Source: Oceanospirillum multiglobuliferum
GTDB taxonomy: Bacteria > Pseudomonadota > Gammaproteobacteria > Pseudomonadales > Halomonadaceae
Direction of reading: 5' to 3'
Assembly (NCBI RefSeq): GCF_900167095.1
Contig: NZ_FUXG01000005.1
Span: 120,075 to 184,074 of the forward strand
DNA: 64,000 nt
The position numbers were made by a program, and so were the translations under genes. Positions 1-64,000 of this stretch are shown here, piece by piece. The notes beneath the pieces were generated by a model. The model was given only the letters and a program-made list of their open reading frames with translations, was not told the origin of the DNA and did not search any database. How positions within the stretch are numbered: position 1 is the first letter of the stretch; every line of letters begins with the position of its first letter.

Positions 1-35
1 CTAACGTCAAACGGAGAATGATGCGCAATGTCTAG
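1..35 (+). CDS. nqrB: NqrB C-terminus (partial), Na+-NQR subunit B
   Basis: Only the last ten codons are inside the window. The frame beginning at position 3 reads [10 protein letters not shown] and stops at TAG 33-35, which resembles the basic tail that ends NqrB proteins. It overlaps the nqrC start by 8 bases, as expected for a tightly coupled operon. The identification rests on this short tail and on position directly upstream of nqrC. Confidence 0.7.
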   Translation, partial: NVKRRMMRNV

Positions 36-807
36 CAGCAATGATTCTATCAAAAAGACGCTAACGGTAGCTTTGCTACTGTGTATCGTCTGCTCCGTGA
101 TTGTGTCCGGCGCAGCCGTAGTCTTCAAAAAACAACAGCAAGCGAACAAAGATTTGGATCGTAAGACCAATATTCTTGCCGCTGCTGGCCTACTACAACC
201 AGGCAAAAGTGTTGACGAGCTATTTGCTCAGATTAAACCACGTGTGGTTGATCTGAACTCTGGTGAATACGCCTCTAAGCTAAATGTAAACACTTACGAC
301 CAGCTGAAAGCAGCTAAAGATCCGGCAATGTCAAAAGCACTGTCTAATAGTGAAGATATTGCAGGTATCAAGCGTCGTGAAAACTTTGCGACCGTTTATC
401 TAGTAGAAAAAGACGGCAAACTTGACCGTATTATTCTACCCGTTCGCGGCTATGGCTTATGGTCAACTCTGCACGGTTTCTTAGCTTTAGAAGCTGATGC
501 GAATACAGTAATCGGTTTAGGTTTCTACCAACATGCTGAGACTCCTGGTCTAGGTGGTGAAGTGGATAACCCTAAATGGAAAGCGCTATGGCCAGGCAAG
601 AAAGTCTACGCTGACGACAGCATGACACCTGCCGTTGAAGTGGTGAAAGGTTCTGTTGATCCTTCAGCTTCTGATGCAGTGTTCAAAGTTGACGGCCTAT
701 CTGGTGCAACTTTAACCAGTCGTGGTGTTAGTCATCTGGTGCAATACTGGATGGGGCAAGAGGGCTTTGGTCCTTATCTGAATAAAATTCGTAAGGAAGG
801 AGTATAA
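28..807 (+). CDS. nqrC: Na+-translocating NADH:quinone reductase subunit C
   Basis: Subunit of the inner-membrane complex that oxidises NADH, reduces ubiquinone and pumps Na+ outward. The 259-residue protein has one N-terminal membrane helix (about residues 12-34) and a periplasmic FMN domain. The flavinylation motif S-G-A-T lies near residues 225-228, where family knowledge puts FMN on the Thr through a phosphoester bond made by ApbE, encoded four genes downstream. The ATG at 28 follows a CGGAGA ribosome binding site inside the nqrB tail. The next gene starts 2 bases after the stop codon. Length and motif are normal for NqrC. Confidence 0.97.
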
Positions 808-809
808 AA

Positions 810-1475
810 ATGGCTGATACTCCAAAGGGCGTTTTAGTCACGCCAATTTTTGCTAACAACCCTATTGCACTACAGATTCTTGGTATCTGTTCTGCGCTAG
901 CGGTAACGACTAACCTGAACACTGCAATGGTGATGGGTATAGCGGTGTCATTGGTAACGGCTTTCTCAAGCATGTTCATCTCGATGATCCGTAACCACAT
1001 TCCTAGCAGCATCCGTATTATTGTACAGATGACGATTATTGCCTCTTTGGTAATCGTTGTGGATCAGTTGCTGAAGGCTTATGCATACGAGACCAGTAAA
1101 TCGCTCTCGGTATTCGTAGGTTTGATCATCACCAACTGTATCGTTATGGGTCGTGCAGAAGCTTATGCTATGAAAAATGGCCCAGTGATGAGCTTCTTAG
1201 ACGGTATCGGTAACGGTGCAGGCTATACAGTTGTACTGTTATTCGTTGGTTTTGTGCGTGAGCTATTTGGCTCAGGCAGCCTATTTGGCATCCAGTTGCT
1301 GGAGAAAATCAACGACGGCGGTTGGTATCTACCTAACGGTATGATGCTACTACCACCTTCTGCATTCTTTATTATTGCAGGCTTCATTTGGTTGCTGCGT
1401 ACGATGCAACCAAAACAAAATGAAGCGGCAGACTTCAAGATTGCACCTAATACCCAAGCTAAGGAGGCAGTATAA
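810..1475 (+). CDS. nqrD: Na+-translocating NADH:quinone reductase subunit D
   Basis: Integral membrane subunit of Na+-NQR, 221 residues with about six hydrophobic helices. It is paralogous to NqrE, and the two pack in inverted orientation. The family's conserved cysteines are present: one near residue 29 (L-G-I-C-S) and one near residue 112 (T-N-C-I-V-M-G-R). Together with those of NqrE they hold an iron-sulfur centre in the membrane. A strong AAGGAG site lies in the end of nqrC. The nqrE ATG overlaps the last base of the nqrD stop codon, so translation is likely coupled. Confidence 0.97.
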
Positions 1476-2095
1476 TGTTTGAGTATTATCTAAGCCTTTT
1501 TGTTAAAGCGGTGTTCGTTGAGAACATGGCTTTGGCATTCTTCTTGGGCATGTGTACCTTCCTTGCAGTTTCGAAAAAAGTTGAAGCAGCACTGGGTCTG
1601 GGTATCGCGGTTGTTGTTGTTCAGGTGATCACGGTTCCAGTGAATAACCTGATTTTCCACTACCTGCTACGTGAAGGCGCACTGACTTGGACTGGAATGG
1701 AAGGTGCTGAGTCAATCGACTTGAGCTTCCTAGGTTACTTGAGCTATATCGGCGTAATTGCGGCGATGGTTCAGATCATGGAAATGTTCCTTGATAAGTA
1801 CGTGCCAGCTCTATACAACGCGCTAGGCGTATTCTTACCACTGATTACAGTAAACTGCGCGATTTTAGGTGCGTCGCTGTTCATGGTAGAGCGTGACTAT
1901 ACCTTTGGTGAGTCTGTTGTATACGGTACAGGCGCTGGTGTGGGTTGGGCGTTAGCGATTGTTGCGCTAGCGGGTATCCGTGAAAAACTGAAGTACAGTG
2001 ATGTTCCTGCAGGCTTACAAGGTTTAGGTATTACCTTCGTAACTGTAGGTTTGATGTCTTTAGGCTTTATGTCTTTCTCAGGCGTTCAGCTGTAA
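1475..2095 (+). CDS. nqrE: Na+-translocating NADH:quinone reductase subunit E
   Basis: Second of the two paralogous membrane subunits, 206 residues with six predicted helices. Conserved cysteines appear near residue 26 (L-G-M-C-T-F) and residue 121 (V-N-C-A-I-L-G), matching the NqrD pair that shares the intramembrane iron-sulfur centre. The AAGGAGG ribosome binding site sits inside the end of nqrD, and the ATG overlaps its stop codon. Length and composition are typical. The gap of 36 bases to nqrF is the largest inside the nqr genes seen here. Confidence 0.97.
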
Positions 2096-2131
2096 TCAGT
2101 TTACGGAATTTAGGACAAAAAGGTTCAGAAC

Positions 2132-3361
2132 ATGGTTGATTCACAACTTATTGTGCTGGGCGTAGTCATGTTCACCGTAGTGGTAATCTCACTCGTTATG
2201 GTGATTCTGGCCGCACGCAGCAAGCTGGTTAGCAGTGGCGATGTCACTGTAACCATCAACGGTGAACATAAAATCACTACGGCAGCAGGCGACAAATTGC
2301 TGCAAACTCTAGCAGGTAAAGGCATCTTCCTTTCCTCTGCTTGTGGTGGCGGTGGTTCATGCGCACAGTGTAAATGTAAAGTGCTTGAGGGTGGCGGTTC
2401 TATTCTGCCAACTGAGCAGTCTCACTTCACAATGGGTGAGCAAAAAGAAGGCTGGCGTCTGTCTTGCCAAGTCCCTGTTAAGCAGGACATGGTCGTAGAA
2501 GTTGACGAAGAAGTGTTCGGTGTACAGAAGTGGGAATGTACGGTTGAGTCTAACCCGAACGTTGCCACCTTTATTAAAGAGCTGACACTGCGTCTGCCTG
2601 AAGGTGAAAACGTGAACTTCCGCGCAGGTGGTTATGTTCAGTTGGAAGCTCCGGCGCACACGGTTCACTATAAAGACTTTGATATTGATAAAGAATATCA
2701 CCCAGATTGGGATAAGTTTAACATTTGGAAGTACGTGTCTAAGGTTGAAGAACCTGTGATCCGTGCTTACTCAATGGCAAACTATCCTGAAGAGGAAGGT
2801 ATTGTTAAGTTCAATATCCGTATCGCTTCGCCACCACCGGGTCGTGATGAGTTGCCACCAGGTCAAATGTCATCTTATGTGTTTAGCCTGAAACCAGGCG
2901 ATAAGATCACAGTATACGGACCATTTGGTGAGTTCTTCGCTCGTGACACTGACAACGAAATGGTGTTCATTGGTGGTGGTGCAGGTATGGCGCCAATGCG
3001 CTCTCACATCTTCGATCAGCTGAAGCGTTTGAAGTCAACGCGTAAGATCTCTTTCTGGTACGGTGCACGTTCTATGCGTGAAGCGTTCTATGTAGAAGAG
3101 TTCGATAAACTGCAAGAAGAGAATCCAAACTTCAAGTGGCATCTGGCACTGTCGGACCCGCTGCCGGAAGACAACTGGACTGGTTACACAGGTTTCATTC
3201 ACAACGTACTGTACGAGAACTATCTGCGTGATCACGAAGCACCAGAAGATTGTGAATACTACATGTGTGGCCCACCTATGATGAACGCAGCAGTGATTCA
3301 GATGCTGCTGAACTTGGGTGTTGAGCGTGAAAACATCCTATTGGATGACTTCGGTGGTTAA
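2132..3361 (+). CDS. nqrF: Na+-translocating NADH:quinone reductase subunit F (NADH-oxidising)
   Basis: Electron entry subunit. Order in the 409 residues: one N-terminal membrane helix (about 5-27), a ferredoxin-like 2Fe-2S domain with cysteines near 71, 77, 80 and 112, an FAD-binding domain with the R-A-Y-S motif (near 210), and an NADH-binding domain with G-G-G-A-G-M-A-P-M. This is the normal NqrF architecture and length. NADH is oxidised on the cytoplasmic face by FAD, and electrons pass through the 2Fe-2S cluster into the other subunits. apbE starts 3 bases after the stop codon. Confidence 0.98.
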
Positions 3362-3364
3362 TGA

Positions 3365-4429
3365 ATGACATACGTGCAATCTGTTGTTTCGGCACTGATT
3401 TTACGTAGCATGGGAGGGCTGGCTCTAATTGGGCTGGCCCTTCTTGCTGGTTGCAAGCCTGCTCCAGTGCAGCAGCAATTTACCGGCTCAATTATGGGGA
3501 CGAGTTATCACGTCTCTGTGATTATGCCGTCTGATGACTCCGCTGAACGCGATAAAATAGCGCAAGGTATTCATCAAACCCTAGTTGATATTGACTTGAA
3601 AATGTCGACATACAAACCCGAATCAGAGCTTTCTCGATTTAATCGTGCACAGCCTGATGAATGGTTTGCCGTTTCAGATAAAACCGCACAAGTTGTGCGC
3701 GAAGCATTATCGATTTCTCAGCTCAGTGGTGGTGCCTTTGATGTCACCGTTGGGCCTCTTGTGAACTTGTGGGGATTTGGCCCCGATCACAGACCCAGTC
3801 GAACCCCTAGCGAAGCAATGCTAGCTGAAGCATTCCAGCGTGTGGGCTATCAGGCCGTGCAAGCTCGGCTCGCAGACCCTCTTCAAACCCCTGAAACCGC
3901 ACTGTTGAAATCTAAAGCGGTTTATATTGACCTTTCAGCCATTGCAAAAGGTTATGCCGTTGATCAAGTGGCGGATTATTTGACCGCGCAGCAACTTAAT
4001 CAATTCATGGTAGAAGTGGGCGGGGAAATTCGCGTAAAAGGCTTAAAGCCAGATGGAAAACCTTGGCGTATTGCCATAGAGAAGCCGATCTCAGATGGGC
4101 AGGTAGTACAAAGTGTCATTGGCGTGACTGATATTAGTATCGCCACCTCTGGCAGCTATCGCAACTATTTCGAGTTTGAAGGGCAGCGCTATTCTCATAC
4201 CATAGACCCTAAAACAGGTCGGCCAATTACTCATAAGCTGGCTTCGGTTACAGTGTTGCATCCAAACAGCTCAACGGCAGACGCTTTGGCAACGACTTTG
4301 ATGGTATTAGGGCCAGAAGCAGGTTTTAATTTTGCACAACAACACCAATTAGCGGTCTATATGTTGGTAAAATCAGACAGAGGTTTTGATGAATTGCAAA
4401 CCTCAGAATTTAAAGCATTAGTACGATAA
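3365..4429 (+). CDS. apbE: FAD:protein FMN transferase, lipoprotein (ApbE)
   Basis: Attaches FMN covalently to threonine in S/T-G-A-T motifs of periplasmic proteins, using FAD as donor; the obvious clients are NqrC (motif visible upstream) and NqrB. The 354-residue protein has a lipoprotein signal ending in L-L-A-G-C with the lipidated Cys at residue 30, so it should be anchored in the periplasm. Family motifs seen are S-A-I-A-K-G-Y-A-V-D, V-E-V-G-G-E-I-R and the metal/flavin loop H-T-I-D-P-K-T-G-R-P. It lies 3 bases after nqrF, so it is almost certainly part of the operon. Confidence 0.95.
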   Translation: MTYVQSVVSALILRSMGGLALIGLALLAGCKPAPVQQQFTGSIMGTSYHVSVIMPSDDSAERDKIAQGIHQTLVDIDLKMSTYKPESELSRFNRAQPDEWFAVSDKTAQVVREALSISQLSGGAFDVTVGPLVNLWGFGPDHRPSRTPSEAMLAEAFQRVGYQAVQARLADPLQTPETALLKSKAVYIDLSAIAKGYAVDQVADYLTAQQLNQFMVEVGGEIRVKGLKPDGKPWRIAIEKPISDGQVVQSVIGVTDISIATSGSYRNYFEFEGQRYSHTIDPKTGRPITHKLASVTVLHPNSSTADALATTLMVLGPEAGFNFAQQHQLAVYMLVKSDRGFDELQTSEFKALVR

Positions 4430-4446
4430 TCTTAGAGGACTCTCCC

Positions 4447-4707
4447 ATGACAACACTTATTTTAGCCTTTGCTCTTATTGCCTTGATTATCACTGGCATG
4501 GCGGTTGGTGTTTTGTTTGGTCGCAAGCCGATAGCGGGTTCTTGTGGTGGCATGAGTGCCATCGGCATGATTTCTGATTGCGATATCTGTGGCGGCAACA
4601 AAGACATTTGCGACACAGAACAAGAGAAAAAAACGGCAAAACTGGCCAAAACAAATGGCGCTGACCTCGCTTATGATGCAATGCAGAATGCGAAATCGAG
4701 CAAATAA
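4447..4707 (+). CDS. nqrM: Na+-NQR maturation protein NqrM
   Basis: Small membrane protein of 86 residues required for assembly of Na+-NQR, thought to deliver iron to the NqrD/NqrE centre. It has one N-terminal helix (about residues 3-24). A compact four-cysteine segment follows: S-C-G-G-M-S-A-I-G, then C-D-I-C-G-G, then D-I-C. This is the hallmark of the DUF539/NqrM family. It lies 17 bases after apbE with an AGAGGACT ribosome binding site, at the usual end of the nqr-apbE operon. The Cys spacing and position make the call firm. Confidence 0.92.
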   Translation: MTTLILAFALIALIITGMAVGVLFGRKPIAGSCGGMSAIGMISDCDICGGNKDICDTEQEKKTAKLAKTNGADLAYDAMQNAKSSK

Positions 4708-4891
4708 GCTCAAAATAGCGCTGCAAGTATTGGCAAACCCAAGTAGAACGTGAATAAAAAATATAGATAACAATAACGTACGCTGCGAAAGCATAATTGA
4801 TGACAATGACCAATCAGTCCACATTGTAGGCACAGATGGGGATCAGGCATAGTCAGTCTGGCGACGACAGTTAGGGAGTTATTTGGCGACA

Positions 4892-6286
4892 ATGGCTGTT
4901 TATAATTACGATGTAGTAGTGATAGGTACAGGGCCTGCGGGTGAAGGCGCGGCAATGAACGCAGCAAAACACGGCAAACGTGTGGCGGTTGTTGAGATGC
5001 AAAGCTCTGTTGGTGGAAACTGTACACACAAAGGAACCATTCCTTCAAAAGCATTGCGTCACGCGGTTAAGCAGATTATTCAGTTCAATACGAACCGTAT
5101 GTTCCGCGACATTGGCGAGCCGCGCTGGTTCTCATTTCCCAAAGTCCTTGAGCGTTCTCAGCGTGTGATTGAGCGTCAGGTGCAGTTGCGTACCAACTTT
5201 TATGCTCGCAACCGCATTGATGTCTATTTTGGCAAGGCACGTTTCTTAGACTCTCATACGATTATTGTGCGAGACCCTCATAACGGCTCTGAAGAGCTGC
5301 GCGCACAGAAAATTGTGATCGCTTCTGGCTCTCGCCCTTATCTACCGAAAGATATTAACTTCCGTCATCCACGGATCTATTGCAGTGATACGGTGCTCAC
5401 ACTTGGCCATACACCTCGTCGCCTGATCATTTATGGTGCTGGTGTTATTGGCTGTGAGTATGCCTCTATATTCAGTGGATTAGGCGTTAAGGTTGATCTA
5501 ATTGACAACCGAGATCGTTTACTGTCATTCCTTGATGATGAAATCTCTGATGCTCTAAGCTACCACCTGCGTAACAACGGTGTACTGATTCGTCATAATG
5601 AAGAGTATGCCAAGGTTGAGGCGGATGAGCAGGGTGTGACGATGCACCTTAAGTCAGGTAAAAAACTACGTGCCGATGCCTTCCTATGGTGTAACGGACG
5701 TACTGGCAACACGGATGACATTGGTTTGGATTTGGTTGGTTTAGAAGCTAACAGCCGTGGTCAATTAGAAGTTGATGAGCACTACCGTACATCAGTGGAA
5801 CATATCTACGCCGTTGGTGATGTGATCGGCTGGCCTGCTTTGGCAAGTGCAGCTTACGACCAAGGTCGCTCAGCAGCAGCGGATATCTTAGACGATGAAG
5901 AGTTCCGATTTGTCAATGAGGTACCTGCAGGGATCTATACCATTCCAGAAATCAGCTCTGTAGGTCAAACGGAGCGTGAGCTAACAGAAGCCAAAGTTCC
6001 TTATGAGGTAGGACAAGCCTTCTTCAAGGATACCGCCCGTGCTCAAATCACAGGTGAAACCACAGGCATGTTAAAAATCCTATTCCACCGTGAAACCTTA
6101 GAGTTGCTGGGTATTCACTGTTTTGGTGACCAGTCCTCAGAAATTGTTCACATTGGTCAGGCAATTATGAATCAGAAAGGTGAGGGCAATACGATTAAGT
6201 ATTTCCTAAACAATACCTTTAACTACCCAACGATGGCGGAAGCCTATCGTGTTGCTGCGTTAAATGGATTGAACCGTATTTTCTAA
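4892..6286 (+). CDS. sthA: Soluble (Si-specific) pyridine nucleotide transhydrogenase
   Basis: Cytoplasmic FAD enzyme that interconverts NADPH + NAD+ and NADP+ + NADH. The protein has an N-terminal FAD dinucleotide fold ([11 protein letters not shown]), then the segment [15 protein letters not shown]. There the second redox cysteine of lipoamide dehydrogenases is replaced, as is normal for SthA. A second nucleotide fold ([11 protein letters not shown]) and the dimer domain follow. It ends [19 protein letters not shown] like the E. coli enzyme. The frame is open from a TTG at 4883, but ATG 4892 fits homologues; AGGGAG at 4873 is 13 bases from ATG and 4 from TTG, so the start is not certain. 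Confidence 0.96.
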
Positions 6287-6313
6287 TCGGTTATCTATTC
6301 CGTCCCAAAACAA

Positions 6314-6344
6314 GGCTCTACATTAACTGTAGGGTCTTTTTTTT
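6314..6344 (+). terminator. Rho-independent terminator after sthA
   Basis: A 9-bp stem (GGCTCTACA / TGTAGGGTC with two G-U pairs) around a 5-base loop is followed directly by eight T residues. It lies 27 bases after the sthA stop and ends the nqr-sthA region. Confidence 0.85.
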
Positions 6345-6475
6345 GGCCTCCTATTGAGTTCCTTCCTTTGCCAAATAGCTGAACAAAAGTATTTTCGGCT
6401 TATAGCCGCCAGCTGGTTATTGCCAGGCTGATTAATTGTTTCTAAATAAAAGAAAATCTTTTCTATTTACTTAAT

Positions 6476-6495
6476 AAGTGAGAATCAATATCATT
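6476..6495 (+). promoter_or_regulatory. Fur-box-like operator upstream of exbB
   Basis: TGAGAATCAATATCA at 6479-6493 matches the 7-1-7 Fur consensus TGATAAT-N-ATTATCA at 12 of 14 informative positions. It lies 43 bases before the exbB start and heads a run of iron-uptake genes, which is where a Fur site is expected. The site is read from the sequence; Fur binding is inferred. Confidence 0.72.
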
Positions 6496-6535
6496 TGCAT
6501 AAGTAAATATTTAGCATTACCTGTATGGAGAGGCT

Positions 6536-7363
6536 ATGGCCGATACTAATATTGAGAGCTCAGTACAACCACTAGCATCAGCAGAACCCTCTATTTTTCA
6601 TGAGGGTATTGCAGCAGTACTAGACTTTTTAATCCTTGGTGGGCCTGTTGTGTGGCTACTCTCATTGTTTTCACTATTAGCCACAGCACTTGTTGTAGTG
6701 AAGCTCTGGCAGTTTTCGCGTCTGAAGCCAGAGCAGTACAGCCAAGTTGATCGAGCACTTCAGTATTGGCAGCTTGATGAACCTAAAAGTGCGTTAGCAA
6801 TATTGCATCAGGCTCAACAGCAATCATCGACGCCCGTGCTCACGCTATTTTCCACCGGGATGCAGGGGATTAAGCGCTCAGATGCTGATGAAGTGCAAAT
6901 AATGCTGTTGAGAGAAGAGTTGGATCGCCAAGCGTCGAGCTATCTTTATACTTTAAGAACCTATTTACGGCCACTTGAGCTAATAGCCTCGCTTAGCCCT
7001 TTGCTCGGATTATTAGGTACGGTACTGGGTATGATTGGCGCATTTCAGCAAATGGAGGCAGCAGGTAGTCAAGTTGATCCATCGGTATTGTCAGGAGGGA
7101 TCTGGCAAGCACTTCTAACAACTGCGGTAGGTTTAACCGTCGCAATACCTGTACTTATGGCGCATACCGCACTTGAGCGTAAAGCTGAGCGAGTGGCATC
7201 ACAGTTGCAGCAGCGCTTAACATTATTATTTACAACACCACTTCTATGCTCTATCGCAGGTGAAAATGAATCGCCATCTATTGAGGCTATCGCTGCATCA
7301 AGGCAACAATCTGACATAAATTACCATGCTCAAAGAAATGCTGAGGTGCCTTATGCAACTTGA
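6536..7363 (+). CDS. exbB: ExbB/MotA/TolQ-type proton channel protein
   Basis: Inner-membrane component of the TonB energy-transducing complex, which uses the proton gradient to drive outer-membrane receptors. The 275 residues carry one membrane helix near 34-56 and two near 148-170 and 185-210, with a cytoplasmic loop between, the standard ExbB topology. The segment S-L-S-P-L-L-G-L-L-G-T-V-L-G-M-I (about 151-166) is the conserved MotA/TolQ/ExbB proton-channel signature. It is first in the operon behind the Fur-like site; AGAGG precedes the ATG. It overlaps the first exbD by 11 bases. Confidence 0.93.
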   Translation: MADTNIESSVQPLASAEPSIFHEGIAAVLDFLILGGPVVWLLSLFSLLATALVVVKLWQFSRLKPEQYSQVDRALQYWQLDEPKSALAILHQAQQQSSTPVLTLFSTGMQGIKRSDADEVQIMLLREELDRQASSYLYTLRTYLRPLELIASLSPLLGLLGTVLGMIGAFQQMEAAGSQVDPSVLSGGIWQALLTTAVGLTVAIPVLMAHTALERKAERVASQLQQRLTLLFTTPLLCSIAGENESPSIEAIAASRQQSDINYHAQRNAEVPYAT

Positions 7364-7793
7364 GCAAATATCACATCGGAAGCTAAGCGTCAGCCTAACA
7401 CCACTGATTGATGTTGTTTTTATCTTGTTGTTGTTTTTCATGCTGTCATCCAACTTTTTACACTGGGGAAGTGTTGAGCTGGCGCGAAGTGGCAGTGATG
7501 AGAAAAGCTTAAATGCACCTCGCTTAATCACTGTGCTCGACAATCAGGGCGGCATTGAATTTGGCACAGAGGCGCAACAAGTTGTTTTGGGGAGTATAGC
7601 GTTATCTGATGCACAAAGTGCCCTGCCAGTGGCTCTACAAGAGTGGTTGGCAAATGATATTAATGCGCTATACCTACTGCGCGCTAAACCAAGTGTGACA
7701 ACACAAGCGCTTCTCAATAGCTTGCAACAGCTGAAGCTTGCTGGTGTAAAACATTTGTCATTATACAGTGCGCCAGCCCCTATCGCTGAGTAG
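7353..7793 (+). CDS. exbD: ExbD/TolR family protein, copy 1
   Basis: Partner of ExbB: one N-terminal membrane helix and a periplasmic domain. The 146-residue protein (from ATG 7353) has the conserved D in L-T-P-L-I-D-V-V-F-I-L-L-L-F-F near residue 19, the protonatable aspartate of the family. The frame is open from ATG 7326, but 7353 is preferred because GAGG lies 5-9 bases upstream and it puts the membrane helix at the usual distance from the start. It overlaps the end of exbB, so translation is probably coupled. Confidence 0.9.
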   Translation: MQLEQISHRKLSVSLTPLIDVVFILLLFFMLSSNFLHWGSVELARSGSDEKSLNAPRLITVLDNQGGIEFGTEAQQVVLGSIALSDAQSALPVALQEWLANDINALYLLRAKPSVTTQALLNSLQQLKLAGVKHLSLYSAPAPIAE

Positions 7794-7832
7794 GCACTCA
7801 ACAGTCATAAACGGGAATTCATAGAGGTTACT

Positions 7833-8279
7833 ATGCTGATGCAATCCTCAATATCAACTAAGCCGCGGCAAGCCCAGAGCGATGACAGCCTAATTCCACT
7901 TATAAACGTGGTGTTTCTGATGCTGATATTTTTTATGGTCGCAGGGAAAATCAGTCAAAGCGATCCAGTATCCATTGATCCGCCAGTTAGTCATCAAGAA
8001 TCAAAAGTCCCCGATATAAAGCACCGTTTATTGCTGACGGTTCAACAACAGCTTTATTTAGACGATGAATTGCTAGGTCAGTTGGATTCAGCTTTAACTG
8101 TGCTCGGTCAGCGGTTGACCATATTGAATAGTGGGATGCCAGATGAGTCTTTAGCGCTTACGCTAAAAGTGGATAAGTCGTTTCCAGCGCAAGACTTAGC
8201 ACCACTGCTATATCAGTTAAAACAAAGTGGTTTGCAAAATATAACTTTGTTAACCCAATCTCAGCCTAAAGAGCAATAA
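7833..8279 (+). CDS. exbD: ExbD/TolR family protein, copy 2
   Basis: A second ExbD-like protein of 148 residues, divergent from the first. Its membrane segment reads L-I-P-L-I-N-V-V-F-L-M-L-I-F-F-M. The position that holds the essential Asp in copy 1 (P-L-I-D-V-V-F) is Asn here (P-L-I-N-V-V-F). ExbD/TolR proteins normally need this Asp, so this copy may not carry protons itself. It has a good AGAGG site and sits between exbD copy 1 and tonB in the same direction. Paired exbD genes occur in other marine gammaproteobacterial TonB systems. Confidence 0.85.
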   Translation: MLMQSSISTKPRQAQSDDSLIPLINVVFLMLIFFMVAGKISQSDPVSIDPPVSHQESKVPDIKHRLLLTVQQQLYLDDELLGQLDSALTVLGQRLTILNSGMPDESLALTLKVDKSFPAQDLAPLLYQLKQSGLQNITLLTQSQPKEQ

Positions 8280-8281
8280 AA

Positions 8282-9139
8282 ATGGTTATTGGTCACGCGA
8301 CTGTACGCTTACATCACTGGATATATGCTCTTGGAGTTGCGTTTATTACACATTTGGCCTTGGCAGCTTCGGTGTTACCACAACTCAAGCATCAGGTTGT
8401 TGGTGCTGAAGCGCGAGGTGAAGAGAGCATTGAAATTGGCTTTGGTTTACAAGGTGACATGGGATTTAGCGCCAAAACACAGATCAGTACACCAGCTGAG
8501 TTACCACCGCCAGTAGCTGTCAAACAAGTAGTCTCTATGAAAAAAACGGTAGTCAATGAGCCTACTGCAACAAGTCATAGTGATGTATTGGTAAAAGCCA
8601 CACCTCCGGCTGCTGTTGAAGAGGAGGTCTCTAACAAAGTTGAAACAATGGAGCATGAAAGTGCTGCTATTGTGCAGAAAGTAGAACTTCCCCAACTCAC
8701 GGCTCAGCCTAGTGTGACGGAGGTCATCCAAAAAAGTCAGTTTGTAAATGACAGTGCGGTATCTAGTGATGCAAAACCTTTAGTACAGAGCCAACAGCGT
8801 TTAGGGAGTGGCGACGGAGAACATCAAAGCAGAGGCGGACAGGTTGGTGTTAAACAAAACTACTTTGCTAAGTTGATGGGGCACTTGGCACGCTATAAGC
8901 GATATCCATTAGCATCCCGTCGCATGCGTGAGGAGGGGCAAGCACTTTTAGAGTTTAAAGTTAACCGTCGTGGCGAGGTTACCAGCTTTTCATTAACAAA
9001 AAGTAGTGGTTCGTCTCGCCTGGATAAAGCTGTGCTAGATATGCTGCAAAAAGCACAACCATTACCTGCCTTTCCCAGCGAGCTATTAACACAGCAGCTC
9101 AATATTGAACTGCCTATTAGTTTCTCATTGAAACAATAA
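8282..9139 (+). CDS. tonB: TonB energy-transducing protein
   Basis: Links ExbBD to outer-membrane receptors. The 285 residues contain an N-terminal membrane helix (about 12-33) with a His in the helix (F-I-T-H-L-A-L), a long periplasmic linker, and a C-terminal TonB domain (about 193-285). The last includes Y-K-R-Y-P-L-A-S-R-R and the core G-E-V-T-S-F-S-L-T-K-S-S-G. The linker is not strongly Pro-rich; it is rich in Val, Glu, Lys and Ser. The start is 2 bases after exbD copy 2. The receptor downstream is its probable client. Confidence 0.9.
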   Translation: MVIGHATVRLHHWIYALGVAFITHLALAASVLPQLKHQVVGAEARGEESIEIGFGLQGDMGFSAKTQISTPAELPPPVAVKQVVSMKKTVVNEPTATSHSDVLVKATPPAAVEEEVSNKVETMEHESAAIVQKVELPQLTAQPSVTEVIQKSQFVNDSAVSSDAKPLVQSQQRLGSGDGEHQSRGGQVGVKQNYFAKLMGHLARYKRYPLASRRMREEGQALLEFKVNRRGEVTSFSLTKSSGSSRLDKAVLDMLQKAQPLPAFPSELLTQQLNIELPISFSLKQ

Positions 9140-9360
9140 TAAATCCTACTCAATCGCATCACCTAAAAGGAGATCTACTACCAAAATAAAAAAAACAACC
9201 TACCCAGCCAACCACTTGAATTCTCTTACATTTTATAATTAGGCTTTGCAGTTATAGCTTAGCCTCAGGATACTTTTGTCTGCGATTTCTAGTGGTGCCA
9301 ATAAGAGTTTTATCAATAAAAATGTACTCAGTATAACTTTTACTTTGGATACACTTGCAC

Positions 9361-11685
9361 ATGTCTCAGCTCAAATTGAATAAGCAAAAAAATATTTCAA
9401 ATGGCAACACAGCCTTGCTAACACAAAAGCATCAAGGCGCTCACTTATTAGCTAGCGCTATCACAGTTGCAATTTCTTCGTCTCTCTTGTCAGCCCCTCT
9501 TCATGCAGACAATGAAGCAACATCAACTGAAAAAGTTCAGCTACAAGTACTAGATATCAACAGTAGTGCAGTTAGCACCAATGTAAGCCCTTATGCCTCT
9601 GATGTTGCACCTTATAAAGCCGAGCAAGTTGCTGATAAACGCCGTACAAGAGATATTGTGCAAACGCCACAAACGATACAAGTACTTACAAAAACAGCCA
9701 TTGAAGAGTCCGGTAAAACAGAGCTAAAAGATCTACTTCAGGCTCAACCGGGGATTACGTTAGGCACAGGAGAGGGCGGAAATACCTTTGGTGACCGCTA
9801 TATTATTCGCGGTTATGAGGCTCGAAATGATGTGTTCACTGACGGACTACGTGATCCTGGACCTATCACCCGCGAAACATTCTCTTTGGAGCAGGTTGAG
9901 ATCAGTAAAGGCCCTAGTTCCACATTTGCAGGTCGAGGGTCAACAGGGGGAGCCGTTAACAGTGTGACGAAAAAAGCCTCTATTGATGAGGACTTTACAC
10001 ATTTAGAAGCGGGCTTAGGCACAGACAATTACCAGCGATATACATTAGATACCAACCATGTCATTAATGATGATCTAGCAGTACGTCTAAATGTACTTTA
10101 CAGCGATGCAGATACGCCTGATAGAGCACCTGCTGGGGAAAATCGTCAAGGTTTACTGCTTTCAGGCCTGTATAACCCGAGCGATGATTTACGTATTTAT
10201 GCCGATTATTATCGCCTGCGTACAGATGATCGCGCTGATACGGGTGTTTTCATCACGCGTGACGCAAATCGTGTTTTTTCAGGCTTTGATGATGAGGTGA
10301 AATACGTAGGCCAAAATGGCCTAGATTTTCAGAAAACAGAGGCCGACGTTGCAACTCTAACGGTTGACTCTCGTTTAAGTGAAAGCATGCGTATAGAAAA
10401 TAAAACCCGCTACGGTACATCAAGTAACGAGTACATTATTACAGCCTCTCGATCTAGTAATGGTCAATATACCCTTCGTCATTTTACAGGTTGGCAGGAA
10501 AACCAATACCTAGGTAACCAAACTAACCTTATTTTTGATCAAGTTGGTGATAATGGACAACGTAATACGGTTATCGCAGGGGTTGAATTAGCGCGAGAAA
10601 ATGTTGATATCGGCAGCTATAGCGTCAATACCAACGTGAATGGTGCAAGTTCGGTGATTATAAACCCCTACGCTCCTGATCGAAATGCATGGCAAGGTAG
10701 TGTTTCACGTAATAGTCCTAAATCTGAAATGAGTCTAGACACGCTTTCATTCTATTTAATGGACACCCTAACACTGAACCCTCAATGGGAACTCTCTGGA
10801 GGCGTGCGCTACGACAGTTTTGACTATTCATTAGACGCAGCAGCTAGTACCAATCGTAATGGTAGCACTAATCCTGCGGCAACCTACGCTTATAAAGACA
10901 GCTTTGTGAATGGTCAGCTAGGCGTTGTTTTCTCACCTTGGGATAAAGGCAACGTTTATTTCAGCTGGAGCACCTCATCCAATATCAATGGCGGTGAAGC
11001 TGATGCAGGCACCAATTGTGGCTATGGCGGCTTATGTACAGATGCAGGTTCGGCAGCAGCAGATCCTGAACAGTCGACAAACCTTGAGCTAGGCACCAAA
11101 TGGAGCCTAATGAATGATGAGTTATTGCTCACAGCAGCCGTGTTTCAAACTACAAAAGACAATGTTATTGAAACCAGTAGTGGTAGTACCGGTTATGGCA
11201 GTGGTGGCAGCTTAAACACCGGTAAAAATGAGGTCAAAGGTGTCGAGCTTGGTTTGGTTGGAAACTTGACCAATAAGCTGAGCGGACATCTGAATATCAC
11301 CTCAATGAAGTCAAAAGTATTAGAGTCCAGCAATGCCGCAGCGGTTGGTTTGCCTCAAGCAAACTTTGCTGATACCAGTGCTAACCTACAGTTACGCTAT
11401 CAGCTAACCGAGCAATTTGCCTTCGGTGGTGCTGCAACCTACTCTAGCGAGATTTATGGTGGCAGCCCTGAGGCAGGCACAAATACTGAAACTGCTCCTG
11501 AACTACCTTCTTATACCGTTCTTGATGCCTTTGCGAGCTACCAAGTAAATCCTAAACTGGGTATCCGTGCCAATGTGCAGAACCTTACAGACAAACGTTA
11601 TTACACAGCAGTTTACCGTGGTGGCAGCATCGTCTATTTGGGAGATGCACGTTCGGCTAATATCAGTGTGAACTATAAGTTTTAA
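9361..11685 (+). CDS. TonB-dependent siderophore receptor, Fiu-like
   Basis: Outer-membrane 22-strand barrel importing a ferric siderophore. The 774 residues have a signal peptide ending about P-L-H-A, a plug domain (Q-T-P-Q-T-I-Q-V-L-T at its start, and I-R-G-Y-E-A-R-N-D-V-F-T-D-G) and a barrel ending N-I-S-V-N-Y-K-F with the terminal aromatic residue. The segment E-Q-V-E-I-S-K-G-P-S-S-T matches the Fiu/FhuA-type plug. The adjacent PiuC/YbiX gene supports a catecholate receptor as in E. coli fiu-ybiX; the substrate is inferred. The frame is open from TTG 9355; ATG 9361 is chosen. The 221 bases before the gene show no clear second Fur site. Confidence 0.9.
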   Translation: MSQLKLNKQKNISNGNTALLTQKHQGAHLLASAITVAISSSLLSAPLHADNEATSTEKVQLQVLDINSSAVSTNVSPYASDVAPYKAEQVADKRRTRDIVQTPQTIQVLTKTAIEESGKTELKDLLQAQPGITLGTGEGGNTFGDRYIIRGYEARNDVFTDGLRDPGPITRETFSLEQVEISKGPSSTFAGRGSTGGAVNSVTKKASIDEDFTHLEAGLGTDNYQRYTLDTNHVINDDLAVRLNVLYSDADTPDRAPAGENRQGLLLSGLYNPSDDLRIYADYYRLRTDDRADTGVFITRDANRVFSGFDDEVKYVGQNGLDFQKTEADVATLTVDSRLSESMRIENKTRYGTSSNEYIITASRSSNGQYTLRHFTGWQENQYLGNQTNLIFDQVGDNGQRNTVIAGVELARENVDIGSYSVNTNVNGASSVIINPYAPDRNAWQGSVSRNSPKSEMSLDTLSFYLMDTLTLNPQWELSGGVRYDSFDYSLDAAASTNRNGSTNPAATYAYKDSFVNGQLGVVFSPWDKGNVYFSWSTSSNINGGEADAGTNCGYGGLCTDAGSAAADPEQSTNLELGTKWSLMNDELLLTAAVFQTTKDNVIETSSGSTGYGSGGSLNTGKNEVKGVELGLVGNLTNKLSGHLNITSMKSKVLESSNAAAVGLPQANFADTSANLQLRYQLTEQFAFGGAATYSSEIYGGSPEAGTNTETAPELPSYTVLDAFASYQVNPKLGIRANVQNLTDKRYYTAVYRGGSIVYLGDARSANISVNYKF

Positions 11686-11704
11686 ACAAAAAACAAGTGT
11701 GAGT

Positions 11705-11744
11705 CGCTCTTAGTTTTTTGATTGCGATTGAACGGCTAAGAGCG
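11705..11744. repeat. 9-bp inverted repeat between receptor and dioxygenase genes
   Basis: CGCTCTTAG at 11705-11713 and CTAAGAGCG at 11736-11744 are perfectly complementary around a 22-base loop. No T-run follows. It could lower read-through into the dioxygenase gene or protect an mRNA end. Confidence 0.5.
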
Positions 11745-11786
11745 TCATCACGCTTTAATATGAGACAGGTTACAGGTACTTTATTG

Positions 11787-12488
11787 ATGATTATTACAAT
11801 TCCCTCTGTACTCTCTAAAGATGAGGCTGCTCAGTTTTACAGCGCTTTGCAGAACGCCTCCTGGGAAGAGGGGGGCGCTACAGCAGGTACTCAAGCTGCC
11901 ACTGTAAAGCAGAATCTACAGTTACCTGCTAACGATCAACTGGCTCAACAATTGAGTGATTATGTCTTGCAAGCTTTAGCACGACACCCTCGTTTTATTT
12001 CTGCAACACTGCCACAAAAAATTTACCCGCCACTGTTTAATTGTTATAGGGAGGGGGGGCAATATGGCACTCATGTTGATAACGCAGTGCGCACATTACC
12101 CAATACCCCGTTGCGGTTAAGAACAGATTTATCAGCAACCTTGTTCTTAAATGAACCTGATACTTACGAAGGTGGTGAATTAGAAATCATACAACATTGG
12201 TCTGCTCCAGCAGAGGGGGAGTCCTCAGGTATTAAACTATCTGCTGGAGACTTAATTATTTACCCCTCGACTAGAGAACACCGCGTCCATCCCGTGACAA
12301 AAGGCGATCGAATTTGTGCGTTTTTTTGGTTACAAAGTATGGTTCGAGATCATGAACAACGCGAGCTGCTTTTTGAGCTAGATGAAAGCATTCAAGCGCT
12401 GACTCTAATGCAAGGGCATGAACAGCCAGAGGTTGTAAGACTAACAGCTCTCTACCACCGACTTGTACGTCAATGGGTTGATACCTAA
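11787..12488 (+). CDS. Fe2+/2-oxoglutarate dioxygenase, PiuC/YbiX family
   Basis: Non-haem iron oxygenase encoded beside catecholate receptors; its substrate is not firmly known, but it is linked to iron uptake. From ATG 11787 the protein has 233 residues, like E. coli YbiX (about 225). The prolyl-4-hydroxylase-type core is visible: the H-V-D iron pair in Y-G-T-H-V-D-N-A, then L-R-T-D-L-S-A-T-L-F-L, Y-E-G-G-E-L, the distal His in E-H-R-V-H-P-V, and a following Arg for 2-oxoglutarate. The frame opens upstream at 11718, but I-I-T-I-P-S-V-L-S aligns with the YbiX N-terminus, and AGGT precedes 11787. Confidence 0.9.
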   Translation: MIITIPSVLSKDEAAQFYSALQNASWEEGGATAGTQAATVKQNLQLPANDQLAQQLSDYVLQALARHPRFISATLPQKIYPPLFNCYREGGQYGTHVDNAVRTLPNTPLRLRTDLSATLFLNEPDTYEGGELEIIQHWSAPAEGESSGIKLSAGDLIIYPSTREHRVHPVTKGDRICAFFWLQSMVRDHEQRELLFELDESIQALTLMQGHEQPEVVRLTALYHRLVRQWVDT

Positions 12489-12497
12489 GGGAACGTC

Positions 12498-13619
12498 ATG
12501 AATACAGTGCTATACCCAACGCCACCGCTGAGCCATTTACCCCAAGATTTAGTTTCAGTTGCAGACTATCAACGTTATGCACAAAAACATCTACCTAAAT
12601 CAGTATTTGAATATATTACTGGAGGTGGTGCTGATGAGATCACGCTTCAGCGTAATCGATTAGCCTTTCAACAATGGTCTATATTGCCTAGGGTGCTACG
12701 TGATATCACAGATGCAACGACGGCCACTAATTTATGTGGACAAGCATTTAGACACCCTATTTTGTTGGCCCCCGTTGCTTTCCATCAACTGGTTCACCCT
12801 GATGGAGAGCTTGCAACTGCGGAGGCTGCATCACTTCTAGACACGGGTATGGTGGTTAGCACGCTATCGAGTCAATCATTAGAGAGTGTTGCTCAAAAAC
12901 TAGAGTCTCCCCGTTGGTTTCAGCTTTATATGCAGCAAAATCGCGACTTCACCTTACAGTTAGTACGACGTGCTGAAGCAGCTGGATATCAAGCATTAAT
13001 GGTCACTATCGATGCTCCGTTGCATGGTGTGCGTAACCGAGCGCAGCGAGCTGGTTTCCAACTACCTGCTGAAATTGAAGCTGTGAATCTACGTGACCGA
13101 CCGCCACTGCCTAGAGCAGAGTTCACGCCCGACCAAAGTGTGATATTTCAAGGTATGATGAGCGAAGCTCCTACTTGGCGCGACATTGAGTGGCTTCGAA
13201 CACAAACTAAGCTGCCCATTATTTTGAAAGGCATATTGCATTCTGATGACTTAAGGATTGCATTGAATGTCGGTGTTGAAGGCGCAGTCATATCTAATCA
13301 TGGAGGGCGAACATTAGATCAACTGCCTACCGCTTTGGAAATGTTGCCAGAACTACGTGCCTCACTGAATAAAGCAGACTTCACATTGCTGGTTGATGGA
13401 GGTATAGAACGAGGTACGGATATATTCACCGCTTTAGCACTTGGTGCTGATGCAGTAATGATCGGTCGACCTCAGTTATATGCATTAGGTGTTGCAGGCA
13501 AGCTCGGCATTGCCCATTTACTACGAACGCTGAGAGATGAATTAGAAATAACAATGGCCTTAGCAGGGTGCTCATCTATCGAGCAAATAGATGCCCAATA
13601 TCTACGAAAACAATTTTGA
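12498..13619 (+). CDS. FMN-dependent alpha-hydroxy-acid oxidase/dehydrogenase
   Basis: A 373-residue TIM-barrel flavoprotein of the lactate oxidase / glycolate oxidase / LldD family, oxidising 2-hydroxy acids to 2-oxo acids. Signatures seen: the active-site Tyr in F-E-Y-I-T-G-G-G, F-Q-L-Y-M-Q, the catalytic His and substrate Arg in S-N-H-G-G-R (about 264-269), and the FMN phosphate site V-D-G-G-I-E-R-G and A-V-M-I-G-R-P. It begins 9 bases after the dioxygenase and looks like the last gene of the iron block. Substrate is unknown, and a role in iron metabolism is inferred only from place. No membrane segment, so probably cytoplasmic. Confidence 0.85.
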   Translation: MNTVLYPTPPLSHLPQDLVSVADYQRYAQKHLPKSVFEYITGGGADEITLQRNRLAFQQWSILPRVLRDITDATTATNLCGQAFRHPILLAPVAFHQLVHPDGELATAEAASLLDTGMVVSTLSSQSLESVAQKLESPRWFQLYMQQNRDFTLQLVRRAEAAGYQALMVTIDAPLHGVRNRAQRAGFQLPAEIEAVNLRDRPPLPRAEFTPDQSVIFQGMMSEAPTWRDIEWLRTQTKLPIILKGILHSDDLRIALNVGVEGAVISNHGGRTLDQLPTALEMLPELRASLNKADFTLLVDGGIERGTDIFTALALGADAVMIGRPQLYALGVAGKLGIAHLLRTLRDELEITMALAGCSSIEQIDAQYLRKQF

Positions 13620-13684
13620 CTGAGGTTAATATCTTTAAGGTTTGAAGTATGTGCTGCTCAAGATCTCTAATATAGGCATTGGGT

Positions 13685-14731
13685 CTAAGAATACATCTCA
13701 CTATCTTTGTAATAGTCGTGAACATGTCTGAGTAGCACCATAATTACGGCAGCCACAGGTAGTGCAATAAGCACACCCGTAAAACCAAATAATTGCCCCC
13801 CCGCCATGATGGCAAAGATTACGGTGACAGGGTGTAGGCCGATTTTATCACCGACTAATAAAGGTGTGAGTACAAAGCTTTCCAATAGTTGCCCTATGAT
13901 GAACACCGATAATATCCAGACTAATGGAAGCCAATCTGTAAACTGAAACCAGCCTGCGGCCAGTCCAGCTCCAATGCCGATGATAGCACCTAAATAAGGT
14001 ACTATACTGGCAAGTCCAGCCAGTAACCCGACCAATAGCGCTAGTTTTAAGCCGACCAACCAAAGTCCCGTGGCATAAATCACACTCAGTGCCAGCATGA
14101 CTAAAAGTTGCCCTTTTATAAAGGCTGAAAGTACTTCGTCACACTCCATTGCCATTTGCTCAGTTTTTGCTTGGTACTTTCTAGGGAAAAGGTTGAGCAA
14201 TTTAATTTTGAGGTGGTCCCAGTCCACAAGCATGTAAAAGGTTACAACAGGAATAAGCCCTAGATTTACCACAAAACTAACCAGTGCCATGCCTGATTGA
14301 CTGATCTCTCTGATCAGTAAGCTCGCGATAGAGCCTGCTTGTTTAAGGTGTCCGCTTAATGCCTTTTGAATAGTCTCAAAGTCAAATTGCCCTATTTCTA
14401 GCCCTGTATACTGTGCTATTACTGGTAGAGCCTGCTCTTTAAACACTTTAATCAGCAGAGGTAGCATCTCACGAATTACTTCTAGCTGCCGTCCCAGTAA
14501 CGGTATTAAAAATAATATTAAGCCTAAAAATAAAATACTGAAGATTAGAAACACAATACTTACAGCAATGCGTCTCGATAAGCCTTTTGATTCAATGGCA
14601 TCTGCCAGAGGGTCACCCAAGTAAGCCAGCAGCATGCCTACCAAGAAAGGCATTAAAATGGGCTGAAGCAGATAAAGTAAAACTAAACACAATAGCCCTA
14701 GGCTGATCAGTAAGTTTCTTGCTGTAATCAC
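13685..14731 (-). CDS. AI-2E transporter family (PerM/YhhT-like) permease
   Basis: Inner-membrane protein of 348 residues with about eight helices in the typical order: a cluster at the N-terminus, a central soluble stretch (about 90-140), then a C-terminal cluster. Family motifs include P-F-L-V-G-M-L-L-A-Y-L-G-D-P near residue 30 and G-L-H-P-V-T-V-I-F-A near the end. Members export diverse small molecules or ions, and the name AI-2E need not mean autoinducer transport. It uses a GTG start at 14731 with GAGGA upstream. It lies 35 bases after the DUF2066 gene on the same strand, so the two probably form one unit. Confidence 0.88.
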   Translation of the reverse strand: MITARNLLISLGLLCLVLLYLLQPILMPFLVGMLLAYLGDPLADAIESKGLSRRIAVSIVFLIFSILFLGLILFLIPLLGRQLEVIREMLPLLIKVFKEQALPVIAQYTGLEIGQFDFETIQKALSGHLKQAGSIASLLIREISQSGMALVSFVVNLGLIPVVTFYMLVDWDHLKIKLLNLFPRKYQAKTEQMAMECDEVLSAFIKGQLLVMLALSVIYATGLWLVGLKLALLVGLLAGLASIVPYLGAIIGIGAGLAAGWFQFTDWLPLVWILSVFIIGQLLESFVLTPLLVGDKIGLHPVTVIFAIMAGGQLFGFTGVLIALPVAAVIMVLLRHVHDYYKDSEMYS

Positions 14732-14766
14732 ACGCTACGTCCTCTTAAACTGCTTCACTATAAAGA

Positions 14767-15852
14767 CTAGCGATGCCGCCAATAAAATGTTGGTATCACC
14801 TGTTCCGCTCGGTCTGCTTGCAAGTAAGACTCTAGGGCTAATACGGATAGAAATTGGCTAGCGGCTCCCTTGATTTTGACTTGATATTGAAGCGTACCTT
14901 TGTCGAACTCTAGTATTTCAACAGATTCAACAATTTGTAGACCGCCAAGGTAAGCATTTAGACGAGCATAATCAGCAATAGACTCTATACCCAGTACTTT
15001 GAATCTATAGCTGTCAGGGCCTGAAGTAGAGGCTGTAACCGCATATTTGTTTGCTAATGACTCTGCTAACCAGTCCATTGAGAGTACCAGTAAATCGCGC
15101 AGTTGCTCAGATTCTAAATCAGTCATAAGCTGTTGGTTGCCGATTTGTAGTACCCAACGGGCATGCCAATGTTCGGCAGTGGCTCGATAAACACGCCCTG
15201 TCATAGTTGCATCTGAGGCATAGCGTAGTGAAGCTGCTTTAATGCGATCACTGAACTGTCCCCAAATATCACTGACGCTGATACGCTGTTCATCCTCAAG
15301 ATCTATTAATGGCAAAGTTGCAGGTAAGCCTCGACGCGTCGCTTGAGTCTGAATAATGTCACTTAACAGAGGATTGTTTTCACTATTAACGATAAAGCGG
15401 CCATTGCTTCCCTCGATGGCCAGCCAGATCAGAGTGCTAGGTCTATTATTCCCCCATATAGGTTGTTGAGACTGGCCTAAAGCCTGCAATAAGCTATTTT
15501 CATCAAAGCGCATATTTAAGCGATATTTTAGAGGTGCTTGCTCCGTTGTATTTTCATTGGCCGTTGCATCTAGTCCAACTAAGGGATTGTCGGCATAAGA
15601 AAACTGGCTTAAATAACGGTTGGCGGTAGCAATGATTTTTTGAACTTGTTCATTTTCTAAGCTTGTGCTGTGCCCTGTTGTTCGTACTACAATTTCTGCT
15701 AAAGCGTCTTTTATAACGTCTGCACGAGTCTCTTCTGACTGGTCGGGCACCAAACGTTGCACATCAAATAAACCTTGTACTTGCACTGCAAGGGCAGTTG
15801 TTGACAGTATTAACATCAACATTGTCATAATCGACCGCACTATGATCCCCAT
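14767..15852 (-). CDS. DUF2066 exported protein
   Basis: A 361-residue protein of unknown function with an N-terminal signal peptide (hydrophobic about 7-22, likely cleaved after A-L-A). The next segment, V-Q-G-L-F-D-V-Q-R-L-V-P-D-Q-S, is typical of DUF2066 proteins, which occur in gammaproteobacteria next to purM-purN and an AI-2E permease, exactly as here. GGGAG lies just before the ATG. It is transcribed away from purM. Periplasmic location is likely. Confidence 0.8.
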   Translation of the reverse strand: MGIIVRSIMTMLMLILSTTALAVQVQGLFDVQRLVPDQSEETRADVIKDALAEIVVRTTGHSTSLENEQVQKIIATANRYLSQFSYADNPLVGLDATANENTTEQAPLKYRLNMRFDENSLLQALGQSQQPIWGNNRPSTLIWLAIEGSNGRFIVNSENNPLLSDIIQTQATRRGLPATLPLIDLEDEQRISVSDIWGQFSDRIKAASLRYASDATMTGRVYRATAEHWHARWVLQIGNQQLMTDLESEQLRDLLVLSMDWLAESLANKYAVTASTSGPDSYRFKVLGIESIADYARLNAYLGGLQIVESVEILEFDKGTLQYQVKIKGAASQFLSVLALESYLQADRAEQVIPTFYWRHR

Positions 15853-16059
15853 TACACTCTCCCAGCGAACAAAATCAAACAGATCAAAACAGGTTAACCT
15901 CTGTTAAAGCCAAAGCATTCTAACTGATGCCCAATTAGATCACAGCCCAAGGCTTCACTTAATCTATCATCAGGCCATAAAAAGGGCATAAAACAGACTT
16001 GTTAAAGCATGCTGATGCAAATATTCGTAAGAAACAGCACTGTTTTCACGCAGAGCTAA

Positions 16060-16088
16060 GTGACCCTAGCGGATAGGTAAGGTACAAT
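16060..16088 (+). promoter_or_regulatory. Candidate purM promoter
   Basis: GTGACC (16060-16065), a 17-base spacer and TACAAT (16083-16088) resemble a sigma-70 promoter 40 bases before purM. The -35 box is weak (4 of 6). No convincing PurR operator was seen in the 276-base divergent region. Confidence 0.35.
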
Positions 16089-16128
16089 CCGCCGCTGATT
16101 ATCCTAAGGCTATTTCACAGGATCCTCC

Positions 16129-17181
16129 ATGAGCACCGATACTCAAAAATCTATTAGTTATAAAGATGCGGGCGTTGATATTGACGCAGGCAATGCACTG
16201 GTTGAACGCATTAAAGGTACAGCCAAACGTACTCGTCGCCCTGAAGTTTTAGGTGGTCTGGGCGGCTTTGGCGCGCTGTGCGAAATTCCAGAAGGCTACC
16301 GTCAGCCAGTTCTGGTATCAGGCACCGATGGTGTAGGTACGAAGCTACGCTTAGCAATGGATCTGAAAAAGCATGACACAATCGGTATCGACCTAGTGGC
16401 GATGTGTGTTAACGATCTAGTGGTCTGTGGTGCTGAGCCACTATTTTTCCTAGATTATTACGCGACAGGTAAGCTAAATGTTGATATCGCAGCGGATGTT
16501 GTTGCAGGTATCGGTGAAGGCTGCTTACAAGCGGGTGCGGCACTGGTTGGTGGTGAAACCGCTGAGATGCCAGGCATGTATGAAGGCGAAGACTACGATC
16601 TAGCAGGCTTCTGTACGGGTGTTGTTGAGAAAAGCGAAATCATCGATGGCAGCACTGTTGCCGCAGGACAAGCTTTGATCGGTTTAGCATCAAGTGGCCC
16701 ACACTCAAATGGTTACTCTTTAATTCGTAAAATTATCGAAGTGACCAACGCTGATCTAAGCACAGAGGTTGATGGTAAGCCTCTGTCAGAGGCCTTGATG
16801 GCGCCTACCCGTATTTATGTGAAGCCTGTACTTAACCTGATTAAACAGATCAAAGTACATGCTATCTCTCATATTACAGGTGGTGGTTTGCTGGAAAATA
16901 TTCCACGTGTGCTGCCTGAAAATGCGAAAGCGGTCATTGACTTAAGCAGCTGGAAACGTCCAGAGGTGTTCAACTGGATTCAGCGTGGCGGTAATGTTGC
17001 AGAAACTGAAATGTACCGAACCCTTAACTGTGGTGTAGGTATGATCATTGCTGTTGACGCTGATAAAGCAGAGCAAGCTATTGCATTGCTAAATGCTGAA
17101 GGCGAAAGTGCATGGCAGATTGGTCATATTGCAACTGCCGCTGAGGGTGAAGAGCAAGTGCAGCTTGAGGCTCAGGCGTAA
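16129..17181 (+). CDS. purM: Phosphoribosylformylglycinamidine cyclo-ligase
   Basis: Makes aminoimidazole ribonucleotide from FGAM with ATP in purine synthesis (AIR synthetase). The 350-residue length is standard. Recognised segments: Y-K-D-A-G-V-D-I at the N-terminus, [27 protein letters not shown], and [19 protein letters not shown] lies before the ATG. It forms an operon with purN, which begins 2 bases after the stop, a common arrangement. Confidence 0.98.
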
Positions 17182-17183
17182 TA

Positions 17184-17828
17184 ATGACCAGCTCCATCGT
17201 TGTTTTAATCTCTGGCAGCGGTAGTAATCTGCAAGCGATTATTGATGCCGTCAAAGCTGAGGAAATCCCCGGCGAGATTCGCGCGGTCATCAGTAACAAA
17301 GCCGAGGCTTATGGCCTTGAGCGAGCTAAACAAGCAGGTATTGCCACTGAGGTGCTCAGCCATACAGACTTTAGCAGCCGTGAAAGCTTTGATCAGGCGA
17401 TGATTCGCCTGATCAACCAATATGACCCTGATCTTGTCGTATTGGCTGGCTTTATGCGTATTCTAAGCCCTGCATTTGTACAGTACTTTGAAGGGCGTCT
17501 GCTGAATATTCATCCGTCTCTTTTGCCTAAGTTTCAAGGTTTGCATACTCATAAGCGTGCGATTGAAGCCGGTGAAAAAGAGCATGGTGCCAGTGTTCAC
17601 TTTGTGACAGAGGAACTTGATGGTGGCCCTGTATTTATACAAGCCGCTGTAGAGTTAGACAAAGAGGATACACCAGAAAGCCTTGCAGCAAAGGTGCTTA
17701 AGCAAGAACACCTTATCTACCCTATTGCAGTAAAGTGGGTTCTGGAAGGACGCATTCAACTAAAAGGTGGTGTACCTTATTTGGATGGTATTTCTCTTGC
17801 GAATAATATCCCCAAGCTTTCTGTTTAA
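17184..17828 (+). CDS. purN: Phosphoribosylglycinamide formyltransferase
   Basis: Transfers formyl from 10-formyl-THF to GAR in purine synthesis. The 214 residues contain the N-terminal I-S-G-S-G-S-N-L-Q phosphate loop. The catalytic Asn and His lie in L-N-I-H-P-S-L-L-P-K-F near 110-120, and the catalytic Asp region in V-T-E-E-L-D-G-G-P-V. Its ribosome binding site lies in the end of purM, and the genes are 2 bases apart, so they are co-translated. Confidence 0.98.
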   Translation: MTSSIVVLISGSGSNLQAIIDAVKAEEIPGEIRAVISNKAEAYGLERAKQAGIATEVLSHTDFSSRESFDQAMIRLINQYDPDLVVLAGFMRILSPAFVQYFEGRLLNIHPSLLPKFQGLHTHKRAIEAGEKEHGASVHFVTEELDGGPVFIQAAVELDKEDTPESLAAKVLKQEHLIYPIAVKWVLEGRIQLKGGVPYLDGISLANNIPKLSV

Positions 17829-17850
17829 ACGCTGACAGGATTAACTGCTT

Positions 17851-18585
17851 ATGCCAAAGCTTCGTTTGTTACCCATTATTTTGTTAATGCTCTGGTACAA
17901 ACCAGCTTTGGCATCTTCTTTAGCTTTAAGTCCCTTTGAAGCGGTATATCGCACAACCTATAACTTAGGTGTGTCCATTGATGTTAAGGCCCAGCGCAGC
18001 TTATCTCAGAAACCAGATGGTACATGGGTTTTGGATTTTCACGCCAAGAACTGGTTCGCTAAAATTCAGCAAACCAGTACGTTCAATTGGGGTGAAGATA
18101 ACCACTTAATGCCATTGCTTTATCGTCGATACCAAAGTGTTTTTGGCAACAGTAAAGAGCAGCGCGTTATTTTTCATTGGGATAATATGCAAGTCACCAA
18201 TGATATTGATAACAAGCCTTGGCTGATGAATATCCTTCCAGGTACACAAGACTTACTCAGCTATCAGCTTAAGTTGCGCTACGACCTACAGGCCAGTCCT
18301 GAGCAAAAGGATTTTGTGTATGAGGTAGCTGATGGTGGCAAAGTTAAAACTTTCACTTTTCGAGTGATAGGTGAAGAAACAATAAACACGCCAATGGGGC
18401 AGCTGAACAGTATTAAGATTGAGAGTCTGCGCCATTCAGAAAAAGATGTTGAGCACCTGATTTGGCTCGCAAAGGATTGGGATAATATGCTAGTCCGTGT
18501 TGAAGCCGTTAGAAAGCGCGATGAAGAGGAGCCTATAGTGCTGCACAGTGCCACAGTTAATGGCATTCAAATGAAGGGATTTTAA
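17851..18585 (+). CDS. DUF3108 exported protein
   Basis: A 244-residue protein with a signal peptide (hydrophobic about 5-20, cleavage near A-L-A-S-S). The mature part, beginning F-E-A-V-Y-R-T-T-Y-N-L-G, has the beta-rich pattern of DUF3108 proteins, found downstream of purMN in many gammaproteobacteria. Function is unknown; a periplasmic or outer-membrane-associated location is likely. It is 22 bases after purN and probably in the same transcript. Confidence 0.8.
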   Translation: MPKLRLLPIILLMLWYKPALASSLALSPFEAVYRTTYNLGVSIDVKAQRSLSQKPDGTWVLDFHAKNWFAKIQQTSTFNWGEDNHLMPLLYRRYQSVFGNSKEQRVIFHWDNMQVTNDIDNKPWLMNILPGTQDLLSYQLKLRYDLQASPEQKDFVYEVADGGKVKTFTFRVIGEETINTPMGQLNSIKIESLRHSEKDVEHLIWLAKDWDNMLVRVEAVRKRDEEEPIVLHSATVNGIQMKGF

Positions 18586-18660
18586 ACCCTGTAAAGATTT
18601 AAGTCTGCACGATAGGCACTCAGGACTAGCACTAATTATTTCATCTGGTATTATGCAGCC

Positions 18661-18790
18661 CGTCCGGGGGAGTAGTTGCTCTTCACGAGGTCTGTATCAA
18701 CATAGTTAGCTCCCAATGAGCTATGGTGCAGGCAGCCTAGTTTCAATATTGCACTTCGTGATATTCAGGAGCTAGCGCCTAACGAGACCT
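18661..18790 (+). ncRNA. Probable yybP-ykoY manganese riboswitch aptamer
   Basis: The leader of the GDT1 gene contains the family hallmark GGGGGAGTAG (18666-18675) and, about 110 bases later, ACGAGACC (18782-18789). These resemble the two conserved internal-loop strands of the yybP-ykoY Mn2+-sensing aptamer. Between them is a clear hairpin (CATA..AGCTC / GAGCTATG, 18701-18725). The downstream gene is a predicted Mn exporter, the usual target of this riboswitch. I have no covariance-model score; the call rests on these motifs, their order and context. Confidence 0.78.
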
Positions 18791-18810
18791 GTGACGCATT
18801 ACTCTAAACC

Positions 18811-18858
18811 GAGGCCGGTATGGAGTTTTGTGTCATAGTGTTCAAATTTTCCGGCCTC
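18811..18858 (+). promoter_or_regulatory. Expression-platform hairpin before the GDT1 start
   Basis: GAGGCCGG (18811-18818) and CCGGCCTC (18851-18858) are perfect 8-bp complements between the aptamer and the GTG start, with the 3' arm ending 14 bases before the start. No T-run follows, so control may be translational rather than by termination. That is an inference. Confidence 0.55.
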
Positions 18859-18872
18859 TAAGATAGAACCCT

Positions 18873-19451
18873 GTGGAAGCTTTACTCTTTTCGACTTTTT
18901 CAGTTGCTCTCGCCGAAATTGGTGATAAAACGCAGCTCCTTTCTTTTTTATTAATCTCTCGCTTTCGTAAGCCTTGGCCTATTATCTGGGGCATTTTAGT
19001 GGCAACTTTAGCCAATCATGCGGTTGCGGCTTGGCTGGGCGCGGTTGCAGCGGACTGGCTACAAGGTGAGTGGTTGGCATGGTTAGTCGGTGGTTCTTTT
19101 ATTGCAGTGGGCTTATGGATTCTCATCCCAGATAAGTTGGATGACAATGAAGAAAGCAGCTTTGAAAAATACGGTGCTTTTGTTGCGACTTTAATTCTGT
19201 TCTTTATTGCAGAGATTGGTGATAAAACACAGATCGCAACTGTAGTGTTGGGTGCCCAGTTTGACAGTTTGTTCTGGGTGGTCATGGGCACAACCATCGG
19301 GATGATGCTGGCCAATGTACCTGTTGTGGCGATTGGACATTTTGCAGTAGACAAATTACCGCTTAAATGGATTCGTTTAGGTGCTAGCAGTGTGTTCATT
19401 ATTCTAGGTGCATGGGTATTGATTTCAGGGCAGAACATCAGCATTAGCTGA
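18873..19451 (+). CDS. TMEM165/GDT1 family cation (Mn2+) exporter
   Basis: Inner-membrane protein of 192 residues with six helices in two repeats. Each repeat carries the family signature: A-E-I-G-D-K-T-Q near residues 14-21 and again near 112-119, whose acidic residues bind the cation. Bacterial members (MneA type) export Mn2+, and the manganese riboswitch in the leader supports that here. It starts with GTG at 18873; no strong Shine-Dalgarno sequence is visible. It is monocistronic, with a strong hairpin after the stop. Confidence 0.9.
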   Translation: MEALLFSTFSVALAEIGDKTQLLSFLLISRFRKPWPIIWGILVATLANHAVAAWLGAVAADWLQGEWLAWLVGGSFIAVGLWILIPDKLDDNEESSFEKYGAFVATLILFFIAEIGDKTQIATVVLGAQFDSLFWVVMGTTIGMMLANVPVVAIGHFAVDKLPLKWIRLGASSVFIILGAWVLISGQNISIS

Positions 19452-19462
19452 GGTTTATCATC

Positions 19463-19499
19463 TTTCTGTGCAGCACTGACTTATCAGTCTGCACAGAAA
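19463..19499. terminator. Long hairpin after the GDT1 gene
   Basis: TTTCTGTGCAG (19463-19473) pairs with CTGCACAGAAA (19489-19499), and the inner ACTGA/TCAGT extends the stem with a one-base bulge. No U-tract follows on the plus strand, so it is an atypical terminator or a 3'-end stabiliser. Confidence 0.6.
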
Positions 19500-19633
19500 A
19501 AGTGCAAATTTACCTTGGTTTTTCCAAGGCTTATGCCTACATTGTTTATCCACTGATCATGGTTAACATTTCAGTGGCACTCTATTAGCCAACAGAACAC
19601 TTAATACGTGGGCTAAATTACTGAGAAATAGGT

Positions 19634-20293
19634 ATGACTGAAAATAAAAATATTACAGCAATTGAAGCACTACAGCGCCTTAGGGCAGGCAATAAGCGTT
19701 TCACATCCGATGTGCGTAGTCTGGAATCTCTGCTCAGCCACACGCGTCGTACGGAATTAGCAGAAGATGGGCAGCGGCCTTGTGCTGTTATTTTAGGCTG
19801 TTCTGACTCTCGTGTACCCGCAGAGACGGTTTTTGACCAAGGCATTGGTGATCTATTCGTTATTCGGGTCGCAGGTAATATTGTTGCACCTTCACAAGTG
19901 GGCAGCATTGAATTTGCGGCGGAGCACTTTGGCGCTCGTTTAGTAGTTGTGCTAGGTCACTCTCATTGTGGTGCGATTGATGCAACCATTGATCAGCTTG
20001 AGAATCCTGGCAAATCAACCTCTATAGGTATTCAGTCGATTGTAGATCGAGTGCGTCCATCGGTGGAAACACTGCTGTCTGCTGGTTTGCATGGCTGTGA
20101 GCTTGCTCATGCGGCGGTAAGAGCTAATGTACGCTCTTCTGTTGATAAATTGCGTCATGGCTCTGCATTATTAGAACATCTGGTTGAGCAAGACGGTATG
20201 TTGATTGTTGGGGCAGAGTACAATTTGAGCTCTGGTGTTGTCGATTTCTTCGAAGGGTTGCCAGCTGGCTTCAAAGATACGGAGTCTATCTAG
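19634..20293 (+). CDS. Beta-class carbonic anhydrase
   Basis: Zinc enzyme interconverting CO2 and bicarbonate. The 219 residues show all zinc ligands and the Asp-Arg dyad: C-S-D-S-R (Cys near 56), and H-S-H-C-G (His and Cys near 115-118). The core phrase V-I-R-V-A-G-N-I-V is present. No signal peptide, so cytoplasmic. It is convergent with the RegA-like gene, with a terminator between. Confidence 0.95.
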   Translation: MTENKNITAIEALQRLRAGNKRFTSDVRSLESLLSHTRRTELAEDGQRPCAVILGCSDSRVPAETVFDQGIGDLFVIRVAGNIVAPSQVGSIEFAAEHFGARLVVVLGHSHCGAIDATIDQLENPGKSTSIGIQSIVDRVRPSVETLLSAGLHGCELAHAAVRANVRSSVDKLRHGSALLEHLVEQDGMLIVGAEYNLSSGVVDFFEGLPAGFKDTESI

Positions 20294-20300
20294 TATACCC

Positions 20301-20338
20301 AAGCCCAGTGTTTATTTATTCCACTGGGCTTTTCTTTT
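20301..20338 (+). terminator. Rho-independent terminator after carbonic anhydrase
   Basis: AAGCCCAGTG (20301-20310) and CACTGGGCTT (20322-20331) form a 10-bp stem followed by TTCTTTT. It separates the convergent carbonic anhydrase and RegA-like genes. Confidence 0.85.
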
Positions 20339-20344
20339 CAACGC

Positions 20345-20887
20345 TCACTCACGCACTGGACGTTTTTGTAGCTTGCGTTGTAGAGTTCTACGGTGCATAC
20401 CCAGCTGTCGAGCAGTGGCAGATATATTGCCGTCATTTTCCGTCAGCACTTTTTGAATATGCTCCCAGGTAAGCCGATTCACACTCATCGGCTTTTCTGC
20501 GATACCCTGTTCTGGGTTGGCTTCCTCTTTATTCAGCGCTGTTAGAATTTCGTCTGTATCGGCAGGCTTACAAAGGTAATTAATCGCGCCTAGCTTAATG
20601 GCCTCTACCGCAGTGGCAATGCTTGAATAGCCAGTTAAAATCACAACTTTGCACTCAGGTACAACCTCTAAGAGTTTTGGCAAAAAAATCAGTCCTGTTT
20701 CACCTTCCATCTTTAAATCAACAGTTGCAAATACGGGTTGATGCCGTTTCGCTAAAGGCAATGCCGCCTCAGCAGATTCTGCAACGATCACATTAAAACC
20801 TCTACGAGTTAATGAGCGGGCTAACACCTGAGTGAAAACAGGATCATCATCTACAACCAGAAAGTTATCGGGTGTTTTGCGCGTCAT
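20345..20887 (-). CDS. Redox response regulator, RegA/PrrA/ActR type
   Basis: A 180-residue regulator with an N-terminal receiver domain (acidic pair in V-V-D-D-D near 11-15, phospho-acceptor Asp in T-V-D-L-K-M near 57, Lys in C-K-P-A near 107) and a C-terminal Fis-like helix-turn-helix. The last contains G-N-I-S-A-T-A-R-Q-L-G-M-H-R-R-T-L-Q-R-K, nearly invariant in RegA/PrrA/ActR proteins. It lies 32 bases after its cognate kinase gene. Family members adjust respiration, carbon and nitrogen genes to redox state. AAGGAGTT precedes the ATG. Confidence 0.92.
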   Translation of the reverse strand: MTRKTPDNFLVVDDDPVFTQVLARSLTRRGFNVIVAESAEAALPLAKRHQPVFATVDLKMEGETGLIFLPKLLEVVPECKVVILTGYSSIATAVEAIKLGAINYLCKPADTDEILTALNKEEANPEQGIAEKPMSVNRLTWEHIQKVLTENDGNISATARQLGMHRRTLQRKLQKRPVRE

Positions 20888-20919
20888 TTTTAAACTCCTT
20901 AATCAACAGTATGTGTGGG

Positions 20920-22194
20920 TCATGCAACGGGAACTGAGTGATACAGCGGTAATTTGACCTCAGTAACGGTTCCACCCTCTTTTGGACTGTACAATTTCAC
21001 TGTTCCTTGAAAACGATTAATAGTGGCATGAGTTAGAAACAAACCAATACCCATGCCCTCTTCTTTTGTGGAAATAAAAGTCTCGCCAAGCTTAGCGGCA
21101 ACCTCTGGTGCAATACCTGCACCATAGTCTTTAATCTTTAACACCATATAATCAAGTTGCCAATCAAGCTTAATATCTACACGCTCAGGGCTGGCGTCTG
21201 CGGCATTGTTAAGCAGGTTTAGAAAAGCTTGCTCTAATGTTTGATCAACTCGAATACAGGGCATGGGTTGATGCATGGTGCAGTCCAACTGGTACTTTAC
21301 ATCAGGACGCAGAACCTTCCAGTAGTCGATAATAGGTTTTAAGAAGTCACATAAAGGCACAATATTTTCTTTCGATTGCTGCTCTTTATCGGCTTGCTTA
21401 ACCAGCTCCTGCAACTTGCTTTTACAGCGGTCTACCTGTTCTCTCATCAAGGCTAAATCTTCTTGCAGTAAAGGGTCATCAGGATATTCCCGTGATAGAT
21501 CCTTCAGCATCACCGCTAATGTCGATAAAGGTGTACCGAGCTCATGGGCAGTGCCTGCGGCCTGAGTGGCAACAGCAAGGATTTGTTCGTCGCGCATCAG
21601 TTTTTCACGCACTTCGCCAAGCATTTTCTCTCTATGCCGTAGGGTATGCGCCATTTTGAAAACGAAAGTGGTGATTAGCCCTGTTGAAAGTAAAAAGTTT
21701 AACCACATGCCCAGTAAGTGCAGGCTAATACCAGTATGACTGGCATGGCTCAGCTCTGGTACAGAGATATAAAACTGCATTAGAAAGGTGTAAGCACTTA
21801 ATACTGCCGCAGCAATGATCCAAGTGTAAATCCAAGGCAGCGTAGCCGCGCTAATTGTCAGTGGCACTAGGAAGTAGGAGACAAAAGGGTTGCTTGCGCC
21901 CCCTGAATAATAGAAAAAAAGCGCCAAGCCTATTACGTCAGCCAACAGATGAAACAAATACTCAGCATCAGTCACCGCATAGGGTTGACGTAAACGCCAC
22001 CATGTCAGCATGTTCAGTGCCGCCATCACAATAGTGATCACAATTAGCTGTACCGCCAACAGGTGAATTTGCAGTAGCTCAATACCGATAATGATAGCGG
22101 CTAAAAAGCCAGACCATGCAATGCCTCGTATCAGTGTTAAGCGTACGAGATTGCGGCCGGGGGTCGACAAAGGTAAGGGTTGGCTAATCGGCAT
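20920..22194 (-). CDS. Redox sensor histidine kinase, RegB/PrrB/ActS type
   Basis: A 424-residue membrane kinase with six N-terminal helices (to about residue 180), then dimerisation and ATPase domains. Family-specific features seen: the quinone-site motif G-G-A-S-N-P-F in the membrane domain, the H-box A-A-G-T-A-H-E-L-G-T-P-L-S-T with the phosphorylated His, and the conserved redox Cys just after it (Q-V-D-R-C-K). The ATPase has N-L-L-N-N-A-A-D-A and G-M-G-I-G-L-F. It senses quinone redox state and signals to the RegA-like partner downstream. The ribosome binding site is weak. Confidence 0.92.
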   Translation of the reverse strand: MPISQPLPLSTPGRNLVRLTLIRGIAWSGFLAAIIIGIELLQIHLLAVQLIVITIVMAALNMLTWWRLRQPYAVTDAEYLFHLLADVIGLALFFYYSGGASNPFVSYFLVPLTISAATLPWIYTWIIAAAVLSAYTFLMQFYISVPELSHASHTGISLHLLGMWLNFLLSTGLITTFVFKMAHTLRHREKMLGEVREKLMRDEQILAVATQAAGTAHELGTPLSTLAVMLKDLSREYPDDPLLQEDLALMREQVDRCKSKLQELVKQADKEQQSKENIVPLCDFLKPIIDYWKVLRPDVKYQLDCTMHQPMPCIRVDQTLEQAFLNLLNNAADASPERVDIKLDWQLDYMVLKIKDYGAGIAPEVAAKLGETFISTKEEGMGIGLFLTHATINRFQGTVKLYSPKEGGTVTEVKLPLYHSVPVA

Positions 22195-22222
22195 AAAATA
22201 GCATCATTTCGCGGTAGTACTT

Positions 22223-22453
22223 GTGCGTCAATCGCCAAGTGTAATAGTCGGAATTAGCATATTATGCCTGTTATTGGTGCTGAGCGGGAGAGGGTTGCCT
22301 GTAGCAGAATGTCGCAGTTATGACGAACAGCTCAAGCAGATACCGCTGGCTCAATCTGGGGCTTCTTCTGCGTACTGGTTATCATCGCTCTGTTTTTGGA
22401 AGGGGTTACGCAACAAGCCCAACAGCTGGTTAACTAAGGTAAAGTCACCTTGA
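22223..22453 (+). CDS. Possible small exported protein overlapping the selO tail
   Basis: A 76-codon frame from GTG 22223. Its first third looks like a signal peptide (I-S-I-L-C-L-L-L-V-L, ending near V-A-E-C), followed by R-S-Y-D-E-Q-L-K-Q-I. That pattern recalls small exported Cys-containing proteins of gammaproteobacteria. From 22318 onward it is antisense to the selO tail, so the later residues may be only a shadow. It has no clear ribosome binding site. It could be a shortened gene or chance. Confidence 0.25.
   Translation: MRQSPSVIVGISILCLLLVLSGRGLPVAECRSYDEQLKQIPLAQSGASSAYWLSSLCFWKGLRNKPNSWLTKVKSP
22318..22350 (-). other. In-frame continuation of selO beyond TGA
   Basis: Ten sense codons and a TAA follow the selO TGA in the same frame and encode A-S-G-I-C-L-S-C-S-S. 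The closing C-S-S matches the expected SelO terminus, where the Cys is the counterpart of selenocysteine in animal SelO. The TGA itself is eight residues upstream of that Cys, at the usual Trp position, so it is not the canonical Sec site. Confidence 0.75.
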
Positions 22454-23820
22454 TGTGCAGCTTTAATCGCCTCTTCAGCCATGTAGTTGCGCAGAATATA
22501 CACAGGGTTTACTTGCTGCATTTGAGTTTGTCTGGCTTGCTCTGAAACCTGTTCCAGTGTCAGCCGCGTTTGATATTGGTTAAGCCAATAAGTAAAAGCC
22601 TGAGGATGCTCAACCACTGCGCCTAGGCCGGTGTGTAAACCAGTTGAGGGCTGCTCACTTAGGTGACGGAAAAATAATGTGCCGTCTGTTTTTTGGCTTT
22701 TCAATAACACTAATAAATCATCAATCAACTGCTCGTCTTCAGTCTGCTCAAACTGTAAGCCCAAACGTTGGCGCATTAACTGTAAATAGTGGCTTTGGTA
22801 ACAAGGTTCAAACTCGGTCAATGCTTGTTCAAGCAGCGCTTTGGCCTCTAGTCCATGTTGGGCGACAAGTGGTACAAAACTTTGTGCTAAACAGTATAGA
22901 TTCCAGAGCATAACCTCGGGTTGACGTTTAAAGGCATATCTACCTTGATGGTCAGAGTGGTTGCTGACCTGTTCTGGTTGATACTGATCCATAAACATAA
23001 AGGGGCCGTAATCAAAAGTTTCGCCAATTAATGACATATTGTCGGTATTCATTACGCCATGAACAAAGCCGTAGGCTTGCCACAGAGCCACTAATCTGGC
23101 ATTGCGTCGGATCACCTCTTGCAACATGTCCAAGTAAGGGTTTGCCCGCTTCAATAGCATTGGGAAATAGCGTTTAAGGCAGTAGTCTGCTAAAAGTTTA
23201 AGGTCATCGAATTGCTGGCGATGATACAGGTGCTCAAAATGCCCAAAGCGAATATGGCATTCAGTAACGCGTAACATTGTCGCACAAGGCTCATTAAAGC
23301 CGTCTCGATAAGCTTGGGAGGCAGACCCCACTAAACAGAGTGCCTGTGTTGTAGGGATGTTTAAGCCCTTTAATGCAGCTCCCGCAAGATACTCTCGAAT
23401 ACTGGAGCGTAATACTGCGCGCCCATCTCCAAAACGAGAAAATGCTGTTTTACCTGCACCTTTTAAATGTAGGTCAAAGCGCTGTCCTTGCGGTGTGATC
23501 AACTCACCTAGCAACAGTCCTCTACCATCACCCAGTTGAGGGTTGTAAACACCGAACTGATGCCCTGCATACTTCATTGCTAAAGGCTGGCCTCCCGCTA
23601 ATAAACCTTGGCCTGAGCAGATCTGAATCAAGTCTTCTGGGTCTAGAGAGTAAGGGTTGATGCCTAGCTGTTTGGCCACTTCAATATTAATGCTGACGAG
23701 ATAGGGTGACTCTAAAGGCGTTGGTGCCACTTGTTGGTAAAAGTGCGAGGGTAGTTGGGCATAACTGTTCTCGATCACGCTATGGCTTAGAGGGTGAAGT
23801 GGAGCAGCAGTTTGGGGCAT
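22351..23820 (-). CDS. selO: Protein adenylyltransferase SelO (YdiU), C-terminally shortened by TGA
   Basis: Pseudokinase-fold enzyme that transfers AMP to Ser/Thr/Tyr of target proteins, linked to redox stress. The 489 residues contain the SelO core: G-D-G-R-G-L-L-L-G-E, L-K-G-A-G-K-T-A-F-S-R-F-G-D-G-R-A-V-L-R-S-S and G-V-M-N-T-D-N-M-S-L. The frame ends ...Y-A-E-E-A-P-D at TGA (22353-22351), yet reading on gives A-S-G-I-C-L-S-C-S-S and TAA (22320-22318). Homologues typically end in W plus a tail with C-S-S, so the TGA appears to replace the conserved Trp (TGG). The redox Cys near the end is lost unless the TGA is read through. No good ribosome binding site is seen. Confidence 0.93.
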   Translation of the reverse strand: MPQTAAPLHPLSHSVIENSYAQLPSHFYQQVAPTPLESPYLVSINIEVAKQLGINPYSLDPEDLIQICSGQGLLAGGQPLAMKYAGHQFGVYNPQLGDGRGLLLGELITPQGQRFDLHLKGAGKTAFSRFGDGRAVLRSSIREYLAGAALKGLNIPTTQALCLVGSASQAYRDGFNEPCATMLRVTECHIRFGHFEHLYHRQQFDDLKLLADYCLKRYFPMLLKRANPYLDMLQEVIRRNARLVALWQAYGFVHGVMNTDNMSLIGETFDYGPFMFMDQYQPEQVSNHSDHQGRYAFKRQPEVMLWNLYCLAQSFVPLVAQHGLEAKALLEQALTEFEPCYQSHYLQLMRQRLGLQFEQTEDEQLIDDLLVLLKSQKTDGTLFFRHLSEQPSTGLHTGLGAVVEHPQAFTYWLNQYQTRLTLEQVSEQARQTQMQQVNPVYILRNYMAEEAIKAAHQGDFTLVNQLLGLLRNPFQKQSDDNQYAEEAPD

Positions 23821-24088
23821 ACAGGTGGCTCAAAAAATTAATCGCAGTATTCTAGTAGGAATTACTATAGCCAAGACTTTGATCTATGTCATTCTTTGTT
23901 ACATTATGCGATCTTCAAACTGAAGAAGCCCTAATTAAGTCATTACTCGTCGCTTGATGCTCTAGTAGGTCGCATTTCTGCAAAAATACCCTACAAGCAC
24001 TATTACCTTGTTTGTCGAGATGGTTCTATAATTGCGCACCGCACAAAAGTGGTATCCCCAAACATAATAAAGATTAGAAGATAAAAAA

Positions 24089-25339
24089 ATGACAGAATTA
24101 CTGCATGTCGTGTTGATTGGCTTTGCCATATTGGCACTATTAGGCGTAGTGTTTGAAGAGGTTATTCATGTCAACAAAGCCAAAGTAACCCTATTTTTGG
24201 GTACGGTGTCTTGGTTGATTATGTTTATCTTCAGTCCTGACGAGGCGCATCTACTAACAGTTGAAGAGGGATTGTCAGAAAGTATTTCTGAAATTGCTCA
24301 ACTCTGGCTGTTCTTAGTAGCGGCCATGACATTTGTTGCTTACCTAAACAAAAAAGGTCTAATTCAAAACCTGATCTACCTATTTTTACCCAGTCGAATA
24401 TCAGAGCCTATGCTGCTATTTTTGACGGGTATTTTCTGCTTTGTATTCTCCTCCATCGCTGACAATATCACCGCGACTTTAGTGTCGTCGGCATTGATTC
24501 TGTCGCTGAATTTGGAAACCAAAAAGACGCTTCGCTTCGCGGCGTTAGTGGTGTTTGCGGTGAACTCAGGCGGTGTGGCATTGATCACGGGTGATGTTAC
24601 TACCCTGATGATCTTCTTGTCTGGGCATGTCGGAGTATTGCAACTGTTGTACTTATCTCTGCCTGCACTTTGTGGTGTCTTGGTCTTAACACTGATCTTA
24701 TCTTTCGGTTTAAAAGGCGAAGTTGTGATCAATAAACAGATGACGCCTATTCGCAAGGTTGACCTGTTTATTGGTGCCGTTTTCTTATGCACCATTTTAT
24801 TAACTATTGCATTTAATGCATTGTTCCATATACCGCCAATGCTGACTTTCTTGGCTGGTATGTCGCTGATGTTCTTGATTGCGCGTTTCTTCAATGATGA
24901 TGACGATGATCCAATTTTGGATTATGTACGCGTCATTGAGTTTGAAACCTTACTCTTCTTCTTAGGTATTTTGCTGCTTGTTGGCATGTTAAAAGAGATT
25001 GGTGTGCTGCACTCTATCGTCAGTCTATACGACATGATGCCACCTGTTCTGGCCAACTATCTGATGGGTATTCTATCTGCAGGTATTGATAACGTACCTT
25101 TAACCGCAGCGGTGTTGAAGTCTGGCATTCACATGGACACTCCAGAGTGGATGGGCTTAACCTATGCTGTGGGCGTTGGGGGCTCGCTGCTGATCATTGG
25201 TTCGGCAGCGGGTATCGTGATGATGAGTAAGCTAAGTGAACTCACCTTTGGTCGTTATGTGAGGTTTATTCTACCGTTGTTGGTGGCTTACAGCGTTGGT
25301 TATGCTGGTACTTACTTTATGGGGCATCTGCTGTTTTGA
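24089..25339 (+). CDS. nhaD: NhaD-type Na+/H+ antiporter
   Basis: Inner-membrane antiporter of 416 residues with about 12 hydrophobic helices, belonging to the ion transporter superfamily and expelling Na+ (or Li+) for protons. Recognisable stretches: the N-terminal F-E-E-V-I-H-V-N-K-A-K, the intramembrane polar S-S-I-A-D-N-I-T-A-T-L-V, N-S-G-G-V-A-L-I-T-G-D-V-T-T and, near the end, S-A-G-I-D-N-V-P-L-T-A-A. The acidic and polar residues in these helices are typical of NhaD. It fits a Na+-based energy economy with Na+-NQR. A sensor kinase follows 93 bases later in the same direction. Confidence 0.92.
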   Translation: MTELLHVVLIGFAILALLGVVFEEVIHVNKAKVTLFLGTVSWLIMFIFSPDEAHLLTVEEGLSESISEIAQLWLFLVAAMTFVAYLNKKGLIQNLIYLFLPSRISEPMLLFLTGIFCFVFSSIADNITATLVSSALILSLNLETKKTLRFAALVVFAVNSGGVALITGDVTTLMIFLSGHVGVLQLLYLSLPALCGVLVLTLILSFGLKGEVVINKQMTPIRKVDLFIGAVFLCTILLTIAFNALFHIPPMLTFLAGMSLMFLIARFFNDDDDDPILDYVRVIEFETLLFFLGILLLVGMLKEIGVLHSIVSLYDMMPPVLANYLMGILSAGIDNVPLTAAVLKSGIHMDTPEWMGLTYAVGVGGSLLIIGSAAGIVMMSKLSELTFGRYVRFILPLLVAYSVGYAGTYFMGHLLF

Positions 25340-25432
25340 TCTGTGTAGTTCAACCTATAGTCGAAGCTAAGTACTAGTTTAATATTGCTGTCAGGCTAAA
25401 CTCTGTATTTTAGTTAAGCAGTGAGGCAAAAA

Positions 25433-27040
25433 ATGCGACGCATCAATTTCGGGCTTCAAGCTCGTATGTTGTTGATTTTAGGATTATTTGCCACTGCAAT
25501 GACTCTAAGTATTGGCGCCATTGCGATTAAAGCAATGGCGCTGAATTTAGAAGATCAAATTGGCCAGCAAGCACTGAGTGTGGCACGGGTTGTAGCGGTG
25601 TTACCTCAGGTGCGTGCGGGTTTAGAGCAAAAAGACAGCCGTATTTTACAGCCACTTGCAGATCAATTGCGTGTCGAATCAGGTGCTCGCTTTATCGTGA
25701 TTGGCGATACTCAAGAGATTCGCTATGCTCACCCAATACCTGATCGTATTGGGCATAAAATGGTAGGGGGTGACAATAGTCGCGCACTTGCTGGGGAGGA
25801 GTATATCTCTAAAGCCGTTGGCAGCTTAGGGCCTTCGATTCGTGGTAAGGTGCCTGTCTATGGGACACAAGAGATTGATGGCAAACCACAAATTGTGGGT
25901 ATTGTTTCAGTCGGCTTTTTACTTGATCAAGTGCAAGCCAAAATTGACAACTATCAAAAAGAGTTATGGTGGCTGGCTCTGTTGGCACTTCTAGTTAGCC
26001 TAGTGCTGGCAGTATTGATCAGCGACTACTTCAAGCGCGCCATTTTTGGCTTTGAGCCACAACAGATCGCTCGTCTTTTTCAGGAACGTAATGCCACTAT
26101 TCAATCAGTGCGGGAAGGTATCATTGCGATCAACCAATCAGGCATTATCACCACCTGCAATCATGCCGCACTTGATATTTTCAGCTTGACCAATAGCGAT
26201 TCAATTATTGGTAAAAACATGCAAGAAATTCACCCTAATAGCGAGCTATTAACGGTGTTACAGACAGGCCAGCCCGCCTTAGACAAGGAAGACTTAATTG
26301 GAGGGCACCGTGTTATTGTCAACCGTATTCCCTTACTACAAGATGGGAAAGTGATTGGCGCAGTATCGAGTTTTAGGCGCAAAGATGAGCTTGACCAGCT
26401 AGCAGATCAGCTGAGTAAAATGCAGGCCTATGCCGATACTCTACGCAGCCAAGCTCATGAATATTCTAACAAGTTACACACTATCGCAGGGTTAATTCAA
26501 ATTGGAGCATCTGATCAGGCCATCGAGTTAATTGTTCAGGAAACTCAAGACCACCAAACTTTGCTACACCTGTTAATTGATGCGGTGCCAGACCCAATAT
26601 TATCGGGCTGTATTTTGGGTAAGTATAACCGTGCCCGAGAGCTGGGTTTGTTACTTGAGGTTGACCCCGAAAGCGAAATGGCTGATCTTCCCGAAACCTT
26701 ACCCCGAGAGCTGTTAGTCACCATCGTGGCTAATCTGATCGACAACGCAATGGATGCCAATATAGCCGTTCAGCGTAAATTGATTCGCTTAAGTATGACC
26801 GATATTGGTAATGACTTGATTTTTGAAGTTGAGGATGAGGGCAAAGGTATTGACCCTAATTTAGCCAGTCACTTGCTAGAAAAAGGTGTGAGCAGCAAAG
26901 GCGGAGACAAACACGGTTACGGTTTGCACTTGGTGTCCCAAGCTTTACAGCGGTTGCAGGGCCAGATTGTTTTTACACCACTGGCACAAGGCACTCGTGC
27001 CAGTGTTTACATTCCCAAGCAGTTGCAAAAGCACTCTTAG
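25433..27040 (+). CDS. CitA/DcuS-family sensor histidine kinase without adjacent regulator
   Basis: A 535-residue kinase. Order: membrane helix (about 12-34), periplasmic PAS-like sensor of the CitA/DcuS type (about 40-170, with A-R-F-I-V-I-G and G-L-L-L-like core), second helix (about 175-197), cytoplasmic PAS (about 210-310), then the SpoOB-like dimerisation motif S-Q-A-H-E-Y-S-N-K-L-H with the phosphorylated His, and an ATPase domain with N-L-I-D-N-A-M-D-A. Such kinases usually sense C4-dicarboxylates or citrate and are encoded with a CitB/DcuR regulator; none is next to it. ATG 25433 is chosen over GTG 25421 because GAGG lies 6 bases before it. Confidence 0.88.
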   Translation: MRRINFGLQARMLLILGLFATAMTLSIGAIAIKAMALNLEDQIGQQALSVARVVAVLPQVRAGLEQKDSRILQPLADQLRVESGARFIVIGDTQEIRYAHPIPDRIGHKMVGGDNSRALAGEEYISKAVGSLGPSIRGKVPVYGTQEIDGKPQIVGIVSVGFLLDQVQAKIDNYQKELWWLALLALLVSLVLAVLISDYFKRAIFGFEPQQIARLFQERNATIQSVREGIIAINQSGIITTCNHAALDIFSLTNSDSIIGKNMQEIHPNSELLTVLQTGQPALDKEDLIGGHRVIVNRIPLLQDGKVIGAVSSFRRKDELDQLADQLSKMQAYADTLRSQAHEYSNKLHTIAGLIQIGASDQAIELIVQETQDHQTLLHLLIDAVPDPILSGCILGKYNRARELGLLLEVDPESEMADLPETLPRELLVTIVANLIDNAMDANIAVQRKLIRLSMTDIGNDLIFEVEDEGKGIDPNLASHLLEKGVSSKGGDKHGYGLHLVSQALQRLQGQIVFTPLAQGTRASVYIPKQLQKHS

Positions 27041-27058
27041 AGGCGTGTGCTTTAACTT

Positions 27059-27346
27059 TCAATCATTGCGGTAAATAGTTTCTATCAGGTGATAGCCAAA
27101 CTTAGTCTGAATTGGGCCATGCACGGTCAATACAGGTTTGGTGAATACGACAGTGTCGAACTGTTTTACCATCATACCTTTACGGAACTCGCCTAAATCG
27201 CCACCTTTCTTGCCAGATGGGCAGATAGAAAACTGCTTCGCCAGTTTGCCAAAATCACCACCAATGGCGATACGCTTCTTGATGCGCTCAGCTTCTTCGC
27301 GGGTTTTAACCAAAATGTGTCGTGCACACGCGGTAGGGGTCGCCAT
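27059..27346 (-). CDS. Parvulin-type peptidyl-prolyl isomerase (PpiC-like)
   Basis: A single-domain 95-residue rotamase, the same size as E. coli PpiC. Motifs seen: A-R-H-I-L-V-K at the start, [21 protein letters not shown] and F-G-Y-H-L-I at the end. It accelerates cis-trans isomerisation of prolyl bonds in the cytoplasm; there is no signal peptide. The frame opens further upstream, but the start at 27346 has AGGAGA at the right distance and matches PpiC. It is convergent with the kinase gene. Confidence 0.95.
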
Positions 27347-27425
27347 AGTTGTCTCCTGAGTTGGCAAAAAGAGCGCCACAATATAGCGCCCGATCTATTG
27401 TTGCAACTGTTGTCACTTGTGAGGT

Positions 27426-28400
27426 TTACAGCCAGTTCTTACGGCGTAACAGCAGGGTTAAAATTATACCTGTGATAAATAAACCTACGCTGACATACAA
27501 AAAAGCGTCAGGGTTGTCTGCACCGGGCATACCACCTACGTTGATACCGAGTAGACCCGTAACTAAACCTAAAGGCAAAAACACTGCGGTAATAATAGAA
27601 AGCAGATAAACCCGCTGGTTACCCTTTTCAGAGAGCTGACTTTGTAGCTCCTCTTGTATCACAATGGCGCGTTCGCGCATGGCATCAATATCTTCTAGAT
27701 AACGAATCATTCGATCTGTTACCTCTCTAAGCCGTAAGCGTTGCCCTTCATCCAACCAGTATTGCTTTTCAGTTTGCAGACGAGCCAGTGCGTCACGCTG
27801 AGGGGCAAGGTAGCGGTGCAGTGTAATGATTTGTCGCCGTAACGATGACAGCTCTGTTTTGATATCGCTGTGATCATTACTTAAAATGCGATCTTCTAAG
27901 TTGGCCAAAGTTTCGTCATAGTTTTCAATGGTGTCACTCATGCGCCAAGTCAGATGATCTGCTAGATCTACCACAAATTCACCGCTGTTCATTGGGGCTT
28001 GCTGCTGCTTAATTGCAGAGACCATATCTTGTATTGACGCGAGTTGGCGTTTGCGAGTGCTGATAATACGGTTCTGTTCAACCCAAAGCCGAATGGAGAC
28101 CATATCATCGGGTTCTGCACCGGGGTTAAGGTTTACGCCGCGTAACACGAGCAATAAGTTTTGGCCAAAAGGTGTGCAACGTGGGCGAGTATCGGTCACG
28201 GTGAGGGCTTCAACGACTACGGGGTCTAAGCTTGCCTCTTCTGTTAACCAGCGCACAGCCTCTTCATCGGTGTAATCAACATGCACCCAAAGTAAACCTT
28301 GATGAGATTGCCACTCGCTGATTTGCTCAGCATTTAAGCTTTGTCCAGATCCTTGACGATCTAATAAAAAAGCTTGTACTAAACCAGATTGAATAGCCAT
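27426..28400 (-). CDS. zntB: Zinc transporter ZntB / CorA family
   Basis: A 324-residue member of the CorA superfamily with a large cytoplasmic N-terminal domain (helical, many Arg and Gln) and two C-terminal membrane helices (about 263-283 and 295-316). The loop between them follows L-L-G-I-N-V-G-G-M-P-G, the ZntB form of the CorA signature (G-I-N in place of G-M-N). Family members move Zn2+ across the inner membrane. TAGGGA lies before the ATG. Whether it imports or exports cannot be told from sequence. Confidence 0.88.
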   Translation of the reverse strand: MAIQSGLVQAFLLDRQGSGQSLNAEQISEWQSHQGLLWVHVDYTDEEAVRWLTEEASLDPVVVEALTVTDTRPRCTPFGQNLLLVLRGVNLNPGAEPDDMVSIRLWVEQNRIISTRKRQLASIQDMVSAIKQQQAPMNSGEFVVDLADHLTWRMSDTIENYDETLANLEDRILSNDHSDIKTELSSLRRQIITLHRYLAPQRDALARLQTEKQYWLDEGQRLRLREVTDRMIRYLEDIDAMRERAIVIQEELQSQLSEKGNQRVYLLSIITAVFLPLGLVTGLLGINVGGMPGADNPDAFLYVSVGLFITGIILTLLLRRKNWL

Positions 28401-28477
28401 AACGATAATTCCCTAAGCTGGGCTATAGCCCCTATGTCGATAGATAAAGTCTGCTCACTGATGACATAGAGTTTAGA

Positions 28478-28506
28478 GTAAAACAGCGTGATTTACGCTG
28501 TTTTAC
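28478..28506 (-). terminator. 11-bp perfect hairpin after the azoreductase gene
   Basis: GTAAAACAGCG and CGCTGTTTTAC pair perfectly around a 7-base loop, 33 bases beyond the azoreductase stop on the minus strand. The T-rich arm serves as a short U-tract. It separates azoreductase from zntB. Confidence 0.6.
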
Positions 28507-28538
28507 GCTTAACGAACCTAGAAAATAGTGTCCTGACC

Positions 28539-29144
28539 TTATGCGGGTAATAGTAACTCTATTTGTGCTCGGGCTTCGGTTAGAGCCTCCTCACCACGCG
28601 CAACACCAGCGGCTTGAATCAGGTGAATATCTTGAATGCCAACAAAGTTGAGTACCACCTTTAGGTAGTTGTCTTGATGGTTTAAGAAGGCAATAGGCGT
28701 ATGTGCGCGATAGTCGCCACCACTTGCACCCACAACATAAACGGGGCGGTCTGTCAGTAAGCCCTTTGGCCCTGTACTAGTGTATTGAAAGGTTTCACCG
28801 ACTCGTGCGACATGATCAATCCAAGTTTTTAGGCCAGATGTAACGCTGAAGTTGTGCATAGGCGTGCCAATAATCACGGCATCTGCTTGGCGTAGTTCGG
28901 CAATAAACTCGTCTGACAACGCTAAAGCCTGTTTTTGCTCATCCGTGCGTTGATCTGCCGGAGTATAAAACGCATTGATGGTCTCTTCACTGATATGAGG
29001 TGGTGGATTCAACCCCACATCGCGCTCAACAATTTGACCAGTAGGATTGGCTTGCTGCCATTTAGTCACAAGCTCTGCGGTCAATTGACGGGTAATAGAC
29101 GCACTGCTTTTAGGGCTAGAATGAATTACTAATAAGGTTGGCAT
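28539..29144 (-). CDS. azoR: FMN-dependent NADH azoreductase
   Basis: Flavodoxin-fold quinone/azo reductase of 201 residues, like E. coli AzoR. Motifs: N-terminal FMN loop I-H-S-S-P-K-S-S-A-S-I-T-R, then G-T-P-M-H-N-F-S-V-T-S-G-L-K-T-W-I-D (about 85-102) and V-G-A-S-G-G. It reduces quinones and azo compounds by two electrons, giving protection from thiol and quinone stress. The start at 29144 has AGGAACT upstream and fits the family; the longer frame to 29183 does not. A LysR regulator is divergent, 123 bases away, and is its likely regulator. Confidence 0.93.
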   Translation of the reverse strand: MPTLLVIHSSPKSSASITRQLTAELVTKWQQANPTGQIVERDVGLNPPPHISEETINAFYTPADQRTDEQKQALALSDEFIAELRQADAVIIGTPMHNFSVTSGLKTWIDHVARVGETFQYTSTGPKGLLTDRPVYVVGASGGDYRAHTPIAFLNHQDNYLKVVLNFVGIQDIHLIQAAGVARGEEALTEARAQIELLLPA

Positions 29145-29267
29145 AATATCAGTTCCTGAAAGATAGCTAAGGTTTAAGTGCATTTTATATAGATAAAAAA
29201 GAAAGAATATTGCAAAAAAACGCGCTATATTTTCGATAAATTAGAATTGTTTGGGTTTGGAGTCATC

Positions 29268-30197
29268 ATGGCAGGGCACAAAACAACTTTAGAGCAATGG
29301 CGAATTCTGCAAGCAGTTGTTGATCACGGTGGCTATTTTCACGCAGCAGAAGTCCTTCATCGTAGTCAGTCATCGCTCAATCATGCGGTCAAAAAATTAG
29401 AGCACCAACTAGGTGTAACGCTGCTGGAAGTTAAAGGCCGAAAGGCTTTTTTAACCTCCGCAGGCGAGGCGCTGTTAAGGCGCTCACGCTTGTTAACCGA
29501 TACCGCAGAAGCACTAGAAGTGCTCGCCGAAAACTTTGATATGGGCTGGGAGCCAGAGCTGAAAATTGCAGTTGAGGTGATCTATCCACGGGAGCTGCTA
29601 TTTCGTGCACTTGCGAAGTTTTATCCGGAAAGTCGCGGCACTCGTATTCGTATCATGGATTCGGTTTTAACGGGCGGACAAGACCATATTCTGAACAAAA
29701 CCGCTGACTTGGTTATTGCAGGTATGTTGCCTAAAGGCTATATCGGAGAAACACTTTGCCAAATAGAGTTTGTGTTGGTCGTGCATCATAGCCATCAGTT
29801 GGCGCAATTAGAACAGCCTATCAGTCAGCAAGCTTTGATTAATCAAATGCAAGTGGTGATAAAGGACAATGGCCTGAAGCCTGATGAATCCAGAGGCTGG
29901 CTAAAATCAGAGCAACGCTGGACGGTTGATAGCTTTGAACGTGCCAAGCAAATTTTAAAGCTAGGGTTAGGCTTCTGCTGGTTGCCTCGTCATGAGGTGC
30001 TAAACGAGTTGTCACAAGGTCTATTGGTTGAGCTCAGTGTACAGCGTTACTCTAATCGAACAGGGGCTGTGTTTTTAGTCATCCCTAATCCAGATCATCT
30101 AGGCCCCGGTGGGCAGCGTTTGTATGAAATCTTAAAATCTGAAGGTCAAACAACTGAATGTCAGCAAGCACTTGGACAAATGGGGATTAAACTGTGA
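29268..30197 (+). CDS. LysR-type regulator divergent from azoR
   Basis: A 309-residue LysR protein: N-terminal winged helix (about 8-66, with A-A-E-V-L-H-R-S-Q-S-S-L-N-H-A-V-K-K-L-E) and a two-lobed effector domain. The divergent layout with the azoreductase gene suggests it controls that gene and itself in the shared 123-base gap, where A/T-rich half sites could bind it. The frame opens from TTG 29247, but ATG 29268 is preceded by GGAG at good spacing. The effector is unknown. Confidence 0.88.
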   Translation: MAGHKTTLEQWRILQAVVDHGGYFHAAEVLHRSQSSLNHAVKKLEHQLGVTLLEVKGRKAFLTSAGEALLRRSRLLTDTAEALEVLAENFDMGWEPELKIAVEVIYPRELLFRALAKFYPESRGTRIRIMDSVLTGGQDHILNKTADLVIAGMLPKGYIGETLCQIEFVLVVHHSHQLAQLEQPISQQALINQMQVVIKDNGLKPDESRGWLKSEQRWTVDSFERAKQILKLGLGFCWLPRHEVLNELSQGLLVELSVQRYSNRTGAVFLVIPNPDHLGPGGQRLYEILKSEGQTTECQQALGQMGIKL

Positions 30198-30293
30198 TAA
30201 AACACAGAACTATTTCTCTTATGGTCTGTTGTACATATCCATAGGTTATGGCCTCAGCTATAATATTGAAAATATGAATATAAGGAGCAAACC

Positions 30294-31097
30294 ATGTCAC
30301 AACGACGTTCAGGAGCTTTTCTCAATAAAAGCTCAGGTGCAGGCCGCATCGTTCAGGCGACAACACTGACAGCCGCTTTGTTTGCAGGTACTGCATTTGC
30401 GGCGCAAGAGAATGGTTTGCTAAAAGCCACTATTGAGATGGATCGACAGTACATTCCAGCGTTGATTGCTACCAGCCAGCAAAATCAAGCTGCAGCAAAA
30501 GATGCCATGTCAGACTTTTCTCAAGAGTGGGTTAAATTCTCTGGTGCGTTTGCTATTCATAGCACAGACCCTGAGTGGCAATACTTTATGGATATTGCGA
30601 CCAATAAAGTCAGCGAGGCTTTCGTTGATGTGCAAGAAGGCAAATTAAGAAAAGCGCATGAAGCACTGGAAACGGTTAGAATCACTTTGCATGGCCTACG
30701 TGAGCGCAATGGTATTGATTACTATGTTGATGAGCTAAATGCCTATCATCGGTATATGGAAAACATTGTAAAAACCATACAAAACCGCAAAAGTGATCAG
30801 TTCACTAAAGCAGAGATTAAAACCATTCAGAAAAACTGGGCAGAAGTTTGGCCTCGTTGGGAAAACATTCGCCGCCATGTGAGCCGAGCGGAGTTTGACC
30901 AAGCGCTATTTGGCTTTAGTGATGATCGTTTAGTTGAACTAAAACAAGCGGTTGCAGAAGAGCAGGCTGCGCTTTATCAGCTCAAGCGTGCACTGTTAAA
31001 TGGCTCAGACAAGCTTATTGCAGATGCAGGCTTAAGTTTAGTTCCTGGCTTTAAGCGTACCTACCGTACTTTTGGTGATTTACCGATTGAAGAATAG
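30294..31097 (+). CDS. Exported helical protein of unknown function
   Basis: I do not recognise a family. The 267-residue protein has a signal peptide (hydrophobic near 20-37, cleavage near A-F-A-A). The mature part is almost wholly helical, rich in Ala, Gln, Lys and Glu, with aromatic and His residues spaced along helices (e.g. Y-Y-V-D-E-L-N-A-Y-H-R-Y-M). It has no Cys, so no c-type haem. A periplasmic helical-bundle protein is likely. TAAGGAG precedes the ATG at good distance. It follows the LysR gene by 96 bases and ends in a strong terminator. Confidence 0.75.
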   Translation: MSQRRSGAFLNKSSGAGRIVQATTLTAALFAGTAFAAQENGLLKATIEMDRQYIPALIATSQQNQAAAKDAMSDFSQEWVKFSGAFAIHSTDPEWQYFMDIATNKVSEAFVDVQEGKLRKAHEALETVRITLHGLRERNGIDYYVDELNAYHRYMENIVKTIQNRKSDQFTKAEIKTIQKNWAEVWPRWENIRRHVSRAEFDQALFGFSDDRLVELKQAVAEEQAALYQLKRALLNGSDKLIADAGLSLVPGFKRTYRTFGDLPIEE

Positions 31098-31121
31098 CCA
31101 CTGCTGATCTCTGATCAACCT

Positions 31122-31154
31122 AAAAAGGTTGGCTTTAACAGGCCAACCTTTTTT
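31122..31154. terminator. Bidirectional terminator between convergent genes
   Basis: AAAAAGGTTGGC (31122-31133) and GCCAACCTTTTTT (31142-31154) form a stem with A- and T-runs on the outer ends. It can end transcripts from both the helical-protein gene and the minus-strand gene that stops at 31174. Confidence 0.88.
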
Positions 31155-31173
31155 ATGGGTAATATCTAGCATT

Positions 31174-31581
31174 TTATCGAGAAGCAACGGGTAAACATTG
31201 TGTTTGTTGCATCAGATAGTGATCAATGGCGCGCACAGCAGATTGGGGTTTTGGGTTGAGTTCTTCCAAGTATTTTAAGGTAGCAAGTACCACTTGGTTA
31301 CGATCGGTGCTGACAACCGTACAGTGCTCAGCCACAAGGTCATAGATGCCCAAAATATAGCTGCTGCACTGCCCTGATTGAAAGGCCCCCATCAGTGATT
31401 GGCTGCCCTCTAATAACGGCTTACATTGTTGTAGTAGTTGCAGAGTAGATAAACTGGCATCACGTTTCTGTTGACTGAGTGGCTGGTGTTTGATGTCGGC
31501 AAAGCCTGCGTAAGTTGTAGACTGCATCGCAAGACTTAGGCTTAGCAATATTCCGATTTTTTTCAGTGTCGACCCAATCAT
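31174..31581 (-). CDS. Small exported protein resembling Rap1a/Tai family
   Basis: A 135-residue protein with a signal peptide (cleavage near T-Y-A-G). The mature part has four cysteines; the segment Q-C-S-S-Y-I-L-G-I-Y-D followed by C, then V-V-L-A-T-L-K-Y-L and a final Cys is the pattern of the Rap1a/Tai domain. Some members of that domain are immunity proteins to type VI effectors, but many are chromosomal proteins of unknown role. No type VI genes are in the window, so immunity is not supported. Probably periplasmic and disulfide-bonded. Confidence 0.6.
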   Translation of the reverse strand: MIGSTLKKIGILLSLSLAMQSTTYAGFADIKHQPLSQQKRDASLSTLQLLQQCKPLLEGSQSLMGAFQSGQCSSYILGIYDLVAEHCTVVSTDRNQVVLATLKYLEELNPKPQSAVRAIDHYLMQQTQCLPVASR

Positions 31582-32082
31582 AATTGAACCTCATTCCTTG
31601 CGGTGGTATTAAGTGCCGGATAAATGAAATTGCTGCAAATGCGAGATCATTGCCAAAGTAAAGATAGTCTGTATTTTTGACTGTTCGAAGGCAAAACGGT
31701 GGCACTTTATGTATCAATTCAGGTCAGTTTGATGACGTGCCCCGATTACTGGATATGTACTGCAATTATCACTGGTGAATTGTTGTGCAATTTAACTCAA
31801 ATGGCCGCAAAGCCTGATGGCTGCTCAGTTGTTAAGGGCTATTCATAAATTATTCACAGAATTGTTCACGGAATCTGTGGATAAGATTTTTTGATCTCTA
31901 TCTATTTGAATTTAAAAGATTATTTTAAATTTTGTTGTGAACGTGGTGCCATCTTGCAATAGATGTTAGAGGCGATTTAAAGCTGCAATAAGTGTTAAAA
32001 TCACACCTATTGAAATATTGTGAACAACATTTGATTTTGATGTGTTCAATCGAAGCATCTATAAAACAATAAGGCAAAAGCA
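31582..32082. other. 501-base AT-rich intergenic region with DnaA-box-like sites
   Basis: No convincing gene on either strand. It contains TTATTCACA at 31850-31858 and, in inverted orientation, TGTGGATAA at 31876-31884 (a perfect reverse DnaA box), 17 bases apart, in an AT-rich stretch. The remainder should hold promoters for the flanking divergent genes, but none stands out. Confidence 0.5.
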
Positions 32083-33237
32083 ATGGATAACTTTAGTTTT
32101 CAAAATCCAACAAAGTTGATTTTTGGTGAAGGGCAGATCGCAAAAATCGCCAATGAAATTCCAAAAGATAAAAAGGTACTGGTGATTTACGGCGGCGGTA
32201 GCATTAAGCGCAACGGTGTTTATGAGCAGATTAGCGCTGCACTTGAGGGGCATCAATGGTCTGAGTTTTCAGGCATTGAACCTAACCCTAGCTTTCACAC
32301 GGCGCTAAAAGCGGTTGAACAGATTAAAGCCGAAGGGGTTGAATATCTACTGGCCGTAGGCGGTGGCTCTGTTGCTGATGCCACGAAATTTATTGCCGCT
32401 GCGGCTTGCTTTGACGGTGATCCTTGGTCAATTTTATCAGAGGGGGCTAGAATTCGAGCGGCACTGCCTTTGGCTGTTGTGCTCACACTACCTGCCACCG
32501 GTTCCGAAAGTAATCCCAACGGCGTCATGACCAACTACGAAACCCAAGAGAAGTTGGCATTCTATGGTCGTCAGCTCTTCCCTAAGTTTGCTGTGCTTGA
32601 CCCTACTTTGACTTACTCCCTGCCTGCAAAACAGGTCGCTAACGGCATTGTGGACGCTTATGTTCACACTGTAGAGCAATATCTTACTTATCCTGTCGGT
32701 GCAGACCTACAGGATCGCTTTGCAGAGGGCATTCTACGTACCTTAGTTGATAATGGCCCTAAAGCGTTATCTGAGCCTAAAAACTACACCGTGCGTGCCA
32801 ATGTAATGCTATCGGCAACGATGGCACTTAATGGTTTAATCGGTTCTGGTGTGCCACAAGATTGGGCGACACACTTTATCGGCCATGAGTTGACAGCCTT
32901 GCACGGTTTAGATCACGGGCAAACCTTAGCGGTTATTTTGCCTGCGGTTATGGCTGAGAAACGTGAGCAAAAGCATGAGAAATTATTGCAGTATGCTAAA
33001 GAGGTTTGGAATATCAGCAGCGGCACAGAAAGCGACCGTATCGACCGCGCCATTGATGAAACCCGTGCCTTTTTTGAGAGCCTAGGTATTGCGACACGTT
33101 TAAGCGATTATGGCGTAACAGAGCAAGATATACCGGCGATGATTGCAGCACTCAGCGAACATAAAATGACTGCGTTGGGCGAACATGGCGACATTACCCC
33201 TGAGGTCAGTGCCGCTATTTTGAAACGTTGTTTATAG
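32083..33237 (+). CDS. yqhD: NADPH-dependent aldehyde reductase YqhD (iron-type ADH family)
   Basis: A 384-residue group III alcohol dehydrogenase closely similar along its length to E. coli YqhD. It reduces short-chain aldehydes, including toxic products of lipid peroxidation, with NADPH. Seen: the nucleotide site Y-G-G-G-S-I-K and A-V-G-G-G-S-V-A-D-A-T-K. Metal ligands lie in V-D-A-Y-V-H-T-V-E-Q (Asp, His) and G-H-E-L-T-A-L-H-G-L-D-H (two His). AAGG lies before the ATG. No YqhC-like regulator is adjacent. Confidence 0.94.
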   Translation: MDNFSFQNPTKLIFGEGQIAKIANEIPKDKKVLVIYGGGSIKRNGVYEQISAALEGHQWSEFSGIEPNPSFHTALKAVEQIKAEGVEYLLAVGGGSVADATKFIAAAACFDGDPWSILSEGARIRAALPLAVVLTLPATGSESNPNGVMTNYETQEKLAFYGRQLFPKFAVLDPTLTYSLPAKQVANGIVDAYVHTVEQYLTYPVGADLQDRFAEGILRTLVDNGPKALSEPKNYTVRANVMLSATMALNGLIGSGVPQDWATHFIGHELTALHGLDHGQTLAVILPAVMAEKREQKHEKLLQYAKEVWNISSGTESDRIDRAIDETRAFFESLGIATRLSDYGVTEQDIPAMIAALSEHKMTALGEHGDITPEVSAAILKRCL

Positions 33238-33292
33238 CATTTAGCATCGTACTGATATGGCAGGGCGATAATGATCTGTCCTACCACAATAA

Positions 33293-33325
33293 AAATGCCC
33301 ATGCAGGGTTCCTGCATGGGCATTT
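33293..33325. terminator. 15-bp perfect terminator hairpin
   Basis: AAATGCCCATGCAGG (33293-33307) and CCTGCATGGGCATTT (33311-33325) form a perfect stem with a 3-base loop. It lies between convergent yqhD and the TauE/SafE gene and may work for both, although the T-runs are short. Confidence 0.8.
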
Positions 33326-33361
33326 AAGCTTGATCTGTTTAGCTTTATCTACAGATATGGC

Positions 33362-34144
33362 TTAGAAAAATGCGTATTTAATCCCCAGACCCAGCAGCAT
33401 ACTTGATAGCAGCGGTTGCAACACTTTATTGGGTAAGCGGCTGCTCAGTTTGGTGCCCACATGAATGGCGGGTAATGAGCCTACCAGCAGCGCACCCAAC
33501 AGGGCGTAATCTACGTTACCTAGTATCATATGACCCAAACCTGCAACCAGCGTTAGTGGTACAGCATGTGCCAAATCAGTACCAATAATGCGAATGGCAC
33601 TTAAAGCTGGAAATAGGGTCAATAAGATAGCCGCGCCAAAGGCACCTGCACCAACCGACGATATGGTTACGCAGAAGCCCAACAGCATGCCCATCACAAT
33701 GGTAAAGCGATAGCGGTGTTGATTTACAAACTGGCGTAGTGGGCCATCTGTTGTGTCGTGAATTTTACGAATTCGACTTTTTAACAGCAAAACACCCGCA
33801 GTCAGCATCAACATTACGCCTAAACTGTGTGTAAGCAGGTCTGCATAGCTTTCAGGTGACGGAAAGTAATTAGCCAGTAGCCATACAGTTACGGCAGAAA
33901 CAGGTAAGCTGCCTAGGGCTAATGCCCCAGTGATTTTCCAGTCAACGGTCTTTTGCTTTTGGTGTGCAATCACACCACCTGCCTTGGTGATCGAGGCATA
34001 AAGCAGGTCAGTACCAATGGCAATATGAGGCGGAAAACCAAAAAGCAGCAACAATGGAGTCATTAGCGAGCCGCCGCCAACACCTGTTAAGCCAACAGCA
34101 AGACCAACGGCAGCGCCCGATAAGACATAAAGTAAGAAATCCAT
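33362..34144 (-). CDS. TauE/SafE family sulfite/anion permease
   Basis: Inner-membrane protein of 260 residues with about eight helices in two repeats. Each begins with the family phrase: G-L-T-G-V-G-G-G-S-L-M-T-P (near 17-29) and V-G-A-G-A-F-G-A-A (second half). Members export sulfite, sulfoacetate or related anions. It is divergent from cysB, which with cysH nearby supports a sulfur role. The start at 34144 with GGGGCTC upstream is preferred to the longer frame at 34171, because it places the first helix at the N-terminus. Confidence 0.88.
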   Translation of the reverse strand: MDFLLYVLSGAAVGLAVGLTGVGGGSLMTPLLLLFGFPPHIAIGTDLLYASITKAGGVIAHQKQKTVDWKITGALALGSLPVSAVTVWLLANYFPSPESYADLLTHSLGVMLMLTAGVLLLKSRIRKIHDTTDGPLRQFVNQHRYRFTIVMGMLLGFCVTISSVGAGAFGAAILLTLFPALSAIRIIGTDLAHAVPLTLVAGLGHMILGNVDYALLGALLVGSLPAIHVGTKLSSRLPNKVLQPLLSSMLLGLGIKYAFF

Positions 34145-34279
34145 AGAGCCCCGTAAAATGAAAAAACACAATCTGAAAATGGATGTGCGGGCTAATCTAT
34201 CTTGTCTGGCATATTCTTAAAAGTAATGTTTGCTTATATTTTTATGGCATAATATTCTTAAAAAGTTAAAGTTTTCTAA

Positions 34280-35269
<990 letters not shown>

Positions 35270-35296
35270 AACCGTTAAGCAATCACTCAGAACGAG

Positions 35297-35325
35297 AAAA
35301 GGCCAGCAGATGAGCTGGCCTTTTT
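35297..35325. terminator. Bidirectional terminator between cysB and cysH
   Basis: AAAAGGCCAGC (35297-35307) and GCTGGCCTTTTT (35314-35325) form an 11-bp stem with a 6-base loop and T/A runs on both sides, between convergent genes. Confidence 0.88.
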
Positions 35326-35345
35326 GTAACTTACGACAGCGGTGT

Positions 35346-36077
35346 TTACTTTTGCAGATTGCCCGCATGTAAGCCACACTCTTTGTGCGTCGCCTCTTCC
35401 CACCACCAGCGACCTTCTCGCTCATGTTGGTTAGGTAGCACAGGGCGTGTGCAAGGCTCGCAACCGATACTGGTAAAGCCTTTCTCATGTAGCTCATTGT
35501 AGGGCACATCAAACATACGGATAAACTCCCAAACCCGTTCAGAGCTCCAATTCGCCAGTGGATTAAATTTCACCAATGGACTCTCTGCGGTGCCAAAAGC
35601 CTGATCGTTCTCAGCAACAGGTACTTGGTTACGAGTGCCAGGGCTTTGATCTTTACGCTGGCCTGTAATCCAAGCATCTAAAGTACCTAGTTTACGACGA
35701 AGAGGTGCAACTTTACGCACACCACAGCAGCCTTGGTGTCCATCTTCATAAAAACTGAACAAACCTTTCTCTTTCACAAAAGCTTCTAAGGCTTGATGCT
35801 CAGGTGAAACCACATCAATTTGAATGCCATAGTGTTTGTTTACTTTGTCAATAAAACGATAAGTCTCAGGGTGTAAGCGCCCAGTATCTAAAGAGAACAC
35901 TTGCAGTTTGCTGCGGTCTTTGATCACTTTGCAGGCCAGCTCTATCAAAATAACATCTTCAGCACCGCTGAATGAAATGGCGATATTGTCAAATTGTGCC
36001 AGAGCTTGTTCGATGATTTTCTTAGGTGACTCAGTGTCAAACTCCAGCGCAAACTGGTTGGCGTTAAATGTGCTCAT
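35346..36077 (-). CDS. cysH: Phosphoadenylyl/adenylyl-sulfate reductase CysH
   Basis: Reduces activated sulfate (APS or PAPS) to sulfite with thioredoxin. The 243 residues hold the PP-loop S-F-S-G-A-E-D (about 36-42), two cysteine pairs (C-C-G-V-R-K near 117 and C-E-P-C near 207) that bind a 4Fe-4S cluster, and the catalytic E-C-G-L-H near the C-terminus. The cluster cysteines point to the APS-reducing type (EC 1.8.4.10) rather than the cluster-free enterobacterial PAPS type. The start at 36077 (M-S-T-F-N) is preferred to the longer frame at 36134. Probably a CysB target. Confidence 0.93.
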
Positions 36078-36408
36078 ATGGGTATCCGTTATCACAGTCT
36101 TTATAGTCAGGTGAGGGTGATTTAAGCCCCCCAAACCCGAGTGTTATTAGATTTTGGCTATAAGTTATCAGTTGCTTAGAAGAAAAATAAATAAAAAGTA
36201 CTTCTATGAATATACCTATTCGAGTACCTCGCTTGAAAAAGGCAAACCATATACAGGCTATCTACCACTTATGCTCTAGTCTTGTGCATCGCTTACTGCT
36301 CTAATTTATGCGCTATATATGATACGCTATCGCGCATCCTATTCAGTGTTAAGAAAAATACCTAACACTGAAAAACATACCCTAACTAAAAAATATAAGG
36401 ACAATACC
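36078..36408. other. 331-base divergent region between cysH and thrH
   Basis: AT-rich and without a supported gene. It must hold divergent promoters. TATATATGAT around 36314-36323 could be a -10 region for thrH, but no good -35 box pairs with it. No clear CysB site can be called by eye. Confidence 0.4.
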
Positions 36409-37026
36409 GTGGAACTGGCATGTCTTGACCTTGAAGGTGTTTTAATCCCTGAAATTTGGATCGCGTTTGCAGAGAAAACGGGCATCGACGCGTTAAAAGC
36501 AACCACCCGTGATGTACCTGATTACGATGTGTTGATGAAACAACGCTTACGCATTTTGGATGAGAACGGCCTGAAACTGCCTGATATTCAAGCTGTGATT
36601 GCTGAACTAGAGCCACTAGAAGGTGCAAAAGAGTTTGTTGAGTGGCTGCGCGAGCGTTTCCAGTTAGTGATTCTGTCTGACACTTTTTACGAATTCGCAG
36701 CCCCGTTGATGAAGCAGTTAGGCTATCCAACGCTGCTATGTCATAAGCTTGAAGTGGATGAAGAAGGCCGTATTACGGATTACACACTGCGCCAGCGTGA
36801 TCCTAAGCGTCAATCGGTACGTGCATTCCAGTTGTTAAACTACCGCGTGATTGCAGCGGGTGATTCTTACAACGACACCACCATGCTGACGCAAGCCGAA
36901 GCTGGTATTCTGTTCCATGCGCCAGACAATGTGATTGCAGAGTTCCCTCAGTTCCCAGCGGTACACACTTATGAAGATCTGAAAGATCAGTTCTTAAAAG
37001 CCAGTAACCGTAATCTGACAAAGTAA
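36409..37026 (+). CDS. thrH: ThrH: phosphoserine phosphatase / homoserine phosphotransferase
   Basis: HAD-family enzyme of 205 residues, almost the same as the Pseudomonas ThrH in length and core: A-C-L-D-L-E-G-V-L-(I)-P-E-I-W-I-A-F at the N-terminus (nucleophile Asp in D-L-E-G), I-L-S-D-T-F-Y-E-F (motif II Ser), and A-A-G-D-S-Y-N-D-T-T-M-L (motif III/IV acidic residues). It can dephosphorylate phosphoserine and pass the phosphate to homoserine. The start is GTG 36409 with AAGG upstream; the frame to 36319 is longer but lacks homology. A terminator follows. Confidence 0.95.
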   Translation: MELACLDLEGVLIPEIWIAFAEKTGIDALKATTRDVPDYDVLMKQRLRILDENGLKLPDIQAVIAELEPLEGAKEFVEWLRERFQLVILSDTFYEFAAPLMKQLGYPTLLCHKLEVDEEGRITDYTLRQRDPKRQSVRAFQLLNYRVIAAGDSYNDTTMLTQAEAGILFHAPDNVIAEFPQFPAVHTYEDLKDQFLKASNRNLTK

Positions 37027-37048
37027 CAGTGTAATTCTGTCTACTTGC

Positions 37049-37075
37049 GCCCCAGTGCTCTTTGCTGGGGCTTTT
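37049..37075 (+). terminator. Rho-independent terminator after thrH
   Basis: GCCCCAG (37049-37055) and CTGGGGC (37065-37071) pair around a 9-base loop and are followed by TTTT. Confidence 0.82.
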
Positions 37076-37258
37076 CCTTATAGCACCTTTCTTGCTTTCA
37101 AAACCTGCCTCCAGCTAAAGCCCGTGATCACAGTTCTTTTAGCGCACTTGTATCGTTTAACTTAATTTATGTAAATGAAAATATTTCTCAATTGAATTGT
37201 AAAGGTTATGCTTTCAGTATAGGATGATAATGGTTCTTATTTGTAGGGTTTTCCTATT

Positions 37259-37993
37259 ATGCTTAAAGAAACTTTCAGCAGCATCGATAACTTCACGCTG
37301 TATGACTTAATCCAAAACCGTCGTTTTGGTGTTGAGTATCAGCCGATTATTGAGATGAAAAGTGGAGAGATTGCCGCATGGGAGGGCTTGGCACGTTTTT
37401 ATGAAAGTAGTGGTGATGCCCTGCGTCCAGACTTAGTTTTTGAAGCGCTACATGCTGATGAGATGAGCCTGTTCAATATGGAATATCAGATGAAATGGCT
37501 ACAGCTCACCTCTGCGCCTGTGGGGGATAACTTATTCCTAAACATTGACCCTCACGCCTTTGCACTTTTTGGCGGCGATGAACGTAATCCTTTATTAGAG
37601 TTACTCAAAGGAAAATCACATCTTGTGGTCGAGATTATTGAAAACACAGATGCCAGTGATGCGCTATACAGCAGCGGCATGGGCAAAGCTTATCGGGATC
37701 ATGGCTTAAAAATTGCCCTTGATGACATCGGTGCGCCTAACAGCATGCTCTCTTTTGATGTTCTGCTCAGTGTTGACTACCTCAAGCTTGATCGCTCATG
37801 GATTAAAAACAAGCGTAAAGATAACCACGAGCACCTACTACATGCACTTTGTAACTTTGCACGAGCTAGTGGTAAAAAACTGATCTTGGAAGGGGTCGAA
37901 AACGAAGCCGATTTGCGCTTTGCTCAGCATTTGGGAGTGGATTATGTTCAAGGCTTTTTATATCGAGAATTATTCAGATTAGAGCGTCATTGA
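37259..37993 (+). CDS. Stand-alone EAL domain protein (c-di-GMP phosphodiesterase-like)
   Basis: A single EAL domain of 244 residues with no GGDEF, receiver or membrane part. Residues expected for metal and substrate binding can be traced: E in W-E-G-L-A-R (the EAL motif is E-G-L here), N in F-L-N-I-D-P, E in V-V-E-I-I-E-N, the D-D pair in A-L-D-D-I-G (F replaced by I), K in L-K-L-D-R, E in E-G-V-E-N and Q in Y-V-Q-G-F. So it could be active. It might equally act by protein contact, like degenerate EAL proteins. It is monocistronic. Confidence 0.85.
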   Translation: MLKETFSSIDNFTLYDLIQNRRFGVEYQPIIEMKSGEIAAWEGLARFYESSGDALRPDLVFEALHADEMSLFNMEYQMKWLQLTSAPVGDNLFLNIDPHAFALFGGDERNPLLELLKGKSHLVVEIIENTDASDALYSSGMGKAYRDHGLKIALDDIGAPNSMLSFDVLLSVDYLKLDRSWIKNKRKDNHEHLLHALCNFARASGKKLILEGVENEADLRFAQHLGVDYVQGFLYRELFRLERH

Positions 37994-38080
37994 GTACAGG
38001 TTTAACTGACAGAAGTTTATTGGGCAAAACATGCTACTAACATGCTTTGCCCTGCTGGAATGAAAGACCACGACAGTTTT

Positions 38081-38977
38081 TTAAATACTGATTAACACTA
38101 CCCCGCAAAACATTAAACCAACAGCCACACCACGTACTACAGACAAACGCTCTTGCAGCCAGATTATGCTGGCTAACACACCGATTGGAATACTGATTTG
38201 TCTGAACGCCACCACAAAACTCACTTCGTCAACCAATGCAAAGCTCGCCAATATCAGAAGATAAGTCAACATGATGAAAATACCTGCTGCAATGGCCCAG
38301 AGTGGTTTAGTTAACAGTAGGTAAGCCTGTTGGCGTTGCTTGCTTTGGCTTAATGCCCAAGGTGCTAACCATAATAAGCAGCTCATACCTTGTAATAACA
38401 CATAGGTCGCACCCGCTTCGTAAGCGGTCATTTGAGACGCTTGCGTTAAAGTTTGCACCGCAATCCCATCCACAATCGAATAACCTGTAGTGCCTAAAGC
38501 GGCTAACAAAACAAACAGCATGGTCGGTTGATAGTAGTATTGCCAACGCCAATCTCTAATATGGGTGAGTGGTGTTAATATCGCGCCTAGGATGATTAAA
38601 CTTAAAGCTAAAAAATGATAAAGCTGTAGATGACTTTGCTGAAAAATAAACCAATAAACCAACGGCACAAAAGCAACGGGCAGCGCTCTAGCGAGAGGGT
38701 AGCTCAGCGAGAGATCGCCTTTTTCATAAGCCCAAGCTAAGCCGCTGACATAAATGGCCTGAAAGAAACCAGACAGCAAAAGCCAAAGCCAAAATGGTTC
38801 AGATAATGCGGGTAAACGTTGCCAAACCCATAGCAACCACGGGGATAGGATCAGCACCCCAAATAGGGTGCTGAGCATGAAAAATGCTTGGCTAGGTGAT
38901 TGTTTTTTGCCAATTAAATTCCAGCCTGCATGTAAGCAGGCTGAAATAATCACCAGTATGATGGCCTCAAAACTCAA
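38081..38977 (-). CDS. EamA/DMT family transporter in the AEP cluster
   Basis: Inner-membrane protein of 298 residues with ten helices arranged as two EamA repeats, the drug/metabolite transporter fold. Its first codons overlap the phnX stop by 4 bases (ATGA), so it is translated with phnX. A role in moving an AEP-related compound or a degradation product is inferred only from this coupling; DMT substrates cannot be read from sequence. It is the last gene of the phnW-phnX unit. Confidence 0.85.
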   Translation of the reverse strand: MSFEAIILVIISACLHAGWNLIGKKQSPSQAFFMLSTLFGVLILSPWLLWVWQRLPALSEPFWLWLLLSGFFQAIYVSGLAWAYEKGDLSLSYPLARALPVAFVPLVYWFIFQQSHLQLYHFLALSLIILGAILTPLTHIRDWRWQYYYQPTMLFVLLAALGTTGYSIVDGIAVQTLTQASQMTAYEAGATYVLLQGMSCLLWLAPWALSQSKQRQQAYLLLTKPLWAIAAGIFIMLTYLLILASFALVDEVSFVVAFRQISIPIGVLASIIWLQERLSVVRGVAVGLMFCGVVLISI

Positions 38978-39801
38978 GGCTGCTCACCTGCTTGTAGACG
39001 CAAGTTGATTGCTTCAATACAGGGCACAATATCGGCAATACTGTCCACGACATAGTGTGCGCCTGCCTGATAAAAGCGCTGATAAGCTTTCTGACGAAGA
39101 GTATTTTGTTCTGTTTCAGATAACCCTTGCCACTGTGAGAGTGGTAGGCCGACCTCGTTACCGCTGACGGCAACCCCAATAGTCCACATGCCTGCACTTA
39201 GGCCCTCTTCAATCCCTGTCAGGGTGTCGTCAATTTTGATGCAGGCAGAGACATCGCTTACGCCAAGTTCAATCGCATTTTTCAGTGCCATATGAGGGTA
39301 AGGGCGACCTTTAGGCACATCTGTTGCGCAAACATTGCTTTGCGGTTGATAACCTTGAGCCGCAGCATTGGCTACAAGCCCCTCAATCATACGGCTGGCA
39401 TAGCCTGTATTCGCACCAATGGCGATCGCTTGTTGCCTACACCAATCCAATGTTTCAAGTAAACCCGGAATGAGGGCGCTGCATTCTGCTATGGCTGCAA
39501 TTTGTAGCGGAACGAAATCTTCATATAAACGATCAATGTCTTGCTCGCTTGGATACAGCCCATGAGCCTGCTTCCACGCGTCTCGTACACGGGGCATGGC
39601 GCAAAGCTGTCGAATATGTTCACGTTTTTCAGCCCCCATAGGTGCGCGTGCTTCTTCAATGCTAATTGGCACCTTATTTTGGGCAAATAGATTTTGAAAG
39701 GCATGAATAGGGGCCATAGAGCCAAAATCAACAGTGGTGCCTGCCCAATCCATAATGATGGCTTGTACGGGGCCGATATAACGACGGGTAAAATGATACA
39801 T
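38974..39801 (-). CDS. phnX: Phosphonoacetaldehyde hydrolase
   Basis: HAD-superfamily enzyme splitting phosphonoacetaldehyde into acetaldehyde and phosphate, the second step of the PhnWX pathway. The 275 residues show the nucleophile Asp in M-D-W-A-G-T-T-V-D (about 18), the Schiff-base Lys in M-G-A-E-K-R-E-H-I (about 59), and motif III K-I-D-D-T. AGGAGT lies just before the ATG. It is 38 bases after phnW on the same strand. Confidence 0.97.
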   Translation of the reverse strand: MYHFTRRYIGPVQAIIMDWAGTTVDFGSMAPIHAFQNLFAQNKVPISIEEARAPMGAEKREHIRQLCAMPRVRDAWKQAHGLYPSEQDIDRLYEDFVPLQIAAIAECSALIPGLLETLDWCRQQAIAIGANTGYASRMIEGLVANAAAQGYQPQSNVCATDVPKGRPYPHMALKNAIELGVSDVSACIKIDDTLTGIEEGLSAGMWTIGVAVSGNEVGLPLSQWQGLSETEQNTLRQKAYQRFYQAGAHYVVDSIADIVPCIEAINLRLQAGEQP

Positions 39802-39839
39802 ACTGACTCCTAAAAAATTACACTGAGCAAATAAAACAA

Positions 39840-40988
39840 TTACGCAGTTACAGCGTTGTGTTCTGGCAGTTCGGCATAGCCGCTTTCGATCTGCATCTCA
39901 TCTAATACCGCCGAAATGGCAACTAAAACTTGATCAATCTGTTGGTCATAAAGCTGGCCAATACAACCCAATCGGAAGCTATCAACCACTGTCAGCTTTC
40001 CTGGATAAATGACAAAACCATGAGCTTTAATACGGTTGTAGAAATCATCAAAGTTAAAATTAGGATGCTGAGGAGATAAGAAAGTCACGATAATAGGCGA
40101 CAGCCATTGCTCATTAAGCAGTGTGCTGAAGCCCATTTGTTTCATACCCGCCACCAAGCGCTGTTGATTGCGTTGATAGCGTGCTAAGCGCCCAGCAACA
40201 CCCCCTTCTGCTTGATGCTCTGCCAATGCTTGCAAAAAGGCCGCAACCACATGTGTTGGCGGCGTAAAACGCCACTGGCCAGTTTTCTCTAAATATTGCC
40301 ATTGGTCATACAGGTCCAAACTCAAAGAGTGTGCTTGACCTGCACACTGAATCAGTATGTCACGGCGCACTAAGCTGAAACCGAAGCCGGGAACACCTTC
40401 AAAACATTTGTTGGCAGATGAGATTAGCGCAGCAAAAGGCAGAGTTTGTGCGTCAACTGGGATCGCACCAAAAGCGCTCATAGAATCAATAATTAAAAGA
40501 CGGCCTTGGCGCGCCACAACCTCAGCAATCTCTGATACGGGATTTAGAATACCTGAGCTGGTTTCACAGTGAATGAGGGTGACATGCGTAATATCTGGAT
40601 CAGCTTGTAAAAGCGCTTCAACCTCATCTGGCATCGGTGGCAGGTAATCACCCTTATCGAGTACAACATGCTCACGTTTGAGATAAGCCAAGGTTTTCGC
40701 AATACGCTGCCCATACGCCCCATTCATCAGCACAAGCACTTTGCCTGTCTGAGGAATCAACGTACCCAATGTGGCTTCTACGGCAAAGGTGCCACTACCT
40801 TGAATTGGAATACACACATGGGTCTCTCTGGCATTGGCTACAGTCAGTAGCTGCTGGCAGAGTTGATCTGTCATTGCACGAAAGTCGGCATCCCATGAGC
40901 CCCAATCACGTAACATGGCCGATTTTACGGTTTGAGTTGTGGTAATTGGTCCCGGTGTCAATAAATAAGGAGGTTGTGCGTGTGTCAT
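39840..40988 (-). CDS. phnW: 2-aminoethylphosphonate:pyruvate transaminase
   Basis: PLP enzyme converting AEP and pyruvate to phosphonoacetaldehyde and alanine. The 382 residues contain L-L-T-P-G-P near the start, [18 protein letters not shown] (PLP Asp) and the Schiff-base Lys in [20 protein letters not shown] precedes the ATG. A palindrome shared by three promoters of the cluster lies 18 bases upstream of the start. Confidence 0.97.
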
Positions 40989-41005
40989 TAGATTAGTCCT
41001 TGTAT

Positions 41006-41017
41006 TGGTATAGACCA
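41006..41017. promoter_or_regulatory. PhnR-like operator upstream of phnW
   Basis: TGGTATAGACCA, one mismatch from a perfect palindrome, lies 18 bases before the phnW start. Near-identical copies stand before the binding-protein and FAD-oxidoreductase genes. Confidence 0.75.
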
Positions 41018-41087
41018 GATTTAAACTTTCAAATCAGTCCAACTAAATTAAAGTTATGGTTTTTAGATTAAAGATTTATGCCGAGCG

Positions 41088-42779
41088 TTAACGACTACGC
41101 CAACCTTGAGTCACAACCAGCAGTTTTTGAGATAGCAGCCAGTGCAGCCCTTTTATCAATAGGCAGGTGGCTAAGATCAGCACTGCCATTGCTGCCGCAG
41201 GTGCGGTATTGCCCGCCTCATCTAGGTTCATCACAGTAATAGAGGCCAACATACTGTCGCTAGAGTAAAGAAACACCACTGCCGATACTGTGGTCATCGC
41301 ATTCACAAATAGATAGACCGATATTTCCAGCACCGTTGGTAAAGACACTGGTAGGGTTACGCGCCAGAAAGTGATATAGAACGGAATCTTTAACGAGGCT
41401 GAAACCGATTCAAACTCAGCATCAAGCTGCTTAAGTGCGGTAATAGATGTTAAGTGACAAACCGTGTAAAAATGCACCACAGAGTTCAACACCAAAATAG
41501 CCATAGTGGCGTAAATAAAATGAAATGGGTTATCAGCGGCATTAAAGAAAAAGATATATGACAGACCTAGCACCATTCCCGGTACTGCCATCGGAATCAT
41601 CGCCATCAAATGCAGCAGGTTACGTACAGATTCAAAGGCACGCCCCTTCTCGACCAGGTAGGCGTTAAAGAAGATGACACCTGTGCCAATTAAGGCCGTC
41701 CAAGCGGCTAGTTTTAAAGAGTTAAAATAAGCCTCCCAACTGGCACCTACCGCTTCAAAGTCGAAGTGATTAAAGGTTAGCGTCATGTTGTACGGCCAAA
41801 AACTGACAAAGGCTGCGTAAATTGCCATCGCGGTGATCAGTAAAATAGCCAATACCACCGTACAGCAGAACACAAAAAATAGACGATCTTTCAATGGATT
41901 GGCTTCAGGTACAAAGCTCACCGCACGGGCAGACTGCATCGACACTTGTTTTTTCTGCACTAAACGATCTGCCGCAAAAGATAGCAGTGCAGGTAGTAAC
42001 AATATGACCGAAACCACCGCTCCCATTTGGAAATTTTGTTGCCCTACAACCTGCTTATAAATATCGGTTGCCAGTACATTAAAGTCACCGCCAATCACTT
42101 TGGGTACGCCAAAATCGGTAATCACCAGTGTAAAGGCAACAAAGCTGGCACTGATCAATCCATACTTGGCATTAGGTAGTGTTACGGTGAAGAAAGTACG
42201 CAGGGGGGAGGCTTTCATCACCTTTGCCGCCTCATAAAGACGAGCATCAGCATTAGACAGCGCAGTAATCAACATCATCAAAACATGAGGGAAAACCCAA
42301 AAACACATGCCCATGACAATGCCGATTTCACCGTAAATAGAGCCCCCCATTAACACGGGTTTCAAAACGCCTTGGTTGCCGAAAAGATAGATCAAGCTGA
42401 TAGCAGGCAACAACGAGGGCGCAAAAAGAGGCAGTAAGGTGAGTGCCCGCAAACTCTTCTTACCCGGCATACAGGTGCGAGTGAGACCATAAGCAAATAG
42501 AAAGGCCAGCACTATCACAATAAGCGTTGATATTAGCGCGACCTGTAACGAGTTACTGATAGAGTCAAACAAAACAGGGTTGCCAAAATACTGAGCAAAG
42601 TTATCCAGTCCAACAAATGCACCATGACGATCTTGCAGGCTTTTTATGAACATACTGCCTAGAGGCAAAATCAAGCTCACCGCTAGAAATACCAGTGCTA
42701 GTACAATGACTAATCGTTGTATCAGATCCTGAGGACTTAGCCTTGCTGAAGTGGCTTTAGGTTGTGCTGCCAATATCAT
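41088..42779 (-). CDS. AEP ABC transporter permease (two fused permease halves)
   Basis: Inner-membrane permease of 563 residues with about twelve helices. Two binding-protein-dependent transport domains are fused, each with the EAA-type cytoplasmic loop ([14 protein letters not shown] in the first; a matching loop near residue 485 in the second). This fused form is the usual permease of the putative AEP transporter that accompanies PhnW. The gene overlaps the ATPase gene by 4 bases and lies in the same unit as the binding protein. Confidence 0.92.
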
Positions 42780-44047
42780 GCTGCAACCTCAACACTTTGC
42801 GGCTGTTTAAAAGGCGTGCTGTCATTGCGCTCATACACTTGTATTTGATCAACAGGCACTTTGATGGTTAGGCGATGGCCTACAGTCAAACAGTCCAAAT
42901 TGGCCTGTTGAACGGCAATGTCTACATGGATAGGTTGTTGCACTAACTCGGCATGGTTGGTGTGCAGTGCGATCTTCAGTCGGAAAAAGCTGCCCATAAA
43001 CTCACTTTGTAACACTTGACCTTGGAAGTAATGTGCTTGGGCGTTACTGTGAGGCTTGAGAGCACTCTTAGGGGCTGCTGATTCATGATCAAGGTCAGTC
43101 TGAGCATGATTAAATGGTACTAACTCCGCCACTTCTGGGCGAAAGGCCAGCCAAGCCTTAGATTTTTGTGGTTTCTGTACCGGCCCATGATTCAATTCAA
43201 AGCCCAAGGTTTGATGGGCAGTGTTGTGATGCAGCTTGTAGTGCACCAGTTCAGATCCCATGCGCACTTGTTTGCTGTTTAAGTAATGGCAAGGCAGCAG
43301 GTTCATCGTACCGACAAAATTTGCCACAAAGGCGCTATTGGGACGCTGATAGATCTCTTCAGGGGTGCCCACTTGCTCGATAATGCCGTGATTCATCACC
43401 ACAATTCGATCAGCCATTGTCAGCGCTTCTTCCTGATCGTGGGTCACCATAATGGTGGTAATACCCAGTTTTTGCTGCAAGCTGCGTATCTCTTGACGCA
43501 GGTGTAAACGCACTCGGGCGTCCAACGCTGATAGCGGCTCATCCAGCAATAATAAACTCGGCTCAGTGGCTAAAGCCCTTGCTAATGCAATACGTTGTTG
43601 CTGGCCACCTGAGAGTTGCGAAGGGTATTTTTCCCCCACATCAGGCAAGCCAATGGTATGTAGTAACTCACGCACTTTTTTCTGAATTTGGTTTTTATCC
43701 AGCTTTAAACTACGTAAACCATAGGCGATATTGTTAGCTACGGTCAGGTTTGGAAATAGCGCATAAGATTGAAATACTATGCCAAAATCGCGCTGCTCAG
43801 GCGGGAGCAGAGAGACATCTCGGCCTCCTTGCCAAATTTGACCTTTGCTTTGAAGGTCTAAGCCTGCAATAGCGCGTAATAAGGTTGTTTTACCGCAGCC
43901 TGAAGGCCCTAGAAAACAGACAAACTCGCCCTCTTTGATCTCCAGTGACACCTCTTTCAGTGCAGCAAAGCCGCTGTAGTGTTTCCAGAGTTTTTTGATC
44001 TGTAGATAAGGGGGTGCGGATAGCGGTCGCTGAATCTGAGCCGTCAT
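42776..44047 (-). CDS. AEP ABC transporter ATP-binding protein
   Basis: Cytoplasmic ATPase of 423 residues. It has Walker [10 protein letters not shown] (about 53-61), a Q-loop, signature L-S-G-G-Q-Q-Q-R, Walker B L-L-L-L-D-E-P and a long C-terminal TOBE-like region (from about 240). The extra length compared with a 350-residue ATPase is in this region. AEP as substrate is inferred from the neighbours. GGAGA precedes the ATG, and the permease gene overlaps its stop codon. Confidence 0.93.
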
Positions 44048-44141
44048 ATCATTCTCCGTGTCATCAATTAAAAGCGTTTAACCTAGCTCCGCATCCGCCT
44101 GCATTAGCACAATAAAACAGATGGATGCGGATTAAGCTGGC

Positions 44142-45173
44142 TTACTTCGGATCGCTCTTGCCATCAAAACGAGTTTGCCATTCAGCCAAAATGGCGGTGC
44201 GATTCTGGGCAGCCCAATCGAAGCGGTTGTCGATCATTAATGTTTCTGGGTTCGCCGGATAATATTGAATTGGCTTAGCAACCCCCGGCATCGCAACAAC
44301 AGCAAAGTTTTTGTTGTACATTTCATTCGCGGCTTTAGACACTGCAAAGTCCATCAGCTTTTTCGCCGCTTCAAGGTTCTGCGTGCCCTTCACTATCGCA
44401 GCGGCCTCCATATCCCATCCTAAGCCTTCTTTAGGAAACACAACGTCCAAAGGCGCGCCTTTCTTCTTCAAACTTGCACCTTTATAGGCAAAAGAGATCC
44501 CAATAGGTGTTTCACCTGCCGCAGCTAATTTGCAGGGCTTGGAGCCTGAATGGGTATAGCGCGCAATGTTGTCATGCAGGCGGGTCATATAGTCCCAACC
44601 TTTTTGATCGCCAAACAGTTGCAACCAAGAGGAGACATCTAAAAAGCCCGTACCTGACGACGCTGGGTTTGGCATCACAATATGGCCTTTATAGATAGGC
44701 TTGGTCAGATCCTCCCAGCTGGTTGGCTTAGGTAACCCCAGCTTTTTCGCTTCAATAGTGTTAAAGCACAGCGCACCCATCCAAGCGTTCATACCCACCC
44801 ATGAAGGTTGGGCACTATTGTCGCGGAATTTAGGTGACAAATTTGTGACACCCTCAGGTGCATAAGTTTCTAACATCTGCTCGTCTTTAAGGATCAGCAG
44901 GCTAGTAGCTGCTAAGCCCCAGACTGCATCCGCTTGTGGGTTAGCTTTTTCAGCTAACAATTTTGCGGTCACAATTCCTGTAGAATCACGCACCCATTTG
45001 ATGTGGATTTCTGGATAAGCTTTATTAAACTCACGGGCGTACTCTGCGAGCTGTTCGGTCTCTAGTGCGGTGTACACTTTGAGCTCGGTCTGGGCATGTG
45101 CCGCAATGCTAGACAGTGCCAAGCTGCTGGCTAGGCTGACAAGAGCTGTTTTGATCGAAGTTGTTAAGCGCAT
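44142..45173 (-). CDS. AEP ABC transporter periplasmic binding protein
   Basis: Type 2 periplasmic binding protein of 343 residues with a signal peptide (A-L-V-S-L-A-S-S-L-A-L core, cleavage after A-H-A). The mature start, Q-T-E-L-K-V-Y-T-A-L-E, and N-P-Q-A-D-A-V-W-G-L-A match the iron/phosphonate-type family linked to AEP uptake. The start at 45173 is preferred to 45182, because AGGA is 9 bases before it but overlaps the other. The operator-like palindrome is 20 bases upstream of the start. Confidence 0.92.
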   Translation of the reverse strand: MRLTTSIKTALVSLASSLALSSIAAHAQTELKVYTALETEQLAEYAREFNKAYPEIHIKWVRDSTGIVTAKLLAEKANPQADAVWGLAATSLLILKDEQMLETYAPEGVTNLSPKFRDNSAQPSWVGMNAWMGALCFNTIEAKKLGLPKPTSWEDLTKPIYKGHIVMPNPASSGTGFLDVSSWLQLFGDQKGWDYMTRLHDNIARYTHSGSKPCKLAAAGETPIGISFAYKGASLKKKGAPLDVVFPKEGLGWDMEAAAIVKGTQNLEAAKKLMDFAVSKAANEMYNKNFAVVAMPGVAKPIQYYPANPETLMIDNRFDWAAQNRTAILAEWQTRFDGKSDPK

Positions 45174-45193
45174 AATGAACATTCCTACTTATT

Positions 45194-45205
45194 TGGTATA
45201 TACCA
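45194..45205. promoter_or_regulatory. PhnR-like operator upstream of the binding-protein gene
   Basis: TGGTATATACCA is a perfect 12-bp palindrome and the best copy of the three in the cluster. It lies 20 bases before the chosen start. Confidence 0.8.
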
Positions 45206-45265
45206 GAAATTAACAGCCAATTGTTTCAAATATGTGATGAAAAAATGAATTTTTATCACAAGAGG

Positions 45266-46504
45266 TTAACCGCTTCTCTTTTGGCAACGGGCTAACGCGC
45301 ATCGGCGCTGAAACTGGTCATCATAAGGGTCAATCTGACCAAAACGATGGGGCTGCAAGGCGGATAGATCGGTGAATGTCTGCTTACCTTGAATCAATTC
45401 TGCGATTAATCGTCCCAAGCCACCGGATAGACCGATACCTGCACCAGAGCAGCCTGTCATCACTAAAAATCCCTTAATCAAAGGTGTTCCGCTGTCGGCT
45501 TGGAAATAACCTAATAAAGGCAAACCGTCAGGGGTATAGCTTGAAATGCCTGAGATATAGTGTTCAATCTTGGCATCGTTCAACTCTGGAAAAAATGGCA
45601 GCAAACTTTCATAGCCTGCTTCAAGGGCTTGCCAGCCCTGTTCATCTTGCCCAAAGCTGAAGCCGTCAAGTTGATTGGGTAGCTGATTAGGCGAGCAATA
45701 CACAGGCGTTTCATCCCGTAAGCCAAAAAGTAAGCCGCCTACCTCTGGTCGAGCGTAAGCTTTGGCTTGAGGCAAAATCACCATTGGTGAACCCATTGGC
45801 ACAGTTTGACGTTGGTCGGTGATCCAGTAATGGCTGCGTACGGAGGCCATTGCCAGATTTACCCCGACTTGCTTAGCTAAAGCTGTTGCCCAAGGCCCTG
45901 CGGCATCGACAACATAGTCGGCGTATAAGCGCTCACCACTGACCAGTTCTACACCTGTCACCCTATCACCCTGCTGTAGCAACTGCTTAACGCGCTGATT
46001 TTGGCGAATGCGGCAGCCTTGCAAACGTGCGACCTGCCCGTAAGCCGTCGCTAACTGATAAGGGTCAATAAACCCATCTTCTGGTAGATACAGCGCCTTA
46101 GCGTCAGTAGGCAAAGCTAGCCAAGGTGCTTTTTGTTGAGCGTCAAATACTGATAGCCATTCTGTTTTAAGTTTTTGCTGCTTGGCTGTTGCTGCGGTTT
46201 GTTCCAGCTGAGCAAGCGACGCAGCATCACTGCCGATATGCAAACTTCCCACCTGACGATAAGGTAAGGGCTGGCCTAGTTTTTCACCAAGGGCTTGAAT
46301 GGTATTAAAAGTTTCGCGTACTAGATCGGCCAAAACAGGTTGCTGACGAGCGCGGGTTAAAAGTGCTGCGGCATAACTTGTTGTCGCAGAGGCCAATGTA
46401 TTGGCCTCCAATAAAGTGACGTCTAAATGAGGGTGTTGGCTGAGTGCATAAGCGGCTGAGCAGCCCAAAACTCCACCACCAATGATAATGACGCGCTGAG
46501 CCAT
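45266..46504 (-). CDS. DadA/glycine-oxidase-like FAD oxidoreductase in the AEP cluster
   Basis: FAD-dependent amine oxidase of the DAO fold, 412 residues. N-terminal dinucleotide loop V-I-I-I-G-G-G-V-L-G-C-S-A-A, a central Y-V-V-D-A-A-G-P-W-A, and the C-terminal G-C-S-G-A-G-I-G-L-S-G-G-L-G-R. Such enzymes in phosphonate clusters are proposed to oxidise AEP or N-methylated AEP to phosphonoacetaldehyde, feeding PhnX; that role is inferred here. The start at 46504 is preferred over 46552, because it begins M-A-Q-R-V-I-I-I-G-G-G and the operator lies between the two. Confidence 0.85.
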   Translation of the reverse strand: MAQRVIIIGGGVLGCSAAYALSQHPHLDVTLLEANTLASATTSYAAALLTRARQQPVLADLVRETFNTIQALGEKLGQPLPYRQVGSLHIGSDAASLAQLEQTAATAKQQKLKTEWLSVFDAQQKAPWLALPTDAKALYLPEDGFIDPYQLATAYGQVARLQGCRIRQNQRVKQLLQQGDRVTGVELVSGERLYADYVVDAAGPWATALAKQVGVNLAMASVRSHYWITDQRQTVPMGSPMVILPQAKAYARPEVGGLLFGLRDETPVYCSPNQLPNQLDGFSFGQDEQGWQALEAGYESLLPFFPELNDAKIEHYISGISSYTPDGLPLLGYFQADSGTPLIKGFLVMTGCSGAGIGLSGGLGRLIAELIQGKQTFTDLSALQPHRFGQIDPYDDQFQRRCALARCQKRSG

Positions 46505-46525
46505 AATATTGATCTCTTTATTATC

Positions 46526-46537
46526 TGGTATACACCA
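46526..46537. promoter_or_regulatory. PhnR-like operator upstream of the FAD oxidoreductase gene
   Basis: TGGTATACACCA, one mismatch from a palindrome, 22 bases before the start. It is the third copy of the motif in the cluster. Confidence 0.75.
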
Positions 46538-46621
46538 TATAATAAAGTGCATCTATTTCATTTTGATGACGATAAAAAGACAGTGAGCACCCTTTGATGA
46601 TAGGTATAACTAAGGTCGAAC

Positions 46622-47350
46622 CTAAGGCTTAGGAGGTTTTACACTGACCACTACTTTAAGTGCGTTGTGCAACCAAAACTCTTCATCCAGCTCTAGAAAC
46701 TCACCTTGTTGATCATGACAGATACGGCGCATATACAAGCTGGCACAGCCTGTGTTGACATTCAACTGTTGGGCAATGGCCGCGTCTAATGTTTGTGGGT
46801 ACATCTCGATGTAGCGTTCGGCAGGCTCTAATTGATAGTGTTGGCGTAGCAGCTCCCAGAGCGACTGATTTAAAGAGTGGCTGAGTAATCCGGCGCAGTG
46901 TTTAGGGTTAACAAATATTTTCTCGACTAAGCAGGGGCGGTCGTTGATATAGCGTCGTCTGAGAATCTCATAAACAGGGGTGCCCTCTGCTAGTCCCGTT
47001 AGTTGAGATAGCCATTGTGGCGCTTCTACTAATTGCTTGCTTAGGGTTTCAGTGCGTGCATGAAAGCCTTGGTCTTCGACATAACGCACAAAGCCGATGT
47101 CTCGGCTAGGGTCGTAATCAATGCGTTTAGGTGCAACAAACCAACCTCTACGGTTGGCGCGAAAAATTAAGCCTTCAGCCTCAAGCTGAACCAATGCTTG
47201 CCGAACTGTAACTCGCGTAATGTCAAACTGCTCTGAAAGCTGACGCTCTGCTGGAAGTTTATCGTTGGCAAGCCAAATTCCAGAGTGAATTTTATCGGCT
47301 AATTGATCTCTAACTTTCAAATAAACTGCACGTTTTTCAACCGCTTTCAT
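46622..47350 (-). CDS. phnR: GntR-family regulator of AEP genes (PhnR-like)
   Basis: A 242-residue GntR/HutC regulator: N-terminal winged helix (about 10-75, with F-D-I-T-R-V-T-V-R-Q-A-L-V-Q-L-E) and a C-terminal UTRA effector domain (about 95-235). It lies at the upstream end of the AEP genes and is the natural ligand for the three TGGTATA-N-ACCA palindromes; the effector is presumably AEP or phosphonoacetaldehyde. ATG 47350 is used, since the longer frame begins with TTG one codon before. No copy of the palindrome is seen before its own gene. Confidence 0.88.
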   Translation of the reverse strand: MKAVEKRAVYLKVRDQLADKIHSGIWLANDKLPAERQLSEQFDITRVTVRQALVQLEAEGLIFRANRRGWFVAPKRIDYDPSRDIGFVRYVEDQGFHARTETLSKQLVEAPQWLSQLTGLAEGTPVYEILRRRYINDRPCLVEKIFVNPKHCAGLLSHSLNQSLWELLRQHYQLEPAERYIEMYPQTLDAAIAQQLNVNTGCASLYMRRICHDQQGEFLELDEEFWLHNALKVVVSVKPPKP

Positions 47351-47474
47351 CAAGGCTTAAATTCCGAGGTATTAATGGGGCTAAAGAGTTAATATTTGTG
47401 ACTTAATCTATTGCAATATCATGACACCCAGATGACCTTGCCGCAAAACCGTTTAATTGAGATTGACTTATAAC

Positions 47475-48365
47475 ATGTCAGAAATAAAAGAAATTCTAGC
47501 AGCATTAGCACCATTTGGCGGCAACAAGATCATCATATCAGTCTTGTTGATCGTGGTGGGCTTGTTGCTGCGTTGGTTATTGGTACGTTTAATTCGTCGT
47601 TATTTGACAGAGGAAGAAACACTACCCAAACGTTGGATCAACACGGTAACGAATATCACCAGTCTACTGATTCTGGCGGGGCTGGTATTGGTGTGGTTGT
47701 CTGAGCTGCGCTTTATCGCCCTGTCGGTTGCTGCGTTTGTGGTGGCATTGGTAGTGGCAACCCGTGAACAGATTCAGTGTTTTTTAGGGGCGCTTTATAT
47801 TGCCAGTAGCCGTGCGTTTAGTGTCGGGGACTGGATCAAAATAGGTGGGCACTATGGTGAAGTGGTCAGCAGTGATTGGTTATCCACCACTTTATTGGAA
47901 GTGGATATGGAAACCATGAGCTACGGTTACACGGGGCGTACCTTGATACTACCCAATAACCAGTTTATTGCAGGCACTGTGCAAAATTTGAACTTTATGC
48001 GACGTTACGTGGCGCACTCTTTTCAGATTATTTTGGAACCGAAAGAACTGAATCTCAAAGAAGCCAAGCACCAAGCGCTCAGTTCTGCCCAGCATTATTG
48101 CAGTCCATTTAAAAGCGTTGCAGAGCGCTACAGCACTCTGATTGAGAAGCGCTTGGGCATTACGCTAACAGGCCCTGACCCCAGTGTGCGTATCTTAACC
48201 AACAGTGGGGCAAAAAGTCTGTTAGTGGTCACTATCTTCTGCCCGACTCAAAAAGCGGTTGAGCTAGAGCAGCAGATTACAGAAGACTTTATGGATTATT
48301 ACTATCAGCAATTGCAAAAAAATCGTAAAAATCAGGACAGTACAGCCCGTGTCGAAAAAGAATAA
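47475..48365 (+). CDS. MscS-family mechanosensitive channel
   Basis: Small-conductance channel of 296 residues. Hydrophobic helices lie at about 18-38, 60-80 and 85-105, the pore helix includes A-L-S-V-A-A-F-V-V-A-L-V-V-A, and a beta-domain follows with F-S-V-G-D-W-I-K-I-G-G and G-R-T-L-I-L-P-N-N-Q-F. It would release solutes on hypo-osmotic shock. The frame opens at TTG 47457; ATG 47475 is chosen, but the ribosome binding site is weak for both. Confidence 0.88.
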   Translation: MSEIKEILAALAPFGGNKIIISVLLIVVGLLLRWLLVRLIRRYLTEEETLPKRWINTVTNITSLLILAGLVLVWLSELRFIALSVAAFVVALVVATREQIQCFLGALYIASSRAFSVGDWIKIGGHYGEVVSSDWLSTTLLEVDMETMSYGYTGRTLILPNNQFIAGTVQNLNFMRRYVAHSFQIILEPKELNLKEAKHQALSSAQHYCSPFKSVAERYSTLIEKRLGITLTGPDPSVRILTNSGAKSLLVVTIFCPTQKAVELEQQITEDFMDYYYQQLQKNRKNQDSTARVEKE

Positions 48366-48377
48366 CGTCGCGTAAAA

Positions 48378-48406
48378 TTCACCCCTTTTGACATTTGTTG
48401 TACAAT
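48378..48406 (+). promoter_or_regulatory. Candidate dnaX promoter
   Basis: TTCACC (48378-48383), a 17-base spacer and TACAAT (48401-48406) resemble a sigma-70 promoter, 75 bases before the dnaX ATG. Confidence 0.4.
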
Positions 48407-48480
48407 CGCGCGTCTTAACTACTTTTAAGTCTGTAGCGGTTAAGCGGATCATCTTTTTTATCCTTCATTGATTGGTTGTT

Positions 48481-50628
48481 ATGAGTTATCAAGTACTGGC
48501 GCGAAAGTGGCGTCCTAAAAATTTCCACGAGCTAGTCGGGCAAGACCATGTACAACGTGCCTTGGTCAGTGCGCTTGATAACAACCGCTTACACCATGCT
48601 TACCTGTTTACGGGGACGCGAGGGGTGGGTAAAACCACGATTGCGCGCATTATCGCCAAGTGCCTAAATTGCGAAACGGGCATTACCTCTCGTCCTTGTG
48701 GTGAGTGCAGCAGTTGCCGCGAAATTGACGAAGGCCGCTTTGTTGATCTGATAGAAGTGGATGCAGCCTCGCGCACCAAGGTTGAAGACACCCGTGAACT
48801 GCTCGACAACGTGCAATATGCGCCGTCCCGTGGCCGTTTTAAGGTTTACCTGATCGACGAAGTGCACATGCTCTCTACCCACAGTTTTAACGCCCTGTTA
48901 AAAACACTGGAAGAGCCGCCGCCCCATGTTAAATTTCTGTTAGCGACCACTGACCCACAAAAGCTTCCGGTTACAGTGCTGTCACGCTGCCTACAATTTA
49001 ACTTGAAAAATATGCCGCCAGAACGGGTGGTTGAGCATTTGACGCATGTGCTAGGTGCTGAACAGATCCCATTTGACGAAGCCTCGCTTTGGCTGTTAGG
49101 CCGTGCCGCTGATGGCAGTATGCGTGATGCTTTGAGCCTGACCGATCAAGCGATTGCATTCGGGCAAGGGCAGATCAACGCCAGCCAAGTCAGCGAAATG
49201 TTAGGCTTAGTGGATCAGCGCCATGTCACCGCATTGATAGAGCACCTGATCAACCGAGACACGCAGGCACTGCTGCAAGGGGCCGCACGCTTATCAGAAC
49301 AGGCGGCTGACTTTGAAACCACATTGGCTGATATGGCGCTTTACCTGCACCGTATGGCAATTGCGCAACTATTGCCGGATGCGGTCGATAACGGTTTGGG
49401 TGACAAAGCTCAGGTGTTGGCGCATGCGGCACAGATGACCGCTGAAGATGTGCAGTTGTACTACCAAATCGCCATCAAAAGCCAAGAAGACCTACGCCTA
49501 GCACCCGATCCGCGTACCGGTTTTGAGATGGCCTTGATTCGTATGCTGGCCTTTGCCCCGCAAGGGGTGCCTGTGTCGCAAGGCAGTGCCCCCGTTAGTT
49601 TCTCGCGGGAACCGGATAAAAAAAAACAGCAATTAGCGGCTGAGCCAGCACAAGCGCAAGTTGAACAGCCGACAATTCAACCAACAGCGCAACCAACAAC
49701 GCAACCAACAGCGCAACCAGCAACACCGCCCGTTACAACAGCCCCTGCCAGCACACAAGAAGCGCCAGCCGCTGTTGATCTGATTAAAAATGCCCGCGCT
49801 GCCTTGGCGCGAGGTAATCAAAATGCAGCTCAAGCACTTAGTGCTCAACAGGCGGCTGTTTCAGCGCCTGTGCAAGCAGCGGTACAAAAGCCTGTGCAAG
49901 CAGCGGTAGTTCAAGCTGAAAGCGCGCGACCACTTGGTGATATTCCCCCTTGGGAAGAGTTGCCAGATAGTGCCTACGAATCTGTTCTAGCGCCTACTAG
50001 CCCGCCGATGATTGAGCCTGCTGTTGCGCCATCAACAGCACCTTCAGCAGTGCCATCAGCCGCACAAGCAGAAACCAATATTTATCAAAAGATGATGCCA
50101 GAACCAATGCCTGTGCCGACAGCACCTGAGCCTGCATTGGTTTCAGCGCCACAGAACATCCCAACGCCTGAAGCAGCGGTTATAGACAACGAAGCAACCC
50201 CCGCCAATATCACGCCTATGGTCGCACCTTGCCCAACCGAGCTGCACAATAATCAGCACTGGGTGATGTTGTTAGATCACCTGCCTTTACGGGGTTTTGA
50301 ACGCACAATTGCCGACAATGCCGCTCTGCAAGAGCGCAAAGACAGCGTATTGGTGTTTGGTATTTCAGAAAATGTGCGTAACTTTATTAATCCTGCACGT
50401 ATAGAAGAGTGGCAGCGCGCACTACAGCAAGTGTTGCATGAAGCATTCACCATTGAGATTGTCACCTTACAGCCCAATATGGACACACCTTCGCAGCGTA
50501 AAGAGCGCTTGATTGCCCTGCGTAAGCAGCAAGCCGATCAACTGTTTATGCAAGATGACAATATTCAACGGCTGCTGAATGAGTTTGATGCTGAGGTGAA
50601 CTTCCCCTCCATACAGCCCTTAGTCTAA
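48481..50628 (+). CDS. dnaX: DNA polymerase III subunits tau/gamma
   Basis: Clamp-loader ATPase of 715 residues. Domains: AAA+ core with Walker A G-T-R-G-V-G-K-T-T (about 43-51), zinc module with C-X-n-C-X2-C-X2-C (about 62-77), D-E-V-H-M-L (about 125-130) and sensor region L-S-R-C; then a collar domain, a low-complexity linker (about 380-570, rich in Ala, Pro, Gln, Thr) and the tau-specific C-terminus that binds polymerase alpha. A run of nine A residues at 49618-49626 falls at the start of the linker. The frame opens at TTG 48472; ATG 48481 gives M-S-Y-Q-V-L-A-R-K-W-R-P as in E. coli. Confidence 0.97.
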   Translation: MSYQVLARKWRPKNFHELVGQDHVQRALVSALDNNRLHHAYLFTGTRGVGKTTIARIIAKCLNCETGITSRPCGECSSCREIDEGRFVDLIEVDAASRTKVEDTRELLDNVQYAPSRGRFKVYLIDEVHMLSTHSFNALLKTLEEPPPHVKFLLATTDPQKLPVTVLSRCLQFNLKNMPPERVVEHLTHVLGAEQIPFDEASLWLLGRAADGSMRDALSLTDQAIAFGQGQINASQVSEMLGLVDQRHVTALIEHLINRDTQALLQGAARLSEQAADFETTLADMALYLHRMAIAQLLPDAVDNGLGDKAQVLAHAAQMTAEDVQLYYQIAIKSQEDLRLAPDPRTGFEMALIRMLAFAPQGVPVSQGSAPVSFSREPDKKKQQLAAEPAQAQVEQPTIQPTAQPTTQPTAQPATPPVTTAPASTQEAPAAVDLIKNARAALARGNQNAAQALSAQQAAVSAPVQAAVQKPVQAAVVQAESARPLGDIPPWEELPDSAYESVLAPTSPPMIEPAVAPSTAPSAVPSAAQAETNIYQKMMPEPMPVPTAPEPALVSAPQNIPTPEAAVIDNEATPANITPMVAPCPTELHNNQHWVMLLDHLPLRGFERTIADNAALQERKDSVLVFGISENVRNFINPARIEEWQRALQQVLHEAFTIEIVTLQPNMDTPSQRKERLIALRKQQADQLFMQDDNIQRLLNEFDAEVNFPSIQPLV
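49618..49626 (+). promoter_or_regulatory. A9 slippery tract in dnaX (possible gamma production)
   Basis: Nine A residues encode three Lys after Asp 379. A -1 shift gives T-A-I-S-G and TGA (49641-49643); a +1 shift reaches TAG (49634-49636) after two codons. Both would yield a short gamma-like form ending at the collar/linker boundary, as in other bacterial dnaX genes that use slippery A-runs. Confidence 0.6.
49678..49725 (+). repeat. 12-bp tandem repeats in the dnaX linker
   Basis: Four adjacent units of the type CAACCAACAGCG encode Q-P-T-A/T and the last, diverged, Q-P-A-T. They lie in the low-complexity linker of DnaX and probably arose by replication slippage. Confidence 0.8.
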
Positions 50629-50763
50629 TGAGTGAAAGAAACTGTAACCAAGGGTTCAATCTACGGTCTTAATCTTGTACGGATAATTACGCGAGCCGCG
50701 CAAAAACACTGATACAATGAACACCACTAATCTCCATAAAATTGCTGAATAGAGGACAACACT

Positions 50764-51090
50764 ATGTTTAAAGGTGATATGGGTAATCTGATGAAACAGG
50801 CCCAAGAGATGCAAGCCAAAATGCAGAGGCTGCAAGAAGAGGCGGCCATGCAAAAAGTAGTGGGCGAATCGGGCGCAGGCATGGTGAAAGTTGAAATGAA
50901 TGGTCGCCACGACGTAAGCGCTGTCACCATTGACCCTGCTCTAATGTCAGAAGACAAAGAGATGCTAGAAGACCTGTTGGCCGCAGCCGTAAACGACGCA
51001 GTACGTCGCGTTGAAGCTAACACACAAGCCAAAATGGCAGAGCTGACAGGCGGCATGCAGATGCCACCAGGTTTTAAAATGCCATTTTAA
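50764..51090 (+). CDS. ybaB: YbaB/EbfC nucleoid-associated protein
   Basis: A 108-residue DNA-binding protein, with the family features: N-terminal [16 protein letters not shown] helix, [11 protein letters not shown], a helix with [10 protein letters not shown] and a Met/Gly/Pro-rich tail. It binds as a tweezer-like dimer. It sits between dnaX and recR, its usual place, with AGAGGA before the ATG. The stop to recR gap is 62 bases. Confidence 0.96.
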
Positions 51091-51152
51091 AACGCTTTGC
51101 TATACAGCTAAAAACTACAACCTTTTCGATTACGCCAACACTGGGAGACCTT

Positions 51153-51752
51153 ATGGCCTTTAGCCCATTAGTAGATCAACTGATTACCGCACTGCGCTGC
51201 TTGCCCGGTGTGGGGCCTAAATCGGCACAGCGTATGGCGCTACATCTGCTAGAGCGTAATCGAGAAGGCGGCTTTCGGCTTTCACAGATATTAGACCAAG
51301 CCTTAGAACAGGTGGGTCAGTGCCAAAGCTGCCGCACCTTAACAGAAGAACCCATCTGCGGCCTTTGCCGCAGCGAGCGTAGAGACAACAGCTTGCTTTG
51401 TGTTGTAGAAACTCCCGCCGATCAAATCGCTATGGAACAAGCGGGTGGCTTTAATGGCCGTTACTTTGTGCTAACAGGACATTTGTCCCCCATTGATGGC
51501 ATCGGCCCTGATAGTCTTGGCCTACCTTTATTGGCTGAGCGCTTGAGTCAAGGTGTTGTACAAGAGCTGATATTAGCCACTAACCCCACCGTAGAAGGGG
51601 AAGCTACCGCACACTACATCGCCGACATGATTGAACACCTGCCCATTAAAGTAACTCGACTGGCGCACGGTATCCCAATCGGTGGTGAGCTGGAATATAT
51701 CGACGGTGGCACCCTGAGCCGCGCTTTAGCTGGCCGCTTACCTATGGTATAA
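51153..51752 (+). CDS. recR: Recombination mediator RecR
   Basis: Part of the RecFOR pathway that loads RecA on gapped DNA. The 199 residues show the helix-hairpin-helix ([16 protein letters not shown], about 11-26), the four-Cys zinc finger (C-Q-S-C ... C-G-L-C, about 56-73), a Toprim domain with V-V-E-T and the final [16 protein letters not shown] precedes the ATG. Confidence 0.98.
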
Positions 51753-51797
51753 CGCCAAGCATTTTGCCCTTTTTTACATTTTTATGCTGAGTCGGTC

Positions 51798-53000
51798 ATG
51801 GAAAACACAACCGCACCAAAAACGCAGCCCGATCTGCCTGCACAATCTTTAACCCCTGCTGATGAGCAAGCGATCGCCTATCGTTTTATTGCGGATGACC
51901 AACTACTCGCAACTTGCTGCCAACAGTGGCTTAACTGCGACTTTATCGCCTTAGATACCGAATTTATCCGCGTGGACACCTACTACCCAAAAGCTGCGTT
52001 GATTCAAATTCAAGATGCTGAACACTGCTGGTTAATTGACCCCCTTAAAATTACCGACTGGCAGCCTTTTGCAGCTTTACTCACCAGCGAACAAGTGTTG
52101 AAAGTGCTGCACGCCTGCTCAGAAGACCTAGAAGTGTTTCGCAGTCTTACAGGGGTTGTACCAGCGCCCTTAATGGACTCACAAGTGGCACTTGCCTTTA
52201 TGGGGGAAACCTTATCGGTCGGTTATCAACGCATGGTTGCTACTTGGTTGAATATTGACCTACATAAAGAAGAAACCCGCTCTGACTGGTTGCAACGCCC
52301 ACTCACTGATTCGCAATGTGCCTATGCCGCTGCCGACGTGCACTACCTGTATCAGATCTGGCCTTTAATTAAAAAACAGCTTGAAGACTGCAACCGTTAT
52401 ACTTGGTGCAAACTTGATTGTGAGCAAATCAGCCAACAGGCGTTATTGCCACCAGATGATGAGTTTTATTTTTTACGCATTAAACAAGCGTGGAAACTGT
52501 CACAAGAAAAGCTAGCAGTCTTGCAAGACATCACCTGCTGGCGAGAGCAGCAAGTGCGCCTGCGCGATATTCCTCGCAGCCGTTTACTCTCAGATAATCA
52601 ACTCTGGTTATTGGCCTACAAACTGCCCACCAACCTATTTGAGTTGAGCAAAATTGAAGGCTTACGCCCTAGTCTAATCAAACGTGAAGGTAATGAAATT
52701 TTAGATATTATCGAGCACAGCCGCACTCGCTCACAGGCGACTTGGCCTGACTCTATACCTTCACCCATCGGGCAGCCTTATCGCGACTGGTCAAAAGCTT
52801 TAAAGAAAAAAGTGCGCGAAATAGCCGACAACCAAGACCTCCCCCCCGAGCTTTTAGTGCGTAAGCGTCAAGTCGAACAAGTGCTTAACAAAGCGATTCG
52901 TGGTGAATTAAACCAGATCCCCGCCGAGTGGACAGGCTGGCGCGAAAGCATAGTGGCACAACCCTTGTTTGCATTATTGAATAAACTGGCCTCGCGTTAG
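51798..53000 (+). CDS. rnd: Ribonuclease D
   Basis: 3'-5' exoribonuclease for tRNA 3'-end maturation. The 400 residues have an N-terminal DEDD domain: D-T-E-F-I-R-V-D-T-Y-Y-P-K (Exo I), H-A-C-S-E-D-L (Exo II) and Y-A-A-A-D-V-H-Y-L (Exo III with Tyr). A C-terminal HRDC region follows (about 215-290). The protein has an extended N-terminus of about 25 residues before the nuclease. It ends the chromosomal block before the restriction island. Confidence 0.95.
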   Translation: MENTTAPKTQPDLPAQSLTPADEQAIAYRFIADDQLLATCCQQWLNCDFIALDTEFIRVDTYYPKAALIQIQDAEHCWLIDPLKITDWQPFAALLTSEQVLKVLHACSEDLEVFRSLTGVVPAPLMDSQVALAFMGETLSVGYQRMVATWLNIDLHKEETRSDWLQRPLTDSQCAYAAADVHYLYQIWPLIKKQLEDCNRYTWCKLDCEQISQQALLPPDDEFYFLRIKQAWKLSQEKLAVLQDITCWREQQVRLRDIPRSRLLSDNQLWLLAYKLPTNLFELSKIEGLRPSLIKREGNEILDIIEHSRTRSQATWPDSIPSPIGQPYRDWSKALKKKVREIADNQDLPPELLVRKRQVEQVLNKAIRGELNQIPAEWTGWRESIVAQPLFALLNKLASR

Positions 53001-53033
53001 TCGACCGCTGAGCGCCTGTTCATTTGTGGAACC

Positions 53034-53071
53034 CGTTATTTAAGGTAGTCTAGCCCCTACCTTGAATAACG
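53034..53071. repeat. 15-bp inverted repeat upstream of hsdR
   Basis: CGTTATTTAAGGTAG (53034-53048) and CTACCTTGAATAACG (53057-53071) are complementary except for one T-G wobble, around an 8-base loop. No T-run follows, so it is an atypical rnd terminator or an operator for the hsd unit, whose first gene starts 32 bases on. Confidence 0.65.
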
Positions 53072-53103
53072 ATATGCGATGGATGAAATGGAGTTTCTGA
53101 GCG

Positions 53104-56100
53104 ATGGCCTCACCTAATCAAACCTCTAATTTTGATTTCTTGGCAGAGCACGACCCCTTGTTTGTCGAACTGGCACTCTCAGCGGAACGCGCTTTTGCCA
53201 GCGACCCCAACACCACGCTGATAAAACTACGTCAACTAGGCGAAGCCCTTGCCCAGCATCTTGCAGTGTTAGCAGGAATCACCTTTGATGGCCAAACGTC
53301 ACAGGCTGATCTGCTCTATAAAATTAACCGCGAGTTAAAACTAGAGCCAGTGGTGCGAGAGCTGTTTCATACGCTACGGATTGAAGGCAACAAAGCCACG
53401 CATCAATTTAAAACACAGCACAAAGAAGCGATTAACGGTCTTGTTGTTGCCCGCAAACTCGCCATTTGGTTTCACCAGTCCTTTGGTAAAGCGGGGGTTC
53501 AATTTAAACCCAGCCCCTTTGTTGCATTCACTGACCCCAGCGAACAACTGCGTAAACTGCAAACCGAGATGGCACAACTCAAAAATGAGTTACAGCAAGC
53601 CAATATCGACTTGGGTTCAAGCCAGCAACTGAACGAACTGATCGCCAAAGAAAAAGAGGAATACGAAGCACTTGCCCACGCGATGGATGAAGAGTCTCGT
53701 ACCTTAGCGCAGCAAGCCGCACAACATGAGCAGGCACTTCGCCAACAGCAGCAAACCTACGAAGCCAAAATCAAAGCATTACAGGCTCAACTGGCAACGC
53801 AAGATGACAAAGCCCAAGCCAACCAGCGGCAACAACTTAGCCGCAATACACAAGCCGCCACTCAGCATATTGTACTGGATGAAGCCTTAACCCGTATCTT
53901 GATAGACCAACAACTGATCGAAGCGGGTTGGCAAGCCGACAGTGAGTCACTCAGTTTCAAACAGGGTACTCGCCCTGAAAAAGGCCAAAACCTTGCCATT
54001 GCCGAGTGGCCAACGCAATACAAAGGGCAGAAAGGCCGAGCAGACTATGTACTCTTTGCAGGCTTAACCCCTATTGCCGTAGTGGAAGCCAAAAAAGAAA
54101 ACACCAATGTCGCAGGCAAAATCGCTCAAGCTGAACGCTACAGCAAAGGTTTAAGTGTTACTCCGCCTTTAATTCCCGCTTGGGCGCTACAAGGGATGAC
54201 CATTGCTTGGCCTGATGATGAAGAAGGGCATTACAACATCCCATTTGTTTACTCCTGCAATGGTCGGCCCTATGTACCGCAATTGGCCGAACAATCGGGT
54301 ACTTGGTTTCGTGATCTGCGCCATCCTGCCAATCTGAAACGTGCGCTGCCGAGTTTTCACACACCAGACGGGCTACTTGACCTGTTAAAGCGCAGTAAAG
54401 AGGCCGCGCAACGCACGTTACAGGCCGAGCCTTTTGGCTATTTAAAAGTGCGTGATTATCAGCAAAAAGCCATTAACGCGGTTGAAAACACATTGGCTCA
54501 AGAGGTGCGTAGCGCCCTATTGGCAATGGCAACAGGCACAGGTAAAACGCGCACCATTATTGGCCTGATGTACCGTTTTTTAAAAGCCGAGCGTTTCAAG
54601 CGCATCTTGTTTTTGGTGGATCGCACTGCATTAGGACAGCAAGCCCTTGACGCTTTCAATGAAGCGCCATTGGAACAGAACCATAGCCTCTCCAAGATTT
54701 ACAACGTGGCAGAGTTAGGTGATATGGCCGCAGAGGCCGAAACCCGTGTGCAGGTTGCCACCGTACAAGCGATGGTGAAACGCATTTTTATGAGCGACAA
54801 TCCGCCGCCCATTGATCAATTTGACTGCATTATCATCGACGAAGCGCACCGAGGTTACACCCTAGATCAAGAGATGACCGAAGGCGAACTGGCCACCCGA
54901 GAGGTTAGCCAATACCTGTCCAGCTATCGCCGTGTGCTGGACTATTTTGATGCCTTTAAAATCGGCCTAACCGCCACGCCAGCGAAACACACCAGTGATA
55001 TTTTTGGTAAACCTGTTTACACCTACTCCTACCGAGAGGCAGTGGCCGATGATTGGCTGATTGATCACGAACCGCCCATTCGCTACGAAACCCTGCTCAC
55101 CCAGAACGGTATCCGTTTTGATAAGGGTGAAACCATCAGCGCCATCAATACCCAAACGGGCGAAGTGCAAAGTGCCGAGCTAGAAGATGAGCTGAGTTTT
55201 GAAGTAGACGCATTTAACCGTCAGGTGATCAACGAAAACTTTAACCGAGTGATCTGTGAACAGTTAGTACAAGAGCTTGACCCCTTTGGGGATGAAAAGA
55301 CCTTGATCTTCTGCGCCACCGACCTACATGCGGATATGGTTAAGCGCCTATTAGACCAAGCCTTTAAAGACCTCTACAACGGTGAATACAACCAAGCTGC
55401 CGTGGCTAAAATTACAGGCCAAAGCGACAAAGTGGCGCAACTGATCCGCCAGTATAAAAACGAACGCTACCCCAATATTGCCATCACCGTAGACCTACTC
55501 ACCACAGGGATCGACGTGCCCAAAATTTGCAACTTGGTATTTATGCGTCGAGTAAAATCACGCATCTTGTACGAGCAGATGATGGGGCGCGCCACTCGCC
55601 GCTGTGACGAAATTGGTAAAACAGTGTTTCGCATCTACGACCCCGTTGATATTTATGCAGCGTTGGATGACGTGAACACCATGAAACCACTGGTGAAAGA
55701 CCCCAACATCAGCTTGGCGCAACTGGTGACAGAGATCAGCAACCCAGAGCAACTAGAGCGCGCACTGAACGCCCCCGGTGACTCACCCGAGCAAAGCCAT
55801 GCCGACGTGGTACTGAGCCAACTGAGCCAAAAAGTGATGCGCGTGTTACGAAAAGCAGAGAACAAAGCCGACAACAACCCCGCGTTGAAACAAAAGCTAG
55901 ATGAGCTGCACAACCTATGGGGCGTTGAACCCAAAAGCCTGCACACACATCTACAGCAGTTGGGGCCAAGGCAAGCAGCGGATTTTATCAGCCAGCACAG
56001 CGGACTGCTTAACCAGCTAACAGAGGTGAACCGCTTATTGGGCAGCGAGCGCCAACCCGTGATTTCAGAGCACCACGACGAACTACGTGAACGCAGCCAA

Positions 56101-56637
56101 AGCTATGGCGTACACCAAAAGCCAGAAGATTACTTGGACAGCTTTAATCAGTTTATCCAACAGCAAATCAACCAAAATGCCGCGCTCTCAGTGGTGGTGA
56201 ACAAACCCCGCGACCTCACCCGCGAACAACTTAAAGAGATCAAACTACTACTAGATGGCGCAGGTTACAGCGAAGTTAAACTGCAAAGCGCCATCCGCAA
56301 CCAAACCAACCAAGACATTGCCGCCAGCATCGTCGGCCATATTCGCCGTGCGGCATTTGGTGAACCTTTAGTTCCCTTTGAACAACGCATCGCACAGGCC
56401 ATGCAGCGCCTTTACCAACGCCATAACTGGCAACCCGCTCAACGTAAATGGTTAGAGCGCCTAGCCAAACAACTGGTGCATGAAGTGATCGTCGACCGCG
56501 AGTTTGTGAACCAGCGCTTTGCCGAACAAGGCGGCGCCAAGCAGTTCGACAAGGCACTGAACAATCAACTGGATACCGTACTGGAAGAACTCAGCGACGC
56601 CATTTGGCCAGCTGTTGTTGCGAGTAATAAGTTTTAA
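53104..56637 (+). CDS. hsdR: Type I restriction enzyme subunit R (HsdR)
   Basis: Motor and nuclease subunit of a type I system, 1177 residues. Order: a DUF4145-like N-terminal region (about 12-125), a coiled coil (about 155-245), a PD-(E/D)xK nuclease with G-R-A-D-Y and V-V-E-A-K (near 310-328), and a superfamily 2 helicase with A-T-G-T-G-K-T (about 475), D-E-A-H (about 576), T-A-T-P and Q-M-M-G-R-A-T-R-R. It cuts unmodified DNA after translocation, with HsdM2S. GGAG lies before the ATG. Its stop overlaps the start of the next small gene (TAATG). No breaks are seen, so it should be active. Confidence 0.96.
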   Translation: MASPNQTSNFDFLAEHDPLFVELALSAERAFASDPNTTLIKLRQLGEALAQHLAVLAGITFDGQTSQADLLYKINRELKLEPVVRELFHTLRIEGNKATHQFKTQHKEAINGLVVARKLAIWFHQSFGKAGVQFKPSPFVAFTDPSEQLRKLQTEMAQLKNELQQANIDLGSSQQLNELIAKEKEEYEALAHAMDEESRTLAQQAAQHEQALRQQQQTYEAKIKALQAQLATQDDKAQANQRQQLSRNTQAATQHIVLDEALTRILIDQQLIEAGWQADSESLSFKQGTRPEKGQNLAIAEWPTQYKGQKGRADYVLFAGLTPIAVVEAKKENTNVAGKIAQAERYSKGLSVTPPLIPAWALQGMTIAWPDDEEGHYNIPFVYSCNGRPYVPQLAEQSGTWFRDLRHPANLKRALPSFHTPDGLLDLLKRSKEAAQRTLQAEPFGYLKVRDYQQKAINAVENTLAQEVRSALLAMATGTGKTRTIIGLMYRFLKAERFKRILFLVDRTALGQQALDAFNEAPLEQNHSLSKIYNVAELGDMAAEAETRVQVATVQAMVKRIFMSDNPPPIDQFDCIIIDEAHRGYTLDQEMTEGELATREVSQYLSSYRRVLDYFDAFKIGLTATPAKHTSDIFGKPVYTYSYREAVADDWLIDHEPPIRYETLLTQNGIRFDKGETISAINTQTGEVQSAELEDELSFEVDAFNRQVINENFNRVICEQLVQELDPFGDEKTLIFCATDLHADMVKRLLDQAFKDLYNGEYNQAAVAKITGQSDKVAQLIRQYKNERYPNIAITVDLLTTGIDVPKICNLVFMRRVKSRILYEQMMGRATRRCDEIGKTVFRIYDPVDIYAALDDVNTMKPLVKDPNISLAQLVTEISNPEQLERALNAPGDSPEQSHADVVLSQLSQKVMRVLRKAENKADNNPALKQKLDELHNLWGVEPKSLHTHLQQLGPRQAADFISQHSGLLNQLTEVNRLLGSERQPVISEHHDELRERSQSYGVHQKPEDYLDSFNQFIQQQINQNAALSVVVNKPRDLTREQLKEIKLLLDGAGYSEVKLQSAIRNQTNQDIAASIVGHIRRAAFGEPLVPFEQRIAQAMQRLYQRHNWQPAQRKWLERLAKQLVHEVIVDREFVNQRFAEQGGAKQFDKALNNQLDTVLEELSDAIWPAVVASNKF

Positions 56638-56888
56638 TGAAGCTTAGCAAAGGAAATAAACTGATGGAATATATAGTAAAATTAACAATAGTCACTTTGT
56701 TAATGTCGCACCGAGAAATAAGGCGGCTATTTTACGCATTTTTTGGAATGCTGCTGTTTTATACTTTTTTATTTATTTTCTCTACTATTTCTAGCCCTCT
56801 ATTCGCTAGTGATGATAGCCGAAGACTAATCTTAGGTTGCAAGCAGTTGTTAGCGCAATGCACTGATCAATCAATGATAGCTCTGTAA
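56637..56888 (+). CDS. Small membrane protein coupled to hsdR (unknown)
   Basis: An 83-residue frame whose ATG overlaps the hsdR stop (TAATG). It is more AT-rich than hsdR. It holds two hydrophobic stretches: about 10-24 (Y-I-V-K-L-T-I-V-T-L-L) and a stronger one at about 32-52 (F-Y-A-F-F-G-M-L-L-F-Y). Two Cys occur near the end. An inner start at 56664 is possible. Its stop codon lies in the loop of a hairpin that covers the ribosome binding site of the next gene. I do not recognise a family; it may be a leader-type gene or a real accessory protein. Confidence 0.45.
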   Translation: MKLSKGNKLMEYIVKLTIVTLLMSHREIRRLFYAFFGMLLFYTFLFIFSTISSPLFASDDSRRLILGCKQLLAQCTDQSMIAL

Positions 56889-56906
56889 TCATAAAGCGGA
56901 GCTATC
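56876..56906 (+). promoter_or_regulatory. Hairpin covering the zinc-ribbon gene's ribosome binding site
   Basis: GATAGCTC (56876-56883) and GAGCTATC (56899-56906) are perfect complements. The GGAG Shine-Dalgarno sequence (56898-56901) of the next gene lies in the 3' arm, and the stop codon of the 83-residue frame lies in the loop. Confidence 0.6.
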
Positions 56907-56909
56907 TTT

Positions 56910-57266
56910 ATGTACTATTCAATTCAATGTATTAGCCAGCGCACTGGCCAACTCCTCAAAACTTATCAATTTAAATTTTCAGACGATCAGGCAGCAAACC
57001 AAACCAGCTTAACTCTTGGTAAAGCAATAGTTTCCTACCAATGTGACCGCTGTAGTTACTGGCATCTTTGCCCTGAAGAGCGCCACACTCCTAGCGAAAC
57101 TTGCCACTATTGCACCAGTGGAGAAGGAAAACCTAAGCAACTTTATACCAGCTATCAGAGTGCCAAGAGGCGCGCGAATTGTCTCTTTCATGAAAAAAAA
57201 TTACGGCTCTCTATTTATGAATGTCGCTACCAGCATGGTTGGCACCTCACTAAGTCTGGCAATTAA
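56910..57266 (+). CDS. Zinc-ribbon protein in the hsd cassette (unknown)
   Basis: A 118-residue basic protein with two similar motifs: Y-Q-C-D-R-C-S-Y-W-H-L-C (about 43-54) and Y-E-C-R-Y-Q-H-G-W-H-L-T-K (about 103-115), plus C-H-Y-C (about 65-68). The Cys/His pattern predicts one or two zinc ribbons of the kind found in small plasmid, phage and island proteins ending in ...G-W-H-L-T. It may bind nucleic acid or serve as partner of the radical SAM enzyme that starts 10 bases later. No closer family is recognised. Confidence 0.7.
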   Translation: MYYSIQCISQRTGQLLKTYQFKFSDDQAANQTSLTLGKAIVSYQCDRCSYWHLCPEERHTPSETCHYCTSGEGKPKQLYTSYQSAKRRANCLFHEKKLRLSIYECRYQHGWHLTKSGN

Positions 57267-57276
57267 GGGGGGAAAT

Positions 57277-58572
57277 ATGAATAAGCACATCATATTCATC
57301 TCCGTAGACTGGGAGCGTCCACAAGATGGGCGTTCAAACCTAGGTGCTGCTTCAATACTGGCGTCATTAAAGCGAGCAGGTATTTGTTATACGCTGATTG
57401 AAGGTGCGGTGAATGCCCCAGATTTCAGCTACAAGGCGTTAGAGACACAAGTTTTAGACACAATTTATGCGCTTGAAGTAAAGGGTATCGGCTGTCTGGT
57501 CGGTATAGGAGCCTACATCTGGAACGAGCCTATTACCCAGCAGTTGACGGAAGTGATTCACAACTCAACATCAGCCCCAATTGTATTAGGTGGTCCACAG
57601 GTTTCGTATGCCGAAGCCGGAACACTGGAGACTTTATACCCATACGCCAATATTTTCGTGCGAGGACATGGTGAACAAGCAATGGTGTTACTGGCTAAAG
57701 ATGAAAGCGTACAAGGGCAAGGCATTCATTTTGCAGGTCAAACCGACCTTGGGCTAAAGTCAGAAATCTCGTTAAAACAGTTGGCTTCGCCTTGGCTTAC
57801 TGGCGTGATGAATGTTGGTCAGTCCATCCGTTGGGAAACTATGCGTGGTTGCCCTTTCCGTTGTAGCTTCTGCCAGCATAGAGAGTCGGGTAACCGCTTC
57901 AAATTGACGGAACAACAACTCGACTATGAGCGTATCAGCAAAGAAGTAAGGCTGTTTGCGCAGGCAGGTGTTGAGCGCATATCCATCCTAGACCCTATCT
58001 TTCATCTAGATACAAAGCGTGCCGTTGATCTGTTGACTCTGTTTAAAGAGGTTGGTTTGAACGCAAAACTCGCCTTGCAGTGTCGTTTTGAGTCTGTGAA
58101 AGACGAATTCCTCGATGCGCTGGAAGGTCTCAATGTTGTGCTTGAATTCGGGCTGCAAACCGCTATCAAGAAGGAAGGGGATGCCATTGGCCGACCAAAC
58201 AATCTAGTGATGGCAGAGCGCGTGATAGAAAAGCTCAAGGCACGTCATATACAGTTTGAAGTATCGCTGATATATGGGTTGCCAGAACAGACGTTAGAGA
58301 GTTTTCGCGAGTCGTTAAGCTGGTGCTGGAGTCAGCAGGTTCCCGTTATCCGCGCTTGGCCTCTGATGATTTTGCGTGGCACTGTGCTCGACAAACAACG
58401 AGAACAGTTCGGTTTTATTGAATCAGCTGATGAAGCGATACCGCATGTTATAGCCAGTAACAGTTTTACCCCCGAAGACTACCGTCAGATGGAGGCGCTC
58501 GCACAAGCGGCGAACTTATCTGAAACTCAAACACTAAAGGAGATAAACAATGCCGTTTTTTATCGTGCTTGA
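57277..58572 (+). CDS. B12-binding-type radical SAM enzyme in the hsd cassette
   Basis: A 431-residue radical SAM protein. The N-terminal part (about 1-145) resembles a cobalamin-binding Rossmann domain (N-L-G-A-A-S-I-L-A-S-L near 20; V-L-G-G-P-Q-V-S near 105; V-R-G-H-G-E-Q-A). The cluster motif C-P-F-R-C-S-F-C (about 192-199) follows in the typical R-G-C-P-F-R-C context, and the TIM-barrel strands continue (V-L-E-F-G-L-Q-T, Y-G-L-P-E-Q-T). Substrate is unknown. The start at 57277 has AAGGGGGG upstream. The kinase gene overlaps its end by 23 bases. The viperin-like C-G-F-C-F-H signature is absent. Confidence 0.88.
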   Translation: MNKHIIFISVDWERPQDGRSNLGAASILASLKRAGICYTLIEGAVNAPDFSYKALETQVLDTIYALEVKGIGCLVGIGAYIWNEPITQQLTEVIHNSTSAPIVLGGPQVSYAEAGTLETLYPYANIFVRGHGEQAMVLLAKDESVQGQGIHFAGQTDLGLKSEISLKQLASPWLTGVMNVGQSIRWETMRGCPFRCSFCQHRESGNRFKLTEQQLDYERISKEVRLFAQAGVERISILDPIFHLDTKRAVDLLTLFKEVGLNAKLALQCRFESVKDEFLDALEGLNVVLEFGLQTAIKKEGDAIGRPNNLVMAERVIEKLKARHIQFEVSLIYGLPEQTLESFRESLSWCWSQQVPVIRAWPLMILRGTVLDKQREQFGFIESADEAIPHVIASNSFTPEDYRQMEALAQAANLSETQTLKEINNAVFYRA

Positions 58573-59119
58573 AGGGCTAGACGGTGTCGGCAAAAGCACA
58601 CTTGCCCGTCGCTTTGCTCAACAGTATGGATACCAACTGATGACTACTCCGGGATCAGAACTACTGCCTATACGAGCAGATATCATTCACGGACTTGGCA
58701 GCAGTGAAACTGCGAAGGCACTTTTTTATGCTGCTACCGTGCAGGCTGAAGGTGAAAAAGTACAGGGTTTGATTCAGAGTGGTCAAAGTGTACTGATGGA
58801 TCGCTACCGAGCCTCAACCATTGCCTATGCAAATGAACGAGGTGTCACGCTTGATCTCTCTTTTGTGTTGAGTCGGGCATACCAACCGCACCTGAGTATA
58901 TTATTGACGCTTGATGAGTCCGAACGACAACTTAGGTTGCAAAAGCGAGGGGCGACGGCAGAAGATATCGAAACCCTGAATCCTGCGTTCAGAGTAGGTG
59001 TGCTGAACAAGTTGCAGGCTCAATGCGACGTGATGCTAGATCTGACCGGTGCCAATGAGGATAAGGCCGTCGACTTGCTTCATGATTGCATCAATGCTCA
59101 TTTGCGTGTAGGTCTATAA
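58550..59119 (+). CDS. Thymidylate-kinase-like P-loop kinase in the hsd cassette
   Basis: A 189-residue nucleotide kinase of the Tmk type, slightly shorter than housekeeping enzymes (about 210). Motifs: P-loop E-G-L-D-G-V-G-K-S-T (about 8-17), M-D-R-Y-R-A-S-T-I-A-Y (the D-R-Y motif, about 83-93) and a lid with Q-L-R-L-Q-K-R-G-A-T. It would phosphorylate dTMP or another (deoxy)nucleotide, perhaps one altered by the radical SAM partner; that is inference. GGAGAT lies before the ATG, and the 23-base overlap with the upstream gene indicates coupled synthesis. Confidence 0.88.
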   Translation: MPFFIVLEGLDGVGKSTLARRFAQQYGYQLMTTPGSELLPIRADIIHGLGSSETAKALFYAATVQAEGEKVQGLIQSGQSVLMDRYRASTIAYANERGVTLDLSFVLSRAYQPHLSILLTLDESERQLRLQKRGATAEDIETLNPAFRVGVLNKLQAQCDVMLDLTGANEDKAVDLLHDCINAHLRVGL

Positions 59120-59289
59120 AATCTTGTAACACACCAGTCGTTATCTTGAAGCGTTTCTATAATGTTGTCTTTAACAGTATTGACTTGATTCACGATACTT
59201 TGAACTCTATATTTGCGGCCAACATACCCGCCAAGCCTATGGTTGCTTGCAACTATGCTCAAATCGTGCGGGTTTTTTATGCCCGTCAT
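59098..59289 (-). CDS. Possible small antisense gene between kinase and hsdM
   Basis: A minus-strand frame of 63 codons from ATG 59289 (open from TTG 59310). Its translation reads like a natural protein (N-P-H-D-L-S-I-V-A-S-N-H-R-L, then V-N-T-V-K-D-N-I-I-E-T-L). It overlaps the kinase gene tail by 22 bases. No good ribosome binding site is seen, and no family is recognised. The 225-base stretch between kinase and hsdM otherwise holds no gene. Confidence 0.28.
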   Translation of the reverse strand: MTGIKNPHDLSIVASNHRLGGYVGRKYRVQSIVNQVNTVKDNIIETLQDNDWCVTRFYRPTRK

Positions 59290-59344
59290 CTGTAGAAGCC
59301 GTTTCAGCAAGACCTATTTTGGCAGGACACCTAACGAGAAATTT

Positions 59345-60916
59345 ATGACCCACAACGACATCGTACAAAAACTCTGGAACCTATGTGACGTACTGCGTGA
59401 CGACGGCATTAACTACAGCGACTACGTCACCGAGTTGGTACTGCTGCTGTTTATCAAAATGGTGCATGAGAACACCGAAGCGGGCACCCTAAAAAAGCAC
59501 CCATTACCTGAAGGTTGTCGCTGGACGGATATTAACGACAAATCAGGTATTAACCTGCTTAACGATTACAAAATCATCTTACTGAGCTTATCGACAGGCA
59601 AAAACGCAGAGGGTACGCTGATTCACGAAGACCCGCTGATCAGCGCCATTTACGCCGATGCCCAAACCCGCCTGCGTGAACCGCGCCACCTAGAGCAAAT
59701 GATTAAAACCCTAGACCAAATCGACTGGTTTAGCGCCCAAAAAGATGGCCTAGGCGACCTATACGAAGGCTTGCTAGAAAAGAACGCCAGCGAAACCAAA
59801 TCAGGCGCGGGGCAATATTTTACCCCCCGTGCGCTGATCAACAGCATGGTGCGTTGCATACAGCCGCAAACGGGCGAAGTGATTCAAGACCCAGCCGCAG
59901 GCACCGCAGGCTTTTTGGTGGCGGCTGACCAATATATGCGCGAGCACACCGATGATTACTTTGACCTGTCCAGCAAAGAGGCCGAGTTTCAAAAGCACAA
60001 AGCCTTTGTTGGTGTTGAACTGGTGCCCAACACCCGCCGTTTAGCCCTAATGAACTGCTTACTGCATGGCATGGAAGGTGACAATGAAGGCGTGGTGCAT
60101 CTGGGTAATGCCCTAGGCGAAGCGGGAAAAGCCTTACCGCCTGCGGATATTATTTTGGCAAACCCACCTTTTGGCACCAGCAAAGGCGGTGAAGCCTCTA
60201 ACACCCGTGACGACCTCACCTACAAAACCAGTAACAAACAACTGGCGTTTTTACAGCACATCTACCGCAACCTAAAACCCGGTGGCCGTGCAGCGGTGGT
60301 ATTGCCAGATAACGTATTGTTTGAAGCAGGCGTCGGCACCGACGTGCGCCGCGACCTGATGAACAAATGCAACCTGCACAGCATATTGCGCCTACCTACG
60401 GGGATTTTTTACGCCCAAGGGGTGAAAACCAACGTACTGTTTTTCACCAAAGGCAGCGCCAGCGACAAACTGCAACAAGAAGACTGCACCCACAAAGTAT
60501 GGGTGTACGACCTACGCACCAACATGCCCAGCTTTGGCAAACGCACCCCCTTTGGTGATAGCCACTTAGCGCCTTTTGAAGCGGTGTATGGCGATAACCC
60601 TAACGGCACCAGTGAGCGCACAGAGGGCGAATACAGCTTTGGGGCTGAAGAGATTGCCGTTGATAAATCTGCCAGTGCAGAAAACCAAGGCATTGACGAC
60701 AAGCTGTTACACAGCCGTTGGCGCTGTTTTAGCCGTGACTGGATACGGGAAACCAAGGGCGACTCGTTGGATATTTCATGGTTAAAAGACCAAGACAGCG
60801 TAGATGCGGCAGACCTGCCGGAGCCTGCCGTATTGGCGATGGAAGCCAAAGAAGAACTGAGCGCGGCATTGAGTGAGTTAGAAGGCTTATTGGCGGCATT
60901 GGAAGGGGCGAATTGA
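59345..60916 (+). CDS. hsdM: Type I DNA methyltransferase subunit M (HsdM)
   Basis: Adenine-N6 methyltransferase subunit, 523 residues. N-terminal helical domain (about 5-130), then G-A-G-Q-Y-F-T-P-R (about 155-163), SAM motif I D-P-A-A-G-T-A-G-F (about 181-189) and the catalytic N-P-P-F-G (about 273-277). It works as HsdM2S and protects self DNA. The frame runs upstream to 59213, but ATG 59345 begins M-T-H-N-D-I-V-Q-K-L-W-N-L as in homologues. It is 225 bases after the kinase gene, and its stop overlaps the hsdS start. Confidence 0.97.
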   Translation: MTHNDIVQKLWNLCDVLRDDGINYSDYVTELVLLLFIKMVHENTEAGTLKKHPLPEGCRWTDINDKSGINLLNDYKIILLSLSTGKNAEGTLIHEDPLISAIYADAQTRLREPRHLEQMIKTLDQIDWFSAQKDGLGDLYEGLLEKNASETKSGAGQYFTPRALINSMVRCIQPQTGEVIQDPAAGTAGFLVAADQYMREHTDDYFDLSSKEAEFQKHKAFVGVELVPNTRRLALMNCLLHGMEGDNEGVVHLGNALGEAGKALPPADIILANPPFGTSKGGEASNTRDDLTYKTSNKQLAFLQHIYRNLKPGGRAAVVLPDNVLFEAGVGTDVRRDLMNKCNLHSILRLPTGIFYAQGVKTNVLFFTKGSASDKLQQEDCTHKVWVYDLRTNMPSFGKRTPFGDSHLAPFEAVYGDNPNGTSERTEGEYSFGAEEIAVDKSASAENQGIDDKLLHSRWRCFSRDWIRETKGDSLDISWLKDQDSVDAADLPEPAVLAMEAKEELSAALSELEGLLAALEGAN

Positions 60917-62268
60917 TGAGTGAGGTTAATTTGCCGGAGGGGTGGGTGACTGCCACTGTAGCTGATATAAATGATTATAAATCGTCAAATATGCAGCCTA
61001 AGAGTCATATAGGTACAACTTTTGAGCTGTACAGTGTTCCAATCTTTCCTGAAGGGAAACCAGAAATACTACAGGCAGAAGAGATAGGCTCTAGTAAACA
61101 GTTTGTTAGTGAAAATGATGTTTTGGTCTGTAAAATTAATCCAAGAATAAATCGTGTATGGCGTGTAGCCTCAGCTCAAAATCTTGGACAAATAGCGTCA
61201 TCTGAATGGATTGTTGTCAGGCAAAAGCGTTTAAATACACAATATTTAACTTGGTATTTTCAGTCTGAAGACTTTAGAACGCGGCTGTGTGCAGATGTAA
61301 CAGGAGTTGGTGGTTCCTTAACAAGAGCGCAACCAAAACAAGTAGCAAAATTTACTTTGCCACTCCCCCCCCTAGCCGAACAAAAAGTCATCGCAGACAA
61401 ACTCGACACCCTGCTGGCACAAGTGGAAACCACCAAAGCCCGCCTTGACCGTATCCCCAATATTCTAAAACGCTTCCGCCAATCGGTATTGGCAGCGGCA
61501 GTGAGTGGGAAATTGACGGAGGAGTGGCGGGAGTTTCTACAGTTTGCAACAAAGAAGGGTGCCCTATGTGATTTCGTCTCAATAGATATAGGACATGCTT
61601 TCAAAAGTAAGGAGTTTACGGATTCAGGTGTAAAATTATTACGAGGACAAAATATAGAACCTGGGGCGCTCAAATGGGATGAAACCAGATATTTTCCCAT
61701 AGAAAAGCTTGAGGAGCATTCAAACCTATTTATACGTGCTAATGATATTATTCTAGCGATGGATCGCCCAATAATCTCGACTGGCCTAAAACTAGCTCGT
61801 GCTAAAGAAAAGGATTTACCATGTGTACTAGTACAACGTGTAGCTCGATTCACTAAGTTTGATGGTCTTCAGCCAGATTATCTATTTCTGTTATTACGAG
61901 ATATTGCATTTAGTAACTATATCCAACCCAATCAGACTGGTAGCGATATTCCACACATAAGTGGTAGGCAAATTCTTGCATATGAAATACAAGTTCCTTC
62001 AATCGAAGAACAAACCGAAATCGTCCGCCGTGTTGAAGAATTATTCGCCTTTGCCGACCGCATTGAAGAAAAAGCCAATGCCGCTCTTGAGCGGGTGAAT
62101 AACCTGACCCAATCCATCCTCGCCAAAGCCTTCCGTGGTGAACTCACTGCCGACTGGCGCGCCACCAACCCTGATTTAATCAGCGGTGACAACAGTGCAG
62201 AGGCACTACTCGCCAAGATCAAAGCCGAGCGAGCCGCCACAAAGCCTGTGAAGAAAAAGCGTCAGTAG
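60916..62268 (+). CDS. hsdS: Type I specificity subunit S (HsdS)
   Basis: DNA-recognition subunit, 450 residues. Two target-recognition domains are seen: about 6-150 and about 212-360, each ending in a conserved helical spacer (L-P-P-L-A-E-Q-K-V-I-A-D-K-L near 156 and I-E-E-Q-T-E-I-V-R-R-V-E-E-L near 363). The two domains differ, so the site should be bipartite and asymmetric. The recognition domains are AT-rich against GC-richer spacers, typical of exchange by recombination. The ATG overlaps the hsdM stop; a TTG three bases earlier is less likely. The site itself cannot be read from sequence. Confidence 0.95.
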   Translation: MSEVNLPEGWVTATVADINDYKSSNMQPKSHIGTTFELYSVPIFPEGKPEILQAEEIGSSKQFVSENDVLVCKINPRINRVWRVASAQNLGQIASSEWIVVRQKRLNTQYLTWYFQSEDFRTRLCADVTGVGGSLTRAQPKQVAKFTLPLPPLAEQKVIADKLDTLLAQVETTKARLDRIPNILKRFRQSVLAAAVSGKLTEEWREFLQFATKKGALCDFVSIDIGHAFKSKEFTDSGVKLLRGQNIEPGALKWDETRYFPIEKLEEHSNLFIRANDIILAMDRPIISTGLKLARAKEKDLPCVLVQRVARFTKFDGLQPDYLFLLLRDIAFSNYIQPNQTGSDIPHISGRQILAYEIQVPSIEEQTEIVRRVEELFAFADRIEEKANAALERVNNLTQSILAKAFRGELTADWRATNPDLISGDNSAEALLAKIKAERAATKPVKKKRQ

Positions 62269-62278
62269 GTGTAAGTTT

Positions 62279-62983
62279 ATGAGCGAGATTTATAACGTCT
62301 ATTGTGATGAGTCCTGTCATTTAGAGAATGACGGTGAAAAGGCGATGGTGTTGGGCGGTGTTTGGTGCCCAGAGAGTAAGCGAAAAGAGATCAGCCAAAG
62401 AGTCCGTGATATCAAGGTGAAACATGGCTTAGGAAAAAGTTTTGAGATTAAATGGACTAAAGTGAGCCAATCAAAATTGGCCTTTTACATGGAGATCATT
62501 GATTATTTTTTTGATGATGATGACTTCCACTTTAGAGGTCTGATTGTGCCGGACAAAGCGCAACTCAACCATGAGACGTGGGGGCAAACGCACGACGATT
62601 GGTACTATAAAATGTACTTCACCATGCTCAAGGTGATATTTGAACCTCAGGCAAGATACCGCGTGTATTTGGATATTAAAGATACGCAAGGCGCTGATAA
62701 AATTAAAAAACTCCATGAGGTGCTTTGCCATAACTCATACGATTTTTCTCGTCGGATGATAGAAAGGGTTCAGCAAATTCATTCCCATGAATCAGAGCAG
62801 TTGCAAGTCGCCGATTTGCTTATTGGGGCTTTATCGTATTTGCATCGAGACTTGTCAACAAACGCAGCGAAACTTAAGTTAATTGAGAGAATAAAACAAA
62901 GAAGCCAGTATCGACTGACCTGCAATACCTTGCTGCGTGAGAATAAATTTAATTTGTTGATTTGGAGTGGAGGAGCGCTATGA
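62279..62983 (+). CDS. DUF3800 protein (RNase-H-like fold)
   Basis: A 234-residue DUF3800 protein. The family's acidic residues are visible: Y-C-D-E-S-C near the N-terminus (about 8-13), Y-L-D-I-K-D-T (about 137-143) and L-Q-V-A-D-L-L-I-G-A (about 178-187), which together suggest an RNase H/RuvC-like active site. These genes are common in defence islands and mobile elements; the biological role is not settled. It is 10 bases after hsdS. Its stop overlaps the next start (ATGA). Confidence 0.85.
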   Translation: MSEIYNVYCDESCHLENDGEKAMVLGGVWCPESKRKEISQRVRDIKVKHGLGKSFEIKWTKVSQSKLAFYMEIIDYFFDDDDFHFRGLIVPDKAQLNHETWGQTHDDWYYKMYFTMLKVIFEPQARYRVYLDIKDTQGADKIKKLHEVLCHNSYDFSRRMIERVQQIHSHESEQLQVADLLIGALSYLHRDLSTNAAKLKLIERIKQRSQYRLTCNTLLRENKFNLLIWSGGAL

Positions 62984-63477
62984 CAATGGATGTCTTGCCA
63001 GACTGGCTCCCTGAACTTATTTACTTAAATGATTATGGTGGAGATTGGTCACAATATTTTGATGAAGTCTATCGGCTATTCTGTGTTGACTTTGTTGATG
63101 ATAAACCACTGTTTCGAGGGTTGCGCTTAGGCTTAAAGCGTCATCCAGAGTATGCGGGTAAGTCTGCAACTTTTTGGCACATGATTAGCGAGGGTAGTGA
63201 AGAGTCTGAGCGTACGCCAGACCTTAGGCGTTGTGAGCGTATCACTTGGCCTCGCGCCCATATTGAGAACGATGCGGATTCACGGCTAAAAATTTGGGTT
63301 GAAAAGCGAGGCCCAGATAAGCGCGTTCATATTTGGCATGAAAAAGCTGAATATTTAGTCGTGCTCAATAAGCGCAAAGATTACATTTTACCTTGGACTG
63401 CTTATACAGTTGAAAGGTCGCATGAAAAAGTGAAATTAAATAAGCGATGGGAAAGAAATAAGCTAGAAGAACTTTAG
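62980..63477 (+). CDS. Small basic partner protein of DUF3800 (unknown)
   Basis: A 165-residue protein rich in Arg, Lys, Trp and Glu, with no membrane segment. The C-terminal half (V-H-I-W-H-E-K-A-E-Y-L-V-V-L, then L-P-W-T-A-Y-T-V) has a strand pattern that recalls BECR-type RNase toxins, but the match is weak. The start at 62980 overlaps the DUF3800 stop by 4 bases; the frame opens earlier at 62962. The tight pairing suggests the two act together, for example as effector and partner. Confidence 0.7.
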   Translation: MTMDVLPDWLPELIYLNDYGGDWSQYFDEVYRLFCVDFVDDKPLFRGLRLGLKRHPEYAGKSATFWHMISEGSEESERTPDLRRCERITWPRAHIENDADSRLKIWVEKRGPDKRVHIWHEKAEYLVVLNKRKDYILPWTAYTVERSHEKVKLNKRWERNKLEEL

Positions 63478-63703
63478 AAAGCTGGCCTCGCCCGTTGCCG
63501 AGCGGAGCCGTAACTCCTTCTACGCTAACACCGTTAGGATGGTAGATGAGATGGCATAAGTCTGCTTGATTTGAGTTTCTTTAGCAAGCCGAATTTAATT
63601 TGAGCAAGTATCAAACGCTTGACATATTCTGAGGCTCTTATCTGTGTAGTGAGTCAGGCCAGAGTGAAGCTGGTCAATGATTTTAGCAAAACTCCGCGTA
63701 AAC
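63478..63703. other. Gap between defence island and IS element
   Basis: No supported gene. A short plus frame from about 63604 runs into the IS hairpins and ends at TAA 63751-63753; it could be a tail of a tnpB-like gene or chance. Confidence 0.4.
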
Positions 63704-63750
63704 CCTCGCCCAATCGGGCGGGGATACAAGCGGGAACCGCGCAGCGGTTC
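63704..63750. mobile_element. IS200/IS605 terminal hairpins
   Basis: Two adjacent hairpins: an 8-bp stem at 63704-63723 (CCTCGCCC/GGGCGGGG, 4-base loop) and a 7-bp stem at 63734-63750 (GAACCGC/GCGGTTC, 3-base loop). They abut the 3' end of the transposase gene, where IS200/IS605 elements keep the subterminal hairpins recognised by TnpA. Confidence 0.6.
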
Positions 63751-64000
63751 TAATCAGGTGTCGCCTGACTTTGCACATACTCTTTCAGTGTTTTGATCGT
63801 TGCCCCGCCTGCACTGCAGGCAAAGTAAGAACGTGACCAGAGCGCTGCACTTTTGCTTTGCCGGGGGATATGGGTATTGAGTATGCGTATCCGGCGTGAT
63901 GAAACCGATTTCAGGTTGTTCACCATGACGCTGATCGCCAGCTTCGGCGGATAAGCTATCAGCAGGTGAACATGATCTGATTCACCGTCCATTTCCAGTA
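63750..64000 (-). CDS. tnpA: IS200/IS605-family transposase TnpA (partial)
   Basis: C-terminal part of a Y1 HUH single-strand transposase; the gene continues past the window edge. The HUH motif is in S-D-H-V-H-L-L-I (His-Val-His) and the catalytic Tyr in L-K-E-Y-V-Q-S-Q. The phrase A-L-W-S-R-S-Y-F-A-C-S-A-G-G-A-T lies between, as in the family. The stop TAG is at 63752-63750. Only about 83 of the usual 130-150 residues are visible, so completeness cannot be judged. Confidence 0.92.
   Translation of the reverse strand, partial: LEMDGESDHVHLLIAYPPKLAISVMVNNLKSVSSRRIRILNTHIPRQSKSAALWSRSYFACSAGGATIKTLKEYVQSQATPD

Follow-up and report, generated by a model that had tools for sequence, protein, structure and literature searches.

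A PDC-M51 radical SAM enzyme and nucleotide kinase carried between hsdR and hsdM in a type I restriction operon of Oceanospirillum multiglobuliferum

Viperins are the known radical SAM enzymes of immunity that make antiviral nucleotides; prokaryotic viperins form ddh-nucleotides from CTP, GTP or UTP, and their cluster motif is CNxKCGFCFH. The gene pair described here resembles viperin and VakA (presumably the viperin-associated kinase) in placing a radical SAM enzyme beside a thymidylate kinase (TMK)-like kinase, in its defence setting, and in having members with and without the kinase. The cobalamin radical SAM enzymes OxsB and AlsB, according to PMC13331322, convert deoxyadenosine nucleotides to nucleoside analogues. 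Their setting is oxetanocin and albucidin biosynthesis, with the phosphohydrolase OxsA and a second radical SAM enzyme, AlsA, as the respective partners, whereas the partner in our cassette is a kinase. The radical SAM-kinase pair itself is already known, as the PADLOC defence candidate PDC-M51, which agrees with the antiviral role proposed in an earlier note on this DNA; the PDC set is credited to a 2024 preprint by Payne et al. The literature searched, with bioRxiv preprints outside its scope, yielded no paper that names PDC-M51, no functional study of it and nothing on the enzyme pair. New here are the exchange of cargo in the hsdR-hsdM slot, an AbiD scar, the invariance of a tryptophan shared with TokK, a second kinase family, and the absence of an arginine from the pair kinases. 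The locus may be summarized as a PDC-M51 member that occupies an exchangeable cargo slot between hsdR and hsdM and would make a toxic nucleotide, an account on which the evidence seems to us evenly poised.

The stretch analysed, hereafter the window, is 64,000 nt of Oceanospirillum multiglobuliferum (GCF_900167095.1, contig NZ_FUXG01000005.1, positions 120,075-184,074, forward strand). The relevant features, numbered from its first base, are:

53104..56637, + strand: hsdR, restriction subunit of the type I system, bordering the slot upstream (PADLOC REase_I, E=6.9e-268; NCBIfam NF008521, 1624 bits)
56637..56888, + strand: small hydrophobic ORF, 83 aa, doubtful as a gene (no Pfam or PADLOC match)
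56910..57266, + strand: zinc-ribbon-like protein, 118 aa (CxxC pairs, WHLCP and GWHLTK motifs, by eye)
57277..58572, + strand: B12-type radical SAM enzyme, 431 aa, PDC-M51A (PF04055, PF02310, PADLOC, AF2 fold)
58550..59119, + strand: thymidylate-kinase-like nucleotide kinase, 189 aa, PDC-M51B (PF02223, PADLOC, AF2 fold)
59227..59273, + strand: abiF RNA (RF03085) with no adjoining abiD or abiF gene (34.8 bits, E=7e-4)
59305..59334, + strand: putative abiD 3′-end remnant, last codons and stop (alignment to L118; translation of the L118 end)
59345..60916, + strand: hsdM, methylase of the type I system, bordering the slot downstream (PADLOC MTase_I, E=5.8e-220)
60913..62268, + strand: hsdS, specificity subunit (PADLOC Specificity_I, E=4e-127)
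62279..62983, + strand: DUF3800 protein after hsdS, PADLOC candidate PDC-M04A (E=2e-100; PF12686)
62974..63477, + strand: partner protein, PADLOC candidate PDC-M04B (E=8.7e-73)

The operon runs hsdR, small ORF, zinc-ribbon ORF, radical SAM gene, kinase gene, hsdM, hsdS, all on the plus strand, so that the four reading frames previously described between hsdR and hsdM are indeed present in the hsd direction. The flanking hsdR, hsdM and hsdS are full-length, with near-full-length PADLOC matches. The close spacing of 10-23 bases reported earlier holds within the cassette: the hsdR stop and the small ORF start overlap by one base at 56637, gaps of 21 and 10 bases precede the zinc-ribbon ORF and the radical SAM ATG (57277), respectively, and the radical SAM and kinase genes overlap by 23 bases. 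It does not extend to the hsdM ATG (59345), which lies 225 bases beyond the kinase gene, the interval holding the abiF RNA and the abiD tail. As the site of an hsdM promoter this gap was rejected, the region having three promoter-like sites against 4.6 by chance.

Both proteins match their PDC-M51 models over nearly the full length: the alignment to PDC-M51A (E=1.2e-169) joins residues 3-418 of the radical SAM protein to model positions 4-416 of 420, and that to PDC-M51B (E=8.7e-68) joins kinase residues 1-185 to model positions 1-184 of 191. The genes adjoin, the setting is a restriction system, and nothing excludes membership; the window adds to PDC-M51 a zinc-ribbon gene and the AbiD scar.

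The radical SAM protein shows matches to PF04055 (E=3e-16) and PF02310 (E=1.2e-8), and its AF2 model (pLDDT 86) has the fold of CysS, TokK, AprD4, TsrM and OxsB, the match to cobalamin radical SAM enzymes spanning its whole length. As the domain match and the fold match both indicate, the cobalamin-like domain noticed earlier is present, as an N-terminal Rossmann domain. The CxxxCxxC cysteines (C193, C197 and C200, A1 numbering) are invariant in 77/77 rows of an alignment that left out L040. W83, invariant in the same 77/77 rows, aligns to TokK W76, a residue which, according to PMC9692996, fills the lower axial space of cobalamin, under the cobalt. Cobalamin binding is predicted, and the cofactor is likely to be available since the host genome has a MetH-type gene (PF02965, 421.8 bits). 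AprD4, which we take not to be a cobalamin enzyme, has the same fold, and this counts against the production of a toxic nucleotide.

The enzyme is not a prokaryotic viperin. Its cluster motif is CPFRCSFCQH, the pVip model PDLC02903 gives only E=0.046 and 11.2 bits, and the structural match is limited to the radical SAM core; the lack of a viperin signature, remarked on before, is thereby confirmed. Unlike viperin, it also possesses the extra cobalamin-type domain. With OxsB it shares the core fold at 15% identity, OxsB having an extra N-terminal domain and a C-terminal domain. The cobalamin radical SAM methylases TokK and CysS, which act on antibiotic precursors, are more than 200 residues longer (681 and 645 aa vs 431), and from this we conclude that the cassette enzyme is without their C-terminal part.

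The kinase (PF02223, E=2.1e-16) also matches the PADLOC model for VakA (E=2.8e-21). Its AF2 model (pLDDT 95) has dTMP kinases as best fold matches, and the P-loop, DR and LID residues are intact. It is a paralogue, a canonical tmk being found elsewhere in the genome, and it falls below the TIGR00041 equivalog cut-off (66.5 vs 83.25 bits). The base-site arginine of dTMP kinase has a role in thymine binding. Canonical Tmk, including the product of the genome's own tmk, possesses this residue, whereas the pair kinases appear, in an alignment read by eye, to have Thr, Ser or Asp instead (0/26 with Arg).

Homologues of the radical SAM enzyme are 48-100% identical among the 120 matches listed. A TMK-like kinase gene adjoins the radical SAM gene in 25/79 of the homologues examined, and in two loci from other phyla (L051 and L065) an ADK-like kinase gene is next to it and the TMK-like one is absent, each of these genomes having a second adk-type gene. 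Kinase distances track radical SAM distances (Mantel r=0.80, 0/2000 shuffles as high, 25 pairs). Judged from these comparisons the pairing is far beyond chance, and the pair is conserved across phyla. Nucleotide chemistry is plausible on sequence grounds, and more so because a second kinase family adjoins the radical SAM enzyme.

Neither kinase is visible in 52/79 homologues, 12 of these having fewer than 700 bases on one side, so that either the kinase can be dispensed with or the substrate may be of another kind. The radical SAM target could then be a macromolecule or a non-nucleotide metabolite, the kinase being an NTP-driven regulator or acting on another phosphoacceptor. The closest solved relatives (CysS, TokK, TsrM and MgmA) use, to judge by titles, non-nucleotide substrates; that several solved members of the fold act on carbapenem precursors, tryptophan and protein glutamine, and that the kinase is so often absent, likewise speak against a toxic nucleotide. 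We nevertheless consider such a target unlikely, given two nucleoside-monophosphate kinase families beside the same enzyme family, the correlated divergence of the pair, and a cassette enzyme that is without the C-terminal part of TokK and CysS.

The cassette is patchily distributed, in 5/390 genomes of the order and 2/369 of the class, its own genome being counted in both. Spread by plasmid or phage was considered and dropped: there was no plasmid or phage match at the limits used, and viral contigs gave 11 pattern matches, none of them a relative. The tree left out L074, L075, L077, L086, the tmk locus, and additional views of the window and of loci L002 and L062; in the change count 13 rows were omitted. 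L084, which is L007 viewed a second time, is unlabelled in the former and labelled in the latter.

The slot between hsdR and hsdM is exchangeable among defence cargoes. In the top 20 among 42 other hsdR matches, which are not a random draw, it always holds a defence set: AbiL in 6, AbiD in 2 and SoFic in 12 (for 10 cargo proteins, from 8 slots, the assignment comes from PADLOC, and for the others from similarity). The L001 slot has the zinc-ribbon, radical SAM and kinase genes followed by AbiLi-AbiLii. In the window, positions 59154-59289 around the abiF RNA resemble the abiD leader of the AbiD slots L118 and L124 (78-84% DNA identity), and the abiD remnant lies within 97 bases that match L118 positions 2373-2468 at 85.6% identity. 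The RNA scores just under the gathering score of 37, as do two copies beside real abiD genes. It has one copy in the genome; its exact core occurs, among 144 loci, only in views of the window and the two AbiD slots, and no match at E<=0.5 was found in L143, L001, L002 or L003. The body of abiD is missing, leaving the abiF leader and the abiD tail, which to judge from these alignments are the scar of a lost AbiD cargo.

Such a slot might also carry ordinary metabolic or natural-product cargo, serving for instance a nucleoside antibiotic or the salvage of a cofactor, as a mere passenger of the restriction operon. The OxsB/AlsB precedent is a small-molecule pathway and the kinase fold is of a housekeeping type. 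We hold this to be improbable, as the genes scanned at 53104-63474 are hsd and candidate defence genes, the small and zinc-ribbon ORFs excepted, the sister slots carry defence genes, and the distribution is patchy.

The small membrane protein formerly counted as part of the cassette did not stand up. Searches of Pfam and PADLOC with ORF 56637-56888 gave nothing at E<=0.1, its best NCBIfam match (12.7 bits) is far under the cut-off, and none of the ORFs called in the loci is related to it; with neither family match nor relative, its status as a gene is doubtful. Within it, 26 bases match L001. The zinc-ribbon protein matches no family above cut-off in Pfam, PADLOC or NCBIfam. L001, L002 and L003 each have a relative, 48-50% identical, whose gene immediately precedes the radical SAM gene, and L031 has one of 40% identity that is divergent from it; the protein is possibly a regulator or sensor.

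Other neighbours of the pair include ParE-like proteins (6 loci) and an unnamed family of 215-265 aa (6 loci). These profiles, and that for the zinc ribbons, were built from members that they then found, and so just three finds are independent: the zinc ribbon of L031, the 215-265 aa family member of L062 and, weakly, the ParE-like protein of L016. Gene calls in the loci come from a simple longest-ORF script, a method prone to error in GC-rich genomes. All three kinds of neighbour could be effectors or sensors for a defence module in which the altered nucleotide is a signal, or a mark in the cell's own DNA or RNA, and no polymerase poison. The family and context evidence would fit this as well. 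No recurrent effector is common to all loci, however, and in L003 the zinc-ribbon gene is the sole same-strand neighbour of more than 100 aa that the pair has among the nearest called ORFs, which makes a signal or mark a rather unlikely output.

The pair has a tie to restriction, as had been suggested: 4/24 pair genomes have an hsdM-type N6 methylase no more than about 10 kb away, vs 0.17 expected (tail 1.8e-5; 100-bit cut-off, 21.3 kb span, 24 of the 25 pair genomes, L064 being left out). Places on the contigs were identified from their coordinates and verified against the loci; in L009 the methylase and the radical SAM gene are some 9.3 kb apart, and the methylase extends beyond the end of the locus. 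The suggestion that the cassette needs the restriction enzyme fared less well. In the other 20/24 pair genomes no such methylase turned up at that range, the cassette persists in L002, where the adjoining hsdR is truncated and no relative of hsdM was detected, and no hsd relative was detected in the view of L003; because of the latter two loci, dependence on a restriction operon is ruled out as a rule. The cassette probably acts on its own and not as part of the restriction enzyme. At distant loci, kinase-linked and kinase-less, defence neighbours are scattered (PADLOC tallies, 25 commonest families), which, like the 20/24 pair genomes in which no methylase turned up at that range, also counts against a toxic nucleotide. 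The tallies are led by PD-T4-6 and other kinase models and are little informative.

The best reading of the cassette is that of an autonomous, embedded defence module, viperin-like in logic and not a viperin. The radical SAM enzyme, predicted to bind cobalamin, would alter a nucleotide, for example by methylation or rearrangement; the kinase would then phosphorylate the product towards the triphosphate, and this may block phage polymerases. We favour a toxic nucleotide because of the PDC-M51A and PDC-M51B matches, the defence-filled slots, the proximity of methylases and the patchy spread, and equally because of the cobalamin fold with its W76 position, a kinase paralogue seemingly without the Arg, two NMP-kinase families and the OxsB/AlsB precedent. 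More tentatively, and with some doubt, we see in the locus a B12 counterpart of viperin, in which a TokK/OxsB-class enzyme would produce an antiviral nucleotide within the cell, have it activated by a recruited NMP kinase (mostly TMK-like, in some cases ADK-like) and be traded as plug-in hsdR-hsdM cargo.

If this is true, a second, B12-dependent radical SAM family would fill the role of viperin, the strategy would have arisen more than once, and new nucleotide-analogue chemistry would be on offer. The slot and its AbiD scar are a direct record of the swapping of accessory defences in restriction operons.

The genes of the type I restriction operon in the window are arranged as follows.

53104-56637, + strand, hsdR
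between hsdR and the zinc-ribbon ORF, + strand, small ORF
56910-57266, + strand, zinc-ribbon ORF
ATG at 57277, preceded by AAGGGGGG, + strand, B12-type radical SAM gene
58550-59119, + strand, thymidylate-kinase-like (TMK-like) gene
59345-60916, + strand, hsdM
60913-62268, + strand, hsdS
62279-63477, directly 3′ of hsdS, DUF3800 gene and partner, matching PADLOC candidate PDC-M04A/B

The gene order and identities of the earlier note stand; the tight spacing that it described fails at the kinase-to-hsdM gap, which is 225 bases, and for the small ORF, which it had taken for a membrane protein, no relative was found in Pfam, PADLOC or the locus ORFs. The PDC-M04A/B match behind hsdS is a second embedded candidate within one operon. 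Near the window and contig end, 63750-63992 (− strand) holds what we take to be an ORF resembling part of an IS200/IS605-type transposase. Residue numbers of the radical SAM protein follow our alignment of these proteins (A1) and exceed the protein's own by one.

Over nearly their whole lengths, the radical SAM enzyme and the kinase match the two components of the PADLOC candidate defence system PDC-M51 (A, E=1.2e-169, and B, E=8.7e-68, respectively). According to PMC12988326, which cites Payne et al. 2024, bioRxiv, for it, a 'guilt-by-embedding' study was the origin of the PDC candidates. Neither the name PDC-M51 nor a description of a radical SAM and kinase pair in defence was found in the literature searched, and a term search of the main text of DefensePredictor (PMC13092281) gave no 'radical SAM'. 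The pair, which together with the upstream zinc-ribbon gene we call the cassette, is a member of a known candidate family, uncharacterised as far as the literature searched shows.

A close hsdR is present in 43 of the 390 genomes of the order, our own included, and we read the hsdR-hsdM interval in the best 20 of the 42 others. All 20 carry defence cargo (SoFic in 12, AbiLi with AbiLii in six, AbiD in two), named by PADLOC for 10 proteins from eight slots and by similarity for the remainder; the radical SAM gene and the kinase are absent from all 20. In this type I restriction family the interval between hsdR and hsdM is a standing site for cargo. In Oceanobacter mangrovi (L001), which shares 76% identity with the window in hsdR and 77% in hsdM, the slot holds further ORFs followed by the zinc-ribbon, radical SAM, kinase, AbiLi and AbiLii genes. 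At a second locus, L002, the cassette persists with an AbiL pair, whose members are 87% and 46% identical to those of L001, beside an hsdR reduced to a 330-residue C-terminal part, and no hsdM relative was detected among the locus ORFs. From the slot contents and these two loci it follows that the cassette is cargo, and that it can probably do without the restriction enzyme.

The slot of the window also retains traces of another cargo. Positions 59154-59289 share 78-84% identity with the abiD cargo leader in the slots of two relatives (L118 and L124); one feature lies within this stretch and a second behind it.

59227-59273, abiF RNA (RF03085) with no adjoining abiD/abiF gene, 34.8 bits, just under the gathering score of 37
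59305-59334, abiD 3′ remnant (last codons and stop codon), just 5′ of hsdM

In L118 and L124 the RNAs that accompany genuine abiD genes likewise score below this threshold (34.9 and 34.7 bits vs 37), and the RNA core is nearly identical in all three while the flanks diverge. The remainder of abiD is gone from the slot. Judged by these matches, 59154-59334 is the scar of an earlier AbiD cargo; the slot likely once held abiF RNA with abiD, then acquired the radical SAM cassette and was left without abiD. A further AbiD gene lies far off on the same contig (206 bits), with no abiF RNA match found near it, and another contig gives a partial match of 20 bits; the exact RNA core pattern has a single occurrence in this genome.

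Scanning one genome per species yielded, among the matches listed, 79 loci that carry a homologue of the radical SAM gene, spanning Pseudomonadota, Myxococcota, Planctomycetota, Bacteroidota, archaea and others. A TMK-like kinase adjoins this gene in 25 of the 79; of the other 54, 41 are flanked by 700 bases or more on each side and 13 are not. Two of these 54, from Sulfurovum and Chlorobiota, have an adenylate-kinase-type paralogue in place of the TMK-like kinase.

L051 (Sulfurovum) 3054-3620, adenylate-kinase-type paralogue beside the radical SAM gene, PF00406, E=6.5e-31
L065 (Chlorobiota) 11232-11720, adenylate-kinase-type paralogue beside the radical SAM gene, PF00406, E=3.1e-26

The two proteins share 44% identity over 147 positions, and both genomes carry a second PF00406 gene. 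Mapping the TMK label onto the radical SAM tree takes 12 changes, at least nine of them on well-supported branches, and labelled rows fall on either side of the midpoint root; across the 25 pairs, kinase distances correlate with radical SAM distances (r=0.80, 0 of 2000 shuffles as high). That two NMP-kinase families occur beside one radical SAM family is the strongest sequence-based argument for the involvement of a nucleotide. PADLOC likewise describes a viperin model as 'not associated with kinases' alongside the kinase model VakA, much as kinase-linked and kinase-less members occur here. At L036 only a short kinase-like stretch, possibly a decayed kinase, was found beside the radical SAM gene; the record is titled Klebsiella pneumoniae MAG, a name that looks doubtful from the protein's place in the tree.

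Three further families accompany the pair, no one of them universal. A zinc-ribbon homologue lies directly upstream of the radical SAM gene in L001, L002 and L003, and divergent from it in L031. A ParE-like small protein, possibly a toxin or regulator, adjoins the pair in six loci, upstream in L060, L062, L064 and L069 and downstream of the kinase in L008 (where Pfam names it, PF24732) and L009. An unnamed family of 215-265 aa is encoded upstream of the pair, among the loci searched only in kinase-linked ones.

L001 8913-9560, unnamed family
L002 8112-8762, unnamed family
L008 9098-9895, unnamed family
L009 9134-9895, unnamed family
L058 8629-9288, unnamed family
L062 2076-2753, unnamed family

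In the 24 pair genomes covered (all but L064), genes for hsdM-type methylases neighbour the pair more often than expected: four genomes (L001, L007, L008 and L009) have an N6 methylase gene at a distance of about 10 kb or less, vs 0.17 predicted from genome size and the number of methylases (tail 1.8e-5), and none was found within that distance in the other 20. Defence neighbours of kinase-less homologues are scattered; HamB, SoFic and PDC-S25 have one match each among 93 neighbours. In L063 a HamA gene (Hachiman) lies directly 3′ of the radical SAM gene, followed by a long ORF, likely HamB (9983-14683 overall), and in L057 the neighbours are a WYL protein and an N6 methylase. Four Desulfobacterales loci (L044, L045, L056 and L071) have a two-gene set 3′ of a kinase-less radical SAM gene, encoding in L056 first a TPR protein and then a protein with no Pfam match. 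The radical SAM gene is rare (five of 390 genomes in the order and two of 369 in the class, our own counted in both), and searches of plasmids, phages and viral contigs did not find it.

The sequences establish the gene layout, the family membership, the pairing and the slot, whereas cofactor, substrate, product and effect are inferred. Most likely, the radical SAM enzyme would make an altered nucleotide, which the kinase would phosphorylate to a product that poisons phage replication or transcription. The pair is not a viperin; its mode of action may be viperin-like.
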